DNA of 64,000 nucleotides, taken from Paraburkholderia caballeronis (GTDB lineage: Bacteria; Pseudomonadota; Gammaproteobacteria; Burkholderiales; Burkholderiaceae). Below, one piece after another: positions 1 to 64,000 of the stretch. A program made the translations under genes and the position numbers. The stretch covers positions 1,860,001 through 1,924,000 of the forward strand of contig NZ_FNSR01000001.1 in assembly GCF_900104845.1 (NCBI RefSeq), written 5' to 3'. Each line of letters starts with the position of its first letter. Position 1 is the first letter of the stretch. The notes below the pieces were generated by a model, which did not search any database, was not told where the DNA came from, and saw only the letters and a program-made list of their open reading frames with translations.

Positions 1-2
1 GC

Positions 3-173
3 TGGCATGACGGCCGTTCGCGCGCGATGTATCGCGGCGCCGAATGGGACGTCGAACTGGCGCCCGGCGAGCCCGACGACGCGCCGCTCTATGAAATCAC
101 CGCATTGCGCGGCAACAGCCTGATCGTCGCGGCGAAAAAGCCGCCGCGCACGGCCGGCGCGCGCGACGCGTGA
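3..173 (+). CDS. NfeD-like protein, C-terminal end only
   Basis: Only the last 56 codons are in the window, and the gene starts upstream of base 1. The reading frame ends at the TGA at 171-173. The visible peptide (W-H-D-G-R-S-R-A-M-Y-R-G-A-E-W-D-V-E-L) has the small OB-fold look of the NfeD C-terminal domain, followed by a basic tail. NfeD proteins are membrane partners of SPFH/stomatin proteins and are usually encoded next to them; an SPFH gene begins 50 bases downstream, which supports the call. The identification rests on a short fragment plus this neighbour. Confidence 0.6.
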   Translation, partial: WHDGRSRAMYRGAEWDVELAPGEPDDAPLYEITALRGNSLIVAAKKPPRTAGARDA

Positions 174-223
174 CACCCGGCGCGCATGCCGTGCGCGCCG
201 AACGACTCGAAGGAGGCCTCGTC

Positions 224-1189
224 ATGCAAGTTCCCATCGTCGGCGCGATTCTGCTCGTGATCGTGATCGTGCTGGTCGCGCAGACCGTGAAGATCGTGCC
301 GCAGCAGCACGCGTGGGTCGTCGAGCGGCTCGGCCGCTATCATGCGACGCTCACGCCCGGTCTGACGATCGTGCTGCCGTTCGTCGATCGCGTCGCGTAC
401 AAGCACGTGCTGAAGGAGATTCCGCTCGACGTGCCGAGTCAGATCTGCATCACGCGCGACAACACGCAGTTGCAGGTGGACGGCGTGCTGTACTTTCAGG
501 TCACCGATCCGATGAAGGCATCGTATGGATCGAGCAACTTCGTGTTCGCGATCACGCAGTTGTCGCAGACGACGCTGCGCTCGGTGATCGGCCGGCTCGA
601 ACTCGACAAGACGTTCGAGGAGCGCGACTTCATCAATCACAGCATCGTGTCGTCGCTCGACCAGGCCGCGTCGAACTGGGGCGTGAAGGTGCTGCGCTAC
701 GAGATCAAGGACCTGACGCCGCCGAAGGAGATCCTGCACGCGATGCAGGCGCAGATCACCGCGGAGCGCGAGAAGCGCGCACTGATCGCCGCGTCCGAAG
801 GGCGCAAGCAGGAGCAGATCAATCTGGCGGCCGGCGCGCGCGAGGCCGCGATCCAGAAGTCCGAAGGCGAGCGGCAGGCGGCGATCAACCAGGCGCAGGG
901 GCAGGCGTCCGCGATTCTGACGGTGGCCGACGCGAATGCGGAGGCGATTCGCAAGATCGCGGCGTCGATCCAGTCGCAGGGCGGCATGGACGCGGTGAAC
1001 CTGAAGGTCGCCGAACAGTATGTGAATGCGTTCGGCAATCTCGCGAAGCAGGGGAATACGCTGATCGTGCCCGGCGACATGGCCGACCTGAGCACGATGA
1101 TCGCGTCTGCGTTGACGATCGTGAATCGCACGGGTGCGCGCGAAGCGATCGTGCGGCCCGCGCCGGGCGCGGAGACGAGGGGCGGGTGA
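224..1189 (+). CDS. SPFH/stomatin-like membrane protein (slipin/QmcA type)
   Basis: This is a 321-residue protein with one N-terminal membrane segment (about residues 4-24) and then a Band 7/SPFH domain. The domain shows the typical run V-P-Q-Q-H-A-W-V-V-E-R-L-G-R-Y, and an Ala/Glu/Lys-rich coiled coil follows at about residues 185-260. Such proteins form oligomeric rings at membranes and are thought to organise lipid domains or protease complexes together with NfeD. The ATG at 224 is chosen because an AAGGAGG ribosome site lies at 210-216; an in-frame GTG at 170 has no such site and overlaps the stop of the upstream NfeD-like gene. The two genes form an operon. Confidence 0.9.
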   Translation: MQVPIVGAILLVIVIVLVAQTVKIVPQQHAWVVERLGRYHATLTPGLTIVLPFVDRVAYKHVLKEIPLDVPSQICITRDNTQLQVDGVLYFQVTDPMKASYGSSNFVFAITQLSQTTLRSVIGRLELDKTFEERDFINHSIVSSLDQAASNWGVKVLRYEIKDLTPPKEILHAMQAQITAEREKRALIAASEGRKQEQINLAAGAREAAIQKSEGERQAAINQAQGQASAILTVADANAEAIRKIAASIQSQGGMDAVNLKVAEQYVNAFGNLAKQGNTLIVPGDMADLSTMIASALTIVNRTGAREAIVRPAPGAETRGG

Positions 1190-1206
1190 CGAACGGTCGT
1201 GCGGCA

Positions 1207-1226
1207 AGTCCGGCTTGCGCCGGACT
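1207..1226. terminator. Stem-loop between convergent genes
   Basis: A perfect 8-bp inverted repeat (AGTCCGGC / GCCGGACT) with a TTGC loop lies between the convergent SPFH and smpB genes. No T-run follows on either side, so it may be a weak terminator or simply a chance hairpin in GC-rich DNA. Confidence 0.35.
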
Positions 1227-1253
1227 GTCGCGGACGTCAGGGGGCAGGACGCG

Positions 1254-1700
1254 TCAGGTCGGCGAGCGCATCAGGCGCGCTTTTTCGCGCTCCCAGTCGC
1301 GTTTCTTCTCGGTTTCGCGCTTGTCGTGCTGCTTCTTGCCCTTCGCGAGCCCGACTTCGCACTTCACGCGCCCGCCCTTGTAGTGGAAGTTCAGCGGCAC
1401 GAGTGTGTAACCGCGCTGCTCGACCTTGCCGATCAGCTTGTGGATTTCGGTCTTGTGCAGCAGCAGCTTGCGCGTGCGCACCGGGTCCGGCTTCACGTGC
1501 GTCGACGCTTCCGGCAGCGGGCTGATGTGCGCGCCGATCAGGAACAGCTCGCCGTCGCGGATCACGACGTAACCTTCCTTGATCTGCCCGCGGCCCGCGC
1601 GCAACGCCTTGACCTCCCACCCTTCGAGCACGAGCCCCGCTTCATGGCGTTCTTCGATGAAGTAATCGAAGAATGCTTTTCTGTTGTCGATGATGCTCAT
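1254..1700 (-). CDS. smpB: SsrA-binding protein SmpB
   Basis: This is a 148-residue protein of the usual SmpB length. It starts with [17 protein letters not shown] and contains the beta-barrel core [15 protein letters not shown] and the L-I-G-A-H-I-S-P-L segment. The basic C-terminal tail ([17 protein letters not shown]) enters the decoding centre in place of the missing codon. SmpB binds tmRNA and brings it to stalled ribosomes for trans-translation. It is transcribed divergently from ratA, an arrangement common in proteobacteria. The upstream ribosome site is weak. Confidence 0.97.
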
Positions 1701-1726
1701 AGGAAATGGAAAAGGTCCAACTCGTT

Positions 1727-1742
1727 TAAAATCACGATTTTA
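1727..1742. promoter_or_regulatory. Palindromic double -10 region between smpB and ratA
   Basis: TAAAATC-AC-GATTTTA is a perfect dyad that gives a TAAAAT -10-like hexamer on each strand: 1727-1732 towards ratA and 1737-1742 towards smpB. On the smpB side it is preceded by TGC, which makes an extended -10. No convincing -35 hexamer is visible on either side. Confidence 0.5.
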
Positions 1743-1801
1743 GCAAAGCGGGCGTCCAAAAGCCCGCTGTGCTTCCACTCCTGCAACGCGTTGCGCAGCT
1801 T

Positions 1802-2236
1802 ATGGCGGATGTCCAGAAAACCGTGTTGATTCGCCATTCGGCGGAACAGATGTTCGACCTCGTCACCGACGTTGCCGACTACCCCAACTTCCTGCCGTGG
1901 TGCGGCGGCGTCGAGATTCGCCGCCAGGACGAAAACGGGATGGAGGCGAGGATCGACATCAATTTCAAGGGGATCAAGCAGCACTTCGCGACCCGCAACT
2001 CGCAGCAGCGGCCGACCCGCATCGACATGGAGTTCGCGGACGGCCCGTTCCGCAAGTTCACCGGCTACTGGCGCTTCACGCCGCTGCGCGCGGACGCGTG
2101 CAAGATCGAGTTCGCATTGCACTACGAATTCACGAACGTGATCCTCGAAAAGATCATCGGGCCGGTGTTCAGCCACATCGCGAACACGTTCGTCGAATCG
2201 TTCGTGAAGCGCGCGGACCAGCGCTACGGAAAATGA
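1802..2236 (+). CDS. ratA: RatA/Coq10-family START-domain protein
   Basis: This is a 144-residue SRPBCC/START-like protein that begins M-A-D-V-Q-K-T-V-L-I-R-H-S-A and contains the family run M-F-D-L-V-T-D-V-A-D-Y-P-N-F-L-P-W-C. Family members include E. coli RatA (YfjG), described as interfering with 70S assembly, and the ubiquinone-binding Coq10 proteins; which role applies here cannot be told from sequence. The ATG at 1802 fits the family N-terminus. An upstream GTG at 1769 would add 11 unconserved residues. The stop overlaps the next gene's ATG (ATGA at 2233-2236), so ratA and rnfH are translationally coupled. Confidence 0.9.
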   Translation: MADVQKTVLIRHSAEQMFDLVTDVADYPNFLPWCGGVEIRRQDENGMEARIDINFKGIKQHFATRNSQQRPTRIDMEFADGPFRKFTGYWRFTPLRADACKIEFALHYEFTNVILEKIIGPVFSHIANTFVESFVKRADQRYGK

Positions 2237-2574
2237 CGACGATGGACGCGAAACTTTCCATCGACGTGTGTTACGCGCTGCCGGACGCGCAGACGCTGAT
2301 CGCGGTCGAATTGCCGGCCGGCGCGACGGTGCAGCAGGCGATCGACGCGAGCGGCATGCTGGCCCGGCATCCGGAGATCGACCTCGCGAAGCAGAAGGTC
2401 GGCGTGTTCGGGAAGATTCGGCCGCTCGATGCGACGCTCGCGGACCACGACCGCGTCGAGATCTACCGTCCGTTGATCGTCGATCCGAAGGCCGCGCGGC
2501 AGCGGCGCGTCGACAAGACCCGGCGCGAAGGGTCGATCGAAGGGCGGAAGTGGCTGCCGAAGGATTCGCGGTAG
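2233..2574 (+). CDS. rnfH: RnfH/RatB family ubiquitin-like protein
   Basis: This is a 113-residue protein with the RnfH family pattern: V-C-Y-A-L-P near the start, the V-G-V-F-G-K-I-R strand, and D-R-V-E-I-Y-R-P-L-I-V-D-P-K near the end, followed by a basic tail. RnfH proteins have a beta-grasp (ubiquitin-like) fold and no settled biochemical role. The gene overlaps ratA by four bases (ATGA), and a second in-frame ATG at 2242 is also possible. The ratA-rnfH pair beside smpB is a conserved proteobacterial block. Confidence 0.88.
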   Translation: MTTMDAKLSIDVCYALPDAQTLIAVELPAGATVQQAIDASGMLARHPEIDLAKQKVGVFGKIRPLDATLADHDRVEIYRPLIVDPKAARQRRVDKTRREGSIEGRKWLPKDSR

Positions 2575-2694
2575 GCGGGACGGACGTCGTTGGCCGGCCG
2601 GCGGCATCTTCGGCGCCGGACGCACCGCCGCATGCGATGCCGGGGGGTCCGGTGGTCGCGCTGTGTCGCGCGATGCTCCGTTCGGCCCCGCTGC

Positions 2695-3726
2695 CTAAAC
2701 CGCCGTGCGCCGCCGTTCGGTCGGCGCGTTGCCGTTGCCCGTCCCGGTTCCGGCCGGATCGGCCGACGGCACGATGCCGTCCCCGTGCGCGGTGCGTTGC
2801 GGTTCGCCCGCGTGACGGCGCACCGACCAGCTGACGCCCGCGACCAGCAGCACGATCGCCGCGATTTCCAGCGGACGCGGCAACCGGTGGTCGTACACGA
2901 ACCCGTACAGCAACGCAAACAGCGTCTCGAACACGATCATCTGGCCGGACAGCGTCAGCGGCAGCCGTTTCGCGGCCGCGTTCCACAGCCCGTTGCCGAG
3001 CCATGACGCGCCGATCGCGAGGATCAGGTTCAGTTGCCAGAACGTCGTCCAGCGCGACGCGGCGACGTCGGCCTGCACCGAGCCGGCCGGCAGCAGCGTG
3101 ATCGCGAGCCACAGCGCGCCGCCGAGCGCGCCGGTCACGACGCCCCACAGCACTGACCACTCGTTGCCGCTGAAATGCGTGATGCGCTGCAGATAACGCG
3201 CGTTCTCGACCGCGAACCACGACCAGCACACCAGCGCGCCGACCGCGCAGCCGATGCCGGTCAGCTTCGTCAGCACGTCGCCGCCGCCATTACCCGCCGC
3301 GGTGAACACGTCGACGTTGATGCACGCGATGCCGGCCGCGATCATCGCGAGCGGCAGCGCGAGCCGGCGAAGCGGCACCGCGCCGTGGTCGCGGCGGCCG
3401 AGCAGCGTGACCGTGACCGGCAGCACGCCGACGATCAGCGACGCGGGCGCGATGCCGACCAGATGGATTGCGGTCGCGAGAAACAGGTAATAGAGCAGGT
3501 TGCCGGCGAGCGCGAGCTTCACGAGCGCGACGACGTCCGCGCGCGTGAGGCGCGGCCACACGCGGCGCGCCATCGGCAGCAGCGCCGCGAGCGACACGAG
3601 GCCGTACATCACGTAGCGGCCCGCGCTCAGCAGCAGCGGCGAGAAGTCCGGCAACTGGCGGGGCACGACGAAAACCGTTCCCCATAACGCTCCGGCGAGA
3701 ATGCCGTACAACACCCCGCGCTGCAT
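2695..3726 (-). CDS. DMT-superfamily (EamA-like) membrane transporter
   Basis: This is a 343-residue, very hydrophobic protein with about ten membrane segments in two repeated halves, the layout of EamA/DMT exporters. It starts M-Q-R-G-V-L-Y-G-I-L-A-G-A-L-W-G-T-V-F-V. The tail after the last segment (about 45 residues, rich in Arg, Gly and Thr) is probably disordered and cytoplasmic. The ATG at 3726 is chosen because it starts just before the first helix; an in-frame start at 3762 would add 12 charged residues. The substrate cannot be inferred. The gene is convergent with rnfH and divergent from guaB. Confidence 0.8.
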   Translation of the reverse strand: MQRGVLYGILAGALWGTVFVVPRQLPDFSPLLLSAGRYVMYGLVSLAALLPMARRVWPRLTRADVVALVKLALAGNLLYYLFLATAIHLVGIAPASLIVGVLPVTVTLLGRRDHGAVPLRRLALPLAMIAAGIACINVDVFTAAGNGGGDVLTKLTGIGCAVGALVCWSWFAVENARYLQRITHFSGNEWSVLWGVVTGALGGALWLAITLLPAGSVQADVAASRWTTFWQLNLILAIGASWLGNGLWNAAAKRLPLTLSGQMIVFETLFALLYGFVYDHRLPRPLEIAAIVLLVAGVSWSVRRHAGEPQRTAHGDGIVPSADPAGTGTGNGNAPTERRRTAV

Positions 3727-3898
3727 GTGTTTCGTGCCTCTGGATCGCGATGAATGGCGCACAGCTTAAGCGGTGACGGGGCGGTGCGTCTTGTTTAATC
3801 CTGCAGCGGCGGCGGACTGCCCGAAAATCGGGCCGGACAGCCTGCCGAAAGCGCCTGGGAATTTTTCACGAATCGCCGCTAAGCCGCTGTTCGGACAC

Positions 3899-3927
3899 GT
3901 GAAATCCAGGGAGGTATCGCGTATAAT
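3899..3927 (+). promoter_or_regulatory. Likely sigma-70 promoter of guaB
   Basis: A perfect TATAAT lies at 3922-3927, and GTGAAA at 3899-3904 could act as a weak -35 with 17-bp spacing. The predicted transcript would start about 20 bases before the guaB ATG, leaving a short leader with a TAGGA ribosome site. Confidence 0.6.
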
Positions 3928-3953
3928 CTGCTTTTGCGCCCATAGGATTTGCC

Positions 3954-5414
3954 ATGCGTCTGATCCAGAAAGCACTCACGTTCGATGACGTGCTCCTCGT
4001 CCCGGCCTTCTCCGACGTTCTGCCGCGCGACACCAGCCTGAAGACCCGGCTGACCCGCAATATCTCCCTGAACATTCCGCTCGTGTCCGCCGCGATGGAT
4101 ACGGTCACCGAAGGCCGTCTCGCGATCGCGATGGCGCAGCAGGGCGGTGTCGGCATCGTCCACAAGAACCTCACGCCGGCCGAGCAGGCGCGCGAGGTCG
4201 CGAAGGTCAAGCGCTTCGAATCCGGCGTCGTGCGCGACCCGATCACCGTGCCGCCGCAGATGAAGGTGCGCGACGTGATGGCGCTGTCGCAGCAGCATGG
4301 CATTTCCGGCTTTCCGGTCGTCGAGGGCGCGCAACTGATCGGCATCGTCACGAACCGCGACCTGCGTTTCGAAACGCGTCTCGACGAGCCGGTCCGCTCG
4401 ATCATGACGCCGCGCGAGCGGCTCGTCACCGTGAAGGAAGGCACGCCGCTCACCGAGGCGAAGGCGCTGATGCACAGCCACCGCCTGGAGCGCGTGCTGG
4501 TCGTCAACGACGCGTTCGAACTGCGCGGCCTGATGACGGTGAAGGACATCACGAAGCAGACCGAACACCCGGCCGCGTGCAAGGACGAGCACGGCAAGCT
4601 GCGCGCGGGCGCGGCGGTCGGCGTCGGTCCCGACAACGAGGAGCGCGTCGAACTGCTGGTGCAGGCGGGCGTCGACGTGATCGTCGTCGATACCGCGCAC
4701 GGCCACAGCAAGGGCGTGCTCGAACGCGTGCAGTGGGTGAAGCGCAACTTCCCGCACGTCGAGGTGATCGGCGGCAATATCGCGACCGCCGACGCCGCGA
4801 AGGCGCTCGTCGAATACGGCGCGGACGGCGTGAAGGTCGGCATCGGCCCGGGTTCGATCTGCACGACGCGGATCGTCGCCGGCGTCGGCGTCCCGCAGAT
4901 CAGCGCGATCGCTAACGTGTCCGACGCGCTGCGCGGCACCGGCGTGCCGGTGATCGCGGACGGCGGCATCCGCTATTCGGGCGACGTCAGCAAGGCGCTC
5001 GCAGCCGGCGCGAACGCGGTGATGATGGGCAGCATGCTCGCGGGCACCGAAGAGTCGCCGGGCGACGTGTTCCTGTATCAAGGCCGCCAGTACAAGGCGT
5101 ATCGCGGCATGGGTTCGGTCGGCGCGATGAAGGACGGCGCCGCGGACCGCTACTTCCAGGACAACTCCGCGAACATCGACAAGCTCGTGCCGGAAGGCAT
5201 CGAAGGGCGCGTCGCGTACAAGGGCTCGGTCAACGCGATCCTGTTCCAGTTGATCGGCGGCGTGCGCGCGAGCATGGGTTACTGCGGCTGCGGCACGATC
5301 GACGAAATGCACGAGAAGGCCTCGTTCGTTGAAATCACGTCGGCGGGGATGCGCGAATCGCACGTCCACGACGTGCAGATCACGAAGGAAGCGCCGAACT
5401 ATCACGTGGACTGA
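3954..5414 (+). CDS. guaB: Inosine-5'-monophosphate dehydrogenase
   Basis: IMP dehydrogenase oxidises IMP to XMP with NAD+, the first committed step to GMP. The 486-residue product has the full family layout: a TIM barrel interrupted by two CBS domains (about residues 94-205) that usually bind purine nucleotides. The active-site loop G-P-G-S-I-C-T-T-R carries the catalytic Cys at residue 303, and [10 protein letters not shown] binds the IMP phosphate. The length matches bacterial enzymes. guaB is followed by a small membrane-protein gene and guaA, so both enzymes of GMP synthesis from IMP are encoded together. Confidence 0.98.
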
Positions 5415-5420
5415 GGTCTG

Positions 5421-6113
5421 ATGAAGCCGCTGCTGCGCGTTGTACTGATTGTCGATGCGTTGTTCCTGCTGGTTTTCGGGGTGCTGTTCCTGCTGACCCC
5501 GTGGGCTTCGCTGTACGACGCGCTGCAACTGGTGCGGCCGCAGCCAACGCTCATCGGCCAGGCGTTCGGCTTCGTGCTGATCGGCCTCGGTTGGCTCGCC
5601 GCGCATGCGGCGTTCGACGGCGCGCTCACGTCGCCGATCGGCAAGGTCGTCGGCCACGTCAACTGGATCGCCGGCGTGCTGATCCTCGTGTGGCTGATCG
5701 GCCTGCATACGCCGCCGATGACCGGCTTCGGCGAACTCGTCGCCGGCGCGCTCGGCGCGTGGCTGATCGTGCTGGGACTCGGCGGCGTGCGCCTCGCGCG
5801 CGCGGTGCGCCGGCGCGACAAGGTGGCTGCGATGGAAACCGCGGCGGCGCAACGCGACGCGCGGAGCGCAACCGTGGTGACGCCGGACCGGCGCGAACCG
5901 GTCAATTACGCGACGCCGGGTTACGCAGCCGGACCGTGTGTCGAAGCCGGGGCGCCGGCGAAACCGGTCGCGGAAGCGGCAACACGTCCGGCTGTGGTCG
6001 CGGCGCCGCCGTCCGCCGGCACGACCGCGGCGACTTCGGCCGACACGATCGAAGCGCGCAATGCGGCTCGCGACGAAGCGGCCGGATCGACGAAGCCGCC
6101 GTTTCATGGCTGA
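5421..6113 (+). CDS. Small membrane protein of unknown function between guaB and guaA
   Basis: This is a 230-residue protein with four predicted membrane helices in the first 125 residues, then a basic stretch (R-L-A-R-A-V-R-R-R-D-K) and a 100-residue Ala/Pro/Thr-rich, probably disordered tail. It begins six bases after the guaB stop, so it is probably cotranscribed with guaB. No function is recognised. The tail composition suggests rapid divergence, and the membrane part is the only clearly structured portion. Confidence 0.7.
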   Translation: MKPLLRVVLIVDALFLLVFGVLFLLTPWASLYDALQLVRPQPTLIGQAFGFVLIGLGWLAAHAAFDGALTSPIGKVVGHVNWIAGVLILVWLIGLHTPPMTGFGELVAGALGAWLIVLGLGGVRLARAVRRRDKVAAMETAAAQRDARSATVVTPDRREPVNYATPGYAAGPCVEAGAPAKPVAEAATRPAVVAAPPSAGTTAATSADTIEARNAARDEAAGSTKPPFHG

Positions 6114-6246
6114 GCGCCGCAACGTCCGCCCGCGCCGACCGGCACCCCAGGACCGCGCACGCAACATACGCTGGACTCCGAATTCACGCCGCGCACGATG
6201 CGCGGCTTTCTGTATCCATTCCTTTAATTAGATTCCGCCCGCTGCC

Positions 6247-7830
6247 ATGCACGACAAGATCCTCATCCTCGATTTCGGCTCGCAAGTCACCCAGTTGATC
6301 GCGCGCCGCGTGCGCGAGGCGCACGTGTACTCGGAAATCCATCCGTACGACGTCGACGACGCGTTCGTCCGCGACTTCGCGCCGAAGGGCATCATCCTGT
6401 CTGGCGGCCCGAGTTCCGTCACCGAGACCGATACGCCGCGCGCGCCGCAGGCCGTGTTCGAACTCGGCGTGCCGGTGCTCGGCATTTGCTACGGGATGCA
6501 GACGATGGCCGAGCAGCTCGGCGGCAAGGTCGACGGCGGTCATCTGCGCGAGTTCGGTTACGCGGAAGTGCGCGCGCGCAACCATACGAGTTTCCTCGAA
6601 GGCATCGAGGACTTCCGCACGCCGGAAGGCCACGGGATGCTGAAGGTGTGGATGAGCCACGGCGACAAGGTCATTGAGATGCCGGAAGGCTTCAAGCTGA
6701 TGGCGTCGACCGAGTCGTGCCCGATCGCCGCGATGGCGGACGACGCGCGTCATTTCTACGGCCTGCAATGGCACCCGGAAGTCACGCATACCGTGCAGGG
6801 CCGCGCGATGCTCGAACGCTTCGTGCTCGGCATCTGCGGCGCGAAGGCCGACTGGGAGATGGGCCACTACATCGACGAGGCCGTCGAGAACATCCGTCGC
6901 CAGGTCGGCAGCGAGCACGTGATTCTCGGACTGTCAGGCGGCGTCGATTCGTCGGTCGCGGCCGCGCTGCTGCATCGCGCGATCGGCGATCAACTGACCT
7001 GCGTATTCGTCGATCACGGGCTGCTGCGCCTGAACGAAGCCGAGCAGGTGATGGCGACGTTCGCCGACCATCTCGGCGTGAAAGTGATTCACGTCGACGC
7101 GAGCGAGGCGTTCCTGTCGAAGCTCGCGGGCGTCACCGATCCGGAGGCGAAGCGCAAGATCATCGGCGCGGAATTCGTCGAGGTGTTCCAGGCCGAGGCC
7201 GCGAAGCTGACCGATGCGAAGTGGCTTGCGCAGGGGACGATCTATCCGGACGTGATCGAATCGGCGGGCAAGGGCAAGAAGGCCGCGCAGACGATCAAGA
7301 GCCATCACAACGTCGGCGGTTTGCCGGAGACGCTGAACCTGAAGCTGCTGGAGCCGCTGCGCGAGCTGTTCAAGGACGAGGTGCGCGAACTGGGCGTGAA
7401 ACTCGGGCTGCCGCACGAGATGGTGTATCGCCATCCGTTCCCGGGGCCGGGCCTCGGCGTGCGGATTCTCGGCGAGGTGAAGCGCGAGTTCGCGGACCTG
7501 CTGCGTCGCGCGGATGCGATTTTCATCGAGACGCTGCGCAACACGATCGACAAGGAGACCGGCAAGTCGTGGTACGACCTGACGAGCCAGGCGTTCGCGG
7601 TGTTCCTGCCGGTAAAGAGCGTGGGGGTGATGGGGGATGGGCGGACTTATGAATATGTGGTTGCGCTGCGCGCGGTGCAGACGCTCGATTTCATGACCGC
7701 GCATTGGGCGCATCTGCCGCATGAACTGCTTGGGCAAGTGTCGAACCGGATTATTAACGAAGTGCGTGGGATTAATCGCGTCGTTTATGACATCTCGGGG
7801 AAGCCGCCGGCGACGATTGAGTGGGAGTGA
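6247..7830 (+). CDS. guaA: GMP synthase (glutamine-hydrolysing)
   Basis: GMP synthase converts XMP to GMP using ATP and glutamine. The 527-residue protein has an N-terminal class I glutamine amidotransferase domain (nucleophile Cys81 in G-I-C-Y-G-M-Q; His/Glu in Q-W-H-P-E-V). An ATP pyrophosphatase domain with the PP-loop L-S-G-G-V-D-S-S-V and the C-terminal dimerisation domain ending P-A-T-I-E-W-E follow. The last 200 or so bases use more A/T-ending and GGG codons than the rest of the gene. The 3' end of guaA is a known integration site for genomic islands, and one starts directly after it here. Confidence 0.98.
7812..7825 (+). other. Candidate attL core in the guaA 3' end
   Basis: GACGATTGAGTGGG at the guaA 3' end matches GACAATCGAGTGGG at 20393-20406 in 12 of 14 positions. 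This would be the left crossover region of the island. It is an inference from one short imperfect match plus position. Confidence 0.4.
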
Positions 7831-8418
7831 GGGGTGAAAAATATCCTTATAAATCAACAACTTACTGCGTGTTTTGCACGTGCAAGTTGATGAAATATAG
7901 CCCGGTGATCCACCTCTAAACTATTGATTAAAAAGGGTAATCGTCTTTTTGATCCTCTCGAAGTCGATGGTTGCGAAGCACTGAACTCGACGGTATTGGC
8001 GACGGTAGAAATAGCGCGCTCAGCCTAGGCCCAATCTAGGCTAACCGCCATACCGTCTGCCGATACCGTGCGACACGGTATGCTGCGGTCAAAAAAGTCA
8101 GGTTTCATGCGGGTCTGCGGGCAGGTGTACGTCTTGTGGTTGTGACGGCATTTGTCTCTTGCCGGTCGTCGTGGTTTCCTTGGTTTTGGATAGATTAGGG
8201 TGCCATGTCGCTGCGTACAAGCTGGCAAGAGGCGTTGCGCAGTTTTTCGGCCGGTTTACCGGCCGTTTTCATGTGGCACATGTAGGCGGCCGGGGCCTGG
8301 GACCGCATGAGACAGAATGCGACCATGGGCCAAGCGGCCTGGTGCTCAGGGTGAAGCGGAAATCTGTAGGTTTCGCGATTGATGACGGCAACCGGCCGTC
8401 TCGATTCAGGAAATCAAT
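7831..8418. other. Left island end: intergenic region with integrase arm-like repeats
   Basis: No convincing gene lies here. The stretch holds four exact ATACCGT copies: 7990-7996 (minus), 8050-8056 (plus), 8063-8069 (plus) and 8075-8081 (minus). It also contains a terminator-like hairpin at 8248-8269. The same heptamer is repeated at the other end of the island, as expected for arm sites split by integration. The open frames crossing it lack ribosome sites and family resemblance. Confidence 0.5.
8248..8269 (+). terminator. Rho-independent terminator-like hairpin
   Basis: An 8-bp perfect stem (CGGCCGGT / ACCGGCCG) with a two-base loop is followed by TTTT. It lies between guaA and the integrase gene and could keep guaA transcription out of the island. 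Confidence 0.55.
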
Positions 8419-8990
8419 ATGCTTACAGACTTCACCCTGCGGAACCTCAAGCCTCGCGCGACCCTTTACAAAGTCGCTGACCGAGATGGGATGTACGTGG
8501 CCATCTCCCCGACAGGGTCCATCTCCTTCCGCTACGACTACAGCATCAACGGCCGGCGTGAAACGCTGACCCTCGGCCGCTATGGCTTCGGCGGCATTTC
8601 GCTTGCCGCTGCACGGGATAAGCTGTCAGCCGCCAAGCGGCTGGTGCGCGATGGCATCTCCCCAGCCATCCAGAAACAGCGCGAGAAAGCCCGTGGGCCG
8701 GAGATCAAGACCTTCGGTGATCACGCTGCTAATTGGCTCTACGGAGCGACTATGGCCCCTACGACTCGGGCAATGCGCAAGAGCGTGCTGGATCGCGACA
8801 TCCTACCGATTTTCAAGAAACGCCTTTTGAGCGAAGTTCAAACGGAAGATTTGCGTGCGCTATGCCTGCGCGTGAAGGGGCGAGGAGCTCCCACGGTGGC
8901 GCTCAACATCCGCGAAATCATCAAGCTGATCTACGGCTACGCGAACCTTCATGGAGAGAAGGTGAGCAATCCTGACCTGCGGCGGGATTT
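8419..8990 (+). pseudogene. Tyrosine-type integrase, truncated by an IS element
   Basis: The first 190 codons encode the N-terminal part of a phage/island integrase. An Arm-DNA-bind (DUF4102-like) domain at about residues 1-90 (L-T-D-F-T-L-R-N-L-K at the start, T-L-G-R-Y-G-F-G-G-I-S-L-A-A-A-R) is followed by the beginning of the SAM-like core-binding domain. The frame then runs into the IS at 8991. The catalytic domain with the R-H-R-Y residues is missing, and no remainder was found beyond the far end of the IS, so this is a deletion and not a simple interruption. The ATG at 8419 follows an AGGAAATC ribosome-site-like sequence. The island can no longer excise with its own integrase. Confidence 0.85.
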
Positions 8991-8999
8991 TGTAGCCAG

Positions 9000-9839
9000 T
9001 CAGGCAGTGAGTCGCATGTCGATATTATCGGACTCCAGCCAGGCTCGACGGACCGTGGCCGGAGGTTGGTAACGATGGGCACTATGCGGCCGCCTCTCGT
9101 TGTAGAACTGGCGCCATTGCTCGATGAGCATTTTGGCCTCGGCGCGGCTGCGGAACCATTCGCGATTCAGCAGTTCGTCACGCAGTTTGCCGTTGAAGCT
9201 TTCGACGAAGCCATTCTGCCAGGGGCTGCCCGGCGTGATGAAGGCCGGGCCAATCGAGGCGTCACGCAGCCAGCGCATGACCCGCGCGGCGGTAAATTCC
9301 GCGCCGTTGTCCGACCGGATGAATGCCGGCTTGCCATACAGCCGCATCAGCCTCGACAGCACCAGAATCACGTCCTGCGAACGCAGGCTGGCACCGACCT
9401 CGATTGCCAGGCATTCCCGGGTGTACTCGTCGATCACGCACAGCATTTTCAAGACACGGCCGTCGACCAGTTGATCGTGGACGAAGTCGTAACTCCAGAC
9501 CGAATTGGGCTTTGTCGCGCCAGGCAGGCGGATATCGCTGCCGCAGCGCCGCCGGCGCGGCCGCCGCTTCGGGATGTTCAGCTTCAGCGCACGCCACATC
9601 CGGCGCACGCGCGATTCGCCCAGCGACAGCCACGCCGAGATACGGCGATACCCAAAGCGCGGCACTTCCTGGGACGCCGCGATCAACTGCTCCTCCAGAA
9701 GCCGGTCCTTCTCCGGCTGTCTGGGCGTATAGGCCGGCACCCGGCGACTCAGCCCCAGGTAACGACATGCCTTGCGTTGTGACAGCCCCCGGCGGGTCAG
9801 GACTTCCAGCGCTTCGCGCCGGCCCGTCGGGGTGCTCAT
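9000..9839 (-). CDS. IS3-family transposase OrfB (DDE integrase domain)
   Basis: This is a 279-residue transposase subunit. An HTH_21-like region (about residues 40-95) is followed by an rve integrase core with the catalytic triad Asp118 (S-Y-D-F-V-H-D), Asp177 (R-S-D-N-G-A-E-F) and Glu213 ([13 protein letters not shown]). It is probably made mainly as an OrfAB fusion by -1 frameshifting at the A-run where orfA ends. The ATG of orfB overlaps the orfA stop. The gene looks intact. Confidence 0.92.
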
Positions 9840-10099
9840 TTTTTTCGGCTGAACTCCTTCAGCCCGTCGATCACCAGCAGTTGCTCGGCAATCAGGCGCT
9901 TGAGCCGATCGTTTTCCGATTCAAGCTCTTTGAGACGCCGGGCTTCAGCGACATCCATGCCGCCGAACCTGTTTCGCCAGCGGTAGAACGTCTGTTCCGT
10001 GATGTTGTGCCGTTTGCACAGATCCTTCACCGCCTCCTCGCGGCTCTCGGCTTCCCGCAGGATGCGGATGATCTGTTCGTCGGTGTGGCGCTTCTTCAT
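9836..10099 (-). CDS. IS3-family transposase OrfA
   Basis: This is an 87-residue protein with an N-terminal HTH_Tnp_1 helix-turn-helix ([17 protein letters not shown]) and a leucine-zipper-like coil ([16 protein letters not shown]). It binds the IS ends and is fused to OrfB by frameshift. The gene ends CGA-AAA-AAA-TGA, a run of seven A that is a classic -1 slippery site, with the orfB ATG inside it. The ribosome site AAGGAGAA precedes the start. Confidence 0.92.
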
Positions 10100-10297
10100 C
10101 GAGTTCTCCTTGCCTACAGGATAAGAGAACTCACTTGCCGTTTGGCTACATGATCCGTCTCAGGTCATGTTGTCATCGTTTTTCGGAATTCCTCACTAAA
10201 AATAATAATCTTTAGTTGTCCGTAATAGATTTTCATAGCATGCAGGTTAGCTTGAAAGCTCTGGAAACCAGATTGGCTCACGCTGGTGCAGCCGCTA

Positions 10298-11344
10298 TTA
10301 AGGCGTTGGCTCGCCGTCTAAATCGCCAGTGGATCCAGCCTTGATGTTTATGGCACCAGCATGGAGTTGTTCAGTGCCTAATGCCTCCTGAGGCAGCCAC
10401 GTGCCAGCAGACCAAATTGCTTCTAGTTTTGTGGCCAGCTCTGCGCCGAGCCAAGCAGCTGCCAGTCCGGCTGCATAGGTTGCACACTCTGGCTTTTCAC
10501 GCCGCACGCCGTTCGCAAGCAACCAGCGGTACAACGGGAGTGCCGCAGAAACGGTCGGATAGCCTGGCTCGACGGAGCGGTTGAAGTCCACGGGAATCGA
10601 TAAGCCCTTCGGGTCCAGGTCGCCGAAGTATTCCGCTGAAGAAGCTCCTGTTTCCTGCATCGCTTGGTGCAACGCTCGCCCAGTGAGCCTGAAGTTTTCA
10701 CCTCCGCCATAGATGACCGCCGTGTATCGTCGCGCGGTCTCGTTCCATTCGGCGAAGCTCCAGTACGTGTTGTGGTTTTCGACAACGAGCACGGATTTTC
10801 CAGGCGCATCAACCTTGCGATAGGGCAGCGGCTGGGGTACCCGGAAGCAACCGATGACGGAGAGTGGAAGCCGACCGCCAAAGAGAAAGTCCTCGGCAGA
10901 CATGCTGTCGAGCCGCTTCTCGTCGCCGAAGATTTCCAAGGAACGTTCCTTGATCGGAACCGAGGAGAAAGCCCCTCGGCGTCGGAGCAGGAAGTCATTG
11001 ATGGGCCGTAGCGCTGACAACTGCGATGGCCTCAACTCCGGCCAGAACCCTAGCTCCGGGGCCCAGGTCACGTCGGCATGGTTTACAGAAACCTTGGGGC
11101 GAGGCGAGCTCTTCAATGTGATCCAAAGTGGAAGAGCGGGCGAGCCGGTCTGTTCCCAACTTCTGGCAGCAGGTAGTGAGATGGCGCCGTCAGCTTCCAG
11201 CTCTTTCAGCGCCCTCAGTAGCATCACACCGCGGTCTGGGCTGTTCTGGACATCTGGGTACAGCGAGAAGTAGTGTCGACGCAGTTCGTCGAGCGGCACA
11301 CGCTTGCGCGGCGACGACAGCAGCGCTTCAAGAAACTCGCTCAA
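10298..11344 (-). CDS. jetD: JetD-like TOPRIM nuclease subunit of a Wadjet-type system
   Basis: This is a 348-residue protein with an N-terminal winged-helix/arm region of the DUF3322 type and a C-terminal TOPRIM domain of the DUF2220 / topoisomerase VI A type. The metal-binding residues are visible: Glu189 in V-L-V-V-E-N and Asp242/Asp244 in Y-F-G-D-L-D-P-K-G. In Wadjet systems JetD cleaves plasmid DNA after the JetABC motor has extruded it. The start is taken as TTG at 11342-11344, which overlaps the jetC stop as TTGA and has GAGGAG eight bases upstream inside jetC. A longer open frame reaching 11542 lies within jetC and has no ribosome site. It is the last gene of the operon. Confidence 0.8.
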   Translation of the reverse strand: MSEFLEALLSSPRKRVPLDELRRHYFSLYPDVQNSPDRGVMLLRALKELEADGAISLPAARSWEQTGSPALPLWITLKSSPRPKVSVNHADVTWAPELGFWPELRPSQLSALRPINDFLLRRRGAFSSVPIKERSLEIFGDEKRLDSMSAEDFLFGGRLPLSVIGCFRVPQPLPYRKVDAPGKSVLVVENHNTYWSFAEWNETARRYTAVIYGGGENFRLTGRALHQAMQETGASSAEYFGDLDPKGLSIPVDFNRSVEPGYPTVSAALPLYRWLLANGVRREKPECATYAAGLAAAWLGAELATKLEAIWSAGTWLPQEALGTEQLHAGAINIKAGSTGDLDGEPTP

Positions 11345-14300
11345 GCCGTGAACTCCTCGGGTACGTCGTTGAGCTTCAGGTTCGCGAACTCGAGGTGCCA
11401 GCGTCTCGTCTTGCTGTTCTGTCCTGCACGGCGCAGGCGGATGAATCGCTGAAACTCGCCGAGAGCGTTGAAGTCCTGGAGTGCCGTGGCGAATATCAAC
11501 TGGACGTCCATGGCCTCGGCCAGCAGCCGTTGGGCGCGCCACATGGCGGGGCTGGTGGCCTTCGCGAACGGGTTGTCGAGGATAAGGGGGCCGCCGGCGA
11601 TGCGATGTACCTGCGCGTGGTTCTCAGCCCGCAACTGGTTGATGACCAGGTACAGGAACATCGCCATGACAACGCCTTCGCCACCAGAGTTCGAAACCCG
11701 CTCAACCGGTACGTACTGCTCTGTCTCCTCGATGGACATCTTCAGGACTTGCAGTCCCAGTGGACGCCCATAAACGCGCGCCACGGCGTCGGCGATGAGG
11801 TCTGTACCGCGCGGGGGGAACACGTTCGTATCAACCAACGTGTCGAGGTAGGCGCTGAGGGTTTGGCGTCGCGTCTCGACTGGGACCGTGCCGAAGTTTG
11901 CCCGCATCTTTAGGACTTGCTTGCCACCGACGTAGGGGGCACCCACTGGCACTGACTTGTCCTTGCTCGTCGCGCGATTGAGCGTCGTGATGGCTGAGCG
12001 GACGACGGCAAGTACCTCCTCGACACAGGCATCGAAGTCAGCTTGCATCGACTGTAGCGTTGCCTCGGTTGTCGCGATGCGATCGTCCAGATGCTCCAGG
12101 AGCCGTTTCGCGTCCGTACACGCGGCACCGAACTCGTTGGCGACCATCTGCTGCGCGACATCGGGGTCGACCTCGCGGAACGATTGCTCCGATGCAGCCG
12201 CTTTGACGAGGTCGAAGGTAGCGCGGGCCTTCGTCTGCAGATTGCTGACGCCTTGGTTTTTCCCCGTGTAGTCCTTCAGCAGCGCGTTGACTTGGTTGCT
12301 GGCGTCGGCTTCGAGAACAAGGCTGTCGGGGTCCGGCACATCCAAGGTCATTCCCACTTGGGCACCGATTTCCGCTGCGATGAGCATAGGATCGGGCCTG
12401 TCTTCAAATCCCATGCTGCTGCGCAGCAGCGCCTCAATCTTTCCGTCGGCCTCCGCGGCCGCGCGTTTCCGATTGGCTCGGTCCACGGCCTGGTTCGCGG
12501 CGTCGTTGGCCACACGCATCCGTTCCAACGCTGCGTTCACGCGGTTCTCGGCCTCTGCCATGAGCGCGGACAGGGCATCTAGGTTCAAAGCCTCGTGAGC
12601 GGGTACTGCGGGGCCGAGGTCCGTTTTATTCGAGTCAAACCACTTCTTTGACTCGCCGTTTACGACCTGCAGATTCGAGGCGGAGTTTACCTGCGCTGGC
12701 TTGGCCTCTTCCAGCGCAGTCTCAACGTTGGCCAACGCCTCTTCATGGTTCATGTTCAGGAAGGGAACAAGGTCCGCCATCTGGACCCCCTTGAATTCAC
12801 GGGTGAACTCCTTGGCCTTGTTCTCGCGCCGTTTTCGAGCATCTTCCAGTTTGTGCGCTAATACCCCCAGTCGATCCCTTTCTTCGGCCAGATAGGCCGC
12901 TTCTGCATCGCTGTAGATGCGGCGCAACGTCTCTACAGGCCGCGGGTTCTGCAACAGTTGTTCGTGAGCCGGGTAGTCCTTGTCATAGTGAGCAACGCCC
13001 GCACGCTCTTCGCCCGCGACCTTGAGTTCATGGTCAGTGCTCACGCGCAACCCATGATCGCGGTCGTGCTCACCCTGCAGTCGCTCAAGGCCCTCATCGG
13101 CTGCGGATTTGCTTTCCTGTGCTGCGATGATGCCTTGCGCTATCTCTTCTAGTCGATGGACGCGCTCCGCATGGCCGACTTCGTGTTCGTTCTGGAACGT
13201 GAGAACTGCTGCGGAAGACAGAAGTGCAGCTTGTCGTCTCGCATCGGCGGTCTGGGCTTGCAGCTCCAGCTCTTGTGCCTTCTCATCTAGCCCAAGCGCG
13301 AGCGATTCGAGGGACTCCGCGCGTGCTGTCGCTGCTGCTGCGTCTTCTTCGAGGGTTACCTTTTCGGCTCGTGCCTGTCCAAGTTTTCCGTCGCCGAATT
13401 CTTTCGCATACGTATCAAGCTCGTGAATGGCCTTCAGCGTTTGGTCGTGGCGCTGCCGATATGCGGCCCGGCGCTCGTTTTCATCGGCGACGCGGAGTTC
13501 GAGGTTCGAGCCCAGCTTGGCAGCAGCTTCGACGTTGAAGGCCGAATCGTCCTCGGCAGGAACGACCAGACGCTCCGACGGTTGCGCTGCGGGCTCAAGG
13601 GTTGCCACTGACACCACCACGGGACGCGCAGGCCGCCGTGCCTCCCAGGCGACGGCCCTGGCCTTGTCAAGTTCCGTGGATGCCACGGAGACGCCGAGGA
13701 AGCGGGCGGGGTCACTGACGACGAGCGCCCGGGCCTTGGCGGTATCCGGCAGGGCTCGTGAGATGTATTCGTTATAGGCTTTGGCCGAGCGCACTCCTGC
13801 CTGTAGAAGCGTCTCGACGACGAATGCAACGTCGATGCTGTAGCCAGCAACCCCAGTTTCATCAATAGCCTGCTTAGTGGCGCGCAGTTCCGCCAAGCGA
13901 ACGTCTCCCAGAGACATTTGTCTTGCCGACTCAGCGACGATCTCGCGTAGGCGGGTAGGCAAGGCCGCGGACAATGGGTCGACGCGGTCGGATTCGGCAG
14001 CGTTCAGAAGGGCAGGTAGTTGTGCCAGGCGCTCGAGCTCGGCTTCCCCTCGTGCGATGAACTCGCCGAGTGTCCGTGCCTCGCCGACCAATTTGGCTGC
14101 GCGGATGTTCTCCGCTGCAGTGATCTGTCGATGCTCGCGTGCCTCTTTGGCGCAGCGTTGCTGCGATGCACGATGCAGGTCACGCTCGGAAGCCGCGGTT
14201 GCAGCTTCAGAATTCAGTCGTTCAAGCGCCTCTGCAGTTGTCTCGTCGGGTCCGAGAAAGGTCCCATCGACTTCAAGAGCTTGCCTACGACGCGCGTAGG

Positions 14301-15747
14301 AGTCCTCGGCCGCTTGAAGTTTCGAGCGTTCTCCTACCTGACGGAGTTCGTCAGATTCGGCTTGCATTCGTTGCTTGCGAAGGGTTGTGCGTGCCTCCTC
14401 CCGCGCGGTAGCTCGCTCATCGAGCATTTGGAGCACTGCCTTCAGTCGCTGTTCTTCGTTGAACAGTGCTCGGCGCAACAGCGCCCCTTGAATCTCGACG
14501 TGGTCCTTCGTCGGTTTGAGATTCGCGCGCTCGGCTTCGGCCAGTGCGTCGAGCTCCTTGAGCTCTTCGTCGATGCCGACAATTTCCTTCTGGAGCCGGG
14601 CGGCCCGGATGAGCCGTTCGTCTCGCTCCAGGTCTCTTACCCGGCCATCGGCAGCCTCCTTGCGCGCCTTTGCCTGCGCGCTCCGCTTCTGATGCCAAGC
14701 CCAGGTGACCGTCGCCTGCTCCTTCGTATGGAACGCCGAGTCCGCAAGCGCAGCCGAAGCCAGTTGTCGCTGGGTCTGCTCGAATTCCGCCTCTCGGTCA
14801 TGGTCGAGGTGCAAGGAGACGGCGCGGGCCTGCAGTGCCTGGACCATCTGAGCGCCCCGAATCAACATTGAGCGCTGTGCAGCCAGCGTCTCGAGGTACA
14901 GCTGGGCCGCTTCGGCGAAAGCGTTCAGCGACGCCCGGAACTGGGTCAGCTCATCACGACGCCTCTGGAACTGAGGCTTGCGGCGATGCTTTTCGCACAC
15001 CGCGACTACCAGCTTGCGTGCTTCGTCGGCTTTCGTCGTGTCGCTGGTCAGGTACAGAAACTTGCGCAGGAATTCGCCTTCCGTCTTGAAGTCGAGGAAA
15101 CCCGTGTCGAAACCGCCTTCCTGGGCCGAGAAGTTGACCTGCATGCGCAGCATATCCAGGTCAATGAGGCGCTCGTCTCTCAGATGCCGCTGCCACTCCG
15201 CTTGGCGATTATGGCTGATGAAAACGTCACCAGGGTAGTTCTTCTGCTGGGTATGTAACCAGCGAGAGAACTCCTGCATGGAGGACGGCGTGGGCTGTGC
15301 CAGACCTGGGGCGGGGATGTCGATCAGGCCAAGGTCGGCGTGCTCCTCGAATGAAAAGAACATGCGGTCGACTTCTGGTGGCTCGGTGTGTGACCTTACC
15401 GCGACTGCCTGACCGGTCACCAGGCGGTAGGGGTTGCCTCCCGCCGTTCTGGACGGCATGAGCCATTCAACGATGATGAAACCGGGTGTGCCATCGTGAG
15501 TGAAGTACTGAGAGAACGTGTTGTGCTTGCTCTGGATGTGCTTGAGAAACCTCTCTTGAGCGGTCTCGAAGCACGAGAACACAAGCCCAATGAGCGTGGT
15601 CTTGCCTCCGCCATTCTCCAAGTTGATGAGCGTGTCGGTGGGTTGGCCGCTGTCTGGGTCGGTCAGCTCGAAGGTCGTCCCTTCGTACCATGCGGTGCGA
15701 TAGCCACAGTTACCCAGGTGTATGCGGGAAATTTTCTGCATGGTCAT
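11341..15747 (-). CDS. jetC: JetC-like SMC/MukB-type ATPase of a Wadjet-type system
   Basis: This is a 1468-residue SMC-like protein. The Walker A motif E-N-G-G-G-K-T-T-L lies at residues 44-52. Long charged coiled coils run at about 260-610 and 745-1170 and flank a non-coiled, hinge-like region at about 620-735. The ABC signature S-N-S-G-G-E-G ends at residue 1358, and the Walker B strand P-L-I-L-D-N-P-F is at 1387-1394. The residue after the Walker B Asp is Asn1392, where SMC ATPases normally carry the catalytic Glu. JetC dimers with JetA and JetB form the loop-extruding motor that recognises circular plasmids. The gene overlaps jetB by ATGA and jetD by TTGA. It is longer than a typical type I JetC, and the subtype could not be fixed by eye. 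Confidence 0.85.
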   Translation of the reverse strand: MTMQKISRIHLGNCGYRTAWYEGTTFELTDPDSGQPTDTLINLENGGGKTTLIGLVFSCFETAQERFLKHIQSKHNTFSQYFTHDGTPGFIIVEWLMPSRTAGGNPYRLVTGQAVAVRSHTEPPEVDRMFFSFEEHADLGLIDIPAPGLAQPTPSSMQEFSRWLHTQQKNYPGDVFISHNRQAEWQRHLRDERLIDLDMLRMQVNFSAQEGGFDTGFLDFKTEGEFLRKFLYLTSDTTKADEARKLVVAVCEKHRRKPQFQRRRDELTQFRASLNAFAEAAQLYLETLAAQRSMLIRGAQMVQALQARAVSLHLDHDREAEFEQTQRQLASAALADSAFHTKEQATVTWAWHQKRSAQAKARKEAADGRVRDLERDERLIRAARLQKEIVGIDEELKELDALAEAERANLKPTKDHVEIQGALLRRALFNEEQRLKAVLQMLDERATAREEARTTLRKQRMQAESDELRQVGERSKLQAAEDSYARRRQALEVDGTFLGPDETTAEALERLNSEAATAASERDLHRASQQRCAKEAREHRQITAAENIRAAKLVGEARTLGEFIARGEAELERLAQLPALLNAAESDRVDPLSAALPTRLREIVAESARQMSLGDVRLAELRATKQAIDETGVAGYSIDVAFVVETLLQAGVRSAKAYNEYISRALPDTAKARALVVSDPARFLGVSVASTELDKARAVAWEARRPARPVVVSVATLEPAAQPSERLVVPAEDDSAFNVEAAAKLGSNLELRVADENERRAAYRQRHDQTLKAIHELDTYAKEFGDGKLGQARAEKVTLEEDAAAATARAESLESLALGLDEKAQELELQAQTADARRQAALLSSAAVLTFQNEHEVGHAERVHRLEEIAQGIIAAQESKSAADEGLERLQGEHDRDHGLRVSTDHELKVAGEERAGVAHYDKDYPAHEQLLQNPRPVETLRRIYSDAEAAYLAEERDRLGVLAHKLEDARKRRENKAKEFTREFKGVQMADLVPFLNMNHEEALANVETALEEAKPAQVNSASNLQVVNGESKKWFDSNKTDLGPAVPAHEALNLDALSALMAEAENRVNAALERMRVANDAANQAVDRANRKRAAAEADGKIEALLRSSMGFEDRPDPMLIAAEIGAQVGMTLDVPDPDSLVLEADASNQVNALLKDYTGKNQGVSNLQTKARATFDLVKAAASEQSFREVDPDVAQQMVANEFGAACTDAKRLLEHLDDRIATTEATLQSMQADFDACVEEVLAVVRSAITTLNRATSKDKSVPVGAPYVGGKQVLKMRANFGTVPVETRRQTLSAYLDTLVDTNVFPPRGTDLIADAVARVYGRPLGLQVLKMSIEETEQYVPVERVSNSGGEGVVMAMFLYLVINQLRAENHAQVHRIAGGPLILDNPFAKATSPAMWRAQRLLAEAMDVQLIFATALQDFNALGEFQRFIRLRRAGQNSKTRRWHLEFANLKLNDVPEEFTA

Positions 15748-16475
15748 ACCGCCTTGCGCTCGGTCGTAGCCAGTTGCGCCATCTCGTAGAGTCGCCGCAA
15801 CGCCAGCTCTCGCAACTGCACACGTAACCGGAAGGTGGGCGTGTAGGTCGCAGCCGCCTCGTCTTCCGCGTCGCGGTCAAGCCGAACTAGGCCGTTCTGC
15901 GCCATCTGGTTCAGCGCAATCTTGACGACGCCGACGACCGAGGCGTGCGACGCTCGCTGACCGGACGGAATTGCTACTGGCAGTGCTGAAATCGTCTCCC
16001 AACCAGGAGCGAGCTCAGGTGGCACGTCCGGCGGAAGGTCGGATGTCTCCTTCAGGCGTCGCGCCAGTGCATAGAGCGTGTCGCGGCAGGTGGCCACAGA
16101 CGCCGGGGGCGGGGAGTAGTTGTCGTCGTCCAGTCCATCAGTCGTTGGGAAGAAGACCGCGGCGATGGCGATGTGAGCAAGCGCGAGTGCGGCCTTCTGG
16201 TCTGGAGTCATGCCGCTGCGGATATCCGTGAGACGCACTGCGAAGCGGCTGTCCTTGGAGGCCGGAACTACAATGAGCCCACGCTGCTCGCTCAAGTCGA
16301 GAATCTGCAGTTCCATGCCGGCCGCAATATCCTCGACGTGCCGTCTGAACGTCGGGTCCGCCCTGCATAGGGCAAGTAGTTCGCGGTACTCCGAGTCGTT
16401 TATAGGCGACAATGTCGTGTGCAGCGCCTTGTAGGTCAGGCGCGCAGCGTTGCGCACGGTAGGTTCTGCGGTCAT
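15744..16475 (-). CDS. jetB: JetB-like (MukE/MksE-type) subunit
   Basis: This is a 243-residue protein placed between the JetA-like and JetC-like genes with ATGA overlaps on both sides, the position of JetB/MksE. It looks like a tandem winged-helix protein: helices early, the beta-rich segment R-G-L-I-V-V-P-A-S-K-D-S-R-F-A-V-R-L, and a second helical half with V-K-I-A-L-N-Q-M-A-Q-N-G-L-V-R-L. JetB normally binds the kleisin JetA and helps it bridge the SMC heads. A longer frame from 16619 overlaps jetA and was not used. The call depends mainly on operon position and fold-like pattern. Confidence 0.72.
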   Translation of the reverse strand: MTAEPTVRNAARLTYKALHTTLSPINDSEYRELLALCRADPTFRRHVEDIAAGMELQILDLSEQRGLIVVPASKDSRFAVRLTDIRSGMTPDQKAALALAHIAIAAVFFPTTDGLDDDNYSPPPASVATCRDTLYALARRLKETSDLPPDVPPELAPGWETISALPVAIPSGQRASHASVVGVVKIALNQMAQNGLVRLDRDAEDEAAATYTPTFRLRVQLRELALRRLYEMAQLATTERKAV

Positions 16476-18016
16476 TCGGACTCTCCCTGGGGAACGAACT
16501 CGAGCGCACTGCCCTGAGCGATGTCGAGATGGAAGGTGTCTCCCGTGAGTTCGACGTTCACGTTCTTGAACTCGTTCTCGGACCGCGCGAACGAGCGGAA
16601 CAGGATGAGAACGAGGCACCGCCGCGTCGTCCGGTCCAGGCCTTCGTCTTCGGCAGCATCCAGCAGTTGGTCGATACGCAGCCGTTGGCCGGTGGAGAAC
16701 TTGCCTGCCAGCCAGTCGTTGGCACGCTGCACGAGTTCCTTTGAAAATTGGTCTGGCAGGGGGGCGAGCTTTTCAATCGAACCTGGGTCAGTCTCGACCT
16801 CTGGGTCTTCCCCTCGCTGCTCCAGTAGCAGGGCGAACGCCGAGTTCAAGTCATACACCCTCGGCCACACCGGTGGGTACAGCGCACTGATGAAGGCATC
16901 CGCCTCTGCCGAGAGTACTCGGGTCGGAAGGTTGACGAGTTGCGGAAGGAGTTGCGGCTCAAGGTCCGGGAGACCGGTGGGCCTGCGTGCGCGGAAGACC
17001 GCGCGCTGCGCCTCGATGAAACGCTCGGGCGCTACGTTGATGTCAGTGACAAGCTGCAGTCGAATGAGGCTGGCGCTACGGATGGTTTCCTTCAACTCTA
17101 CGAGACTCTCGCGCGTCTTCGGCTCATCGGCGCCAAGCAGGGCTTCGCCAACGGCTTCCTCCATGCGGGCGTCTTCGGCTTGGCGCTGACGAACGTGCGT
17201 CCGTGCCTCGTCAAGCCGCCCGGCCATGTCGCGGCTCCAGTTGACGCTGCCTGGCGCTCGATAAGCTTGATAGAGCCGGTCACGAATCAGCTGGCGGTAC
17301 TCGATGGAGTACTTCCGTGCTCGTCGGGCAATCTCGACAGCTGCTTCGAATCGGCCGCGGTGCACGAGCAGGTCGAGCATCTTCTCCATCAGCTCCTGTG
17401 AGTCCTCCGGAGCGAGATCGAGCATTCCCAGGTATACGAGGTAGCCTTCGGCGGTGGGACGGTAACGGTAAACGTCATCAGCGTCTGGTTCGAAGCGGAC
17501 CAGTCGGTATCGGAACGACTTGATCGTGCCTGTAGACGCGTCGAAGAACTCCGCTGTGAACTCCCTGTGGTTGTTAGCCTTGTTGTCGAGCGCGTCGAGG
17601 ACAACTTCCGCGATGCGGCGCGCTTGAGAAGACGTGAGGCCAGGCTTCATGCGGCTGGCGATGTACCCCAGGTGAACCACAACCTCGACCGAGGTACTGC
17701 CGCTGGAGACCGTCGTCGCCTCCATCATCAGGTCAAGGGCAGACAACGCGAGATAGTGGGTGTCGATGCCATGGAACAGCGTCCTATCCGCGCTGCCTTC
17801 ATCGCCAAGCATCGTCTTGTAGCGCTCGAGCTGGAAGATGGGCCGCAGGAGCAACAGGTTGCGCTGCTGACGCGATAGGTCAAGCAGGTCTGTGGAACCG
17901 CCATCCAATTCCACGCTGCCTTCGGAGGATGCCAGCGGCTCAGGATCCGCCGGCACTATCTTGTGCGACGCAAGGTCCTGTTCTGAGTCCAACGATGGCG
18001 TCTCCTGGTGCGGCAC
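16472..18016 (-). CDS. jetA: JetA-like (MukF/MksF-type kleisin) subunit
   Basis: This is a 514-residue, mostly helical acidic protein, the first gene of the four-gene operon. After an acidic, probably flexible N-terminus of about 50 residues come a winged-helix-like region, a helical middle and a C-terminal domain ending L-T-G-D-T-F-H-L-D-I-A-Q-G-S-A-L-E-F-V-P. This order fits a MukF-like kleisin that links the two SMC heads. The GTG at 18014-18016 is chosen as start because AGGAGG lies five bases upstream (18022-18027); an in-frame GTG at 18058 has none. Sequence resemblance to a named Pfam family was not evident by eye, so the name rests on context. Confidence 0.72.
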   Translation of the reverse strand: MPHQETPSLDSEQDLASHKIVPADPEPLASSEGSVELDGGSTDLLDLSRQQRNLLLLRPIFQLERYKTMLGDEGSADRTLFHGIDTHYLALSALDLMMEATTVSSGSTSVEVVVHLGYIASRMKPGLTSSQARRIAEVVLDALDNKANNHREFTAEFFDASTGTIKSFRYRLVRFEPDADDVYRYRPTAEGYLVYLGMLDLAPEDSQELMEKMLDLLVHRGRFEAAVEIARRARKYSIEYRQLIRDRLYQAYRAPGSVNWSRDMAGRLDEARTHVRQRQAEDARMEEAVGEALLGADEPKTRESLVELKETIRSASLIRLQLVTDINVAPERFIEAQRAVFRARRPTGLPDLEPQLLPQLVNLPTRVLSAEADAFISALYPPVWPRVYDLNSAFALLLEQRGEDPEVETDPGSIEKLAPLPDQFSKELVQRANDWLAGKFSTGQRLRIDQLLDAAEDEGLDRTTRRCLVLILFRSFARSENEFKNVNVELTGDTFHLDIAQGSALEFVPQGESE

Positions 18017-18337
18017 AGCTCCCTCCTGAGAAAAGGTGTACGAACAAAAAGAAGACACGCTTACTTTCGATGCTCATGGACGGTGCGCGGAGTGCTTTCG
18101 TATCAGGCTTGGTAAAGAGAGGGGATACCCGGAAGTTCGGTGCGCTACCCTCGATCACTGTGCCAGAGCGGTTTCTGGGGCATTCATGCGCAGCCCATGA
18201 AGTGCGGAAGCAAATCTAGAATGTATTCCCATCGTTTAAGTTTGGAATGTTGAAACCGTTTTTAAGTCACATCAGAAAGGGTTTAGTCTTTATTTCTTGA
18301 CTTGGGTTCATTGAAAAAGCATACTGAAGCCGTTTCT
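18017..18337. promoter_or_regulatory. Divergent control region between jetA and hipB
   Basis: This AT-richer stretch separates the jet operon and the hipBA-like pair and must hold promoters for both. It contains the related segments CGTTTAAG (about 18232) and CGTTTTTAAG (about 18257), and GAAACCG at 18252 matches, in inverse, CGGTTTC-like segments inside the start of hipB. These could be HipB operator half-sites, but none is a clean palindrome. Confidence 0.35.
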
Positions 18338-18706
18338 ATGAGAATTTTAGATGGTTTCGGTATGCCTCGTCCACTTCAGTTGAATCAGACTGCTCCGTTC
18401 GCTGTGAAGAACGGGGCTCAGCGCATCGGCGAGCGGCTGACAATGGCCCGCAAGCGTCGTCGGTTGACCCTGCGCGAGCTGGCGTCCAAAGCAGGCATCA
18501 GCTACGACACCGCACGCGCCGTGGAGGCGGGTAACCTGCAAACCGGCTTGGGGGCCTACTTGGCTATGCTGTGGGCGATGGGTCTGGAATCCGAGATTCA
18601 GATGTTTGCCGATCCTGAACGCGATGAGGAAGGCAAGCAACTGGAGCTTACACGTCTGCCGCAACGGGTTCGCCATTCCAAGGAGCGGTTCGATGGCGAG
18701 TTCTGA
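18338..18706 (+). CDS. HipB-like helix-turn-helix antitoxin/regulator
   Basis: This is a 122-residue protein with one Cro/C1-type HTH at about residues 34-88 (I-G-E-R-L-T-M-A-R-K-R-R-R-L-T-L-R-E-L-A, then A-G-I-S-Y-D-T-A-R-A-V-E). It overlaps hipA by 14 bases, the normal antitoxin-toxin arrangement. In HipBA systems the HTH protein binds the operator, represses the operon and holds HipA inactive. The start is uncertain: ATG 18338 is chosen, while ATG 18362 and TTG 18302 are alternatives and none has a strong ribosome site. A roughly 30-residue N-terminal extension precedes the HTH. Confidence 0.8.
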   Translation: MRILDGFGMPRPLQLNQTAPFAVKNGAQRIGERLTMARKRRRLTLRELASKAGISYDTARAVEAGNLQTGLGAYLAMLWAMGLESEIQMFADPERDEEGKQLELTRLPQRVRHSKERFDGEF

Positions 18707-19976
18707 TCAACGTGCCTACGTCTACCTGCAATTGCCGCAGTCATTGGAGGTCGTGACAGCGGGGTTCTATGAGTTGGACCTCCCGCAGGGAGTACCCACA
18801 GGCTCGTTCGTCTACAACCCGGCTTACCTGCAGCGTGCCGATGCCGTCCCGCTGGATCCGTATGAGCTGCCCTTGGCGCCGCGCCGTGTGCAGACGGTGA
18901 AACTCAAGGGGATCTTCGGTCCTTTGCGTGACGCGTCGCCTGATGCCTGGGGCCGTCGCATCATCGAAAAGCACACCGGGCGCACCGACCTCACCGAGAT
19001 CGACTACTTGCTGCATTCGCCGGAGGATCGCGCAGGTGCCTTGTCTTTCGGACGTGACAAGGTTCCGCCCGCACCCATTCGCAAGTTCAATCAGGTCATT
19101 CAACTGGAGGCGCTGCTCGAGGTAGCCGAGCAGTTCATGGATGACGAGGCCGCGGGCAAGCCTGGCGTTCCGGAGCAGATGTTCGAGCTCTTGCAGCCAG
19201 GCACTTCAATGGGCGGTGCCCGACCGAAGAACGTGGTCGAAGATGGCGAGGGACTATGGCTCGCCAAGTTCCCAGATAAAGGTGACAAGTGGAACAACGC
19301 GCGTGTTGAAGGCGCAATGCTCGTGTTGGCACGGGAGTGCGGTCTGCACGTTGCTAGGCATCGTATCGAAACCGTCGCCGGCAAGGACGTGCTGCTCGTG
19401 CAGCGTTTCGACCGCACGCTGACCGCTGACGGGTACTTGCGCCATCGCATGGTGAGCGGCTTGACTGCGCTGGGCGCCGAGGACTCGCATGGAGACCGGG
19501 CTAAGTGGTCGTACCTGTTGCTGGCCGATGAGCTGCGGCGACGAAGCGCACGCTCCGCTCAGGACCTTGAAGAGTTGTTTCGGCGGATGGTGTTCAACGC
19601 GCTCATTTCGAATACGGATGACCATCCCCGCAATCATGCGTTGATTGCGCCGACGGCCAAGTGGGAGTTGTCACCGGCTTACGACCTGACGCCCAACCCG
19701 CTGACCAGCGTCGAGAAGCGCGATCTGGCGATGACCTGCGGAGCCTACAACCGCTATGCAAACCGTACCAATCTGCTCTCGCAACATGGGCAATTCAGGC
19801 TCTCGCTTGAACGCGCGAGAGCCATCGTCGATCAGATTCAACAAGTCGTGACCGCACGATGGCATGCAACTCTGCGTCAGCAGGGGGCGACTCTCGTGGA
19901 TTGTGACAAGCTGGAGGGCGCATTTAACTACCCAGGGTTTGAGTTGGACCCTACTGTGGTGCTCGCGGGTCAGTAG
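18693..19976 (+). CDS. HipA-like serine/threonine kinase toxin
   Basis: This is a 427-residue protein with the HipA N-subdomain, the G-T-S-M-G-G-A-R-P-K segment (Gly-rich ATP loop region), and the kinase catalytic signature S-N-T-D-D-H-P-R-N-H followed by the Mg-binding S-P-A-Y-D-L-T-P. E. coli HipA phosphorylates glutamyl-tRNA synthetase and causes growth arrest. The substrate here is unknown. The ATG at 18693 has AAGGAG seven bases upstream. The gene lies divergent from the jet operon inside the island, so it may act as an addiction module stabilising it or as part of the defence cargo. Confidence 0.9.
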   Translation: MASSDQRAYVYLQLPQSLEVVTAGFYELDLPQGVPTGSFVYNPAYLQRADAVPLDPYELPLAPRRVQTVKLKGIFGPLRDASPDAWGRRIIEKHTGRTDLTEIDYLLHSPEDRAGALSFGRDKVPPAPIRKFNQVIQLEALLEVAEQFMDDEAAGKPGVPEQMFELLQPGTSMGGARPKNVVEDGEGLWLAKFPDKGDKWNNARVEGAMLVLARECGLHVARHRIETVAGKDVLLVQRFDRTLTADGYLRHRMVSGLTALGAEDSHGDRAKWSYLLLADELRRRSARSAQDLEELFRRMVFNALISNTDDHPRNHALIAPTAKWELSPAYDLTPNPLTSVEKRDLAMTCGAYNRYANRTNLLSQHGQFRLSLERARAIVDQIQQVVTARWHATLRQQGATLVDCDKLEGAFNYPGFELDPTVVLAGQ

Positions 19977-20064
19977 ACGTGTCGATGGGCTCTGGTGGCC
20001 CGTTACGGGACGGCTTGGTACTGACTTGACGGTATCGGGTGAGGATGCTTTGGCTGATTAGATG

Positions 20065-20196
20065 CTGATGCCGTTAAAGCAGGGCGTCTCTTCTGTTCCG
20101 ATACCGTAAGTTCCTCTGAAGAAGCCATTTCTGATACCGTCAGAGCAGAAGTGAAAGTCGTCGCTGATACCGTTGGAGTCTGGCTTTCGGGGTGGA
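20065..20196 (+). repeat. Four 33-bp-spaced CTGATACCGT repeats
   Basis: The core ATACCGT (first copy ATGCCGT) starts at 20068, 20101, 20134 and 20167, each exactly 33 bp apart, with the fuller consensus CYGATACCGT. Only the 10-base core is conserved within each unit. Further exact copies on the opposite strand lie at 20029-20035 and 20329-20335. A spacing of about three helical turns puts the sites on one face of the DNA, as for a protein-binding array. Confidence 0.7.
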
Positions 20197-20392
20197 TTTT
20201 CCTGTTGGAAGACCCCTGCCACGTTCTCAGCGGGACGGTTAAGGTGCAGCCGGGGGACTCTATTATGGGCCTGCATGAAACCGCTCCGGCAGCCTCACCC
20301 CAGCAAGACCAATCCGTCGGTATCCCTGACGGTATCAAGCCTCCCACTCCAACCCGAAACCCTTGCCCCACAACGCTCTCCCCAGCCCCATT

Positions 20393-20406
20393 GACAATCG
20401 AGTGGG
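20393..20406 (+). other. Candidate attR core (guaA 3'-end-like)
   Basis: GACAATCGAGTGGG resembles the last codons of guaA (GACGATTGAGTGGG at 7812-7825) in 12 of 14 positions. ATC-GAG-TGG is a common spelling of the conserved I-E-W ending of guaA, so this may be the displaced original 3' end. Confidence 0.4.
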
Positions 20407-20659
20407 TGACACGTACCCCTTTTTTCCTTTAGGCCATCCCGGGTAGCAACATTCCCCTGATGGCCGAAAGACCGCTTCCTGGCTGTCTGCAATGTCACTC
20501 GCCCATATCGAATACAGACGACCATCTATGCGGCCACGGTGTCCTCTTGACGCCGTGACTGCATGAATCCCACGCTCGATACGCATGAATTCAAGTACAA
20601 ACGCTGCAAAGTCGATAATACGATCGACCCGAATCCTGCCTGGTCTGGAAGGGTAATCA

Positions 20660-21619
20660 ATGGCCGACATCAAGCTTTACAAACTGGCAGACGGAGCAGC
20701 AGAGGAACTGGACGGGGAGGCCTCCGATCTGGAGAAGCCGTTGCAGACGCTGTTCGAGAATAATCTGGAGCCGATGCTAGGCATTCGCTTTCTGGCAAGC
20801 GAATATCAGACCGGCAAGACCCATGGCGGTCGAATAGATTCATTGGGACTGGATGAAAACAACGGTCCGGTCATCCTCGAATACAAGCGATCCGTTGGCG
20901 AAAACGTCATCAATCAGGGCTTGTTTTATCTGGACTGGCTGATGGATCATCAGGCCGAGTTCAAGCTTCTTGTCATGGAAAAACTGGGTCACGCCGCCGC
21001 CGCCCAGATCGACTGGAGCGTTCCGCGCCTGCTTTGCATCGCCGCCGATTTCACGAAATACGACGCTCACGCGGTACAGCAGATCAATCGCAACGTCGAA
21101 TTGATTCGTTATCGCCGTTTTGGCGTCGACCTGCTGCTGCTCGAACTGGTCAATGCGATCAGCGTAAGCAAGCCAAAAAGCAGTCCAAAGCCGAATAAAA
21201 CGGAGCCGGGGCCAACACTGGCGACGGCGGTCAAGACGTCGGCGTCTAACGGCGACAAGAGTTATGCTGAATGGCTCGAACAGCTTTCAGCCCCGATGCT
21301 CGAACTGCTGACTTCCTTGGAGGACTTCATCGCATCTCTCGGCGATGACGTCCAGCGCAAGGAACTCAAGCTGTACGTTGCATTCAGGCGGCTGAAGAAC
21401 TTTGCGTCGATCGTGCCGCAGAAGAACCGGCTGCTGCTGTTCCTGCATCTCAACCCGGACACCTTGAATCCGTTGCCCGCCAACGCCCGCGACGCGCGCA
21501 AGTTCGGCCATTGGGGCACCGGGGATCTCGAACTCTCGGTGGCCAGCTTTTCCGACCTGGAACAGGTGAAGGCGTTGATCCTCAGCGCCTACGAAGGGCG
21601 CGCGCACGGCAAGTTATAG
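20660..21619 (+). CDS. PD-(D/E)XK-nuclease-like protein with DUF5655 domain
   Basis: This is a 319-residue protein. The N-terminal half carries a nuclease-like core: F-E-N-N-L-E-P near residue 32-38, G-G-R-I-D-S-L-G with the probable metal-binding Asp, and V-I-L-E-Y-K-R giving the E-X-K. This is the arrangement seen in RecB/NucS-type PD-(D/E)XK folds. The C-terminal third (about residues 200-319) resembles DUF5655, a small domain found in many uncharacterised proteins. It may act on DNA, but no activity is established. It stands alone outside the putative attR, so it may be an independent acquisition. Confidence 0.7.
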   Translation: MADIKLYKLADGAAEELDGEASDLEKPLQTLFENNLEPMLGIRFLASEYQTGKTHGGRIDSLGLDENNGPVILEYKRSVGENVINQGLFYLDWLMDHQAEFKLLVMEKLGHAAAAQIDWSVPRLLCIAADFTKYDAHAVQQINRNVELIRYRRFGVDLLLLELVNAISVSKPKSSPKPNKTEPGPTLATAVKTSASNGDKSYAEWLEQLSAPMLELLTSLEDFIASLGDDVQRKELKLYVAFRRLKNFASIVPQKNRLLLFLHLNPDTLNPLPANARDARKFGHWGTGDLELSVASFSDLEQVKALILSAYEGRAHGKL

Positions 21620-21900
21620 CCCGCCCCTGGCGCAGCGCGATGGCAATCCCATCGCCGGTTCGCACTCCGCACGTCATCGCGGTCTGCTTCCACCACCACT
21701 CATCTGCACTGCCAGCCTTCCCGAGGCAGGCCGGTTATTTTCCGGCATGCATCCGACACGTTCCCCGTTTAATATCCCCCCGTCAAAACCGACCCGGCTG
21801 CTCCGGGGGCGCCGGTCCCGGCCGGCGCAACGCAGCCGCGTCGCATAAGCACGAAAGCCCGAAAGCAACGAACAACGACGACTCGACGGAGAACAACAGG

Positions 21901-23349
21901 ATGGTAAGCGTTCGACAGGGTGCGCGGCCGCGTCTGCGCAATGGGGCGGCCGCGCTTGCCGCGGTGTCGATGCTGTCCGCCGCCGCGCTGCTCGCGGCCT
22001 GCGGCGGTGGCGGCGGCGACAGCGGCACGCCGGCCGCATCATCGGGCAACAGCGCGGGCAACGGCAATCCCCCCGGCGGCGCGCCTGGCGCGCCCAACGC
22101 ACCGCCCGCATCCGGCCTCGCGACGACGCCCGGCGGCCCGGCCATCTCGATCGAGCCCGCGCCGCAGACCGTGTCGGCCGGCCAGCAGGCGTTCTTCATG
22201 GTGAAGGCCGACGGCGCGACGTCCTATCAGTGGTATCGCAACGGCCACGCGATCTCCGGCGCGACATCGTCGAACTACTTCGCGCCCGCCGCGCAGAGCG
22301 GCGACGACGGCGCGGTGTTCGCGGTCGCGGTGTCGAACGGGATCGGCACGACGGCGTCCACCAATGCGACGCTGAACTTCAACACCGCGGCCGACGCGTC
22401 GCCGCCCGCGAGCTTCTGGGGCAGCACGGCGAGCCTGCCGCCCGCGACCCAGGTGATGACCTTCGCATTTCTGAACCGCACGAACGGCAAGGTGCCGGAC
22501 AGCCAGATCTTCTGGCAGATCCAGGGGCGCTCGGCATCGGGTCAGCAGATCAACGAGTTCCATTCGATCGCGGACGCGCCGACGTTCGATTCGCCCGGCA
22601 TCAACTCGGCGCGGATGTACTTCTACATCGCGCCGACGATCGCGGGCGCGACGCAGACGCCGACCAGCTATTACGACTTCATCGAGTTCAATCTCGGCCG
22701 CGGCGACGCGACCCAGCCGTGGAATTTCAACGGCGACACGACGCGGGTGGACGCGTTCGGACTGAAGCTCGCGATCCGCCTGCAATGCACGGGCGGCACC
22801 GACGTCGTGCGCGGCGAGGACTACGGCACGTTCCTCGAAGACCGCTCGGTGACGTTCGCGAAATATCTCGCGACGGTGCCGGCGGAGTTCCTGACGACCG
22901 GCACGCAGAACGCGCCGTACCGGATCGTCGAGCCGGGCGGGGCCGCGAACTTCCAGCCGGGCGGCGCGAACGCGGCGTATTACGACAGCTACGTCGATAC
23001 GGTGTGGGCGGCGAACGGCATCGACCCGGCGATCGTGCCGAAGCCGATGGCGTTCCTGCGCTTCGCGGACGGCTCGCGTCCGGACCTGATCGCGGCGATC
23101 GAGCGGCACGTCGCCGACCAGCCGGGAACGTTCAAGGCCGACGGCACGCTGGTGAACCCGAACTTCTGGAGCACGCTGCCGCAGAGCGCGTTTTATCCGG
23201 CGGGACCGGCGAACTACTATGCGAAGTTCTGGCACACGCACGGCATCGACGCGCTCGCTTATGGCTTCTCGTACGACGACGTCGGCGCGCATTCGTCCGA
23301 TATCGGCTGCAACTCGCCGCAGCGGCTGGTCGTGGCGGTGGGCTGGTAG
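21901..23349 (+). CDS. Secreted lipoprotein with Ig-like and GH64 beta-1,3-glucanase-like domains
   Basis: This is a 482-residue protein with a signal peptide ending in the lipobox L-L-A-A-C (Cys at about residue 39), then a Gly/Asn/Pro-rich linker. An Ig-like domain follows at about residues 80-160 (Q-T-V-S-A-G-Q-Q-A-F-F-M-V, S-Y-Q-W-Y-R-N-G). The C-terminal 300 residues resemble the GH64 / thaumatin-like beta-1,3-glucanase family (R-M-Y-F-Y-I, Y-Y-D-F-I-E-F-N, R-V-D-A-F-G-L-K-L-A). It would be anchored to a membrane and could attack laminarin or fungal wall glucan. The ATG at 21901 is chosen because the signal peptide begins there. Confidence 0.75.
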   Translation: MVSVRQGARPRLRNGAAALAAVSMLSAAALLAACGGGGGDSGTPAASSGNSAGNGNPPGGAPGAPNAPPASGLATTPGGPAISIEPAPQTVSAGQQAFFMVKADGATSYQWYRNGHAISGATSSNYFAPAAQSGDDGAVFAVAVSNGIGTTASTNATLNFNTAADASPPASFWGSTASLPPATQVMTFAFLNRTNGKVPDSQIFWQIQGRSASGQQINEFHSIADAPTFDSPGINSARMYFYIAPTIAGATQTPTSYYDFIEFNLGRGDATQPWNFNGDTTRVDAFGLKLAIRLQCTGGTDVVRGEDYGTFLEDRSVTFAKYLATVPAEFLTTGTQNAPYRIVEPGGAANFQPGGANAAYYDSYVDTVWAANGIDPAIVPKPMAFLRFADGSRPDLIAAIERHVADQPGTFKADGTLVNPNFWSTLPQSAFYPAGPANYYAKFWHTHGIDALAYGFSYDDVGAHSSDIGCNSPQRLVVAVGW

Positions 23350-23467
23350 GCTCGACGTCCGTCGTCGAACGCGCCGGCCGGCGTTCGAGGCGTCGTCAGC
23401 GCGTTTGCCGCGACTTTGCTAATCTCGCACGGACGCGCATTCGACCTGAACACAAGGAGCTATCAGC

Positions 23468-24343
23468 ATGAGCGATTCAACCGGATACGTGCCGCCGAAG
23501 GTATGGACCTGGAACAAGGACAACGGCGGGCGTTTCGCGAACATCAACCGGCCGGTGTCGGGGCCGACGCATGAAAAGGAACTGCCGGTCGGCCGCCATC
23601 CGCTGCAGCTTTATTCGCTGGCGACGCCGAACGGCGTGAAGGTCACGGTGCTGCTGGAGGAACTGCTGGCGCTCGGCCACAGCGGCGCGGAGTACGACGC
23701 GTGGCTGATCCGCATCGGCGAAGGCGAGCAGTTCGGCAGCGGCTTTGTCGGCGTGAATCCGAACTCGAAGATCCCGGCGTTGATGGACCGCAGCGGGCCG
23801 ACGCCGGTTCGCGTGTTCGAATCGGGCGCGATCCTGCTGTATCTCGCGGAGAAGTTCGGCGCGTTCGTGCCGACCGAGCCGGCGGCGCGCGCGGAGTGCC
23901 TGTCGTGGCTGTTCTGGCAGATGGGCAGCGCGCCGTATCTCGGCGGCGGCTTCGGCCACTTCTATGCGTATGCGCCGACGAAGATCGAATACGCGATCGA
24001 CCGTTTCGCGATGGAAGCGAAACGTCAGCTCGACGTGCTCGACAAGCGGCTCGCGCAAAGCGAATACATCGCGGGCAGCGACTACACGATCGCGGACATC
24101 GCGATCTGGCCGTGGTACGGCGGTCTCGTGAAGGGCTGGCTGTATGACGCAGCCGAATTCCTCGCGGTGCAGGACTATAAACACGTGCAGCGCTGGGCCG
24201 ATGCGATCGGCGCGCGTCCGGCGGTGCAGCGCGGGCGGATGGTCAATCGCGCGTTCGGCGAGCCGTCGAGCCAGTTGCACGAACGTCACGACGCGTCGGA
24301 CTTCGACACCCGCACGCAGGACAAGCTGGCTCCGCAAGGCTGA
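23468..24343 (+). CDS. yghU: YghU-type glutathione S-transferase (disulfide reductase)
   Basis: This is a 291-residue protein with the YghU signature: an N-terminal extension (Y-V-P-P-K-V-W-T-W-N-K-D-N-G-G), a thioredoxin-like domain with Y-S-L-A-T-P-N-G-V-K-V-T and N-S-K-I-P-A-L, and an all-helical C-terminal domain with Y-T-I-A-D-I-A-I-W-P-W. YghU-family (Nu-class) enzymes bind two glutathiones and reduce disulfides and organic peroxides. AAGGAG lies just upstream of the ATG. Confidence 0.92.
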   Translation: MSDSTGYVPPKVWTWNKDNGGRFANINRPVSGPTHEKELPVGRHPLQLYSLATPNGVKVTVLLEELLALGHSGAEYDAWLIRIGEGEQFGSGFVGVNPNSKIPALMDRSGPTPVRVFESGAILLYLAEKFGAFVPTEPAARAECLSWLFWQMGSAPYLGGGFGHFYAYAPTKIEYAIDRFAMEAKRQLDVLDKRLAQSEYIAGSDYTIADIAIWPWYGGLVKGWLYDAAEFLAVQDYKHVQRWADAIGARPAVQRGRMVNRAFGEPSSQLHERHDASDFDTRTQDKLAPQG

Positions 24344-24437
24344 CGGCTTTAGCCGACGCCCCGGCCTCGATGCGCGAAACATGGGGGCCGGCGTCGATCC
24401 GCACGCGCCCCAACATCACGTGTTTCGCGCCGGCCGT

Positions 24438-25361
24438 TCAGCCGGCCTTCCACGCGTTTCGATAATGCGCGGGCGACATCCCGATCACGCGCTTGAACGC
24501 GCTGCTGAACGCGCTTTCGGACCCGTAGCCGAGTTTGCCCGCGAGCATCGACAGCGTGTCGTCGGTGGTGCGCAGCGCGCGCTGCGCGAGCAGCATCCGC
24601 CACTGCGTCAGATACGTGAGCACCGGCACGCCGGACACCGCCTTGAAGTGCACGGCGAAGCTGGTCCGCGACATGCCGGCTGCTTTCGCGAGTTCGTGCA
24701 GTTGCCATTGCCGGCCGGGGTCGTCGTGCATCAATCCGAGCGCGGCGCCGAGCCGCCGGTCGGTCGCCGCGCGCAGCCAGCCGCACGGCAGCGCATCGGT
24801 CGTGTCGAGCCAGGCGCGCAGCGTCTGCACGAACAGCAACTGCGCAAGCTGGTTCGATACGAGCGTCGCGCCGGGCTGCCAGTCCGCGCGTTCCTGCACG
24901 ATCTGTTCGAGCAGCCATTCGAGCCGCGCGGCCTGCTTCGTGCCGGCCCGCACGTGGATCAGCGGCGGCAGCAGTTGCGTGACGAGTTCGCCGCTCGTCG
25001 GATCGAGCCGCACGTGGCCGCCCAGTTGTGCGAAGTCGCCGCCGTCGTTCAGCGTCGCGGTCCGGTTGTGCGCGTCGCCGCTGAACAGCGCCTTCGCGTC
25101 CAGCGCGGGCGCGGCCAGGTCGCTCGCCATCGTGAACGGCTGCGGCGCGGACAGCAGCACCACGTCGCCTTCGTTCATCCGCACGGGCTCTTCGTCCCCT
25201 TCGACGTGTAGCCAGCAACGGCCTTTCACCACCGCGAAGAACTTCAGGTATTCGGGTTTCGGGAACCGCACGGCCCATGTGCTGCCGGCGGTGAAGCCGC
25301 CGGACACGGTCAGTTGCGCGTCGGCGAGCTTGAGGAAGTCGGACAGCGGGTCGGTTTCCAT
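24438..25361 (-). CDS. AraC-family transcriptional regulator with cupin sensor domain
   Basis: This is a 307-residue protein. An N-terminal cupin (AraC_binding_2/cupin_6-like, residues 1-180) is followed by a C-terminal double HTH (about 205-300) with R-T-S-F-A-V-H-F-K-A-V-S-G and the last-helix pattern L-G-Y-G-S-E-S-A-F-S-S-A-F-K-R-V-I-G-M-S-P-A-H-Y-R. Regulators of this shape commonly control a divergent oxidoreductase gene. Here an aldo/keto reductase starts 141 bases away on the other strand and is the likely target. The inducer is unknown. Confidence 0.92.
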   Translation of the reverse strand: METDPLSDFLKLADAQLTVSGGFTAGSTWAVRFPKPEYLKFFAVVKGRCWLHVEGDEEPVRMNEGDVVLLSAPQPFTMASDLAAPALDAKALFSGDAHNRTATLNDGGDFAQLGGHVRLDPTSGELVTQLLPPLIHVRAGTKQAARLEWLLEQIVQERADWQPGATLVSNQLAQLLFVQTLRAWLDTTDALPCGWLRAATDRRLGAALGLMHDDPGRQWQLHELAKAAGMSRTSFAVHFKAVSGVPVLTYLTQWRMLLAQRALRTTDDTLSMLAGKLGYGSESAFSSAFKRVIGMSPAHYRNAWKAG

Positions 25362-25502
25362 GTTCGAACGATCGATGATGAAACTTGAATCTTTCAGTAT
25401 TCCGGGTTCGTCACTGTCGCTCTAAAGTGCCTGTCGGTCAATTTTTTTCCCCAGCGCGGCGGCGGTCCACGGCGGCCGCGCGATCACAGGAGTCTTTCGA
25501 AC

Positions 25503-26555
25503 ATGCGTTACGTGAAACTCGGCCATACCGGCCTCGATGTCTCTGCGGTCGCGATCGGCGCGATGACCTACGGCGAACCGGGGCGCGGCCATCCGGTGTG
25601 GTCGCTCGGCGAGGACGAGAGCCGGCCGCTGATCCGGCATGCGCTCGAAGCCGGCATCAACTTTTTCGACACCGCGAACATGTACTCGCAGGGTTCCAGC
25701 GAGGAGATTCTCGGCCGCGCGCTGAAGGACTTCGCGGACCGCGACGACGTCGTGATCGCGACGAAGGTTCGTCATCCGATGCGTCCGGGGCCGAATGGCA
25801 AGGGGCTTTCGCGCAAGGCGATCCTGACCGAGATCGACCACAGCCTGCGGCGTCTCGGCACCGATTACGTGGACCTGTACCAGATCCACCGGCTCGACCA
25901 GACGACGCCGCTCGAAGAAACGCTGGAGGCGCTGCACGACGTCGTGAAGGCGGGCAAGGCGCGCTATATCGGCGCGTCGTCGATGCACGCGTGGGAGTTC
26001 GGCAAGGCGCTGCACATGCAGAAGGCAAACGGCTGGGCGCGCTTCGTGTCGATGCAGGATCACTACAACCTGCTCGCGCGCGAAGAGGAGCGCGAGATGC
26101 TGCCGCTGTGCGCGGACGAGGGCGTCGGCACGATCGTCTGGAGTCCGCTCGCGCGCGGGCGTCTCGCGCGGCCGTGGCAGGCCGCGAAGGCGACCGCGCG
26201 CGCCGGCGCCGACGGCTTCGCGGACATGCTGTACACGGGCCTCACCGCCGACAGCGACCGCGCGATCGTCGATGCGGTCGGCGAGGTCGCGGCCGCGCGC
26301 GGCGTATCGCGGGCGCAGGTCGCGCTTGCGTGGCTGCGGCGCAATCCGGTGGTCGTCGCGCCGCTGGTCGGCGCGAGCACGATTGCGCAGATCGACGACG
26401 CGGTGGCCGCGCTCGACCTCGTGCTGACCGACGACGAAGCGCGGCTGCTCGAAGCGCCTTATACGCCGCGTTACGATTTCCAGGGTGTTTCCGACGACGC
26501 GGAGCTGAATCGCATCATGGCGAAGCTGCCGGGGTTCGGGGTGCCGCGCGTGTAG
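25503..26555 (+). CDS. Aldo/keto reductase
   Basis: This is a 350-residue AKR. It starts M-R-Y-V-K-L-G-H-T-G-L-D-V-S and contains the catalytic Asp/Tyr region (F-F-D-T-A-N-M-Y-S-Q-G), Lys (V-I-A-T-K-V) and His (Q-I-H-R-L-D). The cofactor site near the C-terminus is V-A-P-L-V-G-A-S-T-I-A-Q-I-D-D-A. It likely reduces aldehydes or ketones with NADPH, with an unknown natural substrate. An AGGAG ribosome site precedes the start. It is divergent from, and probably controlled by, the AraC regulator. Confidence 0.9.
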   Translation: MRYVKLGHTGLDVSAVAIGAMTYGEPGRGHPVWSLGEDESRPLIRHALEAGINFFDTANMYSQGSSEEILGRALKDFADRDDVVIATKVRHPMRPGPNGKGLSRKAILTEIDHSLRRLGTDYVDLYQIHRLDQTTPLEETLEALHDVVKAGKARYIGASSMHAWEFGKALHMQKANGWARFVSMQDHYNLLAREEEREMLPLCADEGVGTIVWSPLARGRLARPWQAAKATARAGADGFADMLYTGLTADSDRAIVDAVGEVAAARGVSRAQVALAWLRRNPVVVAPLVGASTIAQIDDAVAALDLVLTDDEARLLEAPYTPRYDFQGVSDDAELNRIMAKLPGFGVPRV

Positions 26556-26654
26556 TCGCGGGAAACCGAGGCGGCTCGACTCGGGCCGCTTCGCCTGCGG
26601 TCAAGCTAACCATCGCGCATCGACACCACCTCGCCATTGCCTCGACCGATCCGC

Positions 26655-26712
26655 TTTCGCTATCGCCCTATACGTCATCCGGATTGTTTCGCTATCGCCA
26701 CGACCGTATATT
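26655..26712 (+). promoter_or_regulatory. Promoter and repeated operator motif of the rhamnose operon
   Basis: TTTCGCTATCGCC occurs twice as a direct repeat at 26655-26667 and 26687-26699, 32 bp apart. The second copy is part of CGGATTGTTTCGCTATCG, which overlaps a plausible -35 (TTGTTT, 26684-26689); a -10 TATATT lies at 26707-26712 with 17-bp spacing. The nearly identical CGGATTGTTTGGCTATCG is found upstream of rhaM at about 32279. The shared motif is the best candidate operator for the local LysR regulator or another rhamnose regulator. Confidence 0.6.
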
Positions 26713-26748
26713 GGCCGGGTAGTCGCCGGTTTCGGTCGGCGGCCTTGC

Positions 26749-26979
26749 CGGAGTAGGCGCTAAAGCGCCAACTCCGGATCGACAGCTTTGCATGGGACCG
26801 GAGTAGGCGCTAAAGCGCCAACTCCGATCGACAGCTTTGCATGGGATCGGAGTAAGCGCTAAAGCGCCAACTCCGATTGACAGCTCTGCATGGGACCGGA
26901 GTAGGCGCTGAAGCGCTAACTCCGATCGACAGCTTTGCATGGGATCGGAGTAAGCGCTAAAGCGCTAACTCCGATCGAC
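26749..26979. repeat. Five tandem 49-50 bp palindrome-bearing repeats
   Basis: Units start at 26749, 26799, 26848, 26897 and 26946. Each has a 28-bp near-palindrome with outer arms CGGAGT / ACTCCG and inner arms GGCGCT / AGCGCC around AA, then a conserved spacer (ATCGACAGCTTTGCATGGGA). Base changes in the inner arms are partly paired: G with C in unit 1, A with T in unit 5, and G with T in unit 4. The fifth unit is cut within the spacer and runs into the leader of the SDR gene. The array resembles REP/BIME-type elements. Confidence 0.9.
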
Positions 26980-27032
26980 AGGAGACACCGCATGAAACGC
27001 GTGCATTGGCATCGCACCGGAGCAGGTGCGCG

Positions 27033-27785
27033 ATGAACCAGCTCGACCTGAAGAATCGCACCATGATCGTCACCGGCGGCGCGCGCGGGATCGGCTATGC
27101 GGTCGCCCAGCGCGCACTGCAATCGGGCGCCGCAGTCGCATTATGGGACGTCGATGCGGAACGCGTCGAACGCTCGCGCGGCGAGTTGGCCGCGCTAGGC
27201 CAGGTATCGGCGGTAACCGTCGAACTGACCGACGAAACCTCCGTCGCGGCCGCGGCCGCCGAGACGTTGAAGCGCCACGGCGCGATCCACGCGCTCGTGA
27301 ACAGCGCGGGCATCACCGGCGGCAACGGCCTCACGTGGGAACTGCCGGTCGACGTATGGCGCCGCGTGATCGACGTGAACCTGATCGGCTGCTACCTGAC
27401 GTGCCGCGCCGTGATCCCGCACATGCTCGAAGCCGGCTACGGCCGGATCGTCAACATCGCGTCGGTCGCGGGCAAGGACGGCAATCCGAACGCGTCGCAC
27501 TACAGCGCGTCGAAGGCCGGGCTGATCGGCCTCACGAAATCGCTCGGCAAGGAACTCGCGACGAAAAACGTCCTCGTGAACGCGGTCACGCCCGCGGCCG
27601 CGAAAACGGAAATCTTCGATTCGATGTCGCAGCAGCACATCGACTACATGCTGTCGAAGATCCCGATGAACCGTTTCCTTCTGCCGGAAGAAGCGGCGTC
27701 GCTGATCGTGTGGCTCACGTCGGAGGACTGTGCGTTCAGCACCGGCGCGGTGTTCGACCTGTCGGGCGGGCGCGCGACGTACTGA
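27033..27785 (+). CDS. SDR-family dehydrogenase, probably in L-rhamnonate catabolism
   Basis: This is a 250-residue classical short-chain dehydrogenase. It has a Rossmann Gly motif T-G-G-A-R-G-I-G, N-S-A-G, a catalytic Ser (I-A-S-V-A-G-K) and Y-S-A-S-K. It is the first gene of an operon with an MFS transporter and L-rhamnonate dehydratase. The product of the dehydratase, 2-keto-3-deoxy-L-rhamnonate, is oxidised at C4 by an SDR in the diketo-hydrolase pathway, so that is the likeliest role. A sugar 1-dehydrogenase is the alternative. The ATG at 27033 is chosen for the SDR N-terminus and the preceding GGAG/AGGTG. Confidence 0.8.
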   Translation: MNQLDLKNRTMIVTGGARGIGYAVAQRALQSGAAVALWDVDAERVERSRGELAALGQVSAVTVELTDETSVAAAAAETLKRHGAIHALVNSAGITGGNGLTWELPVDVWRRVIDVNLIGCYLTCRAVIPHMLEAGYGRIVNIASVAGKDGNPNASHYSASKAGLIGLTKSLGKELATKNVLVNAVTPAAAKTEIFDSMSQQHIDYMLSKIPMNRFLLPEEAASLIVWLTSEDCAFSTGAVFDLSGGRATY

Positions 27786-27853
27786 GCGGTTCGCCGGCCC
27801 GCGCGACGCGGCCGGATCGACAACGGCGGCCCACCGCCGGACTGGAGACAACG

Positions 27854-29185
27854 ATGGAGAGCCGTTTGCCGCTGGCAACGGAGAACGCGATCGGCCGCGC
27901 GATGCGCCGCCTGCTGCCGTTCCTGTTGTTGATGTACGTGCTCGCGTTCCTCGACCGCGCGAACATCGGTTTCGCGCAGAAGGCGCTGCAGCACGACACC
28001 GGTCTGTCGAACACCGCGTTCGCGTTCGGCGCGGGCGTGTTCTTCATCGGTTATGCGCTGTTCGAGGTGCCGAGCAACCTGCTGCTGCATCGCTTCGGCG
28101 CGCGCCGCTGGATGTGCCGGATCATGGTCACGTGGGGGCTGGTGTCCGCCGCGACCGCATGGGTCAGCACGCCGACGGAGTTCTACGTGCTGCGGTTCCT
28201 GCTCGGCGTCGCGGAAGCGGGGTTCTTTCCGGGCATCGTCTATTACCTGACGCAGTGGTTTCCGCAGTCCGCGCGGGCGCGCGCGATCGGCGTGTTCTAC
28301 TTCGGCGCGCCGCTCGCGTTCATCGTCGGCGGTCCGCTGTCGGGGCTGCTGATCGACCTGCACGGCACGTTCGGCCTCACCGGCTGGAAGTGGCTGTTCC
28401 TCGTCGAAGGGCTGCTCGCGGCGGCGGTCGGCGTGTGGGCGTTCTGGTATCTGGCGGACCAGCCGGCCGACGCGCCCTGGCTCACCGGCGACGAACGCCG
28501 CGCGCTGACCGACGCGGTGCGCCACGACGCGCGCGAAGCGGCGGCGCACGGTCCCGCCGACGTGCGGGCCGCGTTGTTCGACCGCCGCGTGCTCGCGTAT
28601 GCGCTGATCTACGCGCTGATCCAGATGAGCGTGTACGGCGTGATCTTCTTCCTGCCGCAGCAGGTCGCGTCGCTGCTCGGCACGTCGGTCGGCCTGAAGG
28701 TCGGGCTGCTGACCGCGGTGCCGTGGCTGTGCGCGGTCGCGCTCACATGGAGCGTGCCGCGCCGCGCGGATAAGCGCGTATCGCATCGCGCGTGGGCAGT
28801 GCGGCTGCTGGTGCTGTCGGGGCTCGGCATCGTGGTGTCCGGTGTCGCCGGCAACGCGTTCGTCGCGATGCTCGGCCTGTGCTGCGCGGCGAGCGGCTTC
28901 ATCGCCGCGCAGCCGCTGTTCTGGACGTTCCCGACGCGCCATCTCGCGGGCGCGGCGTCGGCCGGCGGCCTCGCGCTCATCAACGCGCTCGGCAGCCTCG
29001 GCGGCTTCTTCGCGCCGGCGCTGCGCGCGGCTGTCGATCGCGCGTTCGCGTCACACGCGGCGGGCCTCGAAGTGCTCGGCGTCGCGAGCGTCGCCGCCGC
29101 CGTGCTCGTGATCTTCGTCGTCCCGCGCTCGCGCGCGCCCGCGGACGGAACCCCGTTCGAGCCGCCCGCCCAGCGCGCGCGGTAA
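27854..29185 (+). CDS. MFS transporter, ACS (sugar-acid/anion symporter) family
   Basis: This is a 443-residue protein with twelve predicted helices. It carries the ACS-family marks: [12 protein letters not shown] in helix 1, [14 protein letters not shown] in helix 2, and the V-A-E-A-G-F-F-P-G motif. Family members move sugar acids and aromatic acids with H+. Next to L-rhamnonate dehydratase, it probably imports L-rhamnonate or a similar aldonate. It is cotranscribed with the SDR upstream and rhmD downstream. Confidence 0.88.
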
Positions 29186-29207
29186 TCCCCTCAAGGAGCA
29201 AGCGTCC

Positions 29208-30386
29208 ATGGCCATGCCCACCATCAAACACGTCCGCGCGTCCGTCGTGCGCGGCGGCGGCGCCGACTATCACGACCAGCCCGACGGACACTGGATCGAC
29301 GACCACATCTCGACGCCGATGGCGCGTTATCCGGAGTACCGGCAGAGCCGCCGCTCGTTCGGCATCGACGTGCTCGGCACGCTCGTCGTCGAAATCGAGG
29401 CGAGCGACGGCACGGTCGGTTTCGCGGTGACGACCGGCGGCGAGATCGGCGCGTTCATCGTCGAGCGGCATCTCGCGCGTTTCCTCGAAGGCCAGCGCGT
29501 GACCGACATCGAGAAGATGTGGGATCAGATGTACTACGCGACGCTCTATTACGGGCGCAAGGGCGTGGTGCTGAACACGATCTCCGGCGTCGATCTCGCG
29601 CTGTGGGACCTGCTCGGACAGATTCGCCAGGAGCCGGTGTATCAACTGCTCGGCGGCCCGGTGCGCGACGAGCTGCAGTTCTACGCGACCGGCGCGCGGC
29701 CGGACCTCGCGAAGCAGATGGGTTTCATCGGCGGCAAGCTGCCGTTGCAGCACGGGCCGGCCGAAGGCGAGGAGGGCTTGCGGATGAACATCGAGAAGCT
29801 CGCCGCGATGCGCGAGCGCGTCGGCGACGACTTCTGGCTGATGTACGACTGCTGGATGAGCCTCGACGTGCGCTATGCGACGCGGCTCGCGTCCGCCGCG
29901 CACGCGTACGGGCTGAAGTGGGTCGAGGAATGCCTGCCGCCCGACGACTACTGGGGTTATGCCGAACTGCGCCGCAACGTGCCGCGCGGGATGATGGTGT
30001 CGACCGGCGAGCACGAGGCGACGCGCTGGGGTTTCCGGATGCTGCTCGAAATGGGCTGCTGCGACCTGATTCAGCCGGATGTGAACTGGTGCGGCGGGAT
30101 CACCGAGCTGATCAAGATTTCCGCGCTCGCGGACGCGCACAACGTGCTGGTCGCGCCGCACGGGTCGTCGGTGTACAGCTATCACTTCGTTGTCACGCGG
30201 CACAACTCGCCGTTCGCGGAGTTCCTGATGATGGCGCCGGGCGCGGACAAGGTGGTGCCGATGTTCACGCCGCTGCTGCTCGACGAACCGGTTCCGGTGA
30301 ACGGCCGGATGAAGGTGCCGGACGCGCCGGGTTTCGGCGTGCGGCTCAATCCGGACTGCAAGCTGTCGCGGCCTTACACCCACTGA
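29208..30386 (+). CDS. rhmD: L-rhamnonate dehydratase
   Basis: This is a 392-residue enolase-superfamily enzyme that removes water from L-rhamnonate to give 2-keto-3-deoxy-L-rhamnonate. It shows the RhmD N-terminus ([26 protein letters not shown]) and the metal ligands of the mandelate-racemase group ([20 protein letters not shown]). The general-base His lies in V-A-P-H-G-S-S. AAGGAG precedes the ATG. Its presence defines the locus as the non-phosphorylative rhamnose route. Confidence 0.93.
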
Positions 30387-30429
30387 CCCGCCCTGGCGGC
30401 CGAGGCGCCGCCGTCACGAGGAGAAACGC

Positions 30430-31212
30430 GTGCTGCTCAACGACAAGGTGGTGATCGTCACCGGCGGGTCGCGCGGGATCGGCCGCGCGATCGCGCTCGC
30501 GTGCGCGCGCGAGGGCGCGGACGTCGCGATCAATTACTGGGGCGACAACGACGCGTCGTACGGGCGTCGCGCCGCGATCGCCGAGGTGCTCGACGAGATC
30601 GGCCGGCTGGGGCGGCGCGCGATCGCGATCGAAGGCAACGTCGCCGCGCCGCAGACCGGCATCGACCTCGTGCGCCAGACGGTCGAGCGTTTCGGCAAGG
30701 TGGACGTACTCGCGAGCAACGCGGGCATCTGCCCGTTCCATTCGTTCCTCGACATGCCGCCCGCGGTGCTCGAACGCACGATCGGCGTGAACCTGAACGG
30801 CGCGTTCTACGTGACACAGGCGGTCGCGCGGCAGATGAAGGAGCAGGGCAGCGGCGGCGCGATCGTCGCGACAAGTTCGATCAGCGCGCTGGTCGGCGGC
30901 GGGATGCAGACGCACTACACGCCGACGAAGGCCGGCGTGCATTCGCTGATGCAGTCGTGCGCGATCGCGCTCGGACCTTACGGGATCCGATGCAATTCGG
31001 TGATGCCCGGCACGATCGCAACCGACCTGAACGCGGAGGATCTCGCGGACGAAACGAAGCGCCGCTACTTCGAGCAACGGATTCCGCTCGGGCGGCTGGG
31101 CCAGCCCGACGACGTCGCGGAATGCGTGGTGTTCCTCGCGTCGGACCGCGCGCGTTATGTGACGGGCGCGGCGCTGCTGGTCGACGGCGGGCTGTTCGTG
31201 AATCTGCAGTAG
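30430..31212 (+). CDS. L-rhamnose 1-dehydrogenase (SDR family)
   Basis: This is a 260-residue SDR that begins M-L-L-N-D-K-V-V-I-V-T-G-G-S-R-G-I-G-R-A and resembles the known NAD(P)-dependent L-rhamnose 1-dehydrogenases. It has the catalytic T-S-S-I-S and Y-T-P-T-K. The usual N-N-A-G is S-N-A-G. It would oxidise L-rhamnose to the 1,4-lactone, which the amidohydrolase of this locus then opens. The GTG at 30430 is the start because GAGGAG lies six bases upstream. It closes the SDR-MFS-rhmD operon and is convergent with the LysR gene. Confidence 0.85.
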   Translation: MLLNDKVVIVTGGSRGIGRAIALACAREGADVAINYWGDNDASYGRRAAIAEVLDEIGRLGRRAIAIEGNVAAPQTGIDLVRQTVERFGKVDVLASNAGICPFHSFLDMPPAVLERTIGVNLNGAFYVTQAVARQMKEQGSGGAIVATSSISALVGGGMQTHYTPTKAGVHSLMQSCAIALGPYGIRCNSVMPGTIATDLNAEDLADETKRRYFEQRIPLGRLGQPDDVAECVVFLASDRARYVTGAALLVDGGLFVNLQ

Positions 31213-31218
31213 GCCGAT

Positions 31219-32235
31219 TCAGCAGGCGGCGAGCGGCGACGCGCGCCGCGGGACCCGGGCGCCGCCGCCGGGCGAGAGCGGCTGTGTAAGCGGCGGCGGG
31301 AACGGTTGCGAAAAGCGGCGCAGCAGGCCGACGAAATGTTCGGCCGGCTCCGCGAGCGGTTCGTCGTTGCGCGTCAGGATGCCGAAACCGGGCAGGCTCT
31401 TGCCGATTTCGAGCGGCAGCGTGACGAGCAGTCCGCCGCGCACGTGATCGCGGACGACCGACTCCGGCAGCATCGCGACCGCGTCGAAGTTTTCGAGCAG
31501 TTGCAGCGTCGCGAAGATCGACGCGCATTCGGTCAGGTTCACCGGCGTCGCGAGTCCCGCGCGCGCCAGTTCGCCTTCGAACAGTTCGCGCGCGGGGCTC
31601 GCGATCGGCTGCGCGACCCACGGCCAGTCCATCAGTTCGGCGAGCGCGACGTTCGCGCGCCGCGCGAGCGGATGCCGCGCGCGCACGACGAGCACCAGCG
31701 TTTCGCGCGCGAGCGGCTCGAAGCCGAAGTCGTTGTGTTGCAGCGGCGTGGTGAGGCGGCCGAGCGCGAGATCCACTTCGCGGCGATGCAGCAACTGCAC
31801 GACCTGGTCGCTGGTTTCGCCGAGGATGCGCACGTTCAGCAGCGGCCGTTCGGTCTTCAAGGCGGCGACCGCCTGCGCGAGCAGGTCGGGCGCGGCGCCC
31901 ATGATCGCGCCGACGGTCAACTGGCCGTGGCCGCCGCGGCGCTTCACGTCGAGGTCTTCGGCGAAACGCGTGAGATCGGTGAGCGCGCGCCGCGCATAGG
32001 CGAGGGTGACGACGCCGAGCGACGTCGGCTGCATGCCGCGCGCATTGCGCTCGAAGAGGCGGAAGCCGAATGCCTCTTCGATGTCGCTCAGCATGCGGCT
32101 CGCGCTCGGCTGGGCGACGTTGATCGCGTCGGCGGCCTGATGCACGTTGCGCGCGTCGTCGAGCGCGACGAGCAGCGCAAGATGCTTGAACCGGAGCCGG
32201 TTGACGAGTGCGACAGCGGCTGTCTGGTGGTTCAT
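31219..32235 (-). CDS. LysR-type regulator of the rhamnose locus
   Basis: This is a 338-residue LysR protein. The N-terminal winged HTH (about residues 15-75) contains R-N-V-H-Q-A-A-D-A-I-N-V-A-Q-P-S-A-S-R-M, followed by a periplasmic-binding-like effector domain. It resembles the GalR/GbpR sub-group that controls sugar and polyol genes. The C-terminus has a Pro/Gly-rich tail of about 25 residues. It lies between two rhamnose operons and is divergent from rhaM, so it probably controls both through the shared ATTGTTT(C/G)GCTATCG motif. ATG 32235 is chosen; an in-frame start at 32277 would overlap the divergent promoter. Confidence 0.88.
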   Translation of the reverse strand: MNHQTAAVALVNRLRFKHLALLVALDDARNVHQAADAINVAQPSASRMLSDIEEAFGFRLFERNARGMQPTSLGVVTLAYARRALTDLTRFAEDLDVKRRGGHGQLTVGAIMGAAPDLLAQAVAALKTERPLLNVRILGETSDQVVQLLHRREVDLALGRLTTPLQHNDFGFEPLARETLVLVVRARHPLARRANVALAELMDWPWVAQPIASPARELFEGELARAGLATPVNLTECASIFATLQLLENFDAVAMLPESVVRDHVRGGLLVTLPLEIGKSLPGFGILTRNDEPLAEPAEHFVGLLRRFSQPFPPPLTQPLSPGGGARVPRRASPLAAC

Positions 32236-32278
32236 GAACCCCCGCGATTCGGTTTGTGGATCGCCCGATCCCAACATC

Positions 32279-32311
32279 GGATTGTTTGGCTATCGGTGTG
32301 CGAATTATAGT
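32279..32311 (+). promoter_or_regulatory. Promoter and operator motif upstream of rhaM
   Basis: CGGATTGTTTGGCTATCG repeats the motif seen before the SDR operon at 26680 with one mismatch. TTGTTT (32282-32287) can serve as -35, and TATAGT (32306-32311) as -10 with 18-bp spacing. Confidence 0.55.
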
Positions 32312-32387
32312 CGCTGAACACGGCGGCGAGACAACCGGCGACACAACCGTCGATATAACGACAGGCAGGCTGGACGGAGACATCACG

Positions 32388-32702
32388 ATGGAGACGATCG
32401 CCTTTCGGATGCGGCTCGATCCCGGTCAGCGGGACGAATACGAGCGGCGTCACCGCGCACTCTGGCCCGAACTCGCCGACGCGCTGCGCGACGCGGGCAT
32501 CAGCGACTACTGGATCTTCGTCGACGACTCGAACGGTCATCTGTTCGCGGTGCTGAAGCGCCGCGACGATCACACGATGGACCGGCTGCCGCATCTGCCC
32601 GTGATGCGCAAATGGTGGGATTACATGGCCGACATCATGCAGACCGAACCGGACGGCGCGCCGGTGCAGCAGCCGCTCGACGCGGTTTTCCATCTGCGCT
32701 GA
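32388..32702 (+). CDS. rhaM: L-rhamnose mutarotase
   Basis: This is a 104-residue protein of the RhaM/YiiL family, which interconverts alpha- and beta-L-rhamnopyranose. It has the family pattern [21 protein letters not shown], and the C-terminal [12 protein letters not shown]. The ATG at 32388 follows GGAG and matches the normal family length. It opens the operon that continues with the lactonase-like gene and the ABC importer. Confidence 0.92.
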
Positions 32703-32719
32703 ACGGACCGGAGCACGCG

Positions 32720-33621
32720 ATGCAGGTCGTCGATCCGCACGTCCACTTCTGGGACCTCGCCGCCCATCATTACCCGTGGCTCGCGAATCCGGGCACGTCG
32801 TTCGTCGGCGATGCGCGCGAGCTGAAGCACGACTATCTGCCGGCCGATCTGCGGCGCGACGCCGGCGGCATCGACGTGCTGAAAGTCGTGCACGTCGAGG
32901 CGAATCACGATCCGGCCGATCCGGTCGAGGAGACGCGCTGGCTGCAATCGCTCGCCGATGCGAAAGAGCCAGGCTGGCCCGATGCGATCGTCGCGGCCGC
33001 CGACCTGAGCGATGCGAACGCGGAGCGCACGCTGGCCGCGCACGCCGCGTTCGCGCGCACGCGCGGCATCCGCCAGATCCTGAACGTGCACGACAACCCG
33101 CTGTACGACTATGTGGGACGCCATTATCTGCGCGACGAAGCGTGGCGCAGGCGCTTCGGGCTGCTCGCGCGTTACGGGCTGTCGTTCGATCTGCAACTGT
33201 ATCCGTCACAGATGGCCGACGCGGCGGCGCTCGCGCGCGAGCATCCGGACGTGCAACTGATCGTCAACCACACGGGGATGTTCGTGGACCGTGACAGCGT
33301 CGCCGGTTATCGCGCGTGGCGCGACGGGCTGCGTTTACTCGCCGCCTGTCCGAACGTCGCGATCAAGATCAGCGGACTCGCGATGTTCGATCATCGCTGG
33401 ACCGTCGAGAGCCTGCGCCCGTACGTGCTCGAAACGATCGACGCGTTCGGTGCCGAGCGTGCGATGTTCGCGTCGAACTTTCCGGTGGACCGGCTGTTCG
33501 GCACCTACGGCGACCTGTGGCGCGCGTATGCGTCGATCGTCGCGGGCGCGAGCGACGACGAACGCGCGGCGCTGTTCGTGCGCAATGCCGAACGCGTGTA
33601 TCGATTAGGCGGCGAGCAACG

Positions 33622-33625
<4 letters not shown>
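32720..33625 (+). CDS. Amidohydrolase family, probable L-rhamnono-1,4-lactonase
   Basis: This is a 301-residue amidohydrolase_2 protein with the metal-binding start V-D-P-H-V-H-F-W-D, the V-V-H-V-E-A-N strand, V-N-H-T-G and the late S-N-F-P-V-D. Members act as lactonases for sugar lactones, and next to rhamnose 1-dehydrogenase and rhmD the expected substrate is L-rhamnono-1,4-lactone. The stop overlaps the ABC ATPase start (ATGA at 33622-33625). GGAG precedes the ATG. Confidence 0.85.
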
Positions 33626-36264
<2,639 letters not shown>

Positions 36265-36272
<8 letters not shown>

Positions 36273-37275
36273 ACCCGATTCCGTGTTGACCGCGCGCCGC
36301 GCGTCGCGCGCGCCCGGCTGGGAGGCGCTGCTCGTCGTGATCCTGATCGCGTCGCTCGGCGTCGGGCGCTGGTTGTCGCCGGTGTTCCTGACCGGCGCGA
36401 ACCTCGAAAACGTGCTCGCGGACCTCACCGAGGTCGCGCTGATGGCGCTGCCGATGACGCTCGTGATCGTCGCGGCGGAAATCGACCTGTCGGTCGCGTC
36501 GGTGCTCGGCGCGTCGAGCGCGCTGCTCGGCGTGCTGTGGCACCTGGGTCTGCCGATGCCGGCCGCGATCGCGCTGGTGCTGGTCGCGGGCGCGCTCGCG
36601 GGCCTGTTCAACGGCCTCGTGATCGTGAAGCTGAACCTGCCGTCGCTCGCGGTGACGATCGGCACGCTCGCGCTGTTTCGCGGCCTCGCGTACGTGCTGC
36701 TCGGCGACCAGGCGATCGCCGACTTCCCGCCCGCGTACACGCTGTTCGCGATGAACACGCTCGGCAATACGTTCATTCCGCAGCCGTTCGCGATCGTGGT
36801 CGTCGCGGCGTTCGGCTTCACGTTGCTGCTGCAGGCGACCGCGTTCGGCCGCAGCCTTTATGCGATCGGCGCGAACAGCACGGCCGCCGCGTTCTCGGGC
36901 ATCGACGTGCCGCGTCTGAAGCTGCGGCTCTTCGTGATCTCCGGCGCGATGAGCGCGCTCGCCGGCGTGCTGTACACGCTGCGTTTCACGAGCGCGCGCG
37001 GCGACAACGGCGAAGGGTTCGAACTGTCGGTGATCGCGGCGGTGCTGTTCGGCGGCGTCAGCATCTTCGGCGGGCGCGGGTCGATGGTCGGCGTGCTGCT
37101 GTCGCTCGCGATCGTCGGCGTGCTGAAGAACGCGTTGACGCTCGCGGACGTGTCGAGCGAGACGCTGACGATCGTGACCGGCGCGCTGCTGCTCGCGTCG
37201 GTGCTGATCCCGAACATGGCCGCGCGCTGGCGCGCGGTGCGCGACCGGCGGATCGTCGCGCGCTCGACGACGTAA
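36265..37275 (+). CDS. Sugar ABC transporter permease 2, rhamnose type
   Basis: This is a 336-residue RbsC-like permease, a divergent sister of the preceding gene. It has V-A-A-E-I-D-L-S-V-A-S-V-L-G, the Y-A-I-G-A-N-S-T-A-A-A-F-S-G-I loop and G-G-V-S-I-F-G-G-R-G-S near the end. Two different permeases per transporter are usual for the rhamnose importers. Confidence 0.9.
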
Positions 37276-37352
37276 GAGCAGCAGGCAGGCGTTGTGAAGA
37301 GGGCATGGACCCCGCCGGGCAGCAGCCCGGCATTCATCGAGGAGACACTTTC

Positions 37353-38357
37353 ATGTTCAAGCCAGTACGTGGGGCCGGCGCGGCGCTGTTGTGCGCGCTG
37401 CTGCTCGGAGGGACGGCCGCGCACGCGGCCGGCATCAAGGACGGCCTGAAGATCGCGTTCGTGCCGAAGCAGATCAACAACCCGTACGAGGTGATCGCGG
37501 ACAACGGCGGGATGGCGGCGATCGGCGAGTTCAAGGGCGTCGGCAAGGTGGTCGGACCGTCGGACGCGGGCGCGTCGTCGCAGGTGTCGTACATCAACAC
37601 GCTGACCACGCAGCGCCAGGACGTGATCGTGATCGCCGCGAACGACGCGAATGCGCTGGTGCCGTACCTGAAGCGCGCGATGGCGCAGGGCATCAAGGTC
37701 GTCACGTTCGATTCGGATACCGCGCCCGAGGGCCGCCAGGTGTTCGTGAACCAGGCGGACGCGGAGAGCATCGGGCGCGGCCAGGTGCAGCTGGTCGCGA
37801 AGCTGATGGGCGGCGAGGGCGAGTTCGCGATCCTGTCCGCGACGCCGAACGCGACGAACCAGAACACGTGGATCAGGTGGATGCAGGAGGAACTGAAGAA
37901 ACCCGAGTACGCGAAGATGAAGCTCGTGAAGATCGCGTACGGCAACGACGACGACCAGAAGTCGTTCGTCGAGACCCAGGGGCTGTTGCAGGCGTATCCG
38001 AACCTGAAGGCGATCGTCGCGCCGACGACCGTCGGGATCGCGGCGGCCGCGCGCTACATCTCGACGTCGTCGAGCAAGGGCAAGGTGGCCGTGACCGGCC
38101 TCGGCACGCCGAACCAGATGCGCGCGTTCGTGAAGAACGGCACCGTGACGGCGTTCCAGTTGTGGGACCCGGGCCAGCTTGGTTATCTGGCCGCGTATGC
38201 GGCGGCGAACCTCGCGTCGGGGACGATCACCGGCAAGGAGGGCGACTCGTTCGACGCGGGCAAGCTCGGCAAGCGGACGGTCGGCAAGAGCGGCGAGGTG
38301 ATCCTCGGGCCGCCGACGACGTTCGATGCGTCGAATATCGACAACTTCAATTTTTGA
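37353..38357 (+). CDS. rhaS: Rhamnose-type ABC transporter periplasmic binding protein
   Basis: This is a 334-residue periplasmic binding protein (Peripla_BP_4, RhaS/AI-2-binding type). A Sec signal peptide (L-L-C-A-L-L-L-G-G-T-A-A-H-A-A) is followed by I-A-F-V-P-K-Q-I-N-N-P-Y and F-D-S-D-T-A-P-E-G-R. The GAGGAG ribosome site lies before the ATG at 37353. It is the last gene of the rhaM operon. The name follows rhizobial RhaS, and no ligand is proven. Confidence 0.85.
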   Translation: MFKPVRGAGAALLCALLLGGTAAHAAGIKDGLKIAFVPKQINNPYEVIADNGGMAAIGEFKGVGKVVGPSDAGASSQVSYINTLTTQRQDVIVIAANDANALVPYLKRAMAQGIKVVTFDSDTAPEGRQVFVNQADAESIGRGQVQLVAKLMGGEGEFAILSATPNATNQNTWIRWMQEELKKPEYAKMKLVKIAYGNDDDQKSFVETQGLLQAYPNLKAIVAPTTVGIAAAARYISTSSSKGKVAVTGLGTPNQMRAFVKNGTVTAFQLWDPGQLGYLAAYAAANLASGTITGKEGDSFDAGKLGKRTVGKSGEVILGPPTTFDASNIDNFNF

Positions 38358-38576
38358 GTGAGCGGCGGGCGGTGCGGCGCGAAGCGGCCGCTGGCGGGCG
38401 AAACAGGATGATCGCGAAGCCGGACCGGCCGTGCGGCGCCGGGTAGGCCGTCGCGTTCGCGAGGTCGGCTCCTGGGGCAGGGCGCGGATATCGCGGGGGC
38501 AGTTTCCCTGTGCTGCGGACGGTTAACCGGGAGGTTGCCGTCGAGCCATCCGTTGCGGGCCGGGCGCGACCGGCCG

Positions 38577-38801
38577 CTAGAACCGCACGCCGGTCCCGCA
38601 TCCGCCCGCGAAACCGCCGCCGCTGCCGCCCGCCGCGCCGCAGAACACGCCGCAGCCGGACAGCGCCGCCGCGACCAGCACGCAGACCGCCGCCGCGCGA
38701 AGCCGGCGGACATAACGCGCGGTTCTCGCGAGCGCGTGAGTTGGCGCGACGCGACAGGACAGGCGCAAACCGCTGGCAACAGTGGGTCGTAGACGCATCA
38801 T
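38577..38801 (-). CDS. Small putative lipoprotein
   Basis: This 74-residue frame has a hydrophobic stretch (A-A-A-V-C-V-L-V-A-A-A-L-S-G-C) ending in a lipobox L-S-G-C and a short Gly/Cys-rich mature part of about 28 residues. The N-terminal region before the hydrophobic stretch is unusually long (about 35 residues) and basic, and the ribosome site is weak, so the start may be wrong. It sits alone in a 670-base gap between the rhamnose operon and the DUF1992 gene; nothing else in that gap is supported. Confidence 0.4.
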   Translation of the reverse strand: MMRLRPTVASGLRLSCRVAPTHALARTARYVRRLRAAAVCVLVAAALSGCGVFCGAAGGSGGGFAGGCGTGVRF

Positions 38802-39025
38802 GGTTCGCTTACCGAACGTTTCGCCGCGCGCGGCCGGCCGGATCGACGGCCGCCGCATCGGCGCATGACGATCACCCTACCCGATCCGGCGACCGCGATC
38901 CGCGCGCGACGCTTCCGTCCCCACAATCGACCACGCGCGCCACGGCCGTCGCGCGCATCGGACACCGGCGTGCGCGCCGGAATTTGCCTGCTAGAATGCG
39001 TGAGCCGTAACGTAGTGGACCGCTG

Positions 39026-39430
39026 ATGAAATTGCTTGATGCACTGGTCGAACAACGGATTGCCGCCGCTGCCGCGCGCGGCGAGTTCGACGATTTGCCG
39101 GGTGCCGGCGCGCCGCAGGAACTGGACGACGACGTGCTCGTGCCCGAGGAGGTGCGGGTGGCGAATCGCATCCTGAAGAACGCGGGTTTCGTGCCGCCGG
39201 CCGTCGAACAACTGCGCGCGCTGCGCGACCTGGAGTGCGAACTGGCGACCGTCGGCGACGACAAGGCCGGGCAGTGCCGGTTGCGTGCGCGGATGCTCGC
39301 GCTCGACATGGCGCTCGAATCGCTGCGCGGCGGGCCGATGGTCGTGCCGCACGAGTATCGCCGGCGCATCGTCGAACGGCTTTCCGGGCGCTCGCTCGCC
39401 GGGGGCGCGGACGCGGCGGAGAAGCCGTGA
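39026..39430 (+). CDS. DUF1992 (DnaJ-C28-like) domain protein
   Basis: This is a 134-residue protein with the DUF1992 pattern: L-D-A-L-V-E-Q-R-I-A-A-A, G-E-F-D-D-L-P-G-A-G, then V-P-E-E-V-R-V-A-N-R-I-L-K-N-A-G-F-V-P-P. The function is unknown; the domain also occurs in eukaryotic DNAJC28. It overlaps the tadA start (GTGA at 39427-39430). Confidence 0.85.
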   Translation: MKLLDALVEQRIAAAAARGEFDDLPGAGAPQELDDDVLVPEEVRVANRILKNAGFVPPAVEQLRALRDLECELATVGDDKAGQCRLRARMLALDMALESLRGGPMVVPHEYRRRIVERLSGRSLAGGADAAEKP

Positions 39431-40278
39431 CCGCTGCCACCGCGACGCCCGCCGACGTCGGCGCGACCCCGCCGGCGGATGCCGGGGCCGGGTGTTCGTC
39501 GGCGTCGAGTTCCGATCCTGTCCGTTCCGATTCCACGACTTCCCCGACTTCCCCGACTTTCCTAATGTCCGCCGATGCTTCGGGCGACGGCTCCGATTCG
39601 CATGGAGTCGCGGCCGGAACCTCCGACGACAGTCAGGCCGATTCCGGCGCACCGTCCACTGACGACGCCTACGTTGCGCCGGACACGTCCGCAACAGCCC
39701 CGATCACCGACCGCGACCGCCGCTTCATGCGGCTTGCGCAGGCCGCCGCCGAAGAGGCGCGCGCGGCCGGCGAAGTGCCGGTCGGCGCGGTGCTGGTGCG
39801 CGGCGACGAAGTGATCGCAACGGGCTTCAACCATCCGATCGGCGGACACGACCCGTCCGCGCACGCGGAAATGGCCGCGTTGCGCGCGGGTGCGCAGGCG
39901 CTCGGCAACTACCGGCTGCCCGGCTGCGAGCTGTACGTGACGCTGGAGCCTTGCCTGATGTGCGCGGGCGCGATCATGCACGCGCGCATCGCGCGGGTCG
40001 TGTTCGGCGCGTACGATCCGAAGACCGGCGCGTGCGGCAGCGTCGTCGATGCGTTCGCGAACGGGCAGTTGAACCATCACGCGGCGGTCGTCGGCGGCGT
40101 GCTGGAGGACGAATGCGGCGCGTCGCTGCGTTCGTTCTTCGCGGAGCGGCGGCGCGCGAGCCGCGCGGCCCGCGACGCGGCGCGGGCGGCCGGTTCTTCG
40201 CAGGTCCAGACGCAGGCCGGCTCGCCTGACACCGACAACGACACCGATCTCGACCCCCACCGAAGCGAATCCTCATGA
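39427..40278 (+). CDS. tadA: tRNA-specific adenosine-34 deaminase with long N-terminal extension
   Basis: TadA converts A34 to inosine in tRNA-Arg(ACG). The deaminase domain is complete at about residues 95-255 with H-A-E (146-148; zinc ligand and proton shuttle) and P-C-L-M-C (175-179). The predicted protein is 283 residues, against about 160-190 usually, because of a Ser/Asp/Thr-rich extension of about 95 residues before the domain and a 35-residue tail. The GTG at 39427 couples it to the upstream gene. An internal ATG at 39565 would shorten the extension to about 50 residues. It overlaps ldcA by ATGA. Confidence 0.93.
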   Translation: MTAATATPADVGATPPADAGAGCSSASSSDPVRSDSTTSPTSPTFLMSADASGDGSDSHGVAAGTSDDSQADSGAPSTDDAYVAPDTSATAPITDRDRRFMRLAQAAAEEARAAGEVPVGAVLVRGDEVIATGFNHPIGGHDPSAHAEMAALRAGAQALGNYRLPGCELYVTLEPCLMCAGAIMHARIARVVFGAYDPKTGACGSVVDAFANGQLNHHAAVVGGVLEDECGASLRSFFAERRRASRAARDAARAAGSSQVQTQAGSPDTDNDTDLDPHRSESS

Positions 40279-41201
40279 GCGCCCACCGCACCATCGAACT
40301 GATTGCGCCTTCGGGCTATCCGCACGATCCGGCCGCGATTCATCGCGCGCTCGAACGGCTGCATGCGCAGGGCCATCGCGTCGAAGGCGTCGACGCGACC
40401 GAGCGGCGTTATCTGCGCTTCGCGGGCACCGACGGCCAGCGCGCGGCGGAGCTGAACCGGCTCGCGGACGCGTCGCGTCCGCTGCCGGACATCGTGCTCG
40501 CGGTGCGCGGCGGTTACGGCGCGGTGCGGCTGCTGCACGGCCTCGACTACGACGGATTGCAGAACCGCCTGCGCGGGCAGCCGGTCGCGTTCGTCGGCCA
40601 CAGCGACTTCACCGCGATCCAGTTGGCGCTGCTCGCGCGCTCGGGGCTGACAACGTTCGGCGGCCCGATGCTCGCGAGCGATTTCGGCGCGGACGAGGTG
40701 AGCCACTTCACGATGCGTCACTTCTGGAACGCGCTGACGACGCCGACCTTCACGCTGAAGGTGAACGCGCCGCAGCCGCAGCCGGTCAGCGCGTCGGGGA
40801 TGCTGTGGGGCGGCAACCTTGCGGTGCTGACGTCGCTCGTCGGCACGCCGTACATGCCGCCGGTGCAGGGCGGCATCCTGTTCGTCGAGGACGTGAACGA
40901 GCAGCCGTTCCGGGTCGAGCGGATGATCTATCAACTGCATCTGTCGGGGATCCTCGCGCAGCAGCAGGCGCTGGTGCTCGGTGATTTTTCGGGCGGCAAG
41001 GCGTTCGACTACGACAACGGCTACGACCTCCAGGCGATGGTCGAGCAGGTGCGCTCGGTCGTCGGCATTCCGGTGCTCACCGGACTGCCGTTCGGCCATA
41101 TCGCGGACATGGTGACGTTGCCGGTCGGCGCGTCCGCGAAGCTCGAAGCGGACCGGCACGGCTTCGAATTGACGGTCAGCGATTATCCGCACCTCGGTTA
41201 G
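40275..41201 (+). CDS. ldcA: Muramoyltetrapeptide L,D-carboxypeptidase (S66 family)
   Basis: This 308-residue enzyme trims the terminal D-Ala from recycled murein tetrapeptides in the cytoplasm. It shows the S66 nucleophile region V-A-F-V-G-H-S-D-F-T, the N-terminal I-A-P-S-G-Y and the late Glu/His region (V-E-D-V-N-E, L-P-F-G-H). The start overlaps tadA by four bases. A terminator follows. Confidence 0.93.
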   Translation: MSAHRTIELIAPSGYPHDPAAIHRALERLHAQGHRVEGVDATERRYLRFAGTDGQRAAELNRLADASRPLPDIVLAVRGGYGAVRLLHGLDYDGLQNRLRGQPVAFVGHSDFTAIQLALLARSGLTTFGGPMLASDFGADEVSHFTMRHFWNALTTPTFTLKVNAPQPQPVSASGMLWGGNLAVLTSLVGTPYMPPVQGGILFVEDVNEQPFRVERMIYQLHLSGILAQQQALVLGDFSGGKAFDYDNGYDLQAMVEQVRSVVGIPVLTGLPFGHIADMVTLPVGASAKLEADRHGFELTVSDYPHLG

Positions 41202-41230
41202 ATTCCGGCTCGCCGCGCATCGCAGACAGG

Positions 41231-41256
41231 AAGCGCCCGCGAAGGGCGCTTTTTTA
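41231..41256 (+). terminator. Rho-independent terminator after ldcA
   Basis: AAGCGCCC / GGGCGCTT form a stem with a short GCGA-type loop, followed by a run of T. It ends the DUF1992-tadA-ldcA operon. Confidence 0.9.
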
Positions 41257-41329
41257 CGTCCCTCTATGCAACTAACTGTCTGTTTCTATCGACGTCATCG
41301 AACGGAAATCGCCACCGGTTCTCCACAGG

Positions 41330-41340
41330 ATTGTTGACAA
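41330..41340. promoter_or_regulatory. Distal copy of the GntR operator-like motif
   Basis: ATTGTTGACAA is identical to the copy at 41472-41482. TTGT-N2-ACAA is a dyad of the type bound by FadR-like GntR proteins. Between ldcA and the GntR gene (324 bases) nothing else is seen except the terminator, the promoter and this pair. Confidence 0.5.
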
Positions 41341-41471
41341 AAAATCGTCCAGCAGGATGATGGGTTTTCCCCTTCAAGGTGCGAAATTCCCTTTAAAGAT
41401 GCGGGATTCCCCATAATGCTGCATGCGCTTCGGCGCGCCGCCTGAGTATTTTCCCGACCGTGGCCGATAAA

Positions 41472-41503
41472 ATTGTTGACAATCTTTATGTCCAATCTAG
41501 GAT
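41472..41503 (+). promoter_or_regulatory. Promoter of the gntR-type gene with overlapping operator
   Basis: A perfect -35 TTGACA lies at 41476-41481 and TAGGAT at 41498-41503 is a possible -10 (16-bp spacing). The -35 sits inside the TTGT-N2-ACAA dyad (41472-41482), so a bound repressor would block RNA polymerase. This suggests autoregulation. Confidence 0.6.
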
Positions 41504-41525
41504 ACCCACCATCAAGGCCAGCCCC

Positions 41526-42248
41526 ATGCGAAACCCCGTGACCGACGCCGACACGACCAGCACGAAGCCCGACGCGATCGCCGCGCGCATCCGCGACGCG
41601 ATCCTGGAGCATCGGCTGTCGCCCGGCGCGAAGCTGACCGAAGCGCAGTTATGCGAAGTATTCGGCGTGAAGCGCGGCCCGATCCGGCAGGCGCTCGCGC
41701 TGCTCGCGACCGACCATCTCGTGGACCTGGAGCCGAATCGCGGCGCGTTCGTCGCCAGCCCGTCGCTCCAGCAGGTGCACGAGGTGTTCGAGATGCGGCG
41801 GATCATCGAACTGGCCGTGGTCGAGCGCGTGTGCAGCGCGCATCACGGCGCGCGGCGGCTGAAGAGCATCGGCGAGTCGATCCGCCGCGAGCGCAAGGCG
41901 TTCGAGGGGCGCGATTTTCCGGCGTGGATCCGGCTGTCCGGCGAATTCCACACGGCGCTCGCGGAGCTGACCGGCAACACGGTGCTGTGCGACTGCCTGA
42001 ACGGCCTCGTCGCGCGCTCGACGCTGATCTCTGCGCTGTACGAGTCGCCGGGACGCAGCCCGTGTTCGTTCGACGATCACGCGGCGATCCTCGCGGCGCT
42101 CGAAAGCGGGCGCGCGCAGGAGGCCGCCGAATTGATGACGCGCCATCTGCAGGCCGTCGAGTTGAGGATGCTGGATCGGCCGGCCCGCGCGGCCGTCGAT
42201 CTGCAGGAGGTGTTCGGCGCGCGCGACAGCGCCGCCGGGTCGCGTTGA
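41526..42248 (+). CDS. GntR-family (FadR/FCD) transcriptional regulator of the purine cluster
   Basis: This is a 240-residue protein with an N-terminal winged HTH (I-A-A-R-I-R-D-A-I-L-E-H-R-L-S-P-G-A-K-L-T-E, V-K-R-G-P-I-R-Q-A-L) and an all-helical FCD domain (metal-site residues in E-F-H-T-A-L-A-E and D-D-H-A-A-I-L-A-A-L). The ATG at 41526 is chosen because the promoter lies just upstream, and the longer GTG frame from 41460 would overlap it. Its place ahead of the permease-racemase-allantoinase operon suggests control by a purine breakdown intermediate. Confidence 0.9.
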   Translation: MRNPVTDADTTSTKPDAIAARIRDAILEHRLSPGAKLTEAQLCEVFGVKRGPIRQALALLATDHLVDLEPNRGAFVASPSLQQVHEVFEMRRIIELAVVERVCSAHHGARRLKSIGESIRRERKAFEGRDFPAWIRLSGEFHTALAELTGNTVLCDCLNGLVARSTLISALYESPGRSPCSFDDHAAILAALESGRAQEAAELMTRHLQAVELRMLDRPARAAVDLQEVFGARDSAAGSR

Positions 42249-42536
42249 CGTGACACCGCTCCCGCGAGGGACGCGTCGGCCGGCCAGGCAGAACAATCAG
42301 CGGATCGAACCGGGATCGGGCCTGGGCGCGAGCATACGCGACCGGCGGACCGCGTTCGTCCCTCGCCCGCGTAGTCGTGGCGGCATCGACCCGGTGCCGG
42401 CGGCAGACGGCGGGCGGCTGCGGTCCCGCGCGCGTCGAGCGGCGGGCATGGGGTCGGGCGTGCGTAACTGGCACGCACGATGCAAGCGGCTGTGACCGGT
42501 TTTTCCTGTCGGCGTATCCACCACGAGGAGCGGATC

Positions 42537-44045
42537 ATGGCTCAGTTCAGCGCAGCACCAGGCAATCCCGCGGTTCCCGGTTTCGAATCAGACGACGGCG
42601 GCGATCCGTCCGGCGGCGGCCGCGTGCCGGCCGGCTACAGCGAGCGGCTGTACAACCACGACCTCGCGCCGCTGCGCGACCAGACCTGGGGCGCGTACAA
42701 CATCTTCGCGTTCTGGATGTCCGACGTGCACAGCGTCGGCGGCTACGTGTTCGCGGGCAGCCTGTTCGCGCTCGGCCTCACGAGCTGGCAGGTGCTGATC
42801 TCGCTGCTGGTCGGCATCGGCATCGTGAACGTGCTGTGCAACCTGATCGCGCGGCCGAGCCAGCGTCACGGCGTGCCGTATCCGGTCGCGTGCCGCGCGA
42901 CGTTCGGCGTGCTCGGCGCGAACCTTCCGGCGGTGATCCGCGGGCTGATCGCGGTCGCGTGGTACGGCATCCAGACCTATCTCGCGTCGAGCGCGCTGGT
43001 GATCGTCATGCTGAAGTTCTTCCCGCAGCTGATGCCGTATGCGGACGTGCACCGGCACGGCATGCTGGGCCTGTCCACGCTCGGCTGGACCGGCTTCATG
43101 ACGCTGTGGGTGCTGCAGGCGCTGGTGTTCTGGAACGGGATGGAGACGATCAAGAAGTTCATCGACTTCGCCGGCCCGGCCGTCTACGTCGTGATGTTCG
43201 CGCTCGCCGGCTACATGGTGTATCGCGCGGGCTGGAGCAACATCGGCCTGAATCTCGGCGGCGTCAAGTATCACGGCGCGGAAGTGATCCCGGTGATGAT
43301 CACCGCGATCTCGCTCGTCGTGTCGTACTTCTCCGGGCCGATGCTGAACTTCGGCGACTTCTCGCGCTACGGCAAGACGCTGAAGAGCGTGCATCGCGGC
43401 AACTTCTGGGGGCTGCCGGTCAACTTCCTCGCGTTCTCGCTCGTCACCGTGATCACGACGTCCGCGACGCTGCCGGTGTTCGGTCAACTGATCACCGATC
43501 CGGTCGAAACGGTCGGCCGCATCGACCAGCCGACCGCGGTGATCCTCGGCGCGCTGACGTTCACGATCGCGACCATCGGCATCAACATCGTCGCGAACTT
43601 CGTGTCGCCGGCGTTCGACTTCTCGAACGTCGCGCCGCGCCGCATCAGCTGGCGCGCAGGCGGCATGCTCGCGGCGGTCGCGTCGGTGTTCATCACGCCG
43701 TGGAACCTGTTCAACAACCCGGCGGTGATCCACTACACGCTCGACGTGCTCGGCGCGTTCATCGGCCCGCTGTACGGCGTGCTGGTGGTGGACTTCTATC
43801 TGGTGAAGCGCGGCCGTCTCGCGGTCGACGATCTGTACACCGTGTCGCCGTCCGGCGCGTACTGGTACAGCGACGGCGTGAACTGGCGCGCGGTCGCGGC
43901 GCTGCTGCCGGCCGCGCTGATCGCGGTGCTGTGCGTGATGGTGCCGGGCCTGAGCGGCGCGGCGAATTTCTCGTGGTTCATCGGCGCGGCGCTCGGCGCG
44001 CTGTTCTATCGCGCGCTGACGATGGGCGCGACCGCGCGCGCATGA
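42537..44045 (+). CDS. NCS1-family allantoin/purine/hydantoin permease
   Basis: This is a 502-residue protein with about twelve membrane helices and NCS1 hallmarks: W-G-A-Y-N-I-F-A-F-W-M-S-D-V-H-S, R-A-T-F-G-V-L-G-A-N, G-I-Q-T-Y-L-A and F-S-G-P-M-L-N-F-G-D-F-S-R-Y. It imports a ring-shaped nitrogen compound by cation symport, most likely allantoin or a purine given the downstream genes. GAGGAG lies six bases before the ATG at 42537. Confidence 0.92.
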   Translation: MAQFSAAPGNPAVPGFESDDGGDPSGGGRVPAGYSERLYNHDLAPLRDQTWGAYNIFAFWMSDVHSVGGYVFAGSLFALGLTSWQVLISLLVGIGIVNVLCNLIARPSQRHGVPYPVACRATFGVLGANLPAVIRGLIAVAWYGIQTYLASSALVIVMLKFFPQLMPYADVHRHGMLGLSTLGWTGFMTLWVLQALVFWNGMETIKKFIDFAGPAVYVVMFALAGYMVYRAGWSNIGLNLGGVKYHGAEVIPVMITAISLVVSYFSGPMLNFGDFSRYGKTLKSVHRGNFWGLPVNFLAFSLVTVITTSATLPVFGQLITDPVETVGRIDQPTAVILGALTFTIATIGINIVANFVSPAFDFSNVAPRRISWRAGGMLAAVASVFITPWNLFNNPAVIHYTLDVLGAFIGPLYGVLVVDFYLVKRGRLAVDDLYTVSPSGAYWYSDGVNWRAVAALLPAALIAVLCVMVPGLSGAANFSWFIGAALGALFYRALTMGATARA

Positions 44046-44076
44046 ACCGCATCGCTGGGGCAATAACGGAGGCGCC

Positions 44077-44877
44077 ATGCGCATCAAGCTGATCAATCCG
44101 AACACGACGCAGCGGATGACCGCCGCGATGGGCCAGTGCGCGCGCGCGCTGGTCGCGCCGGGCACCGAGGTCGTCGCGGTGAGTCCGCCGATGGGGCCGC
44201 CGTCGATCGAAGGGTATTACGACGAGGCGCTCGCGACGCCGGGCCTGCTCGCGGAGATCGAGGCGGGCGAGCGCGACGGTTTCGACGGTTACGTGATCGC
44301 GTGTTTCGGCGACCCCGGCCTTTATGCGGCGCGCGAACTGGCGCGCGGGCCGGTGGTCGGCATCGCGGAAGCGGCGATGCACGCGGCCAGCGTGCTCGCG
44401 CCGGGTTTTTCGGTGGTCACGACGCTGGCGCGCACGCGCGGGATGGCGTGGCATCTCGCGGAACGTTACGGGATGACGCGCTTCTGCCGCAACGTGCGGG
44501 CGATCGACGTCGCGGTGCTCGAACTCGACGAGCCCGGCTCGTCCGCGCGGCTCGCGATCGTCGACGAGTGCCGCCGCGCGCTCGACGAGGACGGCGCGGA
44601 CGCGATCGTGCTCGGCTGCGCGGGGATGACGACGCTGTGCGCGCAGATCGAGGACGCGCTCGCGGTGCCGGTGGTCGACGGCGTGACGGCGGCGGTCAAG
44701 TGGGTCGAAGGGCTGGTCGCGCTGCGGCTCGTGACGGCGAAGCGGGGCGAGTTCGCGCGTCCGCTGCCGAAGCGTTACGACGGCGAATTCGCGCGCTTCA
44801 GTCCGGCCGGCGCGGCGACGGACCCGGCTTCGGACCCGCCGGGCGCACCGGGCGCGCGTCCGCTGCGCTTCGGGTAA
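44077..44877 (+). CDS. Asp/Glu/hydantoin racemase family (allantoin racemase candidate)
   Basis: This is a 266-residue protein of the HyuE type. It starts M-R-I-K-L-I-N-P-N-T-T and has both catalytic-Cys regions, I-A-C-F-G-D-P-G and V-L-G-C-A-G-M-T. Between an allantoin-type permease and allantoinase it probably equilibrates (R)- and (S)-allantoin. A Pro/Ala-rich 20-residue tail ends the protein. Confidence 0.87.
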   Translation: MRIKLINPNTTQRMTAAMGQCARALVAPGTEVVAVSPPMGPPSIEGYYDEALATPGLLAEIEAGERDGFDGYVIACFGDPGLYAARELARGPVVGIAEAAMHAASVLAPGFSVVTTLARTRGMAWHLAERYGMTRFCRNVRAIDVAVLELDEPGSSARLAIVDECRRALDEDGADAIVLGCAGMTTLCAQIEDALAVPVVDGVTAAVKWVEGLVALRLVTAKRGEFARPLPKRYDGEFARFSPAGAATDPASDPPGAPGARPLRFG

Positions 44878-45089
44878 ACGCGCAGCGGACCGGACGCGCT
44901 CATACCGGCGGGTTGACCCGCATTATCTGCATCGGTGTATGGGCGCGCCGGAGCGATTTCGCTACACTGGTCCGCACCTGAAGGGCGCGCGGCGCGTGGG
45001 TTCGGCACCGGTTCACGCTGTATCCCGCGTTGTTTTCCGCATGCCGCGCGCGTTCCGTTCCGTCATCGTTCAGTCGTCGCCTGTCAACC

Positions 45090-46031
45090 ATGCCACTCGA
45101 TCCCCACTACCCCCGCGATCTCATCGGCTACGGCCGTCATCCGGTGCAGGCCCACTGGCCGGGCCGCGCGCGCGTCGCGGTGCAGTTCGTGCTGAACTAC
45201 GAAGAAGGCGGCGAAAACTGCGTGCTGCACGGCGACGCCGGCTCCGAGCAGTTCCTGTCCGAGATCGTCGGCGCGGCTGCGTATCCGTCGCGCCACATGA
45301 GCATGGAGTCGATCTACGAATACGGGTCGCGCGCGGGCGTGTGGCGGATCCTGCGCGAGTTCGAGAAGCGCGGGCTGCCGCTGACGGTGTTCGGCGTCGG
45401 CATGGCGATCGAGCGCAACCCGGAAGTCGCGCGCGCGTTCGTCGAGTTGGGGCACGAGATCGCGTGCCACGGTTATCGCTGGATCCACTATCAGGATGCG
45501 ACGCCCGAACTCGAAGCGGAGCACATGAAGCTCGGCATGGAGGCGATCGAGCGGATCGCCGGCGTGCGCCCGCTCGGCTGGTACACCGGCCGCGACAGCC
45601 CGAACACGCATCGGCTCGTCGCCGAATACGGCGGTTTCCTGTACGACTCCGACTATTACGGCGACGACCTGCCGTTCTGGATGGAGGTCGAGGTGACGGG
45701 CGGGCAGACGACGCCGCAGCTGATCGTCCCGTACACGCTCGACACGAACGACATGCGCTTCGCGACGCCGCAAGGCTTCAACACCGCGGATCATTTCTTC
45801 ACGTATCTGCGCGACGCGTTCGACGTGCTGTACGAGGAGGGCGACGAAGCGCCGAAGATGCTGTCGGTCGGCATGCATTGCCGGCTGCTCGGCCGTCCCG
45901 GACGCTTCCGCGCGTTGCAGCGGTTCCTCGATCACATCGAGCGGCACGACCGCGTGTGGGTCACGCGCCGCGTGGACATCGCGCGCCACTGGCGCGAAAA
46001 ACATCCGTGGCAGCCGGGGACGACGGAATGA
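45090..46031 (+). CDS. puuE: Allantoinase PuuE (polysaccharide-deacetylase fold)
   Basis: This 313-residue cofactor-independent allantoinase hydrolyses allantoin to allantoate. It has the PuuE start (D-P-H-Y-P-R-D-L-I-G-Y-G), the V-Q-F-V-L-N-Y-E-E-G-G-E-N strand and the NodB-like H-E-I-A-C-H-G-Y-R-W. ATG 45090 gives the family N-terminus. The stop overlaps the next gene by ATGA. Confidence 0.95.
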   Translation: MPLDPHYPRDLIGYGRHPVQAHWPGRARVAVQFVLNYEEGGENCVLHGDAGSEQFLSEIVGAAAYPSRHMSMESIYEYGSRAGVWRILREFEKRGLPLTVFGVGMAIERNPEVARAFVELGHEIACHGYRWIHYQDATPELEAEHMKLGMEAIERIAGVRPLGWYTGRDSPNTHRLVAEYGGFLYDSDYYGDDLPFWMEVEVTGGQTTPQLIVPYTLDTNDMRFATPQGFNTADHFFTYLRDAFDVLYEEGDEAPKMLSVGMHCRLLGRPGRFRALQRFLDHIERHDRVWVTRRVDIARHWREKHPWQPGTTE

Positions 46032-46549
46032 AAGTCATGCGCCATACGCTCGAACAACTGAACCGGATGTCGGCCGGCGCGTTCGTCGCGGCGCTCGGCG
46101 GCATCTTCGAACATTCGCCGTGGGTCGCGCAGGCGGCGGAGCCGCAGCGTCCGTTCGACAGCATCGACGCGCTGCACCGGACGATGGCGCACGCGGTCGA
46201 GACGGCCGGCGAGGCGCGCCAGCTCGCGCTCATCAACGCGCACCCGGAACTGGCCGGCAAGGCGGCGGTGCGCGGCGAACTGACCGCCGAATCGACCCGC
46301 GAGCAGAGCGGCGCGGGCCTCGACCAGTGCACGCAGCAGGAGTTCGATACGCTGCAACGGCTGAACCGCGCGTATCGCGAGCGGTTCGGCTTCCCGTTCA
46401 TCCTCGCGGTGCGCGGTTACGACCGGCACGGCATCATCGCGAACTTCGAGGCGCGCGTGCAGAACAGCCGCGTCGACGAACTGCGCGCGAGCCTCGACCA
46501 GATCTACCGCATTGCGCGCTTCCGGCTCGACGAGCTGATCGACGCGTGA
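46028..46549 (+). CDS. uraD: OHCU decarboxylase
   Basis: This is a 173-residue 2-oxo-4-hydroxy-4-carboxy-5-ureidoimidazoline decarboxylase, the last step from urate to (S)-allantoin. It shows F-E-H-S-P-W-V-A, the conserved active-site stretch H-P-E-L-A-G-K and E-Q-S-G-A-G-L, and [11 protein letters not shown]. It is translationally coupled to puuE. Confidence 0.95.
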
Positions 46550-46622
46550 CGCGACGCACGCGCCCGGCGACCGCCGCGGCGCGCCGCACCCGTACTCACG
46601 ACAGACCCGAAGGACGACAACG

Positions 46623-47633
46623 ATGGCAATTCCGACTCTCGACCCCAATGCGCCGGACTTCACGCGCCGCTACGTGAACCTCGCGGACCCGCGCCTCGGC
46701 GCGCTCGCGCTCGAAGCCAGCGACGATTTTTTCGCGCCGAAGGAGCGGATGCTGAACCCGGAGCCGGCGGTGTTCATTCCGGGCAAGTACGACGACCACG
46801 GCAAATGGATGGACGGCTGGGAGACGCGCCGCAAGCGCACGGCCGGTTACGACTGGTGCATCGTGAAGCTCGCGCGCGCGGGCGTCATCAAGGGCCTCGA
46901 CATCGACACGAGCCACTTTACCGGCAACTATCCGCCGGCCGCGTCGGTGGAAGCAGCGTTCATCGCGGACGGCGAGCCGGGCGCGACGACGCAGTGGACC
47001 GAGATCGCGCCGTCGATGACGTTGCAGGGCAACAGCCACCATTACGTCGACGTGAGCGCGGACGCAGCCTATACGCATCTGCGCGTGAACATCTATCCGG
47101 ACGGCGGCGTCGCGCGGCTGCGCGTGTACGGCCAGCCGCAGGTGGACTGGAACGGCGCGAGCCGCACCGAACTGTTCGACCTCGCGGCGATGGAGAACGG
47201 CGCGTACCTCGTCGCCGCGAACAACCAGCACTTCGGCCTCGCGTCGACGCTGCTGATGCCGGGCCGCGGCGTGAACATGGGCGACGGCTGGGAAACGCGC
47301 CGCCGCCGCGAGCCGGGCAACGACTGGGCGATCATCGCGCTCGCGCAGCCGGGCGTGATCCGCAAGATCGAAGTCGACACCGCGCACTTCAAGGGCAACT
47401 ATCCGGACCGCTGCTCGTTCCAGGCCGCGCGCGTGACGGGCGGCACCGACAGTTCGCTCGTCACGCAGGCGATGTTCTGGCCGGTGCTGCTCGGCGAACA
47501 GAAGCTGCAGATGGACCGGCAGCATTACTTCGAGAGCGAACTCGCGTCGCTCGGGCCGGTCACGCACGTGCGCTTCAACATCTACCCGGACGGCGGCGTG
47601 TCGCGCGTGCGCCTGTGGGGGACGCTCGCGTGA
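46623..47633 (+). CDS. alc: Allantoicase
   Basis: This 336-residue enzyme converts allantoate to (S)-ureidoglycolate and urea. It has two jelly-roll repeats, recognisable by the doubled D-G-W-E-T-R-R and D-T-x-H-F-x-G-N-Y (first copy about residues 60-105, second about 220-260). The length is typical. AAGGA precedes the ATG. Confidence 0.95.
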
Positions 47634-47658
47634 CCCCGGCCGACACGGAGACGCAACG

Positions 47659-48183
47659 ATGACCGATGCCGCGAACAGGCTCGCGATCGAGCCGCTGACG
47701 CGCGAAGCGTTCGCGCCGTTCGGCGACGTGATCGAACTCGCAGGCGCGAAGCAGATTCCGATCAACCTCGGCACGACGATCCGCTATCACGACCTCGCGA
47801 AGATCGACGTCGCGGACGAAAGCGGGCGGCCGCTCGTCAACGTGTTTCGCGGCCAGCCGCGCACGCTGCCGTTCGAGGTGACGATGATGGAGCGCCATCC
47901 GCTCGGCAGCCAGGCGTTCGTGCCGCTGAACGACCGGCCGTATCTGGTCGTCGTCGCGCCGGCCGGCGACCTCGATCCGGCCGCGATCCGCGCGTTCGTC
48001 ACGAGCGGATGGCAAGGCGTGAATTATGCGAAGGGCGTCTGGCATCATCCGCTGCTCGCGCTCGGTGAGGTCAGCGACTTCATCGTCGTCGATCGCGGCG
48101 GCGACGGGTTGAACCTCAACGAACAGGACCTGCCGGATTCGCTGTGGCTGACCGGTGACGCGTTGAAGGCGGCGCTCGGCTGA
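47659..48183 (+). CDS. allA: Ureidoglycolate lyase
   Basis: This 174-residue cupin-fold enzyme splits (S)-ureidoglycolate to glyoxylate and urea, ending the pathway. The features are [30 protein letters not shown] and [13 protein letters not shown]. It starts 25 bases after alc, and a terminator follows. Confidence 0.95.
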
Positions 48184-48209
48184 TACGGTTCGATCGGCTG
48201 TGCGCATGA

Positions 48210-48235
48210 GGCCGCGATGGGAATCGCGGCCTTTT
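48210..48235 (+). terminator. Rho-independent terminator after allA
   Basis: GGCCGCGAT / ATCGCGGCC forms a 9-bp perfect stem followed by TTTT, ending the puuE-allA operon. Confidence 0.9.
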
Positions 48236-48446
48236 GGTTGTTCGTGATGGACACGGCTTCGCCGCGTGCGTTCGTCGTGCGCCTGTCTCGATCCGCCAGC
48301 GCGGCGGAATTCGCCGATTGATCTTCGCGGCGAGGTGGCTCATATTCGGATGACTTATTCGTCCGCCGTCCGGCGGCCCGATGTCGAGGCCGACGTGGTA
48401 CGGACGGCGGCCGTTGTCAGACGCCATCGAAGCCGTAGCTCTGCCG

Positions 48447-49511
48447 ATGTTCGACGAACCTGGTCGAGACGATGCCGGTCCATTGCAGTGTCCGAACTGC
48501 GGGACCCAACTCGGGACGCCGCTGATGTTTTGTCCCCGGTGCGGCGCGAACCAGCTTGCCGGCGCTTCGCCGGCGGAGGCCGCCGTGGGTGACGGCGAGC
48601 CCGAAACGCACGAGCCGCACGAACCGCACGAGCCGCCGAACGGCATCGCGCGCCGTCTGCGCGCTTGCTGGAGCGCATTGCCGGCCGGTGCCGCCGCTGC
48701 CGCTAGTGCCGCCGGCGCGGCGATGAACGGCGGCGAACACCTTGCGTTCGAATACGATTCCGTCGATGAGGAACGCGAAGCCCATCGCTCGCGATGGCCG
48801 CTTTATGCGTGCAGCGCGTTGGCGGTCGTCGCGCTTGCGCTCGCTGCTTACGTGATCTCGTATCGCAACGGGCGGCCGGCGGCTCCACGGGTTCAGGTCG
48901 TCGAAGGCGTCATCGCGAGGCAGCAGGGTGATGCGGCAGTTCAGACGCCCCGGTCGTCGGCGTCGCGCGGCGTGCCGACCGCCGCCGTATCCGCGCCGCC
49001 GGCTACCGCCGTCACGCGCGCGGATGCGGCCCGGCAGGGCGCGGCCGCTCAACGAAGTCTTGCCGATCAGCGCGCTTCCACGTCGAAGAACAACGCCGCG
49101 ATAACCGGCAACCTCGCCAGTGCGCGCGCCGGTCTCGACAGGAACAGTCTGTGGCCCGCGCGCAGGGCGATCACGAGCGTGCTCGCGGTGCAGCCCGGCA
49201 ACGCCGAAGCGCAGCGGCTGCGCGCCGACCTCGTGTCGCGCGAACAGCAGCGCGACGCGCTGCTCGGTTACGCGCGGTTATGCGAGCGCGAACGGCAATG
49301 GAGCTGCGCATGGGAGAACGCGGGCCGCGCGGTGACGATCGACACGTCGAGCCGCGAAGCGAAGCGGCTGCTCGCGCGCTCGATCGCCGGGCAGCGGTCC
49401 CGTTCGCGCAGCCGGTCGTATGGGCCGGCCGCGGACGCGCGGGATGCGCGGGATGCGCGAAATATGCGGGATACGCGAACCGGCCAGTCGTCGTTATGGG
49501 CGCATCATTGA
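48447..49511 (+). CDS. Zinc-ribbon membrane protein of unknown function
   Basis: This 354-residue protein starts with a zinc ribbon (C-P-N-C-G ... C-P-R-C-G, about residues 15-36), then a His/Pro/Glu repeat (E-P-H-E-P-H-E-P) and a linker. One membrane helix follows (W-P-L-Y-A-C-S-A-L-A-V-V-A-L-A-L-A-A-Y-V), then an Ala/Gln-rich part and a TPR-like helical segment (about residues 235-315). The C-terminus has short D-A-R-D-A-R-D-A-R repeats. No function is recognised. It is not obviously part of the purine pathway, although it lies inside the cluster. An ATG at 48381 is an alternative start. Confidence 0.65.
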   Translation: MFDEPGRDDAGPLQCPNCGTQLGTPLMFCPRCGANQLAGASPAEAAVGDGEPETHEPHEPHEPPNGIARRLRACWSALPAGAAAAASAAGAAMNGGEHLAFEYDSVDEEREAHRSRWPLYACSALAVVALALAAYVISYRNGRPAAPRVQVVEGVIARQQGDAAVQTPRSSASRGVPTAAVSAPPATAVTRADAARQGAAAQRSLADQRASTSKNNAAITGNLASARAGLDRNSLWPARRAITSVLAVQPGNAEAQRLRADLVSREQQRDALLGYARLCERERQWSCAWENAGRAVTIDTSSREAKRLLARSIAGQRSRSRSRSYGPAADARDARDARNMRDTRTGQSSLWAHH

Positions 49512-49594
49512 CGTCGCGGCGCAACGCACCACGCGTTTGATCGTGACGTCGCGGCCGCAAAGAGAGGCAAGCGCCGTCCGTCTCGCGCGTCGAA

Positions 49595-50788
49595 TCACTT
49601 CGCCGCGCCGCCCTCGAACCACGCGGCGATCTTCTGCCGCTCGCCGTCGGTCATCTGCGTGACGTTGCCGAGCGGCATCGCCTTCAGCGTGACCGCCTGC
49701 TGATACAGCCGCTGCGCGTTCTGCGCGACTTCGTCGGGCGTGTCGAACAGCACGCCGGCCGGCGCGGCGCCCATCAGCGTCGGATGCGCGGAATGGCACG
49801 CGGCGCAGCGCTGCTGGAGGATCGGCATGATCTCCGCGAGCTTCGGCGCGGGCACATTCGCGGCCTCGGCCTGCGGCACCACCGGGCGCGGCAGCGTCCA
49901 CCCGAGCGCGACGAACATCAGCACGACGCCCGCGACCGGCAGATACCACAGCACCTGGCCGCGATGGCGCATCACGAAGAACTGGCGGATCAGCGCGCCG
50001 GCCAGCATGATGACCGCGAGCACCGCCCAGTTGTACGGATGCGTGTACGTCATCGCGTAGTGGTTCGACAGCATCGCGAACACGACCGGCAGCGTGAAAT
50101 AGGTGTTGTGCACGGAGCGTTGTTTGCCGCGCTTGCCGTAGATCGGGTTCGGCGTGTCGCCTTTCAGCATCGCGTCGACCATCTTGCGCTGGCCGGGGAT
50201 GATGACGAAAAACACGTTCGCGGACATGATCGTCGCGAGCATCGCGCCGACGATCAGATACGCGGCGCGGCCCGCGAAGATGTGGCACGCGAGATACGCG
50301 GCCGCGAGCACGTACAGCCCGACGCAGACGCCGAGCAGCCGGTCGCGCGCGCCGAGCAGCCGGCACAGCGAGTCGTAGACGATCCAGCCGGCCGCGAGGA
50401 AGCCGAGCGCGGAGAAGATCGCGACGACCGGCCCCATGTCGAGCACGTTGCGGTCGATCAGGTAGGTGTTCGGCGCGAACAGGTACAGCACGGTGAAGAG
50501 GCTCGCGCCGGACAGCCACGTCGTGTACGACGGCCACTTCGACCAGTGCAGGTCCTCGGGCATCTCGGGCGGCGCGACCGTGTACTTCTGCATGTTGTAG
50601 AAGCCGCCGCCGTGCACGTGCCACAGCTCGCCGAACACGCCGCGGCGGCGCTGGTTCGGATCGGTCGGCGGCTTCAGCCCGTTGTCGAGCGCGACGAAGT
50701 AGAACGACTCGCCGATCCACGCGATCGCGACGACCACGTGGAACCACCGCAGCGCGAGATTCAGCCAGTCGGTAATAAAGCCTTCCAT
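49595..50788 (-). CDS. puuD: Membrane-bound urate oxidase (urate hydroxylase) PuuD
   Basis: This 397-residue protein has about eight membrane helices and a C-terminal cytochrome c domain with C-A-A-C-H at 328-332 and a probable axial Met at about 371. PuuD oxidises urate to 5-hydroxyisourate and passes electrons through the haem to the respiratory chain. The N-terminal M-E-G-F-I-T-D-W-L-N-L-A-L-R-W-F-H is typical. GGAGGAG precedes the ATG at 50788. It lies downstream of uraH on the same strand. Confidence 0.93.
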   Translation of the reverse strand: MEGFITDWLNLALRWFHVVVAIAWIGESFYFVALDNGLKPPTDPNQRRRGVFGELWHVHGGGFYNMQKYTVAPPEMPEDLHWSKWPSYTTWLSGASLFTVLYLFAPNTYLIDRNVLDMGPVVAIFSALGFLAAGWIVYDSLCRLLGARDRLLGVCVGLYVLAAAYLACHIFAGRAAYLIVGAMLATIMSANVFFVIIPGQRKMVDAMLKGDTPNPIYGKRGKQRSVHNTYFTLPVVFAMLSNHYAMTYTHPYNWAVLAVIMLAGALIRQFFVMRHRGQVLWYLPVAGVVLMFVALGWTLPRPVVPQAEAANVPAPKLAEIMPILQQRCAACHSAHPTLMGAAPAGVLFDTPDEVAQNAQRLYQQAVTLKAMPLGNVTQMTDGERQKIAAWFEGGAAK

Positions 50789-50951
50789 GAAACTCCTCCA
50801 CTTCGGGTCGCGACGGCGCGCGCGTCGCGCATGCCGATGCGCGTCGCGCAATCGTTCGCGTGCGCGCCTCGCGGTATGTGAGCGTGCGGGCGCGGTGCGC
50901 TGGCGGCCGTCGCCGGTTGTTCTATGTCGATGGTTGCGGGGCTAAGCGCGC

Positions 50952-51308
50952 CTAGCTGCCGCGATATGTGCTGTACGACCACGGTGATACGAGCAGCGGC
51001 ACGTGATAGTGCGCATCGGCATCGGCGACGCCGAAGCGCAGCACGACGCGATCGACGAAGCGCGGTTGCGGCAGCGCCGCGCCGGTCGCCGCGAAGTAGT
51101 CGCCGGCATGGAACACGAGTTCGTATTCGCCGGCGACGAACGCTTCGCCTTCGAGCAGCGGCGCGTCGCAGCGGCCGTCCTGGTTCGTGACCGTGGTTTT
51201 CAGCAGACGCCGCGCGTCGCCGCTGGCGAGCGCGTGCAGCTCGATCCGGATGCCCGCGCCGGGACGGCCGTTCGCGGTATCGAGCACATGGGTAGTCAGC
51301 TTGCCCAT
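50952..51308 (-). CDS. uraH: 5-hydroxyisourate hydrolase (transthyretin-like)
   Basis: This is a 118-residue protein with T-T-H-V-L-D-T-A-N-G-R-P at the start and the diagnostic C-terminal Y-R-G-S. It hydrolyses 5-hydroxyisourate to OHCU, linking PuuD to UraD. The length and both end motifs match the family. Confidence 0.97.
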   Translation of the reverse strand: MGKLTTHVLDTANGRPGAGIRIELHALASGDARRLLKTTVTNQDGRCDAPLLEGEAFVAGEYELVFHAGDYFAATGAALPQPRFVDRVVLRFGVADADAHYHVPLLVSPWSYSTYRGS

Positions 51309-51768
51309 TCGCAGTATGTCCTTGTGTGAATGCGAGGTTCGGCGGCAGCCCGGTCCCGTCGGAGGTTGCGGCGGATCGAGGCTCCACGTCTGTGGCTACA
51401 TACCCGTCGGCGGATCGAAGCGAGCGCCGTGTCACGCATTGTAGGAACGATCGTCCGATCCGCACATCACCGATAGGAAAGATAATGCCCGCGGCATGAG
51501 CCCGTTCGTCGCCGGCCGCCGGCGCGTCCCGGATGCGCGGCGGCGCGGACGATCAAGCCCACCCGCACGGCCGATCGTACCGGTGCCAAAATTGGCCGTT
51601 ATATCGCCGCACTGAAGCCCGGTATCGGCGCTGCGCGGATTGCCAGCGCATTTTTGGCCGCAGAAGGTAGCAGCATGCGCGGCGCGGCTTCCGGGTTCGG
51701 CGCGATTCATCATTCATCCGCGGCGGCCGGTTTCGGCCGCCGCGGCACCCACCGGAGCGAAGAAGCCC
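51309..51768. other. Divergent intergenic region uraH / 8-oxoguanine deaminase
   Basis: No gene is supported in these 460 bases. The region must contain the two divergent promoters. A near-palindrome GGAACGATCGTCC lies at about 51442-51456, but no clear -10/-35 pair stands out, and open frames here lack ribosome sites. Confidence 0.4.
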
Positions 51769-53175
51769 ATGCCACACCCCACGGACCCCGCCGCGAGCCG
51801 GGCTGCGACCCGCGCGAAAAAAACGCTGCTGGTCAAGCACGCGGACGTCGTCGTGACGATGGACGGCGCGCGCCGCGAGATCCGCGACGGCGGGCTGTAC
51901 GTCGAGGACAACCGGATCGTCGCGGTCGGCCCGACCGCCGAATTGCCGGCGAGCGCGGACGACGTGCTCGATCTGCGCGGCCACCTGCTGCTGCCGGGGC
52001 TCGTGAACACGCATCACCACATGTACCAGAGCCTCACGCGCGCGGTGCCGGGCGTGCAGGACGCGGAGCTGTTCGGCTGGCTCAGCGGGCTCTACAAGGT
52101 GTGGGCGAACCTCACGCCCGAGATGATCGAGGTGTCGACGCTGACCGCGATGGCCGAACTGCTGCTGTCGGGCTGCACGACGTCGAGCGATCACCTGTAC
52201 CTCTATCCGAACGGCAGCCGCCTCGACGACAGCATCCGCGCGGCGCGCGCGATCGGCATGCGCTTTCATGCGAGCCGCGGCAGCATGAGCGTCGGGCAGA
52301 AGGACGGCGGGCTGCCGCCGGATTCGGTCGTCGAGCGCGAGGACGCGATTCTCGCGGACACCCAGCGGCTGATCGAGACGTATCACGACGAAGGCCGCTA
52401 CGCGATGCTGCGCGTGGTCGTCGCGCCGTGCTCGCCGTTCTCGGTGAGCCGCGACCTGATGCGCGAGTCCGCGAAGCTCGCGCGGCACTACGGCGTGTCG
52501 ATGCATACGCACCTCGCGGAGAACGTGAACGACGTCGCGTACAGCCGCGAGAAGTTCGGGATGACGCCGGCCGAATACGCGGAGGATCTCGGCTGGGTCG
52601 GCCGCGACGTCTGGCACGCGCACTGCGTGCAGCTGGACGAGCACGGCATCGGGTTGTTCGCGCGCACCGGCACCGGCGTCGCCCATTGCCCGTGCTCGAA
52701 CATGCGGCTTGCGTCGGGGATCGCGCCGGTCGGCCGGATGCGGCGCGCGGGCGTGCCGGTCGGGCTCGGCGTCGACGGCTCCGCGTCGAACGACGGCGCG
52801 CAGATGGTGGCCGAGGCGCGTCAGGCAATGCTGCTCGCGCGCGTCGGTTTCGGTCCCGACGCGATGACCGCGCGCGAAGCCCTGGAGCTTGCGACGCTCG
52901 GCGGCGCGCAGGTGCTCGGCCGCGACGACATCGGCGCGCTCGCGCCGGGGATGGCCGCCGACTTCGTTGCATTCGACCTGCGCCAGCCGCTGTTCGCGGG
53001 CGCGCTGCACGACCCGGTCGCGGCGCTGGTGTTCTGCGCGCCGTCGCAGGTCGCGCTGAGCGTGATCGACGGCAAGGTCGTCGTGCGGGACGGCGTGTTG
53101 CAGACCGTCGAACTGGGACCGCTCGTCGAGCGGCACAACCGGCTCGCGGCGCGGCTCGTCGAAGCGGCGGGTTGA
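51769..53175 (+). CDS. 8-oxoguanine deaminase (amidohydrolase superfamily)
   Basis: This is a 468-residue protein of the ATZ/TRZ-like group. It has the first metal motif N-T-H-H-H-M-Y-Q-S, R-F-H-A-S-R-G-S-M-S, the second-shell M-H-T-H-L-A-E-N and H-C-V-Q-L-D-E-H, and the Asp of G-V-D-G-S-A-S-N-D. The sequence resembles characterised 8-oxoguanine deaminases, which make urate directly from 8-oxoguanine. That fits its place beside urate oxidase. A guanine- or other aryl-deaminase role cannot be excluded. The ATG at 51769 follows a GGAG. Confidence 0.82.
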   Translation: MPHPTDPAASRAATRAKKTLLVKHADVVVTMDGARREIRDGGLYVEDNRIVAVGPTAELPASADDVLDLRGHLLLPGLVNTHHHMYQSLTRAVPGVQDAELFGWLSGLYKVWANLTPEMIEVSTLTAMAELLLSGCTTSSDHLYLYPNGSRLDDSIRAARAIGMRFHASRGSMSVGQKDGGLPPDSVVEREDAILADTQRLIETYHDEGRYAMLRVVVAPCSPFSVSRDLMRESAKLARHYGVSMHTHLAENVNDVAYSREKFGMTPAEYAEDLGWVGRDVWHAHCVQLDEHGIGLFARTGTGVAHCPCSNMRLASGIAPVGRMRRAGVPVGLGVDGSASNDGAQMVAEARQAMLLARVGFGPDAMTAREALELATLGGAQVLGRDDIGALAPGMAADFVAFDLRQPLFAGALHDPVAALVFCAPSQVALSVIDGKVVVRDGVLQTVELGPLVERHNRLAARLVEAAG

Positions 53176-53262
53176 GACGCGATGGCTTGCGATCAGGTGA
53201 CGGCATGTGCGGGAGCGGATGCGCGCGACCCGTCGCGCCGCGCGCATCGCTGCGCGCACGGC

Positions 53263-54195
53263 TTACGCGTTCTCGACCAGCGTTTTCGTCGCGTCCGCCA
53301 CGAGTCCGCGCAGCCAGCGCACCTCGTCCGAGTAATGGCAGCGTTCGTGCCACAACTGGTAGTACTGCATCGGCGGGAAGTCGAGCGGCGCGGGCACGAC
53401 GGTCAGCGCCAGGAAGCGCGCGTAGTGGTCCGCGAACAGGCGCGTCGTCGTGAAGATCAGGTCCGACTTGATCAGCACGTACGGCGCGAGATTGAAGTAC
53501 GGCAGCGTGACGACGACGTGGCGCTTCAGCCGCTCGCGGGCGAGGTGCACGTCGATCGCGCCGCGCTGGCCGACCGAGTACGGCGTCGGCGCGAGGTGCG
53601 GCGCGTTCAGGTACTGGTCGAGCGTGAGGCCGCCGCGCTTCGCGAACGGGTGCGAACTGCTCATCAGGCAGACGATCTCGTCGACGAACAGGTTCGACAG
53701 GTGCAACTGCTCGGGCGGCTCGGGCCAGTTGCCGACGACGATGTCGAGCTTGCCTTCTTCGAGCGCCAGTTCGTAGTCGAACGCGGGGCCGAGCGAGTGG
53801 AATTCGAGCGTCGCGTTCGGCGCGGCCTGGCGGAAACGCTCGACGACGGTCGGCACGAACAGCGTGTTCAGATAGTCGGGGCAGCCGATCCGGTAGCAGC
53901 GGATCGACGTCGCGGGGTCGAAGCTGTGCTGCTGGAAGCGGATCCGTTCGATCTCGCGCAGCGCGTTCTGCACGGGTTCGAGCAGGCGCAGCCCGTATTC
54001 GGTCGGCACCATGCCCGATTTGCCGCGCACCAGCAGCGGGTCGCCGGTGATGTCGCGCAGCCGGCGCAGCGCGGCGCTGATCGCGGGCTGCGACTGGTTG
54101 AGCTTGACGGCGGCGCGGGTGACGCTGCGCTCCATCAGCAGGGTGTGCAGGACGCGCAACAGGTACGTGTCGATCGCCTCGCGTTGCTGGCTCAT
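53263..54195 (-). CDS. LysR-type regulator of the purine importer/deaminase region
   Basis: This is a 310-residue LysR protein with the winged HTH at about residues 8-68 (R-S-V-T-R-A-A-V-K-L-N-Q-S-Q-P-A-I-S-A-A-L) and the substrate-binding-like effector domain. It resembles the NodD/LinR sub-group. It is divergent from the ABC importer, and a LysR-type box lies between them. GGAGAG precedes the ATG. Confidence 0.9.
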   Translation of the reverse strand: MSQQREAIDTYLLRVLHTLLMERSVTRAAVKLNQSQPAISAALRRLRDITGDPLLVRGKSGMVPTEYGLRLLEPVQNALREIERIRFQQHSFDPATSIRCYRIGCPDYLNTLFVPTVVERFRQAAPNATLEFHSLGPAFDYELALEEGKLDIVVGNWPEPPEQLHLSNLFVDEIVCLMSSSHPFAKRGGLTLDQYLNAPHLAPTPYSVGQRGAIDVHLARERLKRHVVVTLPYFNLAPYVLIKSDLIFTTTRLFADHYARFLALTVVPAPLDFPPMQYYQLWHERCHYSDEVRWLRGLVADATKTLVENA

Positions 54196-54249
54196 GAACT
54201 CTCCGGGGTTATATGTTCTGGCTGATCGATGGGCTTCGTGGGTATATGA

Positions 54250-54270
54250 CTTTTAGTATGGACATAAAAG
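54250..54270. promoter_or_regulatory. LysR-type operator (CTTTT-N11-AAAAG)
   Basis: CTTTT at 54250-54254 and AAAAG at 54266-54270 form an inverted repeat separated by exactly 11 bases, the classic T-N11-A LysR box. It lies 55 bases before the LysR start and upstream of the divergent ABC genes. A TAGTAT -10-like hexamer overlaps it. Confidence 0.6.
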
Positions 54271-54442
54271 GCCGTCAAGCGCCGTTTCGCCCGGAAAGCC
54301 ACGCGGCGCGCGGGCGGCGGGATTTTTGGCGGCTCGACGCGCGGACGGCGAACAGGTATCGTTTTCGCCGCGGCTGCGGCAGTGCGCGGGGCGGCAGCCG
54401 CAACGCGGACAGCAGGCAATAACGTACTACGACGGAATTTTC

Positions 54443-56065
54443 ATGGGCGACACTTCTTCAGCAGGCACTTCAGCCGGCGCTCCGCAACCGACCCGCACCG
54501 CAGGTGCGGTGCCGCGGCTCGAACTGGTCGGCATCAGCAAGCAGTACCCGGCGGTGCGCGCGAACGACGACGTGACGCTGACCGTCGCGCCCGGCGAGAT
54601 TCACGCGCTGCTCGGCGAGAACGGCGCGGGCAAGAGCACGCTGATGAAGATCGTCTACGGCGCGGTGCGCCCGGACGCCGGCGAGATCCGCTGGGAAGGG
54701 CGGCCCGTCGAGATCGCGAGCCCGGCCGCCGCGCGCCGGCTCGGCATCGGGATGGTGTTCCAGCATTTTTCGCTGTTCGAGACGCTGACCGTCGCGGAGA
54801 ACATCGCGCTGTCGCTCGACGAGCCGTTCGAGCTGAAGGCGCTCGCCAAACGCATCGGCGAGGTGTCGTCGCAATACGGGCTCGACGTCGATCCGCAGCG
54901 GCACGTGCACAGCCTGACGGTCGGCGAGCGGCAGCGCGTCGAGATCGTCCGCTGCCTGCTGCAGAACCCGCGCCTGCTCATCATGGACGAGCCGACCTCG
55001 GTGCTGACGCCGCAGGCGGTGCGCAAGCTGTTCGGCACGCTGCGGCGGCTCGCGGCCGAGGGGTGCAGCATCCTCTACATCAGCCACAAGCTCGACGAGA
55101 TCCAGGAACTGTGCGACACCGCGACGGTGCTGCGCGGCGGCAAGGTCACCGGCAACGTGACGCCGCGCGAGGAAACCCACGCGTCGCTCGCGCGGCTGAT
55201 GGTCGGCCGCGAACTGCCCGACTACACGCGCCGCGCGCACCGGCCGGGCGACGTGCTGCTCGACGTGAAGCGGCTGTCGATGCCGAGCGACGACCCGTTC
55301 GGCACGTCGCTCGCGGACGTGTCGTTCGCCGTGCACGCGGGCGAGATCGTCGGGATTGCCGGCGTGTCCGGCAACGGCCAGGCGGAACTGCTCGCGGCGC
55401 TGTCCGGCGAGCGGATCGGCGACCGGCGCAGCGTGCCGGACGATGCGGTGACGATCTGCGGCAAGCCGGCCGCGCGGCTGTCGGCGGGCGCGCGGCGCTC
55501 GCTCGGTTTCGCGTTCGTGCCCGAGGAGCGGCTCGGGCGCGGCGCGGTGCCGGCGATGTCGCTGTCCGAGAACGCGCTGTTGACCGCGCATCGCGAGGGG
55601 ATGGTGCGCTCCGGCTGGCTGAAGCTCGGCGCGATGCGCGCGTTCGCGGAGCGCTGCATCGGCGCGTTCGACGTGCGCTGCGGCGGCCCGGACGCGCTCG
55701 CGCAGAGCCTGTCCGGCGGCAATCTGCAAAAGTACATCGTCGGCCGCGAGATATTGCAGGCGCCGAAGGTGCTGGTGGTCGCGCAGCCCACGTGGGGCGT
55801 CGACGTCGGCGCGGCGTCGTTCATCCGGCAGCAGTTGCTCGACCTGTCCGCGCGCGGCGTCGCGATCCTCGTGATCTCCGAAGAACTCGAAGAACTGTTC
55901 GACATCTGCGACCGGATCGCGGTGCTCGCGGGCGGCCGGCTGTCGCCGGCGCGGCTCGCCGGCGACACCAATGCCGAGGAGATCGGCCGCTGGATGGCGG
56001 GGCTGTTCGGCGACCGCGCCGGCGGCGAGCCGCCCGCGCAGGCCGAACCGGCCGCGCACGCGTGA
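54443..56065 (+). CDS. BMP-type purine/nucleoside ABC transporter ATPase (two domains)
   Basis: This is a 540-residue tandem ATPase. Domain 1 has G-E-N-G-A-G-K-S-T, the signature L-T-V-G-E-R-Q-R and D-E-P-T-S-V-L-T. Domain 2 has G-V-S-G-N-G-Q-A-E, L-S-G-G-N-L-Q-K and an altered Walker B A-Q-P-T-W-G-V-D. This is the YufO/NupO-like class used for nucleosides and purines. Ala in place of the Asp before Q-P in domain 2 is common in this class. The ATG at 54443 fits the domain start. Confidence 0.9.
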   Translation: MGDTSSAGTSAGAPQPTRTAGAVPRLELVGISKQYPAVRANDDVTLTVAPGEIHALLGENGAGKSTLMKIVYGAVRPDAGEIRWEGRPVEIASPAAARRLGIGMVFQHFSLFETLTVAENIALSLDEPFELKALAKRIGEVSSQYGLDVDPQRHVHSLTVGERQRVEIVRCLLQNPRLLIMDEPTSVLTPQAVRKLFGTLRRLAAEGCSILYISHKLDEIQELCDTATVLRGGKVTGNVTPREETHASLARLMVGRELPDYTRRAHRPGDVLLDVKRLSMPSDDPFGTSLADVSFAVHAGEIVGIAGVSGNGQAELLAALSGERIGDRRSVPDDAVTICGKPAARLSAGARRSLGFAFVPEERLGRGAVPAMSLSENALLTAHREGMVRSGWLKLGAMRAFAERCIGAFDVRCGGPDALAQSLSGGNLQKYIVGREILQAPKVLVVAQPTWGVDVGAASFIRQQLLDLSARGVAILVISEELEELFDICDRIAVLAGGRLSPARLAGDTNAEEIGRWMAGLFGDRAGGEPPAQAEPAAHA

Positions 56066-56173
56066 ACAGGCGATAGCGGCCACCGCCGCACGACCGGGAC
56101 GCCGGCGCGCATGCGCCGGGTAGCTGACTCCCCGGCACAACAACGTTAAAGACCGACCACCGACTTCATCGCC

Positions 56174-57289
56174 ATGATTCTTCCGTTCCGACTCGAAGCC
56201 CGCACGACGCCGTCCCGGACGATGCGCTTCGCCGTCCCGCTGATCGCCGCGCTGCTGACGCTCGCGTTCGGCTACCTGATTTTCGGCCTCGTCGGACGCG
56301 ATCCGGCGCAGGCGATGTATGCGTTTTTCGTCGAGCCGCTGTCCACCGTGAACGGCTGGTCCGAACTGCTGCTGAAGGCGTCGCCGCTGTGCCTGATCGG
56401 CCTCGGCCTCGCGGCCGGTTATCGCGCGAACGTGTGGAACATCGGCGCGGAAGGGCAGATGGTGCTCGGCGGGATCGCGGCGAGCGGCGTCGCGATCTGG
56501 TGCGACCAGTTGAGCGGCTGGTGGATCCTGCCGGCGATGATGCTCGCGGGCATCGCGGGCGGCATGGCGTGGGCCGCGATTCCCGCGTGGCTGAAGACCC
56601 GCTTCAACACCAGCGAGATCCTGACGAGCCTGATGCTCACCTACGTCGCGACGCAACTGCTGATCTACCTCGTCAGCGGCCCGTGGCGCGATCCGAACGG
56701 GATGAACTTCCCGCTCTCCGAGATGTTCAGCGGCGACGCGCTGTTTCCGACCTTCGGCGGCGACTGGCGCTGGCACTGGCTGCGCGGCACGCGCCTGAAC
56801 GCGTCGATCTTCATCACGGTGATCGCGGTGCCGCTCGTGTGGCTCTTCATGCGGCGCAGCTTCGCCGGCTACCGGATGAGCGTCGGCGGCCTCGCGCCGC
56901 TCGCCGCGCGCTACGCGGGTTTCTCGGAGCAAAAGACCGTGTGGACCTCGCTGCTGCTGAGCGGCGGCCTCGCGGGCCTCGCGGGGATGGGCGAGATCGC
57001 CGGGCCGATCGGCCAGTTGCAGGCGACGTGGTCGCCGGGTTACGGCTTCACCGCGATCATCGTCGTGTTCGTCGGGCGGCTGCATCCGGTCGGCATCGTG
57101 CTCGCGAGCCTGCTGATGGCGCTGCTGTATCTCGGCGGCGAGGCGGTGCAGACCTCGCTGCAACTGCCGCAGGCGCTGTCCGGCGTGTTCCAGGGGCTGC
57201 TGCTGTTCTGCCTGCTCGGCGCGGACCTGTTCGTGAACTACCGGGTGCGCCGCCGCACCACCAGGGTCACGGCTCCCGCCGCGCATTGA
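56174..57289 (+). CDS. BMP-type ABC transporter permease 1
   Basis: This is a 371-residue permease (YufP-like, BPD_transp_2) with about ten helices and the family motifs G-Y-R-A-N-V-W-N-I-G-A-E-G-Q and F-N-T-S-E-I-L-T-S-L-M-L-T-Y. It starts 108 bases after the ATPase gene and is followed by its sister permease. Confidence 0.92.
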   Translation: MILPFRLEARTTPSRTMRFAVPLIAALLTLAFGYLIFGLVGRDPAQAMYAFFVEPLSTVNGWSELLLKASPLCLIGLGLAAGYRANVWNIGAEGQMVLGGIAASGVAIWCDQLSGWWILPAMMLAGIAGGMAWAAIPAWLKTRFNTSEILTSLMLTYVATQLLIYLVSGPWRDPNGMNFPLSEMFSGDALFPTFGGDWRWHWLRGTRLNASIFITVIAVPLVWLFMRRSFAGYRMSVGGLAPLAARYAGFSEQKTVWTSLLLSGGLAGLAGMGEIAGPIGQLQATWSPGYGFTAIIVVFVGRLHPVGIVLASLLMALLYLGGEAVQTSLQLPQALSGVFQGLLLFCLLGADLFVNYRVRRRTTRVTAPAAH

Positions 57290-57333
57290 GCGCGCCGCGT
57301 CACTCCACCAACGATTAGCCCTTTCGAAGAATC

Positions 57334-58263
57334 ATGGACATTCAACAAGCCAGCGCGCTCGCGTCGAGCGCCGTCACCGCCGCGATCCCGCTGATGTTCG
57401 CGGGCGTCGGCGAACTCGTGACCGAGAAGTCGGGCGTGCTCAACCTCGGCGTCGAAGGGATGATGCTGATGGGCGCGGTCACCGGCTACGCGGTCACGAG
57501 CGTGACCGGCAGCCCGTGGCTCGGCCTCGTCGCGGGGCTTCTGGCCGGCGCGGCGATGGCGCTGCTGTTCGCGTTCCTCACGCTGACGATGCTCGCGAAC
57601 CAGGTCGCGACCGGGCTGTCGCTGACGATCTTCGGCGTCGGGTTGTCGGCGTACGTCGGCAAGCCGTACACGTCGGCGGCGGTCGCCGCGAGCATCGGCG
57701 CGTGGCCGATTCCGGGGCTGTCGCACCTGCCGGTGCTCGGGCCGGCGCTGTTCAGCCTGACGCCGGTGGATTACCTCGCGTTCGCGATGTTCGCGGTGGT
57801 CGGCTGGTTCCTGTACCGCACGCGCGCCGGGCTCGTGCTGCGTTCGGTCGGCGAGTCGCCGCAGGTCGCGCACGCGGTCGGTTTCCCGGTGATCGGCGTG
57901 CGCTACGGCGCGACGCTGTTCGGCGGCGCGATGGCCGGTCTCGCGGGCAGCTACTACTCGGTCGTGCAACTGCATCTGTGGCAGGAGCAGCTCACCGCCG
58001 GACGCGGCTGGATCGCGCTCGCGCTCGTCGTGTTCGCGACGTGGCGGCCGGGGCGCCTGTTGATCGGCGCGCTGCTGTTCGGCGCGGTGACCGGCCTGCA
58101 GTTCTACGCGCAGGCGATCGGCGTGCCGGTGCCGACGCAGTTCCTCGCGATGCTGCCGTACGTCGCGACGGTCGTCGTGCTCGTGCTGATCTCCCGCAAC
58201 CCGAACACGATCCGGCTGAACGCGCCGGCCTCGCTCGGCAAACCGTTCTTCTCGGCGGCGTGA
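57334..58263 (+). CDS. BMP-type ABC transporter permease 2
   Basis: This is a 309-residue permease (YufQ-like) with [18 protein letters not shown] and [14 protein letters not shown]. It has eight or nine helices and forms the heterodimeric channel with the preceding gene. Confidence 0.92.
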
Positions 58264-58319
58264 AGACGCCGCCGCTCAACCATCACTACACCAACGGATT
58301 TCACGACAGGAGATCGACA

Positions 58320-59399
58320 ATGAAGAAAACCATCCTGACCGCGTTCGCCGTCGCCGCCGCGTGCGGCGCGGCCGCGCCCGCCGCGCAGGCGGCCGACGTC
58401 CCCGGCGTCGCGTTCGTCTACCTCGGCAACCCGGGCGACGCGGGCTGGACCTTCGCGCACGACCAGGGCTCGCGCGCGGCGGAAGCGAAGTTCGGCAACC
58501 GGATCAAGATCACCCGGGTCGAGAACGTGCCCGAGTCCGCGGACTCCGAGCGCGTGTTCCGCGACCTCGCGACGAAGGGCAACAAGATCATCTTCGGCAC
58601 GAGCTTCGGTTATCAGGACTTCCAGCTGAAGGTCGCAAAGGACTTTCCGGACACCGTGTTCCTGCACGCGACCGGCTACAAGAAGGCGCCGAACTTCGGC
58701 ACCTACGACGTGCGGATGTACCAGGGCGCGTATCTGGCCGGCGTCGCCGCCGGTTACGCGACCAAGACCAACACGCTAGGTTTCGTCGCGTCGGTGCCGA
58801 TTCCGGAAGTCGTGCGCAACATCAACGCGTACACGCTCGGCGCGCGCTCGGTGAATCCGAAGGTCCACACGAAGGTCATCTGGATCAACAGCTGGTTCGA
58901 TCCGGGCAAGGAGAAGCAGGCTGCCGAAACGCTGATCGGGCAGGGCGCGGACGTGCTGCTGCAGAACACCGATTCGAGCGCGACGCTCGCGACCGCCGAG
59001 GCGAAGAAGGTCCACGCGTTCGGCTGGGATTCGGACATGAAGAAGTTCGGCCCGGACGCGCACCTCGGGTCGGTCGCCGCCGACTGGGGCGTCTACTACA
59101 GCGCGGTGATCCAGCAGGTGCTCGACGGCAAGTGGACGAACGCGCCGGTCTGGTGGGGCATCCCGCAGAAGGCGGTCGATCTGGCGGACATCAACACCGG
59201 CGCGCTGCCGCCGGCCGCGGTGAAGGACGTCGCCGCGAAGCGCGAGCAGCTCGCGAGCGGCAACTGGGACGTGTTCACCGGCCCGATCAAGGACCAGACC
59301 GGCGCGGTGAAGATTCCGGCCGGCAAGACGCTGACCGATCCGGAACTGCAACGGCTGAACTGGTACGTGGACGGCGTGGACGGCTCGCTGCCGAAGTAA
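58320..59399 (+). CDS. BMP-family periplasmic substrate-binding protein
   Basis: This is a 359-residue BMP/PnrA-like protein with a Sec signal peptide ending A-A-Q-A-A and no lipobox Cys. The sequence V-A-F-V-Y-L-G-N-P-G-D-A-G-W-T-F-A-H-D-Q-G is typical of the purine-binding group. It is the last gene of the importer operon and would deliver purines or nucleosides, which the neighbouring enzymes degrade. A strong terminator follows. Confidence 0.92.
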   Translation: MKKTILTAFAVAAACGAAAPAAQAADVPGVAFVYLGNPGDAGWTFAHDQGSRAAEAKFGNRIKITRVENVPESADSERVFRDLATKGNKIIFGTSFGYQDFQLKVAKDFPDTVFLHATGYKKAPNFGTYDVRMYQGAYLAGVAAGYATKTNTLGFVASVPIPEVVRNINAYTLGARSVNPKVHTKVIWINSWFDPGKEKQAAETLIGQGADVLLQNTDSSATLATAEAKKVHAFGWDSDMKKFGPDAHLGSVAADWGVYYSAVIQQVLDGKWTNAPVWWGIPQKAVDLADINTGALPPAAVKDVAAKREQLASGNWDVFTGPIKDQTGAVKIPAGKTLTDPELQRLNWYVDGVDGSLPK

Positions 59400-59483
59400 G
59401 CGGTGTGCGGCGGGGCGGCGGGGCTCGCGTGGCGGGTGCGCCGCCGTTGCCGGTTTTTGCGCAGGGATCGACTCATCGATGCA

Positions 59484-59520
59484 CGGCCGCGCGGGGCGAA
59501 CGCCCCGCGCGGCCGTTTTG
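59484..59520 (+). terminator. Strong rho-independent terminator after the BMP operon
   Basis: CGGCCGCGCGGGGCG and its perfect complement CGCCCCGCGCGGCCG are separated by two bases and followed by TTTTG, then more T. It lies between the BMP gene and the convergent dodecin gene. Confidence 0.93.
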
Positions 59521-59559
59521 CTTTTGCCGTGGACAGCCGCCGTGCGTCCGTCCGTGCGC

Positions 59560-59769
59560 TTACTCGTCGATCCGCAGCCCGACCTTGATCGTGACCTGCC
59601 AGTGGACGATCTTGTCGTTCTCGATCTGGCCCCGGGTGTCGATGACCTGGAACCAGTGCAGGTTGCGCAGCGTCTTCGATGCGCGCCCGATCGCGCAGCG
59701 GATCGCGTCGTCGCTCGACTGGGTCGACGAGCCGGTCAGTTCGATCTGCTTGTACACGTGGTCGTTCAT
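59560..59769 (-). CDS. Dodecin family flavin-binding protein
   Basis: This is a 69-residue protein with the dodecin pattern V-Y-K-Q-I-E-L-T-G-S-S, S-D-D-A-I-R-C-A-I, L-R-N-L-H-W-F-Q-V and W-Q-V-T-I-K-V-G. Dodecins form hollow 12-mers that store or buffer riboflavin, FMN or FAD. AAAGGAG precedes the ATG. Confidence 0.96.
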   Translation of the reverse strand: MNDHVYKQIELTGSSTQSSDDAIRCAIGRASKTLRNLHWFQVIDTRGQIENDKIVHWQVTIKVGLRIDE

Positions 59770-59902
59770 GTTCGCGTCTCCTTTCGTTCGTCACAGGGTC
59801 CATCGAGTATAGGCAAGCGCCATGCCGCCGCTGCCGCACCCGCGCGGCGCCGGTATCATGGGCGCTCCGCGTTGTCCCGACGCGTCGCGAGGAAGCTGCA
59901 AG

Positions 59903-60805
59903 GTGGAAAAAGTACAACTGGGGTTTTGCGGGCCGGGGCTGATGGGCGCGCCGATGATCCGTCATCTGCTGCGCGCCGGGTTCCCGGTGCAGGTGTGGAA
60001 CCGCACCGCCGCGAAAGCGCATGCGCTGGTCGCGGACGGCGCGCAGGTCGCCGCGACGCCGCGTGAGATCGCGCGGCGCGCGGATGTCGCGCTGCTGTGC
60101 GTCGCGGACGCGGCGGCGGTCGAAGCGGTCGTGTTCGGCGTCGACGGGCTGCTCGGCGCGCCGTCGTCGCCGGATCACGCGCCGCTGCGCGTGAAGCGGA
60201 TCGTCGATCATTCGAGCATTCCGCCGGACGTCACGCGCGAGTTGGCCGCGCGCGCGGCGGCGCATGGCGTCGGCTGGGTCGATGCGCCGGTGTCCGGCGG
60301 CGTCGCGGGCGCGCAGGCCGGCACGCTCGCGGTGATGGCGGGCGGCGCGGCCGCCGACGTCGACGCGGTGACGCCGCTGCTCGGCGCGTACGCGGCGCGC
60401 GTCACGCACATGGGCGGCGCGGGCGCCGGGCAGACGACGAAGCTGTGCAACCAGGCGATCGTCACCGCGACCGTCGCGGCGATCGCGGAGGCGGTGAGTC
60501 TCGCGCGGCGCAGCGGCATCGACGCGACGAAGCTGCCGGACGCGCTCGCCTGCGGCTGGGCCGATTCCGCGCTGCTGCGCACGTTCGTGCCGCGGATGAC
60601 GCAGGACGACCTGCTGCCGATCGGCGCGCTGAAAACGTTTCAGAAGGACGTCGACACAGTCGCGGCGGCGGCGCAGCAGACCGGCACGCCGATGCCGGTG
60701 TCCGGCGCGGTCCAGCAGGTGCTGCGCCTCGGCGCGGCGATGGGGCTCGCGGACGCGGACCTGTCCGCGTTCATCGACGTGCTGCGCACGCCGCGTCGCG
60801 GCTGA
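59903..60805 (+). CDS. NAD(P)-dependent beta-hydroxyacid dehydrogenase (GlxR/HIBADH family)
   Basis: This is a 300-residue protein. The Rossmann start is L-G-F-C-G-P-G-L-M-G-A-P-M, the substrate-binding motif D-A-P-V-S-G-G-V-A-G-A, and the catalytic Lys region G-A-G-Q-T-T-K-L-C-N-Q. Members include tartronate-semialdehyde reductase (GlxR), which would suit glyoxylate made by the purine cluster, but 3-hydroxyisobutyrate-type activity is equally possible. The GTG at 59903 is chosen for family length with GAGGAA upstream. An ATG at 59858 is the alternative. Confidence 0.85.
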   Translation: MEKVQLGFCGPGLMGAPMIRHLLRAGFPVQVWNRTAAKAHALVADGAQVAATPREIARRADVALLCVADAAAVEAVVFGVDGLLGAPSSPDHAPLRVKRIVDHSSIPPDVTRELAARAAAHGVGWVDAPVSGGVAGAQAGTLAVMAGGAAADVDAVTPLLGAYAARVTHMGGAGAGQTTKLCNQAIVTATVAAIAEAVSLARRSGIDATKLPDALACGWADSALLRTFVPRMTQDDLLPIGALKTFQKDVDTVAAAAQQTGTPMPVSGAVQQVLRLGAAMGLADADLSAFIDVLRTPRRG

Positions 60806-60888
60806 CGCCGCAGCCGCGATACGGGCGGCCGCGGCGTCGGCCGCAACCCGTCCGCCGACCCGGCAGACGCCCGCGAAATGTCATAACC

Positions 60889-60897
60889 TGCTAAAAT
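60889..60897 (+). promoter_or_regulatory. Extended -10 promoter of the ABC-F gene
   Basis: TGCTAAAAT is an extended -10 about 60 bases before the GTG start. No good -35 is visible, which an extended -10 can tolerate. Confidence 0.45.
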
Positions 60898-60955
60898 TAC
60901 AGGTTTTTCGTCGATCCAGTTGATCGACTTACCAGGGACTTTCCAGGAACCCACC

Positions 60956-62548
60956 GTGCTGTCTACCGCCAACATCACCATGCAATTCGGGCCGAAGCCC
61001 CTGTTCGAGAACATCTCGGTCAAATTCGGCGAAGGCAACCGCTATGGCCTGATCGGCGCGAACGGTTGCGGCAAGTCCACGTTCATGAAGATCCTCGGCG
61101 GCGACCTCGAACCGTCGTCCGGCAACGTGATCCTCGAACCGAACGTGCGTCTCGGCAAGCTGCGTCAGGACCAGTTCGCGTACGAGGACGTGCGCGTGCT
61201 CGACGTCGTGATGATGGGCCACACCGAGATGTGGGCCGCGATGACCGAGCGCGACGCGATCTACGCGAACCCGGACGCGACCGACGACGACTACATGCAC
61301 GCCGCCGAACTCGAAGCGAAGTTCGCCGAGTACGACGGCTACACGGCCGAATCGCGCGCGGGCGAACTGCTGCTCGGCATCGGCATCGCGATCGAGTTTC
61401 ACAACGGCCCGATGAGCGGCGTCGCGCCGGGCTGGAAGCTGCGCGTGCTGCTCGCGCAGGCGCTGTTCTCGAAGCCGGACGTGCTGCTGCTCGACGAACC
61501 GACCAACAACCTCGACATCAACTCGATCCGCTGGCTGGAAGATGTTCTGAACGAGTACAACTCGACGATGATCATCATTTCCCACGATCGACACTTCCTG
61601 AACCAGGTCTGCACGCACATGGCGGACATGGACTACGGCACGCTGAAGGTCTATCCGGGCAACTACGACGACTACATGCTCGCGTCCACCCAGGCGCGCG
61701 AGCGTCAGCAAGCCGCGAACGCGAAGGCGAAGGAACGCGTCGCCGACCTGCAGGACTTCGTGCGCCGCTTCTCCGCGAACAAGTCGAAGGCGCGCCAGGC
61801 GACCAGCCGCCTGAAGATGATCGACAAGATCAAGATCGAGGAATTCAAGCCGTCGTCGCGGCAGAATCCGTTCATCCGCTTCGAGTACGAGAAGAAGCTG
61901 CACAACATCGCCGTGGTCGCGGACTCGATCACGAAGAAGTACGACCGCGAGATCTTCCGCAACTTCGGGATCAGCGTGCAGCCGGGCGAGCGCATCGCGA
62001 TCATCGGCGAAAACGGCGCGGGCAAGACGACGCTGCTGCGCGCGCTGTATGGCCAGCTCGCGCTCGACGGCGGCTCGATCAAGTGGGCGGAGAACGCGAA
62101 CATCGGCTACATGCCGCAGGACACGTACGAAGAGTTTCCGGACGACGTGACGCTGATGGACTGGATCGACCAGTACCGCAAGGAAGGCGACGACGAGCAG
62201 TCGGTGCGCGGCACGCTGGGCCGTCTGCTGTTCAACGCGGACGACATCCGCAAGTCGGTGAAGGTGCTGTCGGGCGGCGAGAAGGGCCGCATGATCTGGG
62301 GCAAGCTGATGCTCGGCCGCCACAACGTGCTGCTGATGGACGAGCCGACGAACCACATGGACATGGAGTCGATCGAGTCGCTGCAGATCGCGCTGGAGAA
62401 GTACGACGGCACGCTGATCTTCGTGTCGCACGACCGCGAGTTCGTGAACGGGCTGGCGAACCGCGTCATCGAAGTCAAAACCGACGGCACGATCAACGAT
62501 TACAGCGGGAATTACGAGGACTTCCTGGCGAGCCAGGGGGTGCAGTAA
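60956..62548 (+). CDS. ybiT: ABC-F ATPase, YbiT type
   Basis: This is a 530-residue soluble protein, the same length as E. coli YbiT, with two ABC domains joined by the ABC-F linker. Domain 1 has G-A-N-G-C-G-K-S-T, the YbiT-like signature V-A-P-G-W-K-L-R-V and D-E-P-T-N-N-L-D. Domain 2 has [17 protein letters not shown] and [12 protein letters not shown] proteins act on the ribosomal E/P site during stalled translation. The GTG at 60956 is chosen because it matches the M-L-S-T-A-N-I start and has AGGA upstream. Confidence 0.9.
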
Positions 62549-63040
62549 GTCCCCTCCATTGCGTGCCCATTGAGGCGACGGAACGCGTCGCCTCAATGGG
62601 CCGCTGTATGCTCGACTCCGAAGTCGACGATCTTTGCCTCATCGATCTGTATCGGCCATGAGGCCGACTGTGACGCACCACGATTAGCCTGGCTCCGGGC
62701 CGATCCAGCCGCAACGCAATGACCCGGGCGGCCATCGCCCGCAGTTCCACGATGGCGGTGATCCCACGACAGTTGCGGCGCCGCACGGGTTTGTCCTGCT
62801 CCACGGCGATCGAAGCGTGACGATGCGTAGCGCGACTGCCATCTCCATTCAGCCTCCCGAAAGCCCGATCTGACAGGCGCGCGGAGCATTGCAAATGAAT
62901 ACGCGCTTCGTGTTGATGGCAATCATGAATACAACAGTATTCCGAAGTGTCGACGCCCATATTTGACTATTCGCAAAATGGGCAGTAGGCGGCAAGCGAC
63001 TATTGACCCTTTCTCACGTTTATCGAGGATGCGGGTCATC
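62549..63040. other. Stretch without a recognisable gene
   Basis: Apart from the inverted repeat at 62566-62600, nothing is identified. Open frames on the minus strand (for example 62593-62922) have unlikely composition and match no family I know. The DNA may be a gene remnant or an intergenic spacer. Confidence 0.4.
62566..62600. terminator. 15-bp perfect inverted repeat after ybiT
   Basis: CCCATTGAGGCGACG and CGTCGCCTCAATGGG pair perfectly around a five-base loop, 18 bases after the ABC-F stop. No T-run follows, so it may be a factor-dependent terminator or 3'-end stabiliser. Confidence 0.55.
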
Positions 63041-64000
63041 ATGTTTCCATCTCATTCGTTTGCGCCATTGAAGATTCGCGGCCGTACGCTGCTGCCCGTC
63101 GTCCAGGGCGGCATGGGTGTCGGCATATCGGCGCACCGGCTGGCTGGCAGCGTCGCCCGCGAGGGAGCGGTCGGCACGATCGCCAGCATCGACCTGCGCC
63201 ATCATCACGACGATCTGATCGAAATGTGCCGCGCCGATCCGCAGCATGAGACGCTCGAACGCGCGAACCTGATCGCGCTCGCGCGCGAGATCGAAGCCGC
63301 ACGCAAGCTGTCGGGCGGCAACGGGATGATCGCGGTGAACGTGATGAAGGCGGTCCGCGCGCATGCGGACTACGTGCGCGTCGCGTGCGAGAACGGCGCG
63401 GACGCGATCGTGATGGGCGCGGGCCTGCCGCTCGATCTGCCGGATATGACGCAGGGCTTCGACGTTGCGCTGATCCCCATCCTGTCCGACTCGCGCGGCG
63501 TCGCGCTCGTGCTGAAGAAGTGGATCAAGAAGGGCCGCTTGCCGGACGCGATCGTGATCGAGCATCCGGCGCACGCGGGCGGCCACCTGGGCGTCACGAA
63601 CATCGACGACATGGCCGATCCGCGTTTCGAGTTCGACCGCGTGCTCGCGGAACTCGAAGCGGTCTACGCATCGCTGGGGCTGTCGCGCGACGACGTGCCG
63701 CTGATCGTCGCGGGCGGCATCAACAGTCACGAGGCCGTGCGCAGGTGGCTCGGCGCGGGCGCGAACGGCGTGCAGGTCGGCACGCCGTTCGCGGTGACCG
63801 AGGAGGGCGACGCGCATCCGAACTTCAAGCGGGTGCTCGCGGACGCCAAGCCGGAAGACATCGTCGAATTCGTCAGCGTGACCGGGTTGCCCGCGCGCGC
63901 GGTGAGGACGCCGTGGCTCACGCGTTATCTGCGCAACGAGTCGCGTGTGCGCGTGAAGCTCGGTCCGCTGAAGCTGCCTTGCACGACGAAGCTCGAATGT
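63041..64000 (+). CDS. Nitronate monooxygenase / NAD(P)H-dependent flavin oxidoreductase, 5' part
   Basis: The gene runs off the right edge; 320 codons are visible. The TIM-barrel FMN protein pattern is clear: L-P-V-V-Q-G-G-M-G-V-G-I-S, N-V-M-K-A-V, G-A-D-A-I-V-M-G-A-G-L-P, E-H-P-A-H-A-G-G-H-L-G, V-A-G-G-I and A-N-G-V-Q-V-G-T-P-F. The H-A-G-G-H stretch matches the nitronate monooxygenase active site. The ATG at 63041 is chosen, and an in-frame ATG at 63029 is possible. GAGG lies at 63025-63028. Confidence 0.85.
   Translation, partial: MFPSHSFAPLKIRGRTLLPVVQGGMGVGISAHRLAGSVAREGAVGTIASIDLRHHHDDLIEMCRADPQHETLERANLIALAREIEAARKLSGGNGMIAVNVMKAVRAHADYVRVACENGADAIVMGAGLPLDLPDMTQGFDVALIPILSDSRGVALVLKKWIKKGRLPDAIVIEHPAHAGGHLGVTNIDDMADPRFEFDRVLAELEAVYASLGLSRDDVPLIVAGGINSHEAVRRWLGAGANGVQVGTPFAVTEEGDAHPNFKRVLADAKPEDIVEFVSVTGLPARAVRTPWLTRYLRNESRVRVKLGPLKLPCTTKLEC

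Follow-up and report, generated by a model that had tools for sequence, protein, structure and literature searches.

Four minus-strand genes lie at 10298-18016 of the window, that is, of the whole stretch of 64,000 nucleotides of Paraburkholderia caballeronis DNA that was analysed, and make up a jetABCD operon (Table 1). Each gene overlaps the next by four bases, as the first-pass annotation had described, with the junctions ATGA at 16472-16475 and at 15744-15747, and TTGA at 11341-11344. The start sites were refined: JetA begins at the GTG at 18016, behind AGGAGGG (the list of open reading frames begins at 18058), JetB at the ATG at 16475 (243 residues vs. 291 in the raw frame) and JetD at the TTG at 11344 (348 vs. 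414 residues). The ATG at 15747 gives JetC 1468 residues, in agreement with the large SMC protein noted at first. The four frames run without stop or frameshift, all show a coding-type pattern of GC content by codon position, and JetC and JetA are each present in a single genomic copy; the four-gene operon is confirmed as real and intact.

Table 1. Features of the jetABCD operon and its surroundings (window coordinates).
Feature	Position	Strand	Remarks
guaA	6247..7830	+	Core gene, 3' end borders the island; Pfam GMP_synt_C, GATase
Tyrosine integrase, 5' part	8419..8990	+	Retains arm and middle domains alone; interrupted by IS3; end approximate
IS3-family element	8985..10156	-	Transposase ORFs 9000-9839 and 9836-10099
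jetD	10298..11344	-	348 aa, TTG start; predicted TOPRIM nuclease, E189, D242, D244
jetC	11341..15747	-	1468 aa; SMC-like ATPase, head-arm-hinge-arm-head
JetC D1425	11473..11475	-	Acidic residue in the loop after the next strand
JetC Walker B LILDNP	11569..11586	-	Residues 1388-1393; D1391, then N1392 replacing the catalytic Glu
JetC Walker A NGGGKTT	15595..15615	-	Residues 45-51; alignment of 22 JetC sequences
jetB	15744..16475	-	243 aa; JetB3-like; presumed KITE/MukE-like subunit
jetA	16472..18016	-	514 aa, GTG start; PADLOC JetA3; presumed kleisin subunit
hipB-like HTH gene	18302..18706	+	Divergent from jetA; below the families' cut-offs
hipA-like kinase gene	18606..19976	+	HipA_C 159.9 bits

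The operon lies in an island where GC content is 0.58-0.62 over 8-22 kb, against 0.63-0.71 outside, and has risen again to 0.68 in the bin that covers 22-24 kb. The gene at its left border, guaA, serves as a site where islands integrate. The IS3 element has 28-nt end repeats (8985-9012 and 10129-10156) that are 75% complementary, and the part of the integrase that it leaves carries no matched catalytic domain, which probably makes the island immobile. A search for att repeats that would mark the right end of the island, as 24-mers with at least 19 identities shared by the end of guaA and the segment at 19.9-21.0 kb, found none. A DUF5655 gene at 20660-21619 shows a weak NucS_C match and is rare in the genus, where 7 of 141 genomes, its own included, carry it. 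The operon or a remnant of it also borders guaA in four other genomes, namely L069, L010 (judged the same as L071), L011 (judged the same as L070) and L023, and in no other case among 31 loci, within the stretches available; papers on islands mention guaA (e.g., PMC7775301).

A hipBA pair flanks jetA in divergent orientation in the window, as it does in L069, L010 and L011. The HipA proteins of these three relatives are 93-94% alike, and that of the window is 32-35% like them, despite JetA identities of 86-92% between the window and the same three loci, a difference that suggests an exchange of the hipBA module in place. In more remote loci scanned for the purpose, the divergent neighbour of jetA encodes a WYL regulator in seven of nine upstream frames (L013, L015, L016, L017, L021, L068 and L072), the nine being a selection made in part by length (near 290 aa); the remaining two are L008 (no domain) and L009 (Shedu), and the frames of L006 (on the strand of jetA) and of L020 (HNH_4) were not counted as divergent neighbours. 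The type III Wadjet operon of L007 adjoins a 2614-aa protein (1554-9398 of that locus) that matches the reverse-transcriptase defence model RT_UG29 with 2121 bits. WYL regulators, Shedu and RT_UG29 are the defence-type neighbours seen in relatives.

Regarding classification, JetA, JetC and JetD match the PADLOC models of Wadjet type III, with 797.6 bits to JetA3 (PDLC00569), 2260.9 bits to JetC3 over residues 3-1465 (PDLC00578) and 378.9 bits to JetD3 (PDLC00594). JetB reaches a weak 19 bits to JetB3 (PDLC00573), yet profile comparison by hhalign pairs it with the JetB of four actinobacterial type III operons at a probability of 99.7, the values for JetA and JetD being 99.7 and 99.9. The type I and type II models of PADLOC match JetD alone, at 25 bits or less; with no type I model for JetA, JetB or JetC among the matches, the operon falls outside Wadjet type I. 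Against type I profiles, whose JetA, JetB and JetD were chosen by gene position next to JetC1 matches and did not come from E. coli GF4-3, P. aeruginosa PA14 or C. glutamicum MksBEFG, hhalign gave no match for JetA (probability 0.3) or JetB (4.8), and for JetD aligned the TOPRIM core alone (78.4, or 92.2 with a broader profile). Comparison with a single type II operon gave no match, JetD included, and NCBIfam at its cut-offs matched none of the four Jet proteins. With homologues of JetA3, JetB3, JetC3 and JetD3 in the order A-B-C-D on one strand, the operon is, judged by sequence, a Wadjet type III system. As for JetB, that of the E. coli locus L072 has no PADLOC JetB3 match at E 0.01; as the JetB of both operons lies outside the JetB3 models, automatic annotation may overlook type III operons that are complete.

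The candidate nuclease, JetD, matches Pfam JetD_C with 29.2 bits (cut-off 22). Its residues E189, D242 and D244 are invariant in 126/126 aligned type III JetD, mostly near relatives, and the profile alignment puts them in register with the Glu and DxD of type I JetD, the metal site of the Wadjet TOPRIM domain. Changes E236A and D279A drastically impair the nuclease of C. glutamicum MksG (PMC10123090). In an AlphaFold2 model (mean pLDDT 81.9), helix-rich N-terminal domains, candidates for the CAP/arm domains of a Wadjet JetD, are predicted before a core of strand-helix-strand-helix-strand, in which E189 would end the first strand and D242/D244 would follow the third. Against PDB sequences, JetD and JetB gave chance-level matches only, JetC gave none and the JetC head profile only chance-level ones, and JetA gave a 19-bit match to AcrIF14 (E 0.004), which was not believed. 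The JetB model, of low confidence (pLDDT 60.8, pTM 0.37), may be read as two helix-helix-hairpin units. JetA would act as the kleisin and JetB as the KITE (tandem winged-helix) or MukE-like subunit. Across 19 sequences, JetC is well conserved at residues ~1-280, ~561-720 and ~1200-1468 and poorly in between, a pattern that marks the head-arm-hinge-arm-head layout of an SMC protein; its signature motif is NSGGEG.

The first-pass annotation stands in part. The matches to JetA3, JetC3 and JetD3 support its Wadjet (JetABCD) system, the PADLOC placement in type III its less-studied subtype, and the JetD_C match with the register of E189/D242/D244 its JetD-like TOPRIM protein. The epithet "divergent" suits JetB alone, which lies off the PADLOC models, the operon being a typical match within type III; and the overall interpretation holds for the Wadjet kind and the subtype, with the kleisin and MukE-like folds and the activity still presumed.

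Relatives at E<=0.001 numbered 242 for JetA and 896 for JetD, in each case among the 8000 candidates scored, those sharing most words, and 176 for JetB. The system is patchily distributed: it was found in 5/144 genomes of the genus, the window's own included, and in the class sample JetA3 (PDLC00569) occurred in the own genome only (1/369), PDLC00588 in 3/249 (the own genome and two chance-level matches) and PDLC00587 in 0/229, a model that matched nothing anywhere. Fifteen of the 18 loci found via JetA in genome contigs (L006-L023; tblastn) carry jetA to jetD complete, with order and strand preserved, so the set does not recur by chance; the three incomplete ones are L012, whose contig ends in JetC, L020, with A, B, D and only a C-terminal part of JetC, and L023, a Bordetella locus with a JetA fragment only. 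Carriage by viruses was rejected, as the phage collection gave no type III JetC match and two scans of viral contigs no relative; carriage of this operon on plasmids was likewise rejected, megablast finding none. Distant JetC matches occur on eight plasmid records. The type III operon of L072 has a match in 93/5426 complete E. coli genomes, all chromosomal, of which 63/93 cover at least 80% of the query; several of the E. coli copies listed hold an IS3-family transposase within the match. Both E. coli loci, L072 and L091, are distant type III Wadjet systems with a WYL regulator. The SMC layout of JetC would also suit a chromosome-organising operon akin to MukBEF or MksBEF, outside defence, but the presence of JetD with intact metal residues, the patchy distribution, the island setting and the defence neighbours make this very improbable.

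We consider it probable that the locus is a Wadjet type III operon, intact and acquired horizontally, whose products would comprise a JetABC SMC complex and a DNA-cutting JetD; this is the best explanation because of the gene set and order, the type III assignment, the SMC layout, the Walker A and signature motifs, the JetD metal residues and the island setting. Working as in type I, JetABC would be an SMC complex that encircles DNA using ATP, senses unwanted DNA, probably circular and extrachromosomal, hands it over to JetD and releases this TOPRIM nuclease to cut it. Current Wadjet models, drawn from type I, have the complex extrude the whole circle, collide and cut, and type I cleavage needs a working JetC ATPase, as a review has it (PMC10586767). 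Other Wadjet types suggest an anti-plasmid activity for the window operon. The single in-host test of a type III system that was found concerns Cupriavidus necator H16, where deletion is reported to have left electroporation and the loss of an RSF1010 plasmid unchanged under that study's conditions (PMC12645576). In E. coli SMS-3-5 a type III operon, accompanied by a WYL gene, coexists with circular plasmids of 8909, 4074 and 3565 bp; this operon is distant, the JetC of the near-identical L072 sharing 26% identity with that of the window over the 38% matched, and the coexistence, in one strain, proves nothing.

A second reading has the operon regulated, or aimed beyond small plasmids at phage DNA or at conjugative or large elements; it would be switched on through the HipB or WYL regulator next to it and silent in ordinary laboratory conditions. 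The divergent WYL genes in 7/9 of the upstream frames scanned, the hipBA pair at the same place here and in the three relatives at guaA, the silent C. necator deletion (PMC12645576) and the small plasmids of SMS-3-5 all agree with this; the last of these is a single anecdote, however, and plasmids may resist, and on balance we regard such a special regulation or target as rather unlikely.

What stands out here is the Walker B motif of type III JetC, the operon itself being one more type III Wadjet system. The Walker B strand of the window JetC reads GGPLILDNPFAKAT, and Asp-Asn-Pro stands at this place in 28/28 type III JetC C-terminal regions read (the window and 27 loci), several of which are closely related, so that they do not amount to 28 independent events; position 1425 is D in 27 of the 28 and E in one. 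The set spans Betaproteobacteria, Xanthomonas, E. coli, Salmonella, Microvirga, an Acidobacteriaceae contig, a Melainabacteria MAG, Rhodococcus, Streptomyces and Embleya; it leaves out L005, L010 and L011, which repeat L068, L003 and L004, and L012 and L023, where the region is missing. In all six distant loci checked (L061, L063, L064, L065, L068 and L072) JetC3 is the best PADLOC match, with a weak additional LmuB match in L063, L065 and L068, and the JetC of E. coli SMS-3-5 has ADNP with GISDE. Asp-Glu, in turn, is found in 17/17 aligned type I JetC, from 20 loci matched by the JetC1 model (the last few weakly); the ORF filter dropped L041, L054 and L057, and DEAF was found by pattern in L041 and L057, with L054 unread. 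The one type II JetC available (L067) also has DEAF, and searching further for type II added no other full-length JetC. When the heads of types III and I are aligned (hhalign probability 92.7), N1392 falls opposite the Glu of type I VIDEAF with no nearby gap and D1425 opposite a type I lysine, and by eye the spacing from signature to Walker B agrees within two residues. Pfam SbcC_Walker_B matched weakly in 13/18 members. Differences in the D-loop were dropped, since type I varies there too. Type III thus departs from the canonical Walker B, with its Glu after Asp, and membership stands because, to our knowledge, no definition of type III demands that Glu. No published work on the Walker B of type III JetC was found in the open-access literature, by titles and the starts of abstracts; the Asp-Asn motif may already be in print elsewhere.

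With Asn in place of the Walker-B Glu, and an acid in the following loop opposite a type I lysine, type III may hydrolyse ATP differently or poorly: either another acid, for which D1425 is the best candidate, serves in its place, or the complex is a slow ATP switch. Retained hydrolysis with a relocated acid, D1425 being the candidate, is slightly favoured. If JetC self-pairs as in type I, the Asn would sit in both ATP sites. The missing catalytic Glu counts against an ordinary processive motor. It is conceivable, although we put it forward tentatively and at somewhat below an even chance, that type III is mechanistically distinct, having an Asn Walker B and either the acid moved to D1425 or an ATP-gated clamp without processive extrusion. 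A rival reading takes JetABC for an ATP-bound clamp or switch and not a loop extruder, with very slow or no hydrolysis, which licences JetD once per DNA engagement. The D-N-P of 28/28 type III JetC points this way; the engineered E1042Q of C. glutamicum MksB is called a hydrolysis mutant (PMC10123090), LmuB of Lamassu generally has Glu changed to Gln, with low or no hydrolysis suggested, changes of this type slow ABC ATPases drastically according to the same review (PMC10586767), and the negative plasmid results in C. necator would fit (PMC12645576). The invariant acid at 1425, a natural replacement base, and the conservation of Walker A, signature, hinge and heads weigh on the other side, and such a clamp seems to us possible but doubtful.

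Should type III prove mechanistically distinct, it would select its targets on a basis different from the measured extrusion of type I. If its SMC protein uses another residue for ATP hydrolysis, or barely hydrolyses ATP, DNA sensing would be separated from extrusion, which could explain the absent plasmid phenotype of the one tested type III operon that was found. The presence of a distant type III operon on E. coli chromosomes makes the hydrolysis question testable in a model species.

Among known systems, the operon resembles Wadjet type III as defined by PADLOC in gene set, in the order A-B-C-D and in matches that span almost the whole of A, C and D, and differs in its weak JetB match (19 bits) and in having hipBA, not a WYL regulator, adjoining jetA. 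The system of C. necator H16 is called type III by both PADLOC and DefenseFinder (PMC12645576), a likeness by type call; its deletion is the one described as without phenotype under the conditions used in that study (PMC12645576). With Wadjet type I (E. coli GF4-3, P. aeruginosa PA14, C. glutamicum MksBEFG) it shares an SMC ATPase and a TOPRIM JetD, and the JetD core and JetC head of the window align with type I profiles; in contrast, JetA and JetB are not alignable with those of type I, whose JetC has about 1100-1230 aa vs. 1468 and whose Walker B reads Asp-Glu vs. Asp-Asn. Lamassu LmuB is, like JetC, a defence coiled-coil ABC ATPase with the Walker-B Glu replaced, in its case by Gln (PMC10586767), but it is Rad50-like, of about 650 aa, and works with other partners, whereas the JetC of the window has Asn together with a conserved downstream acid.
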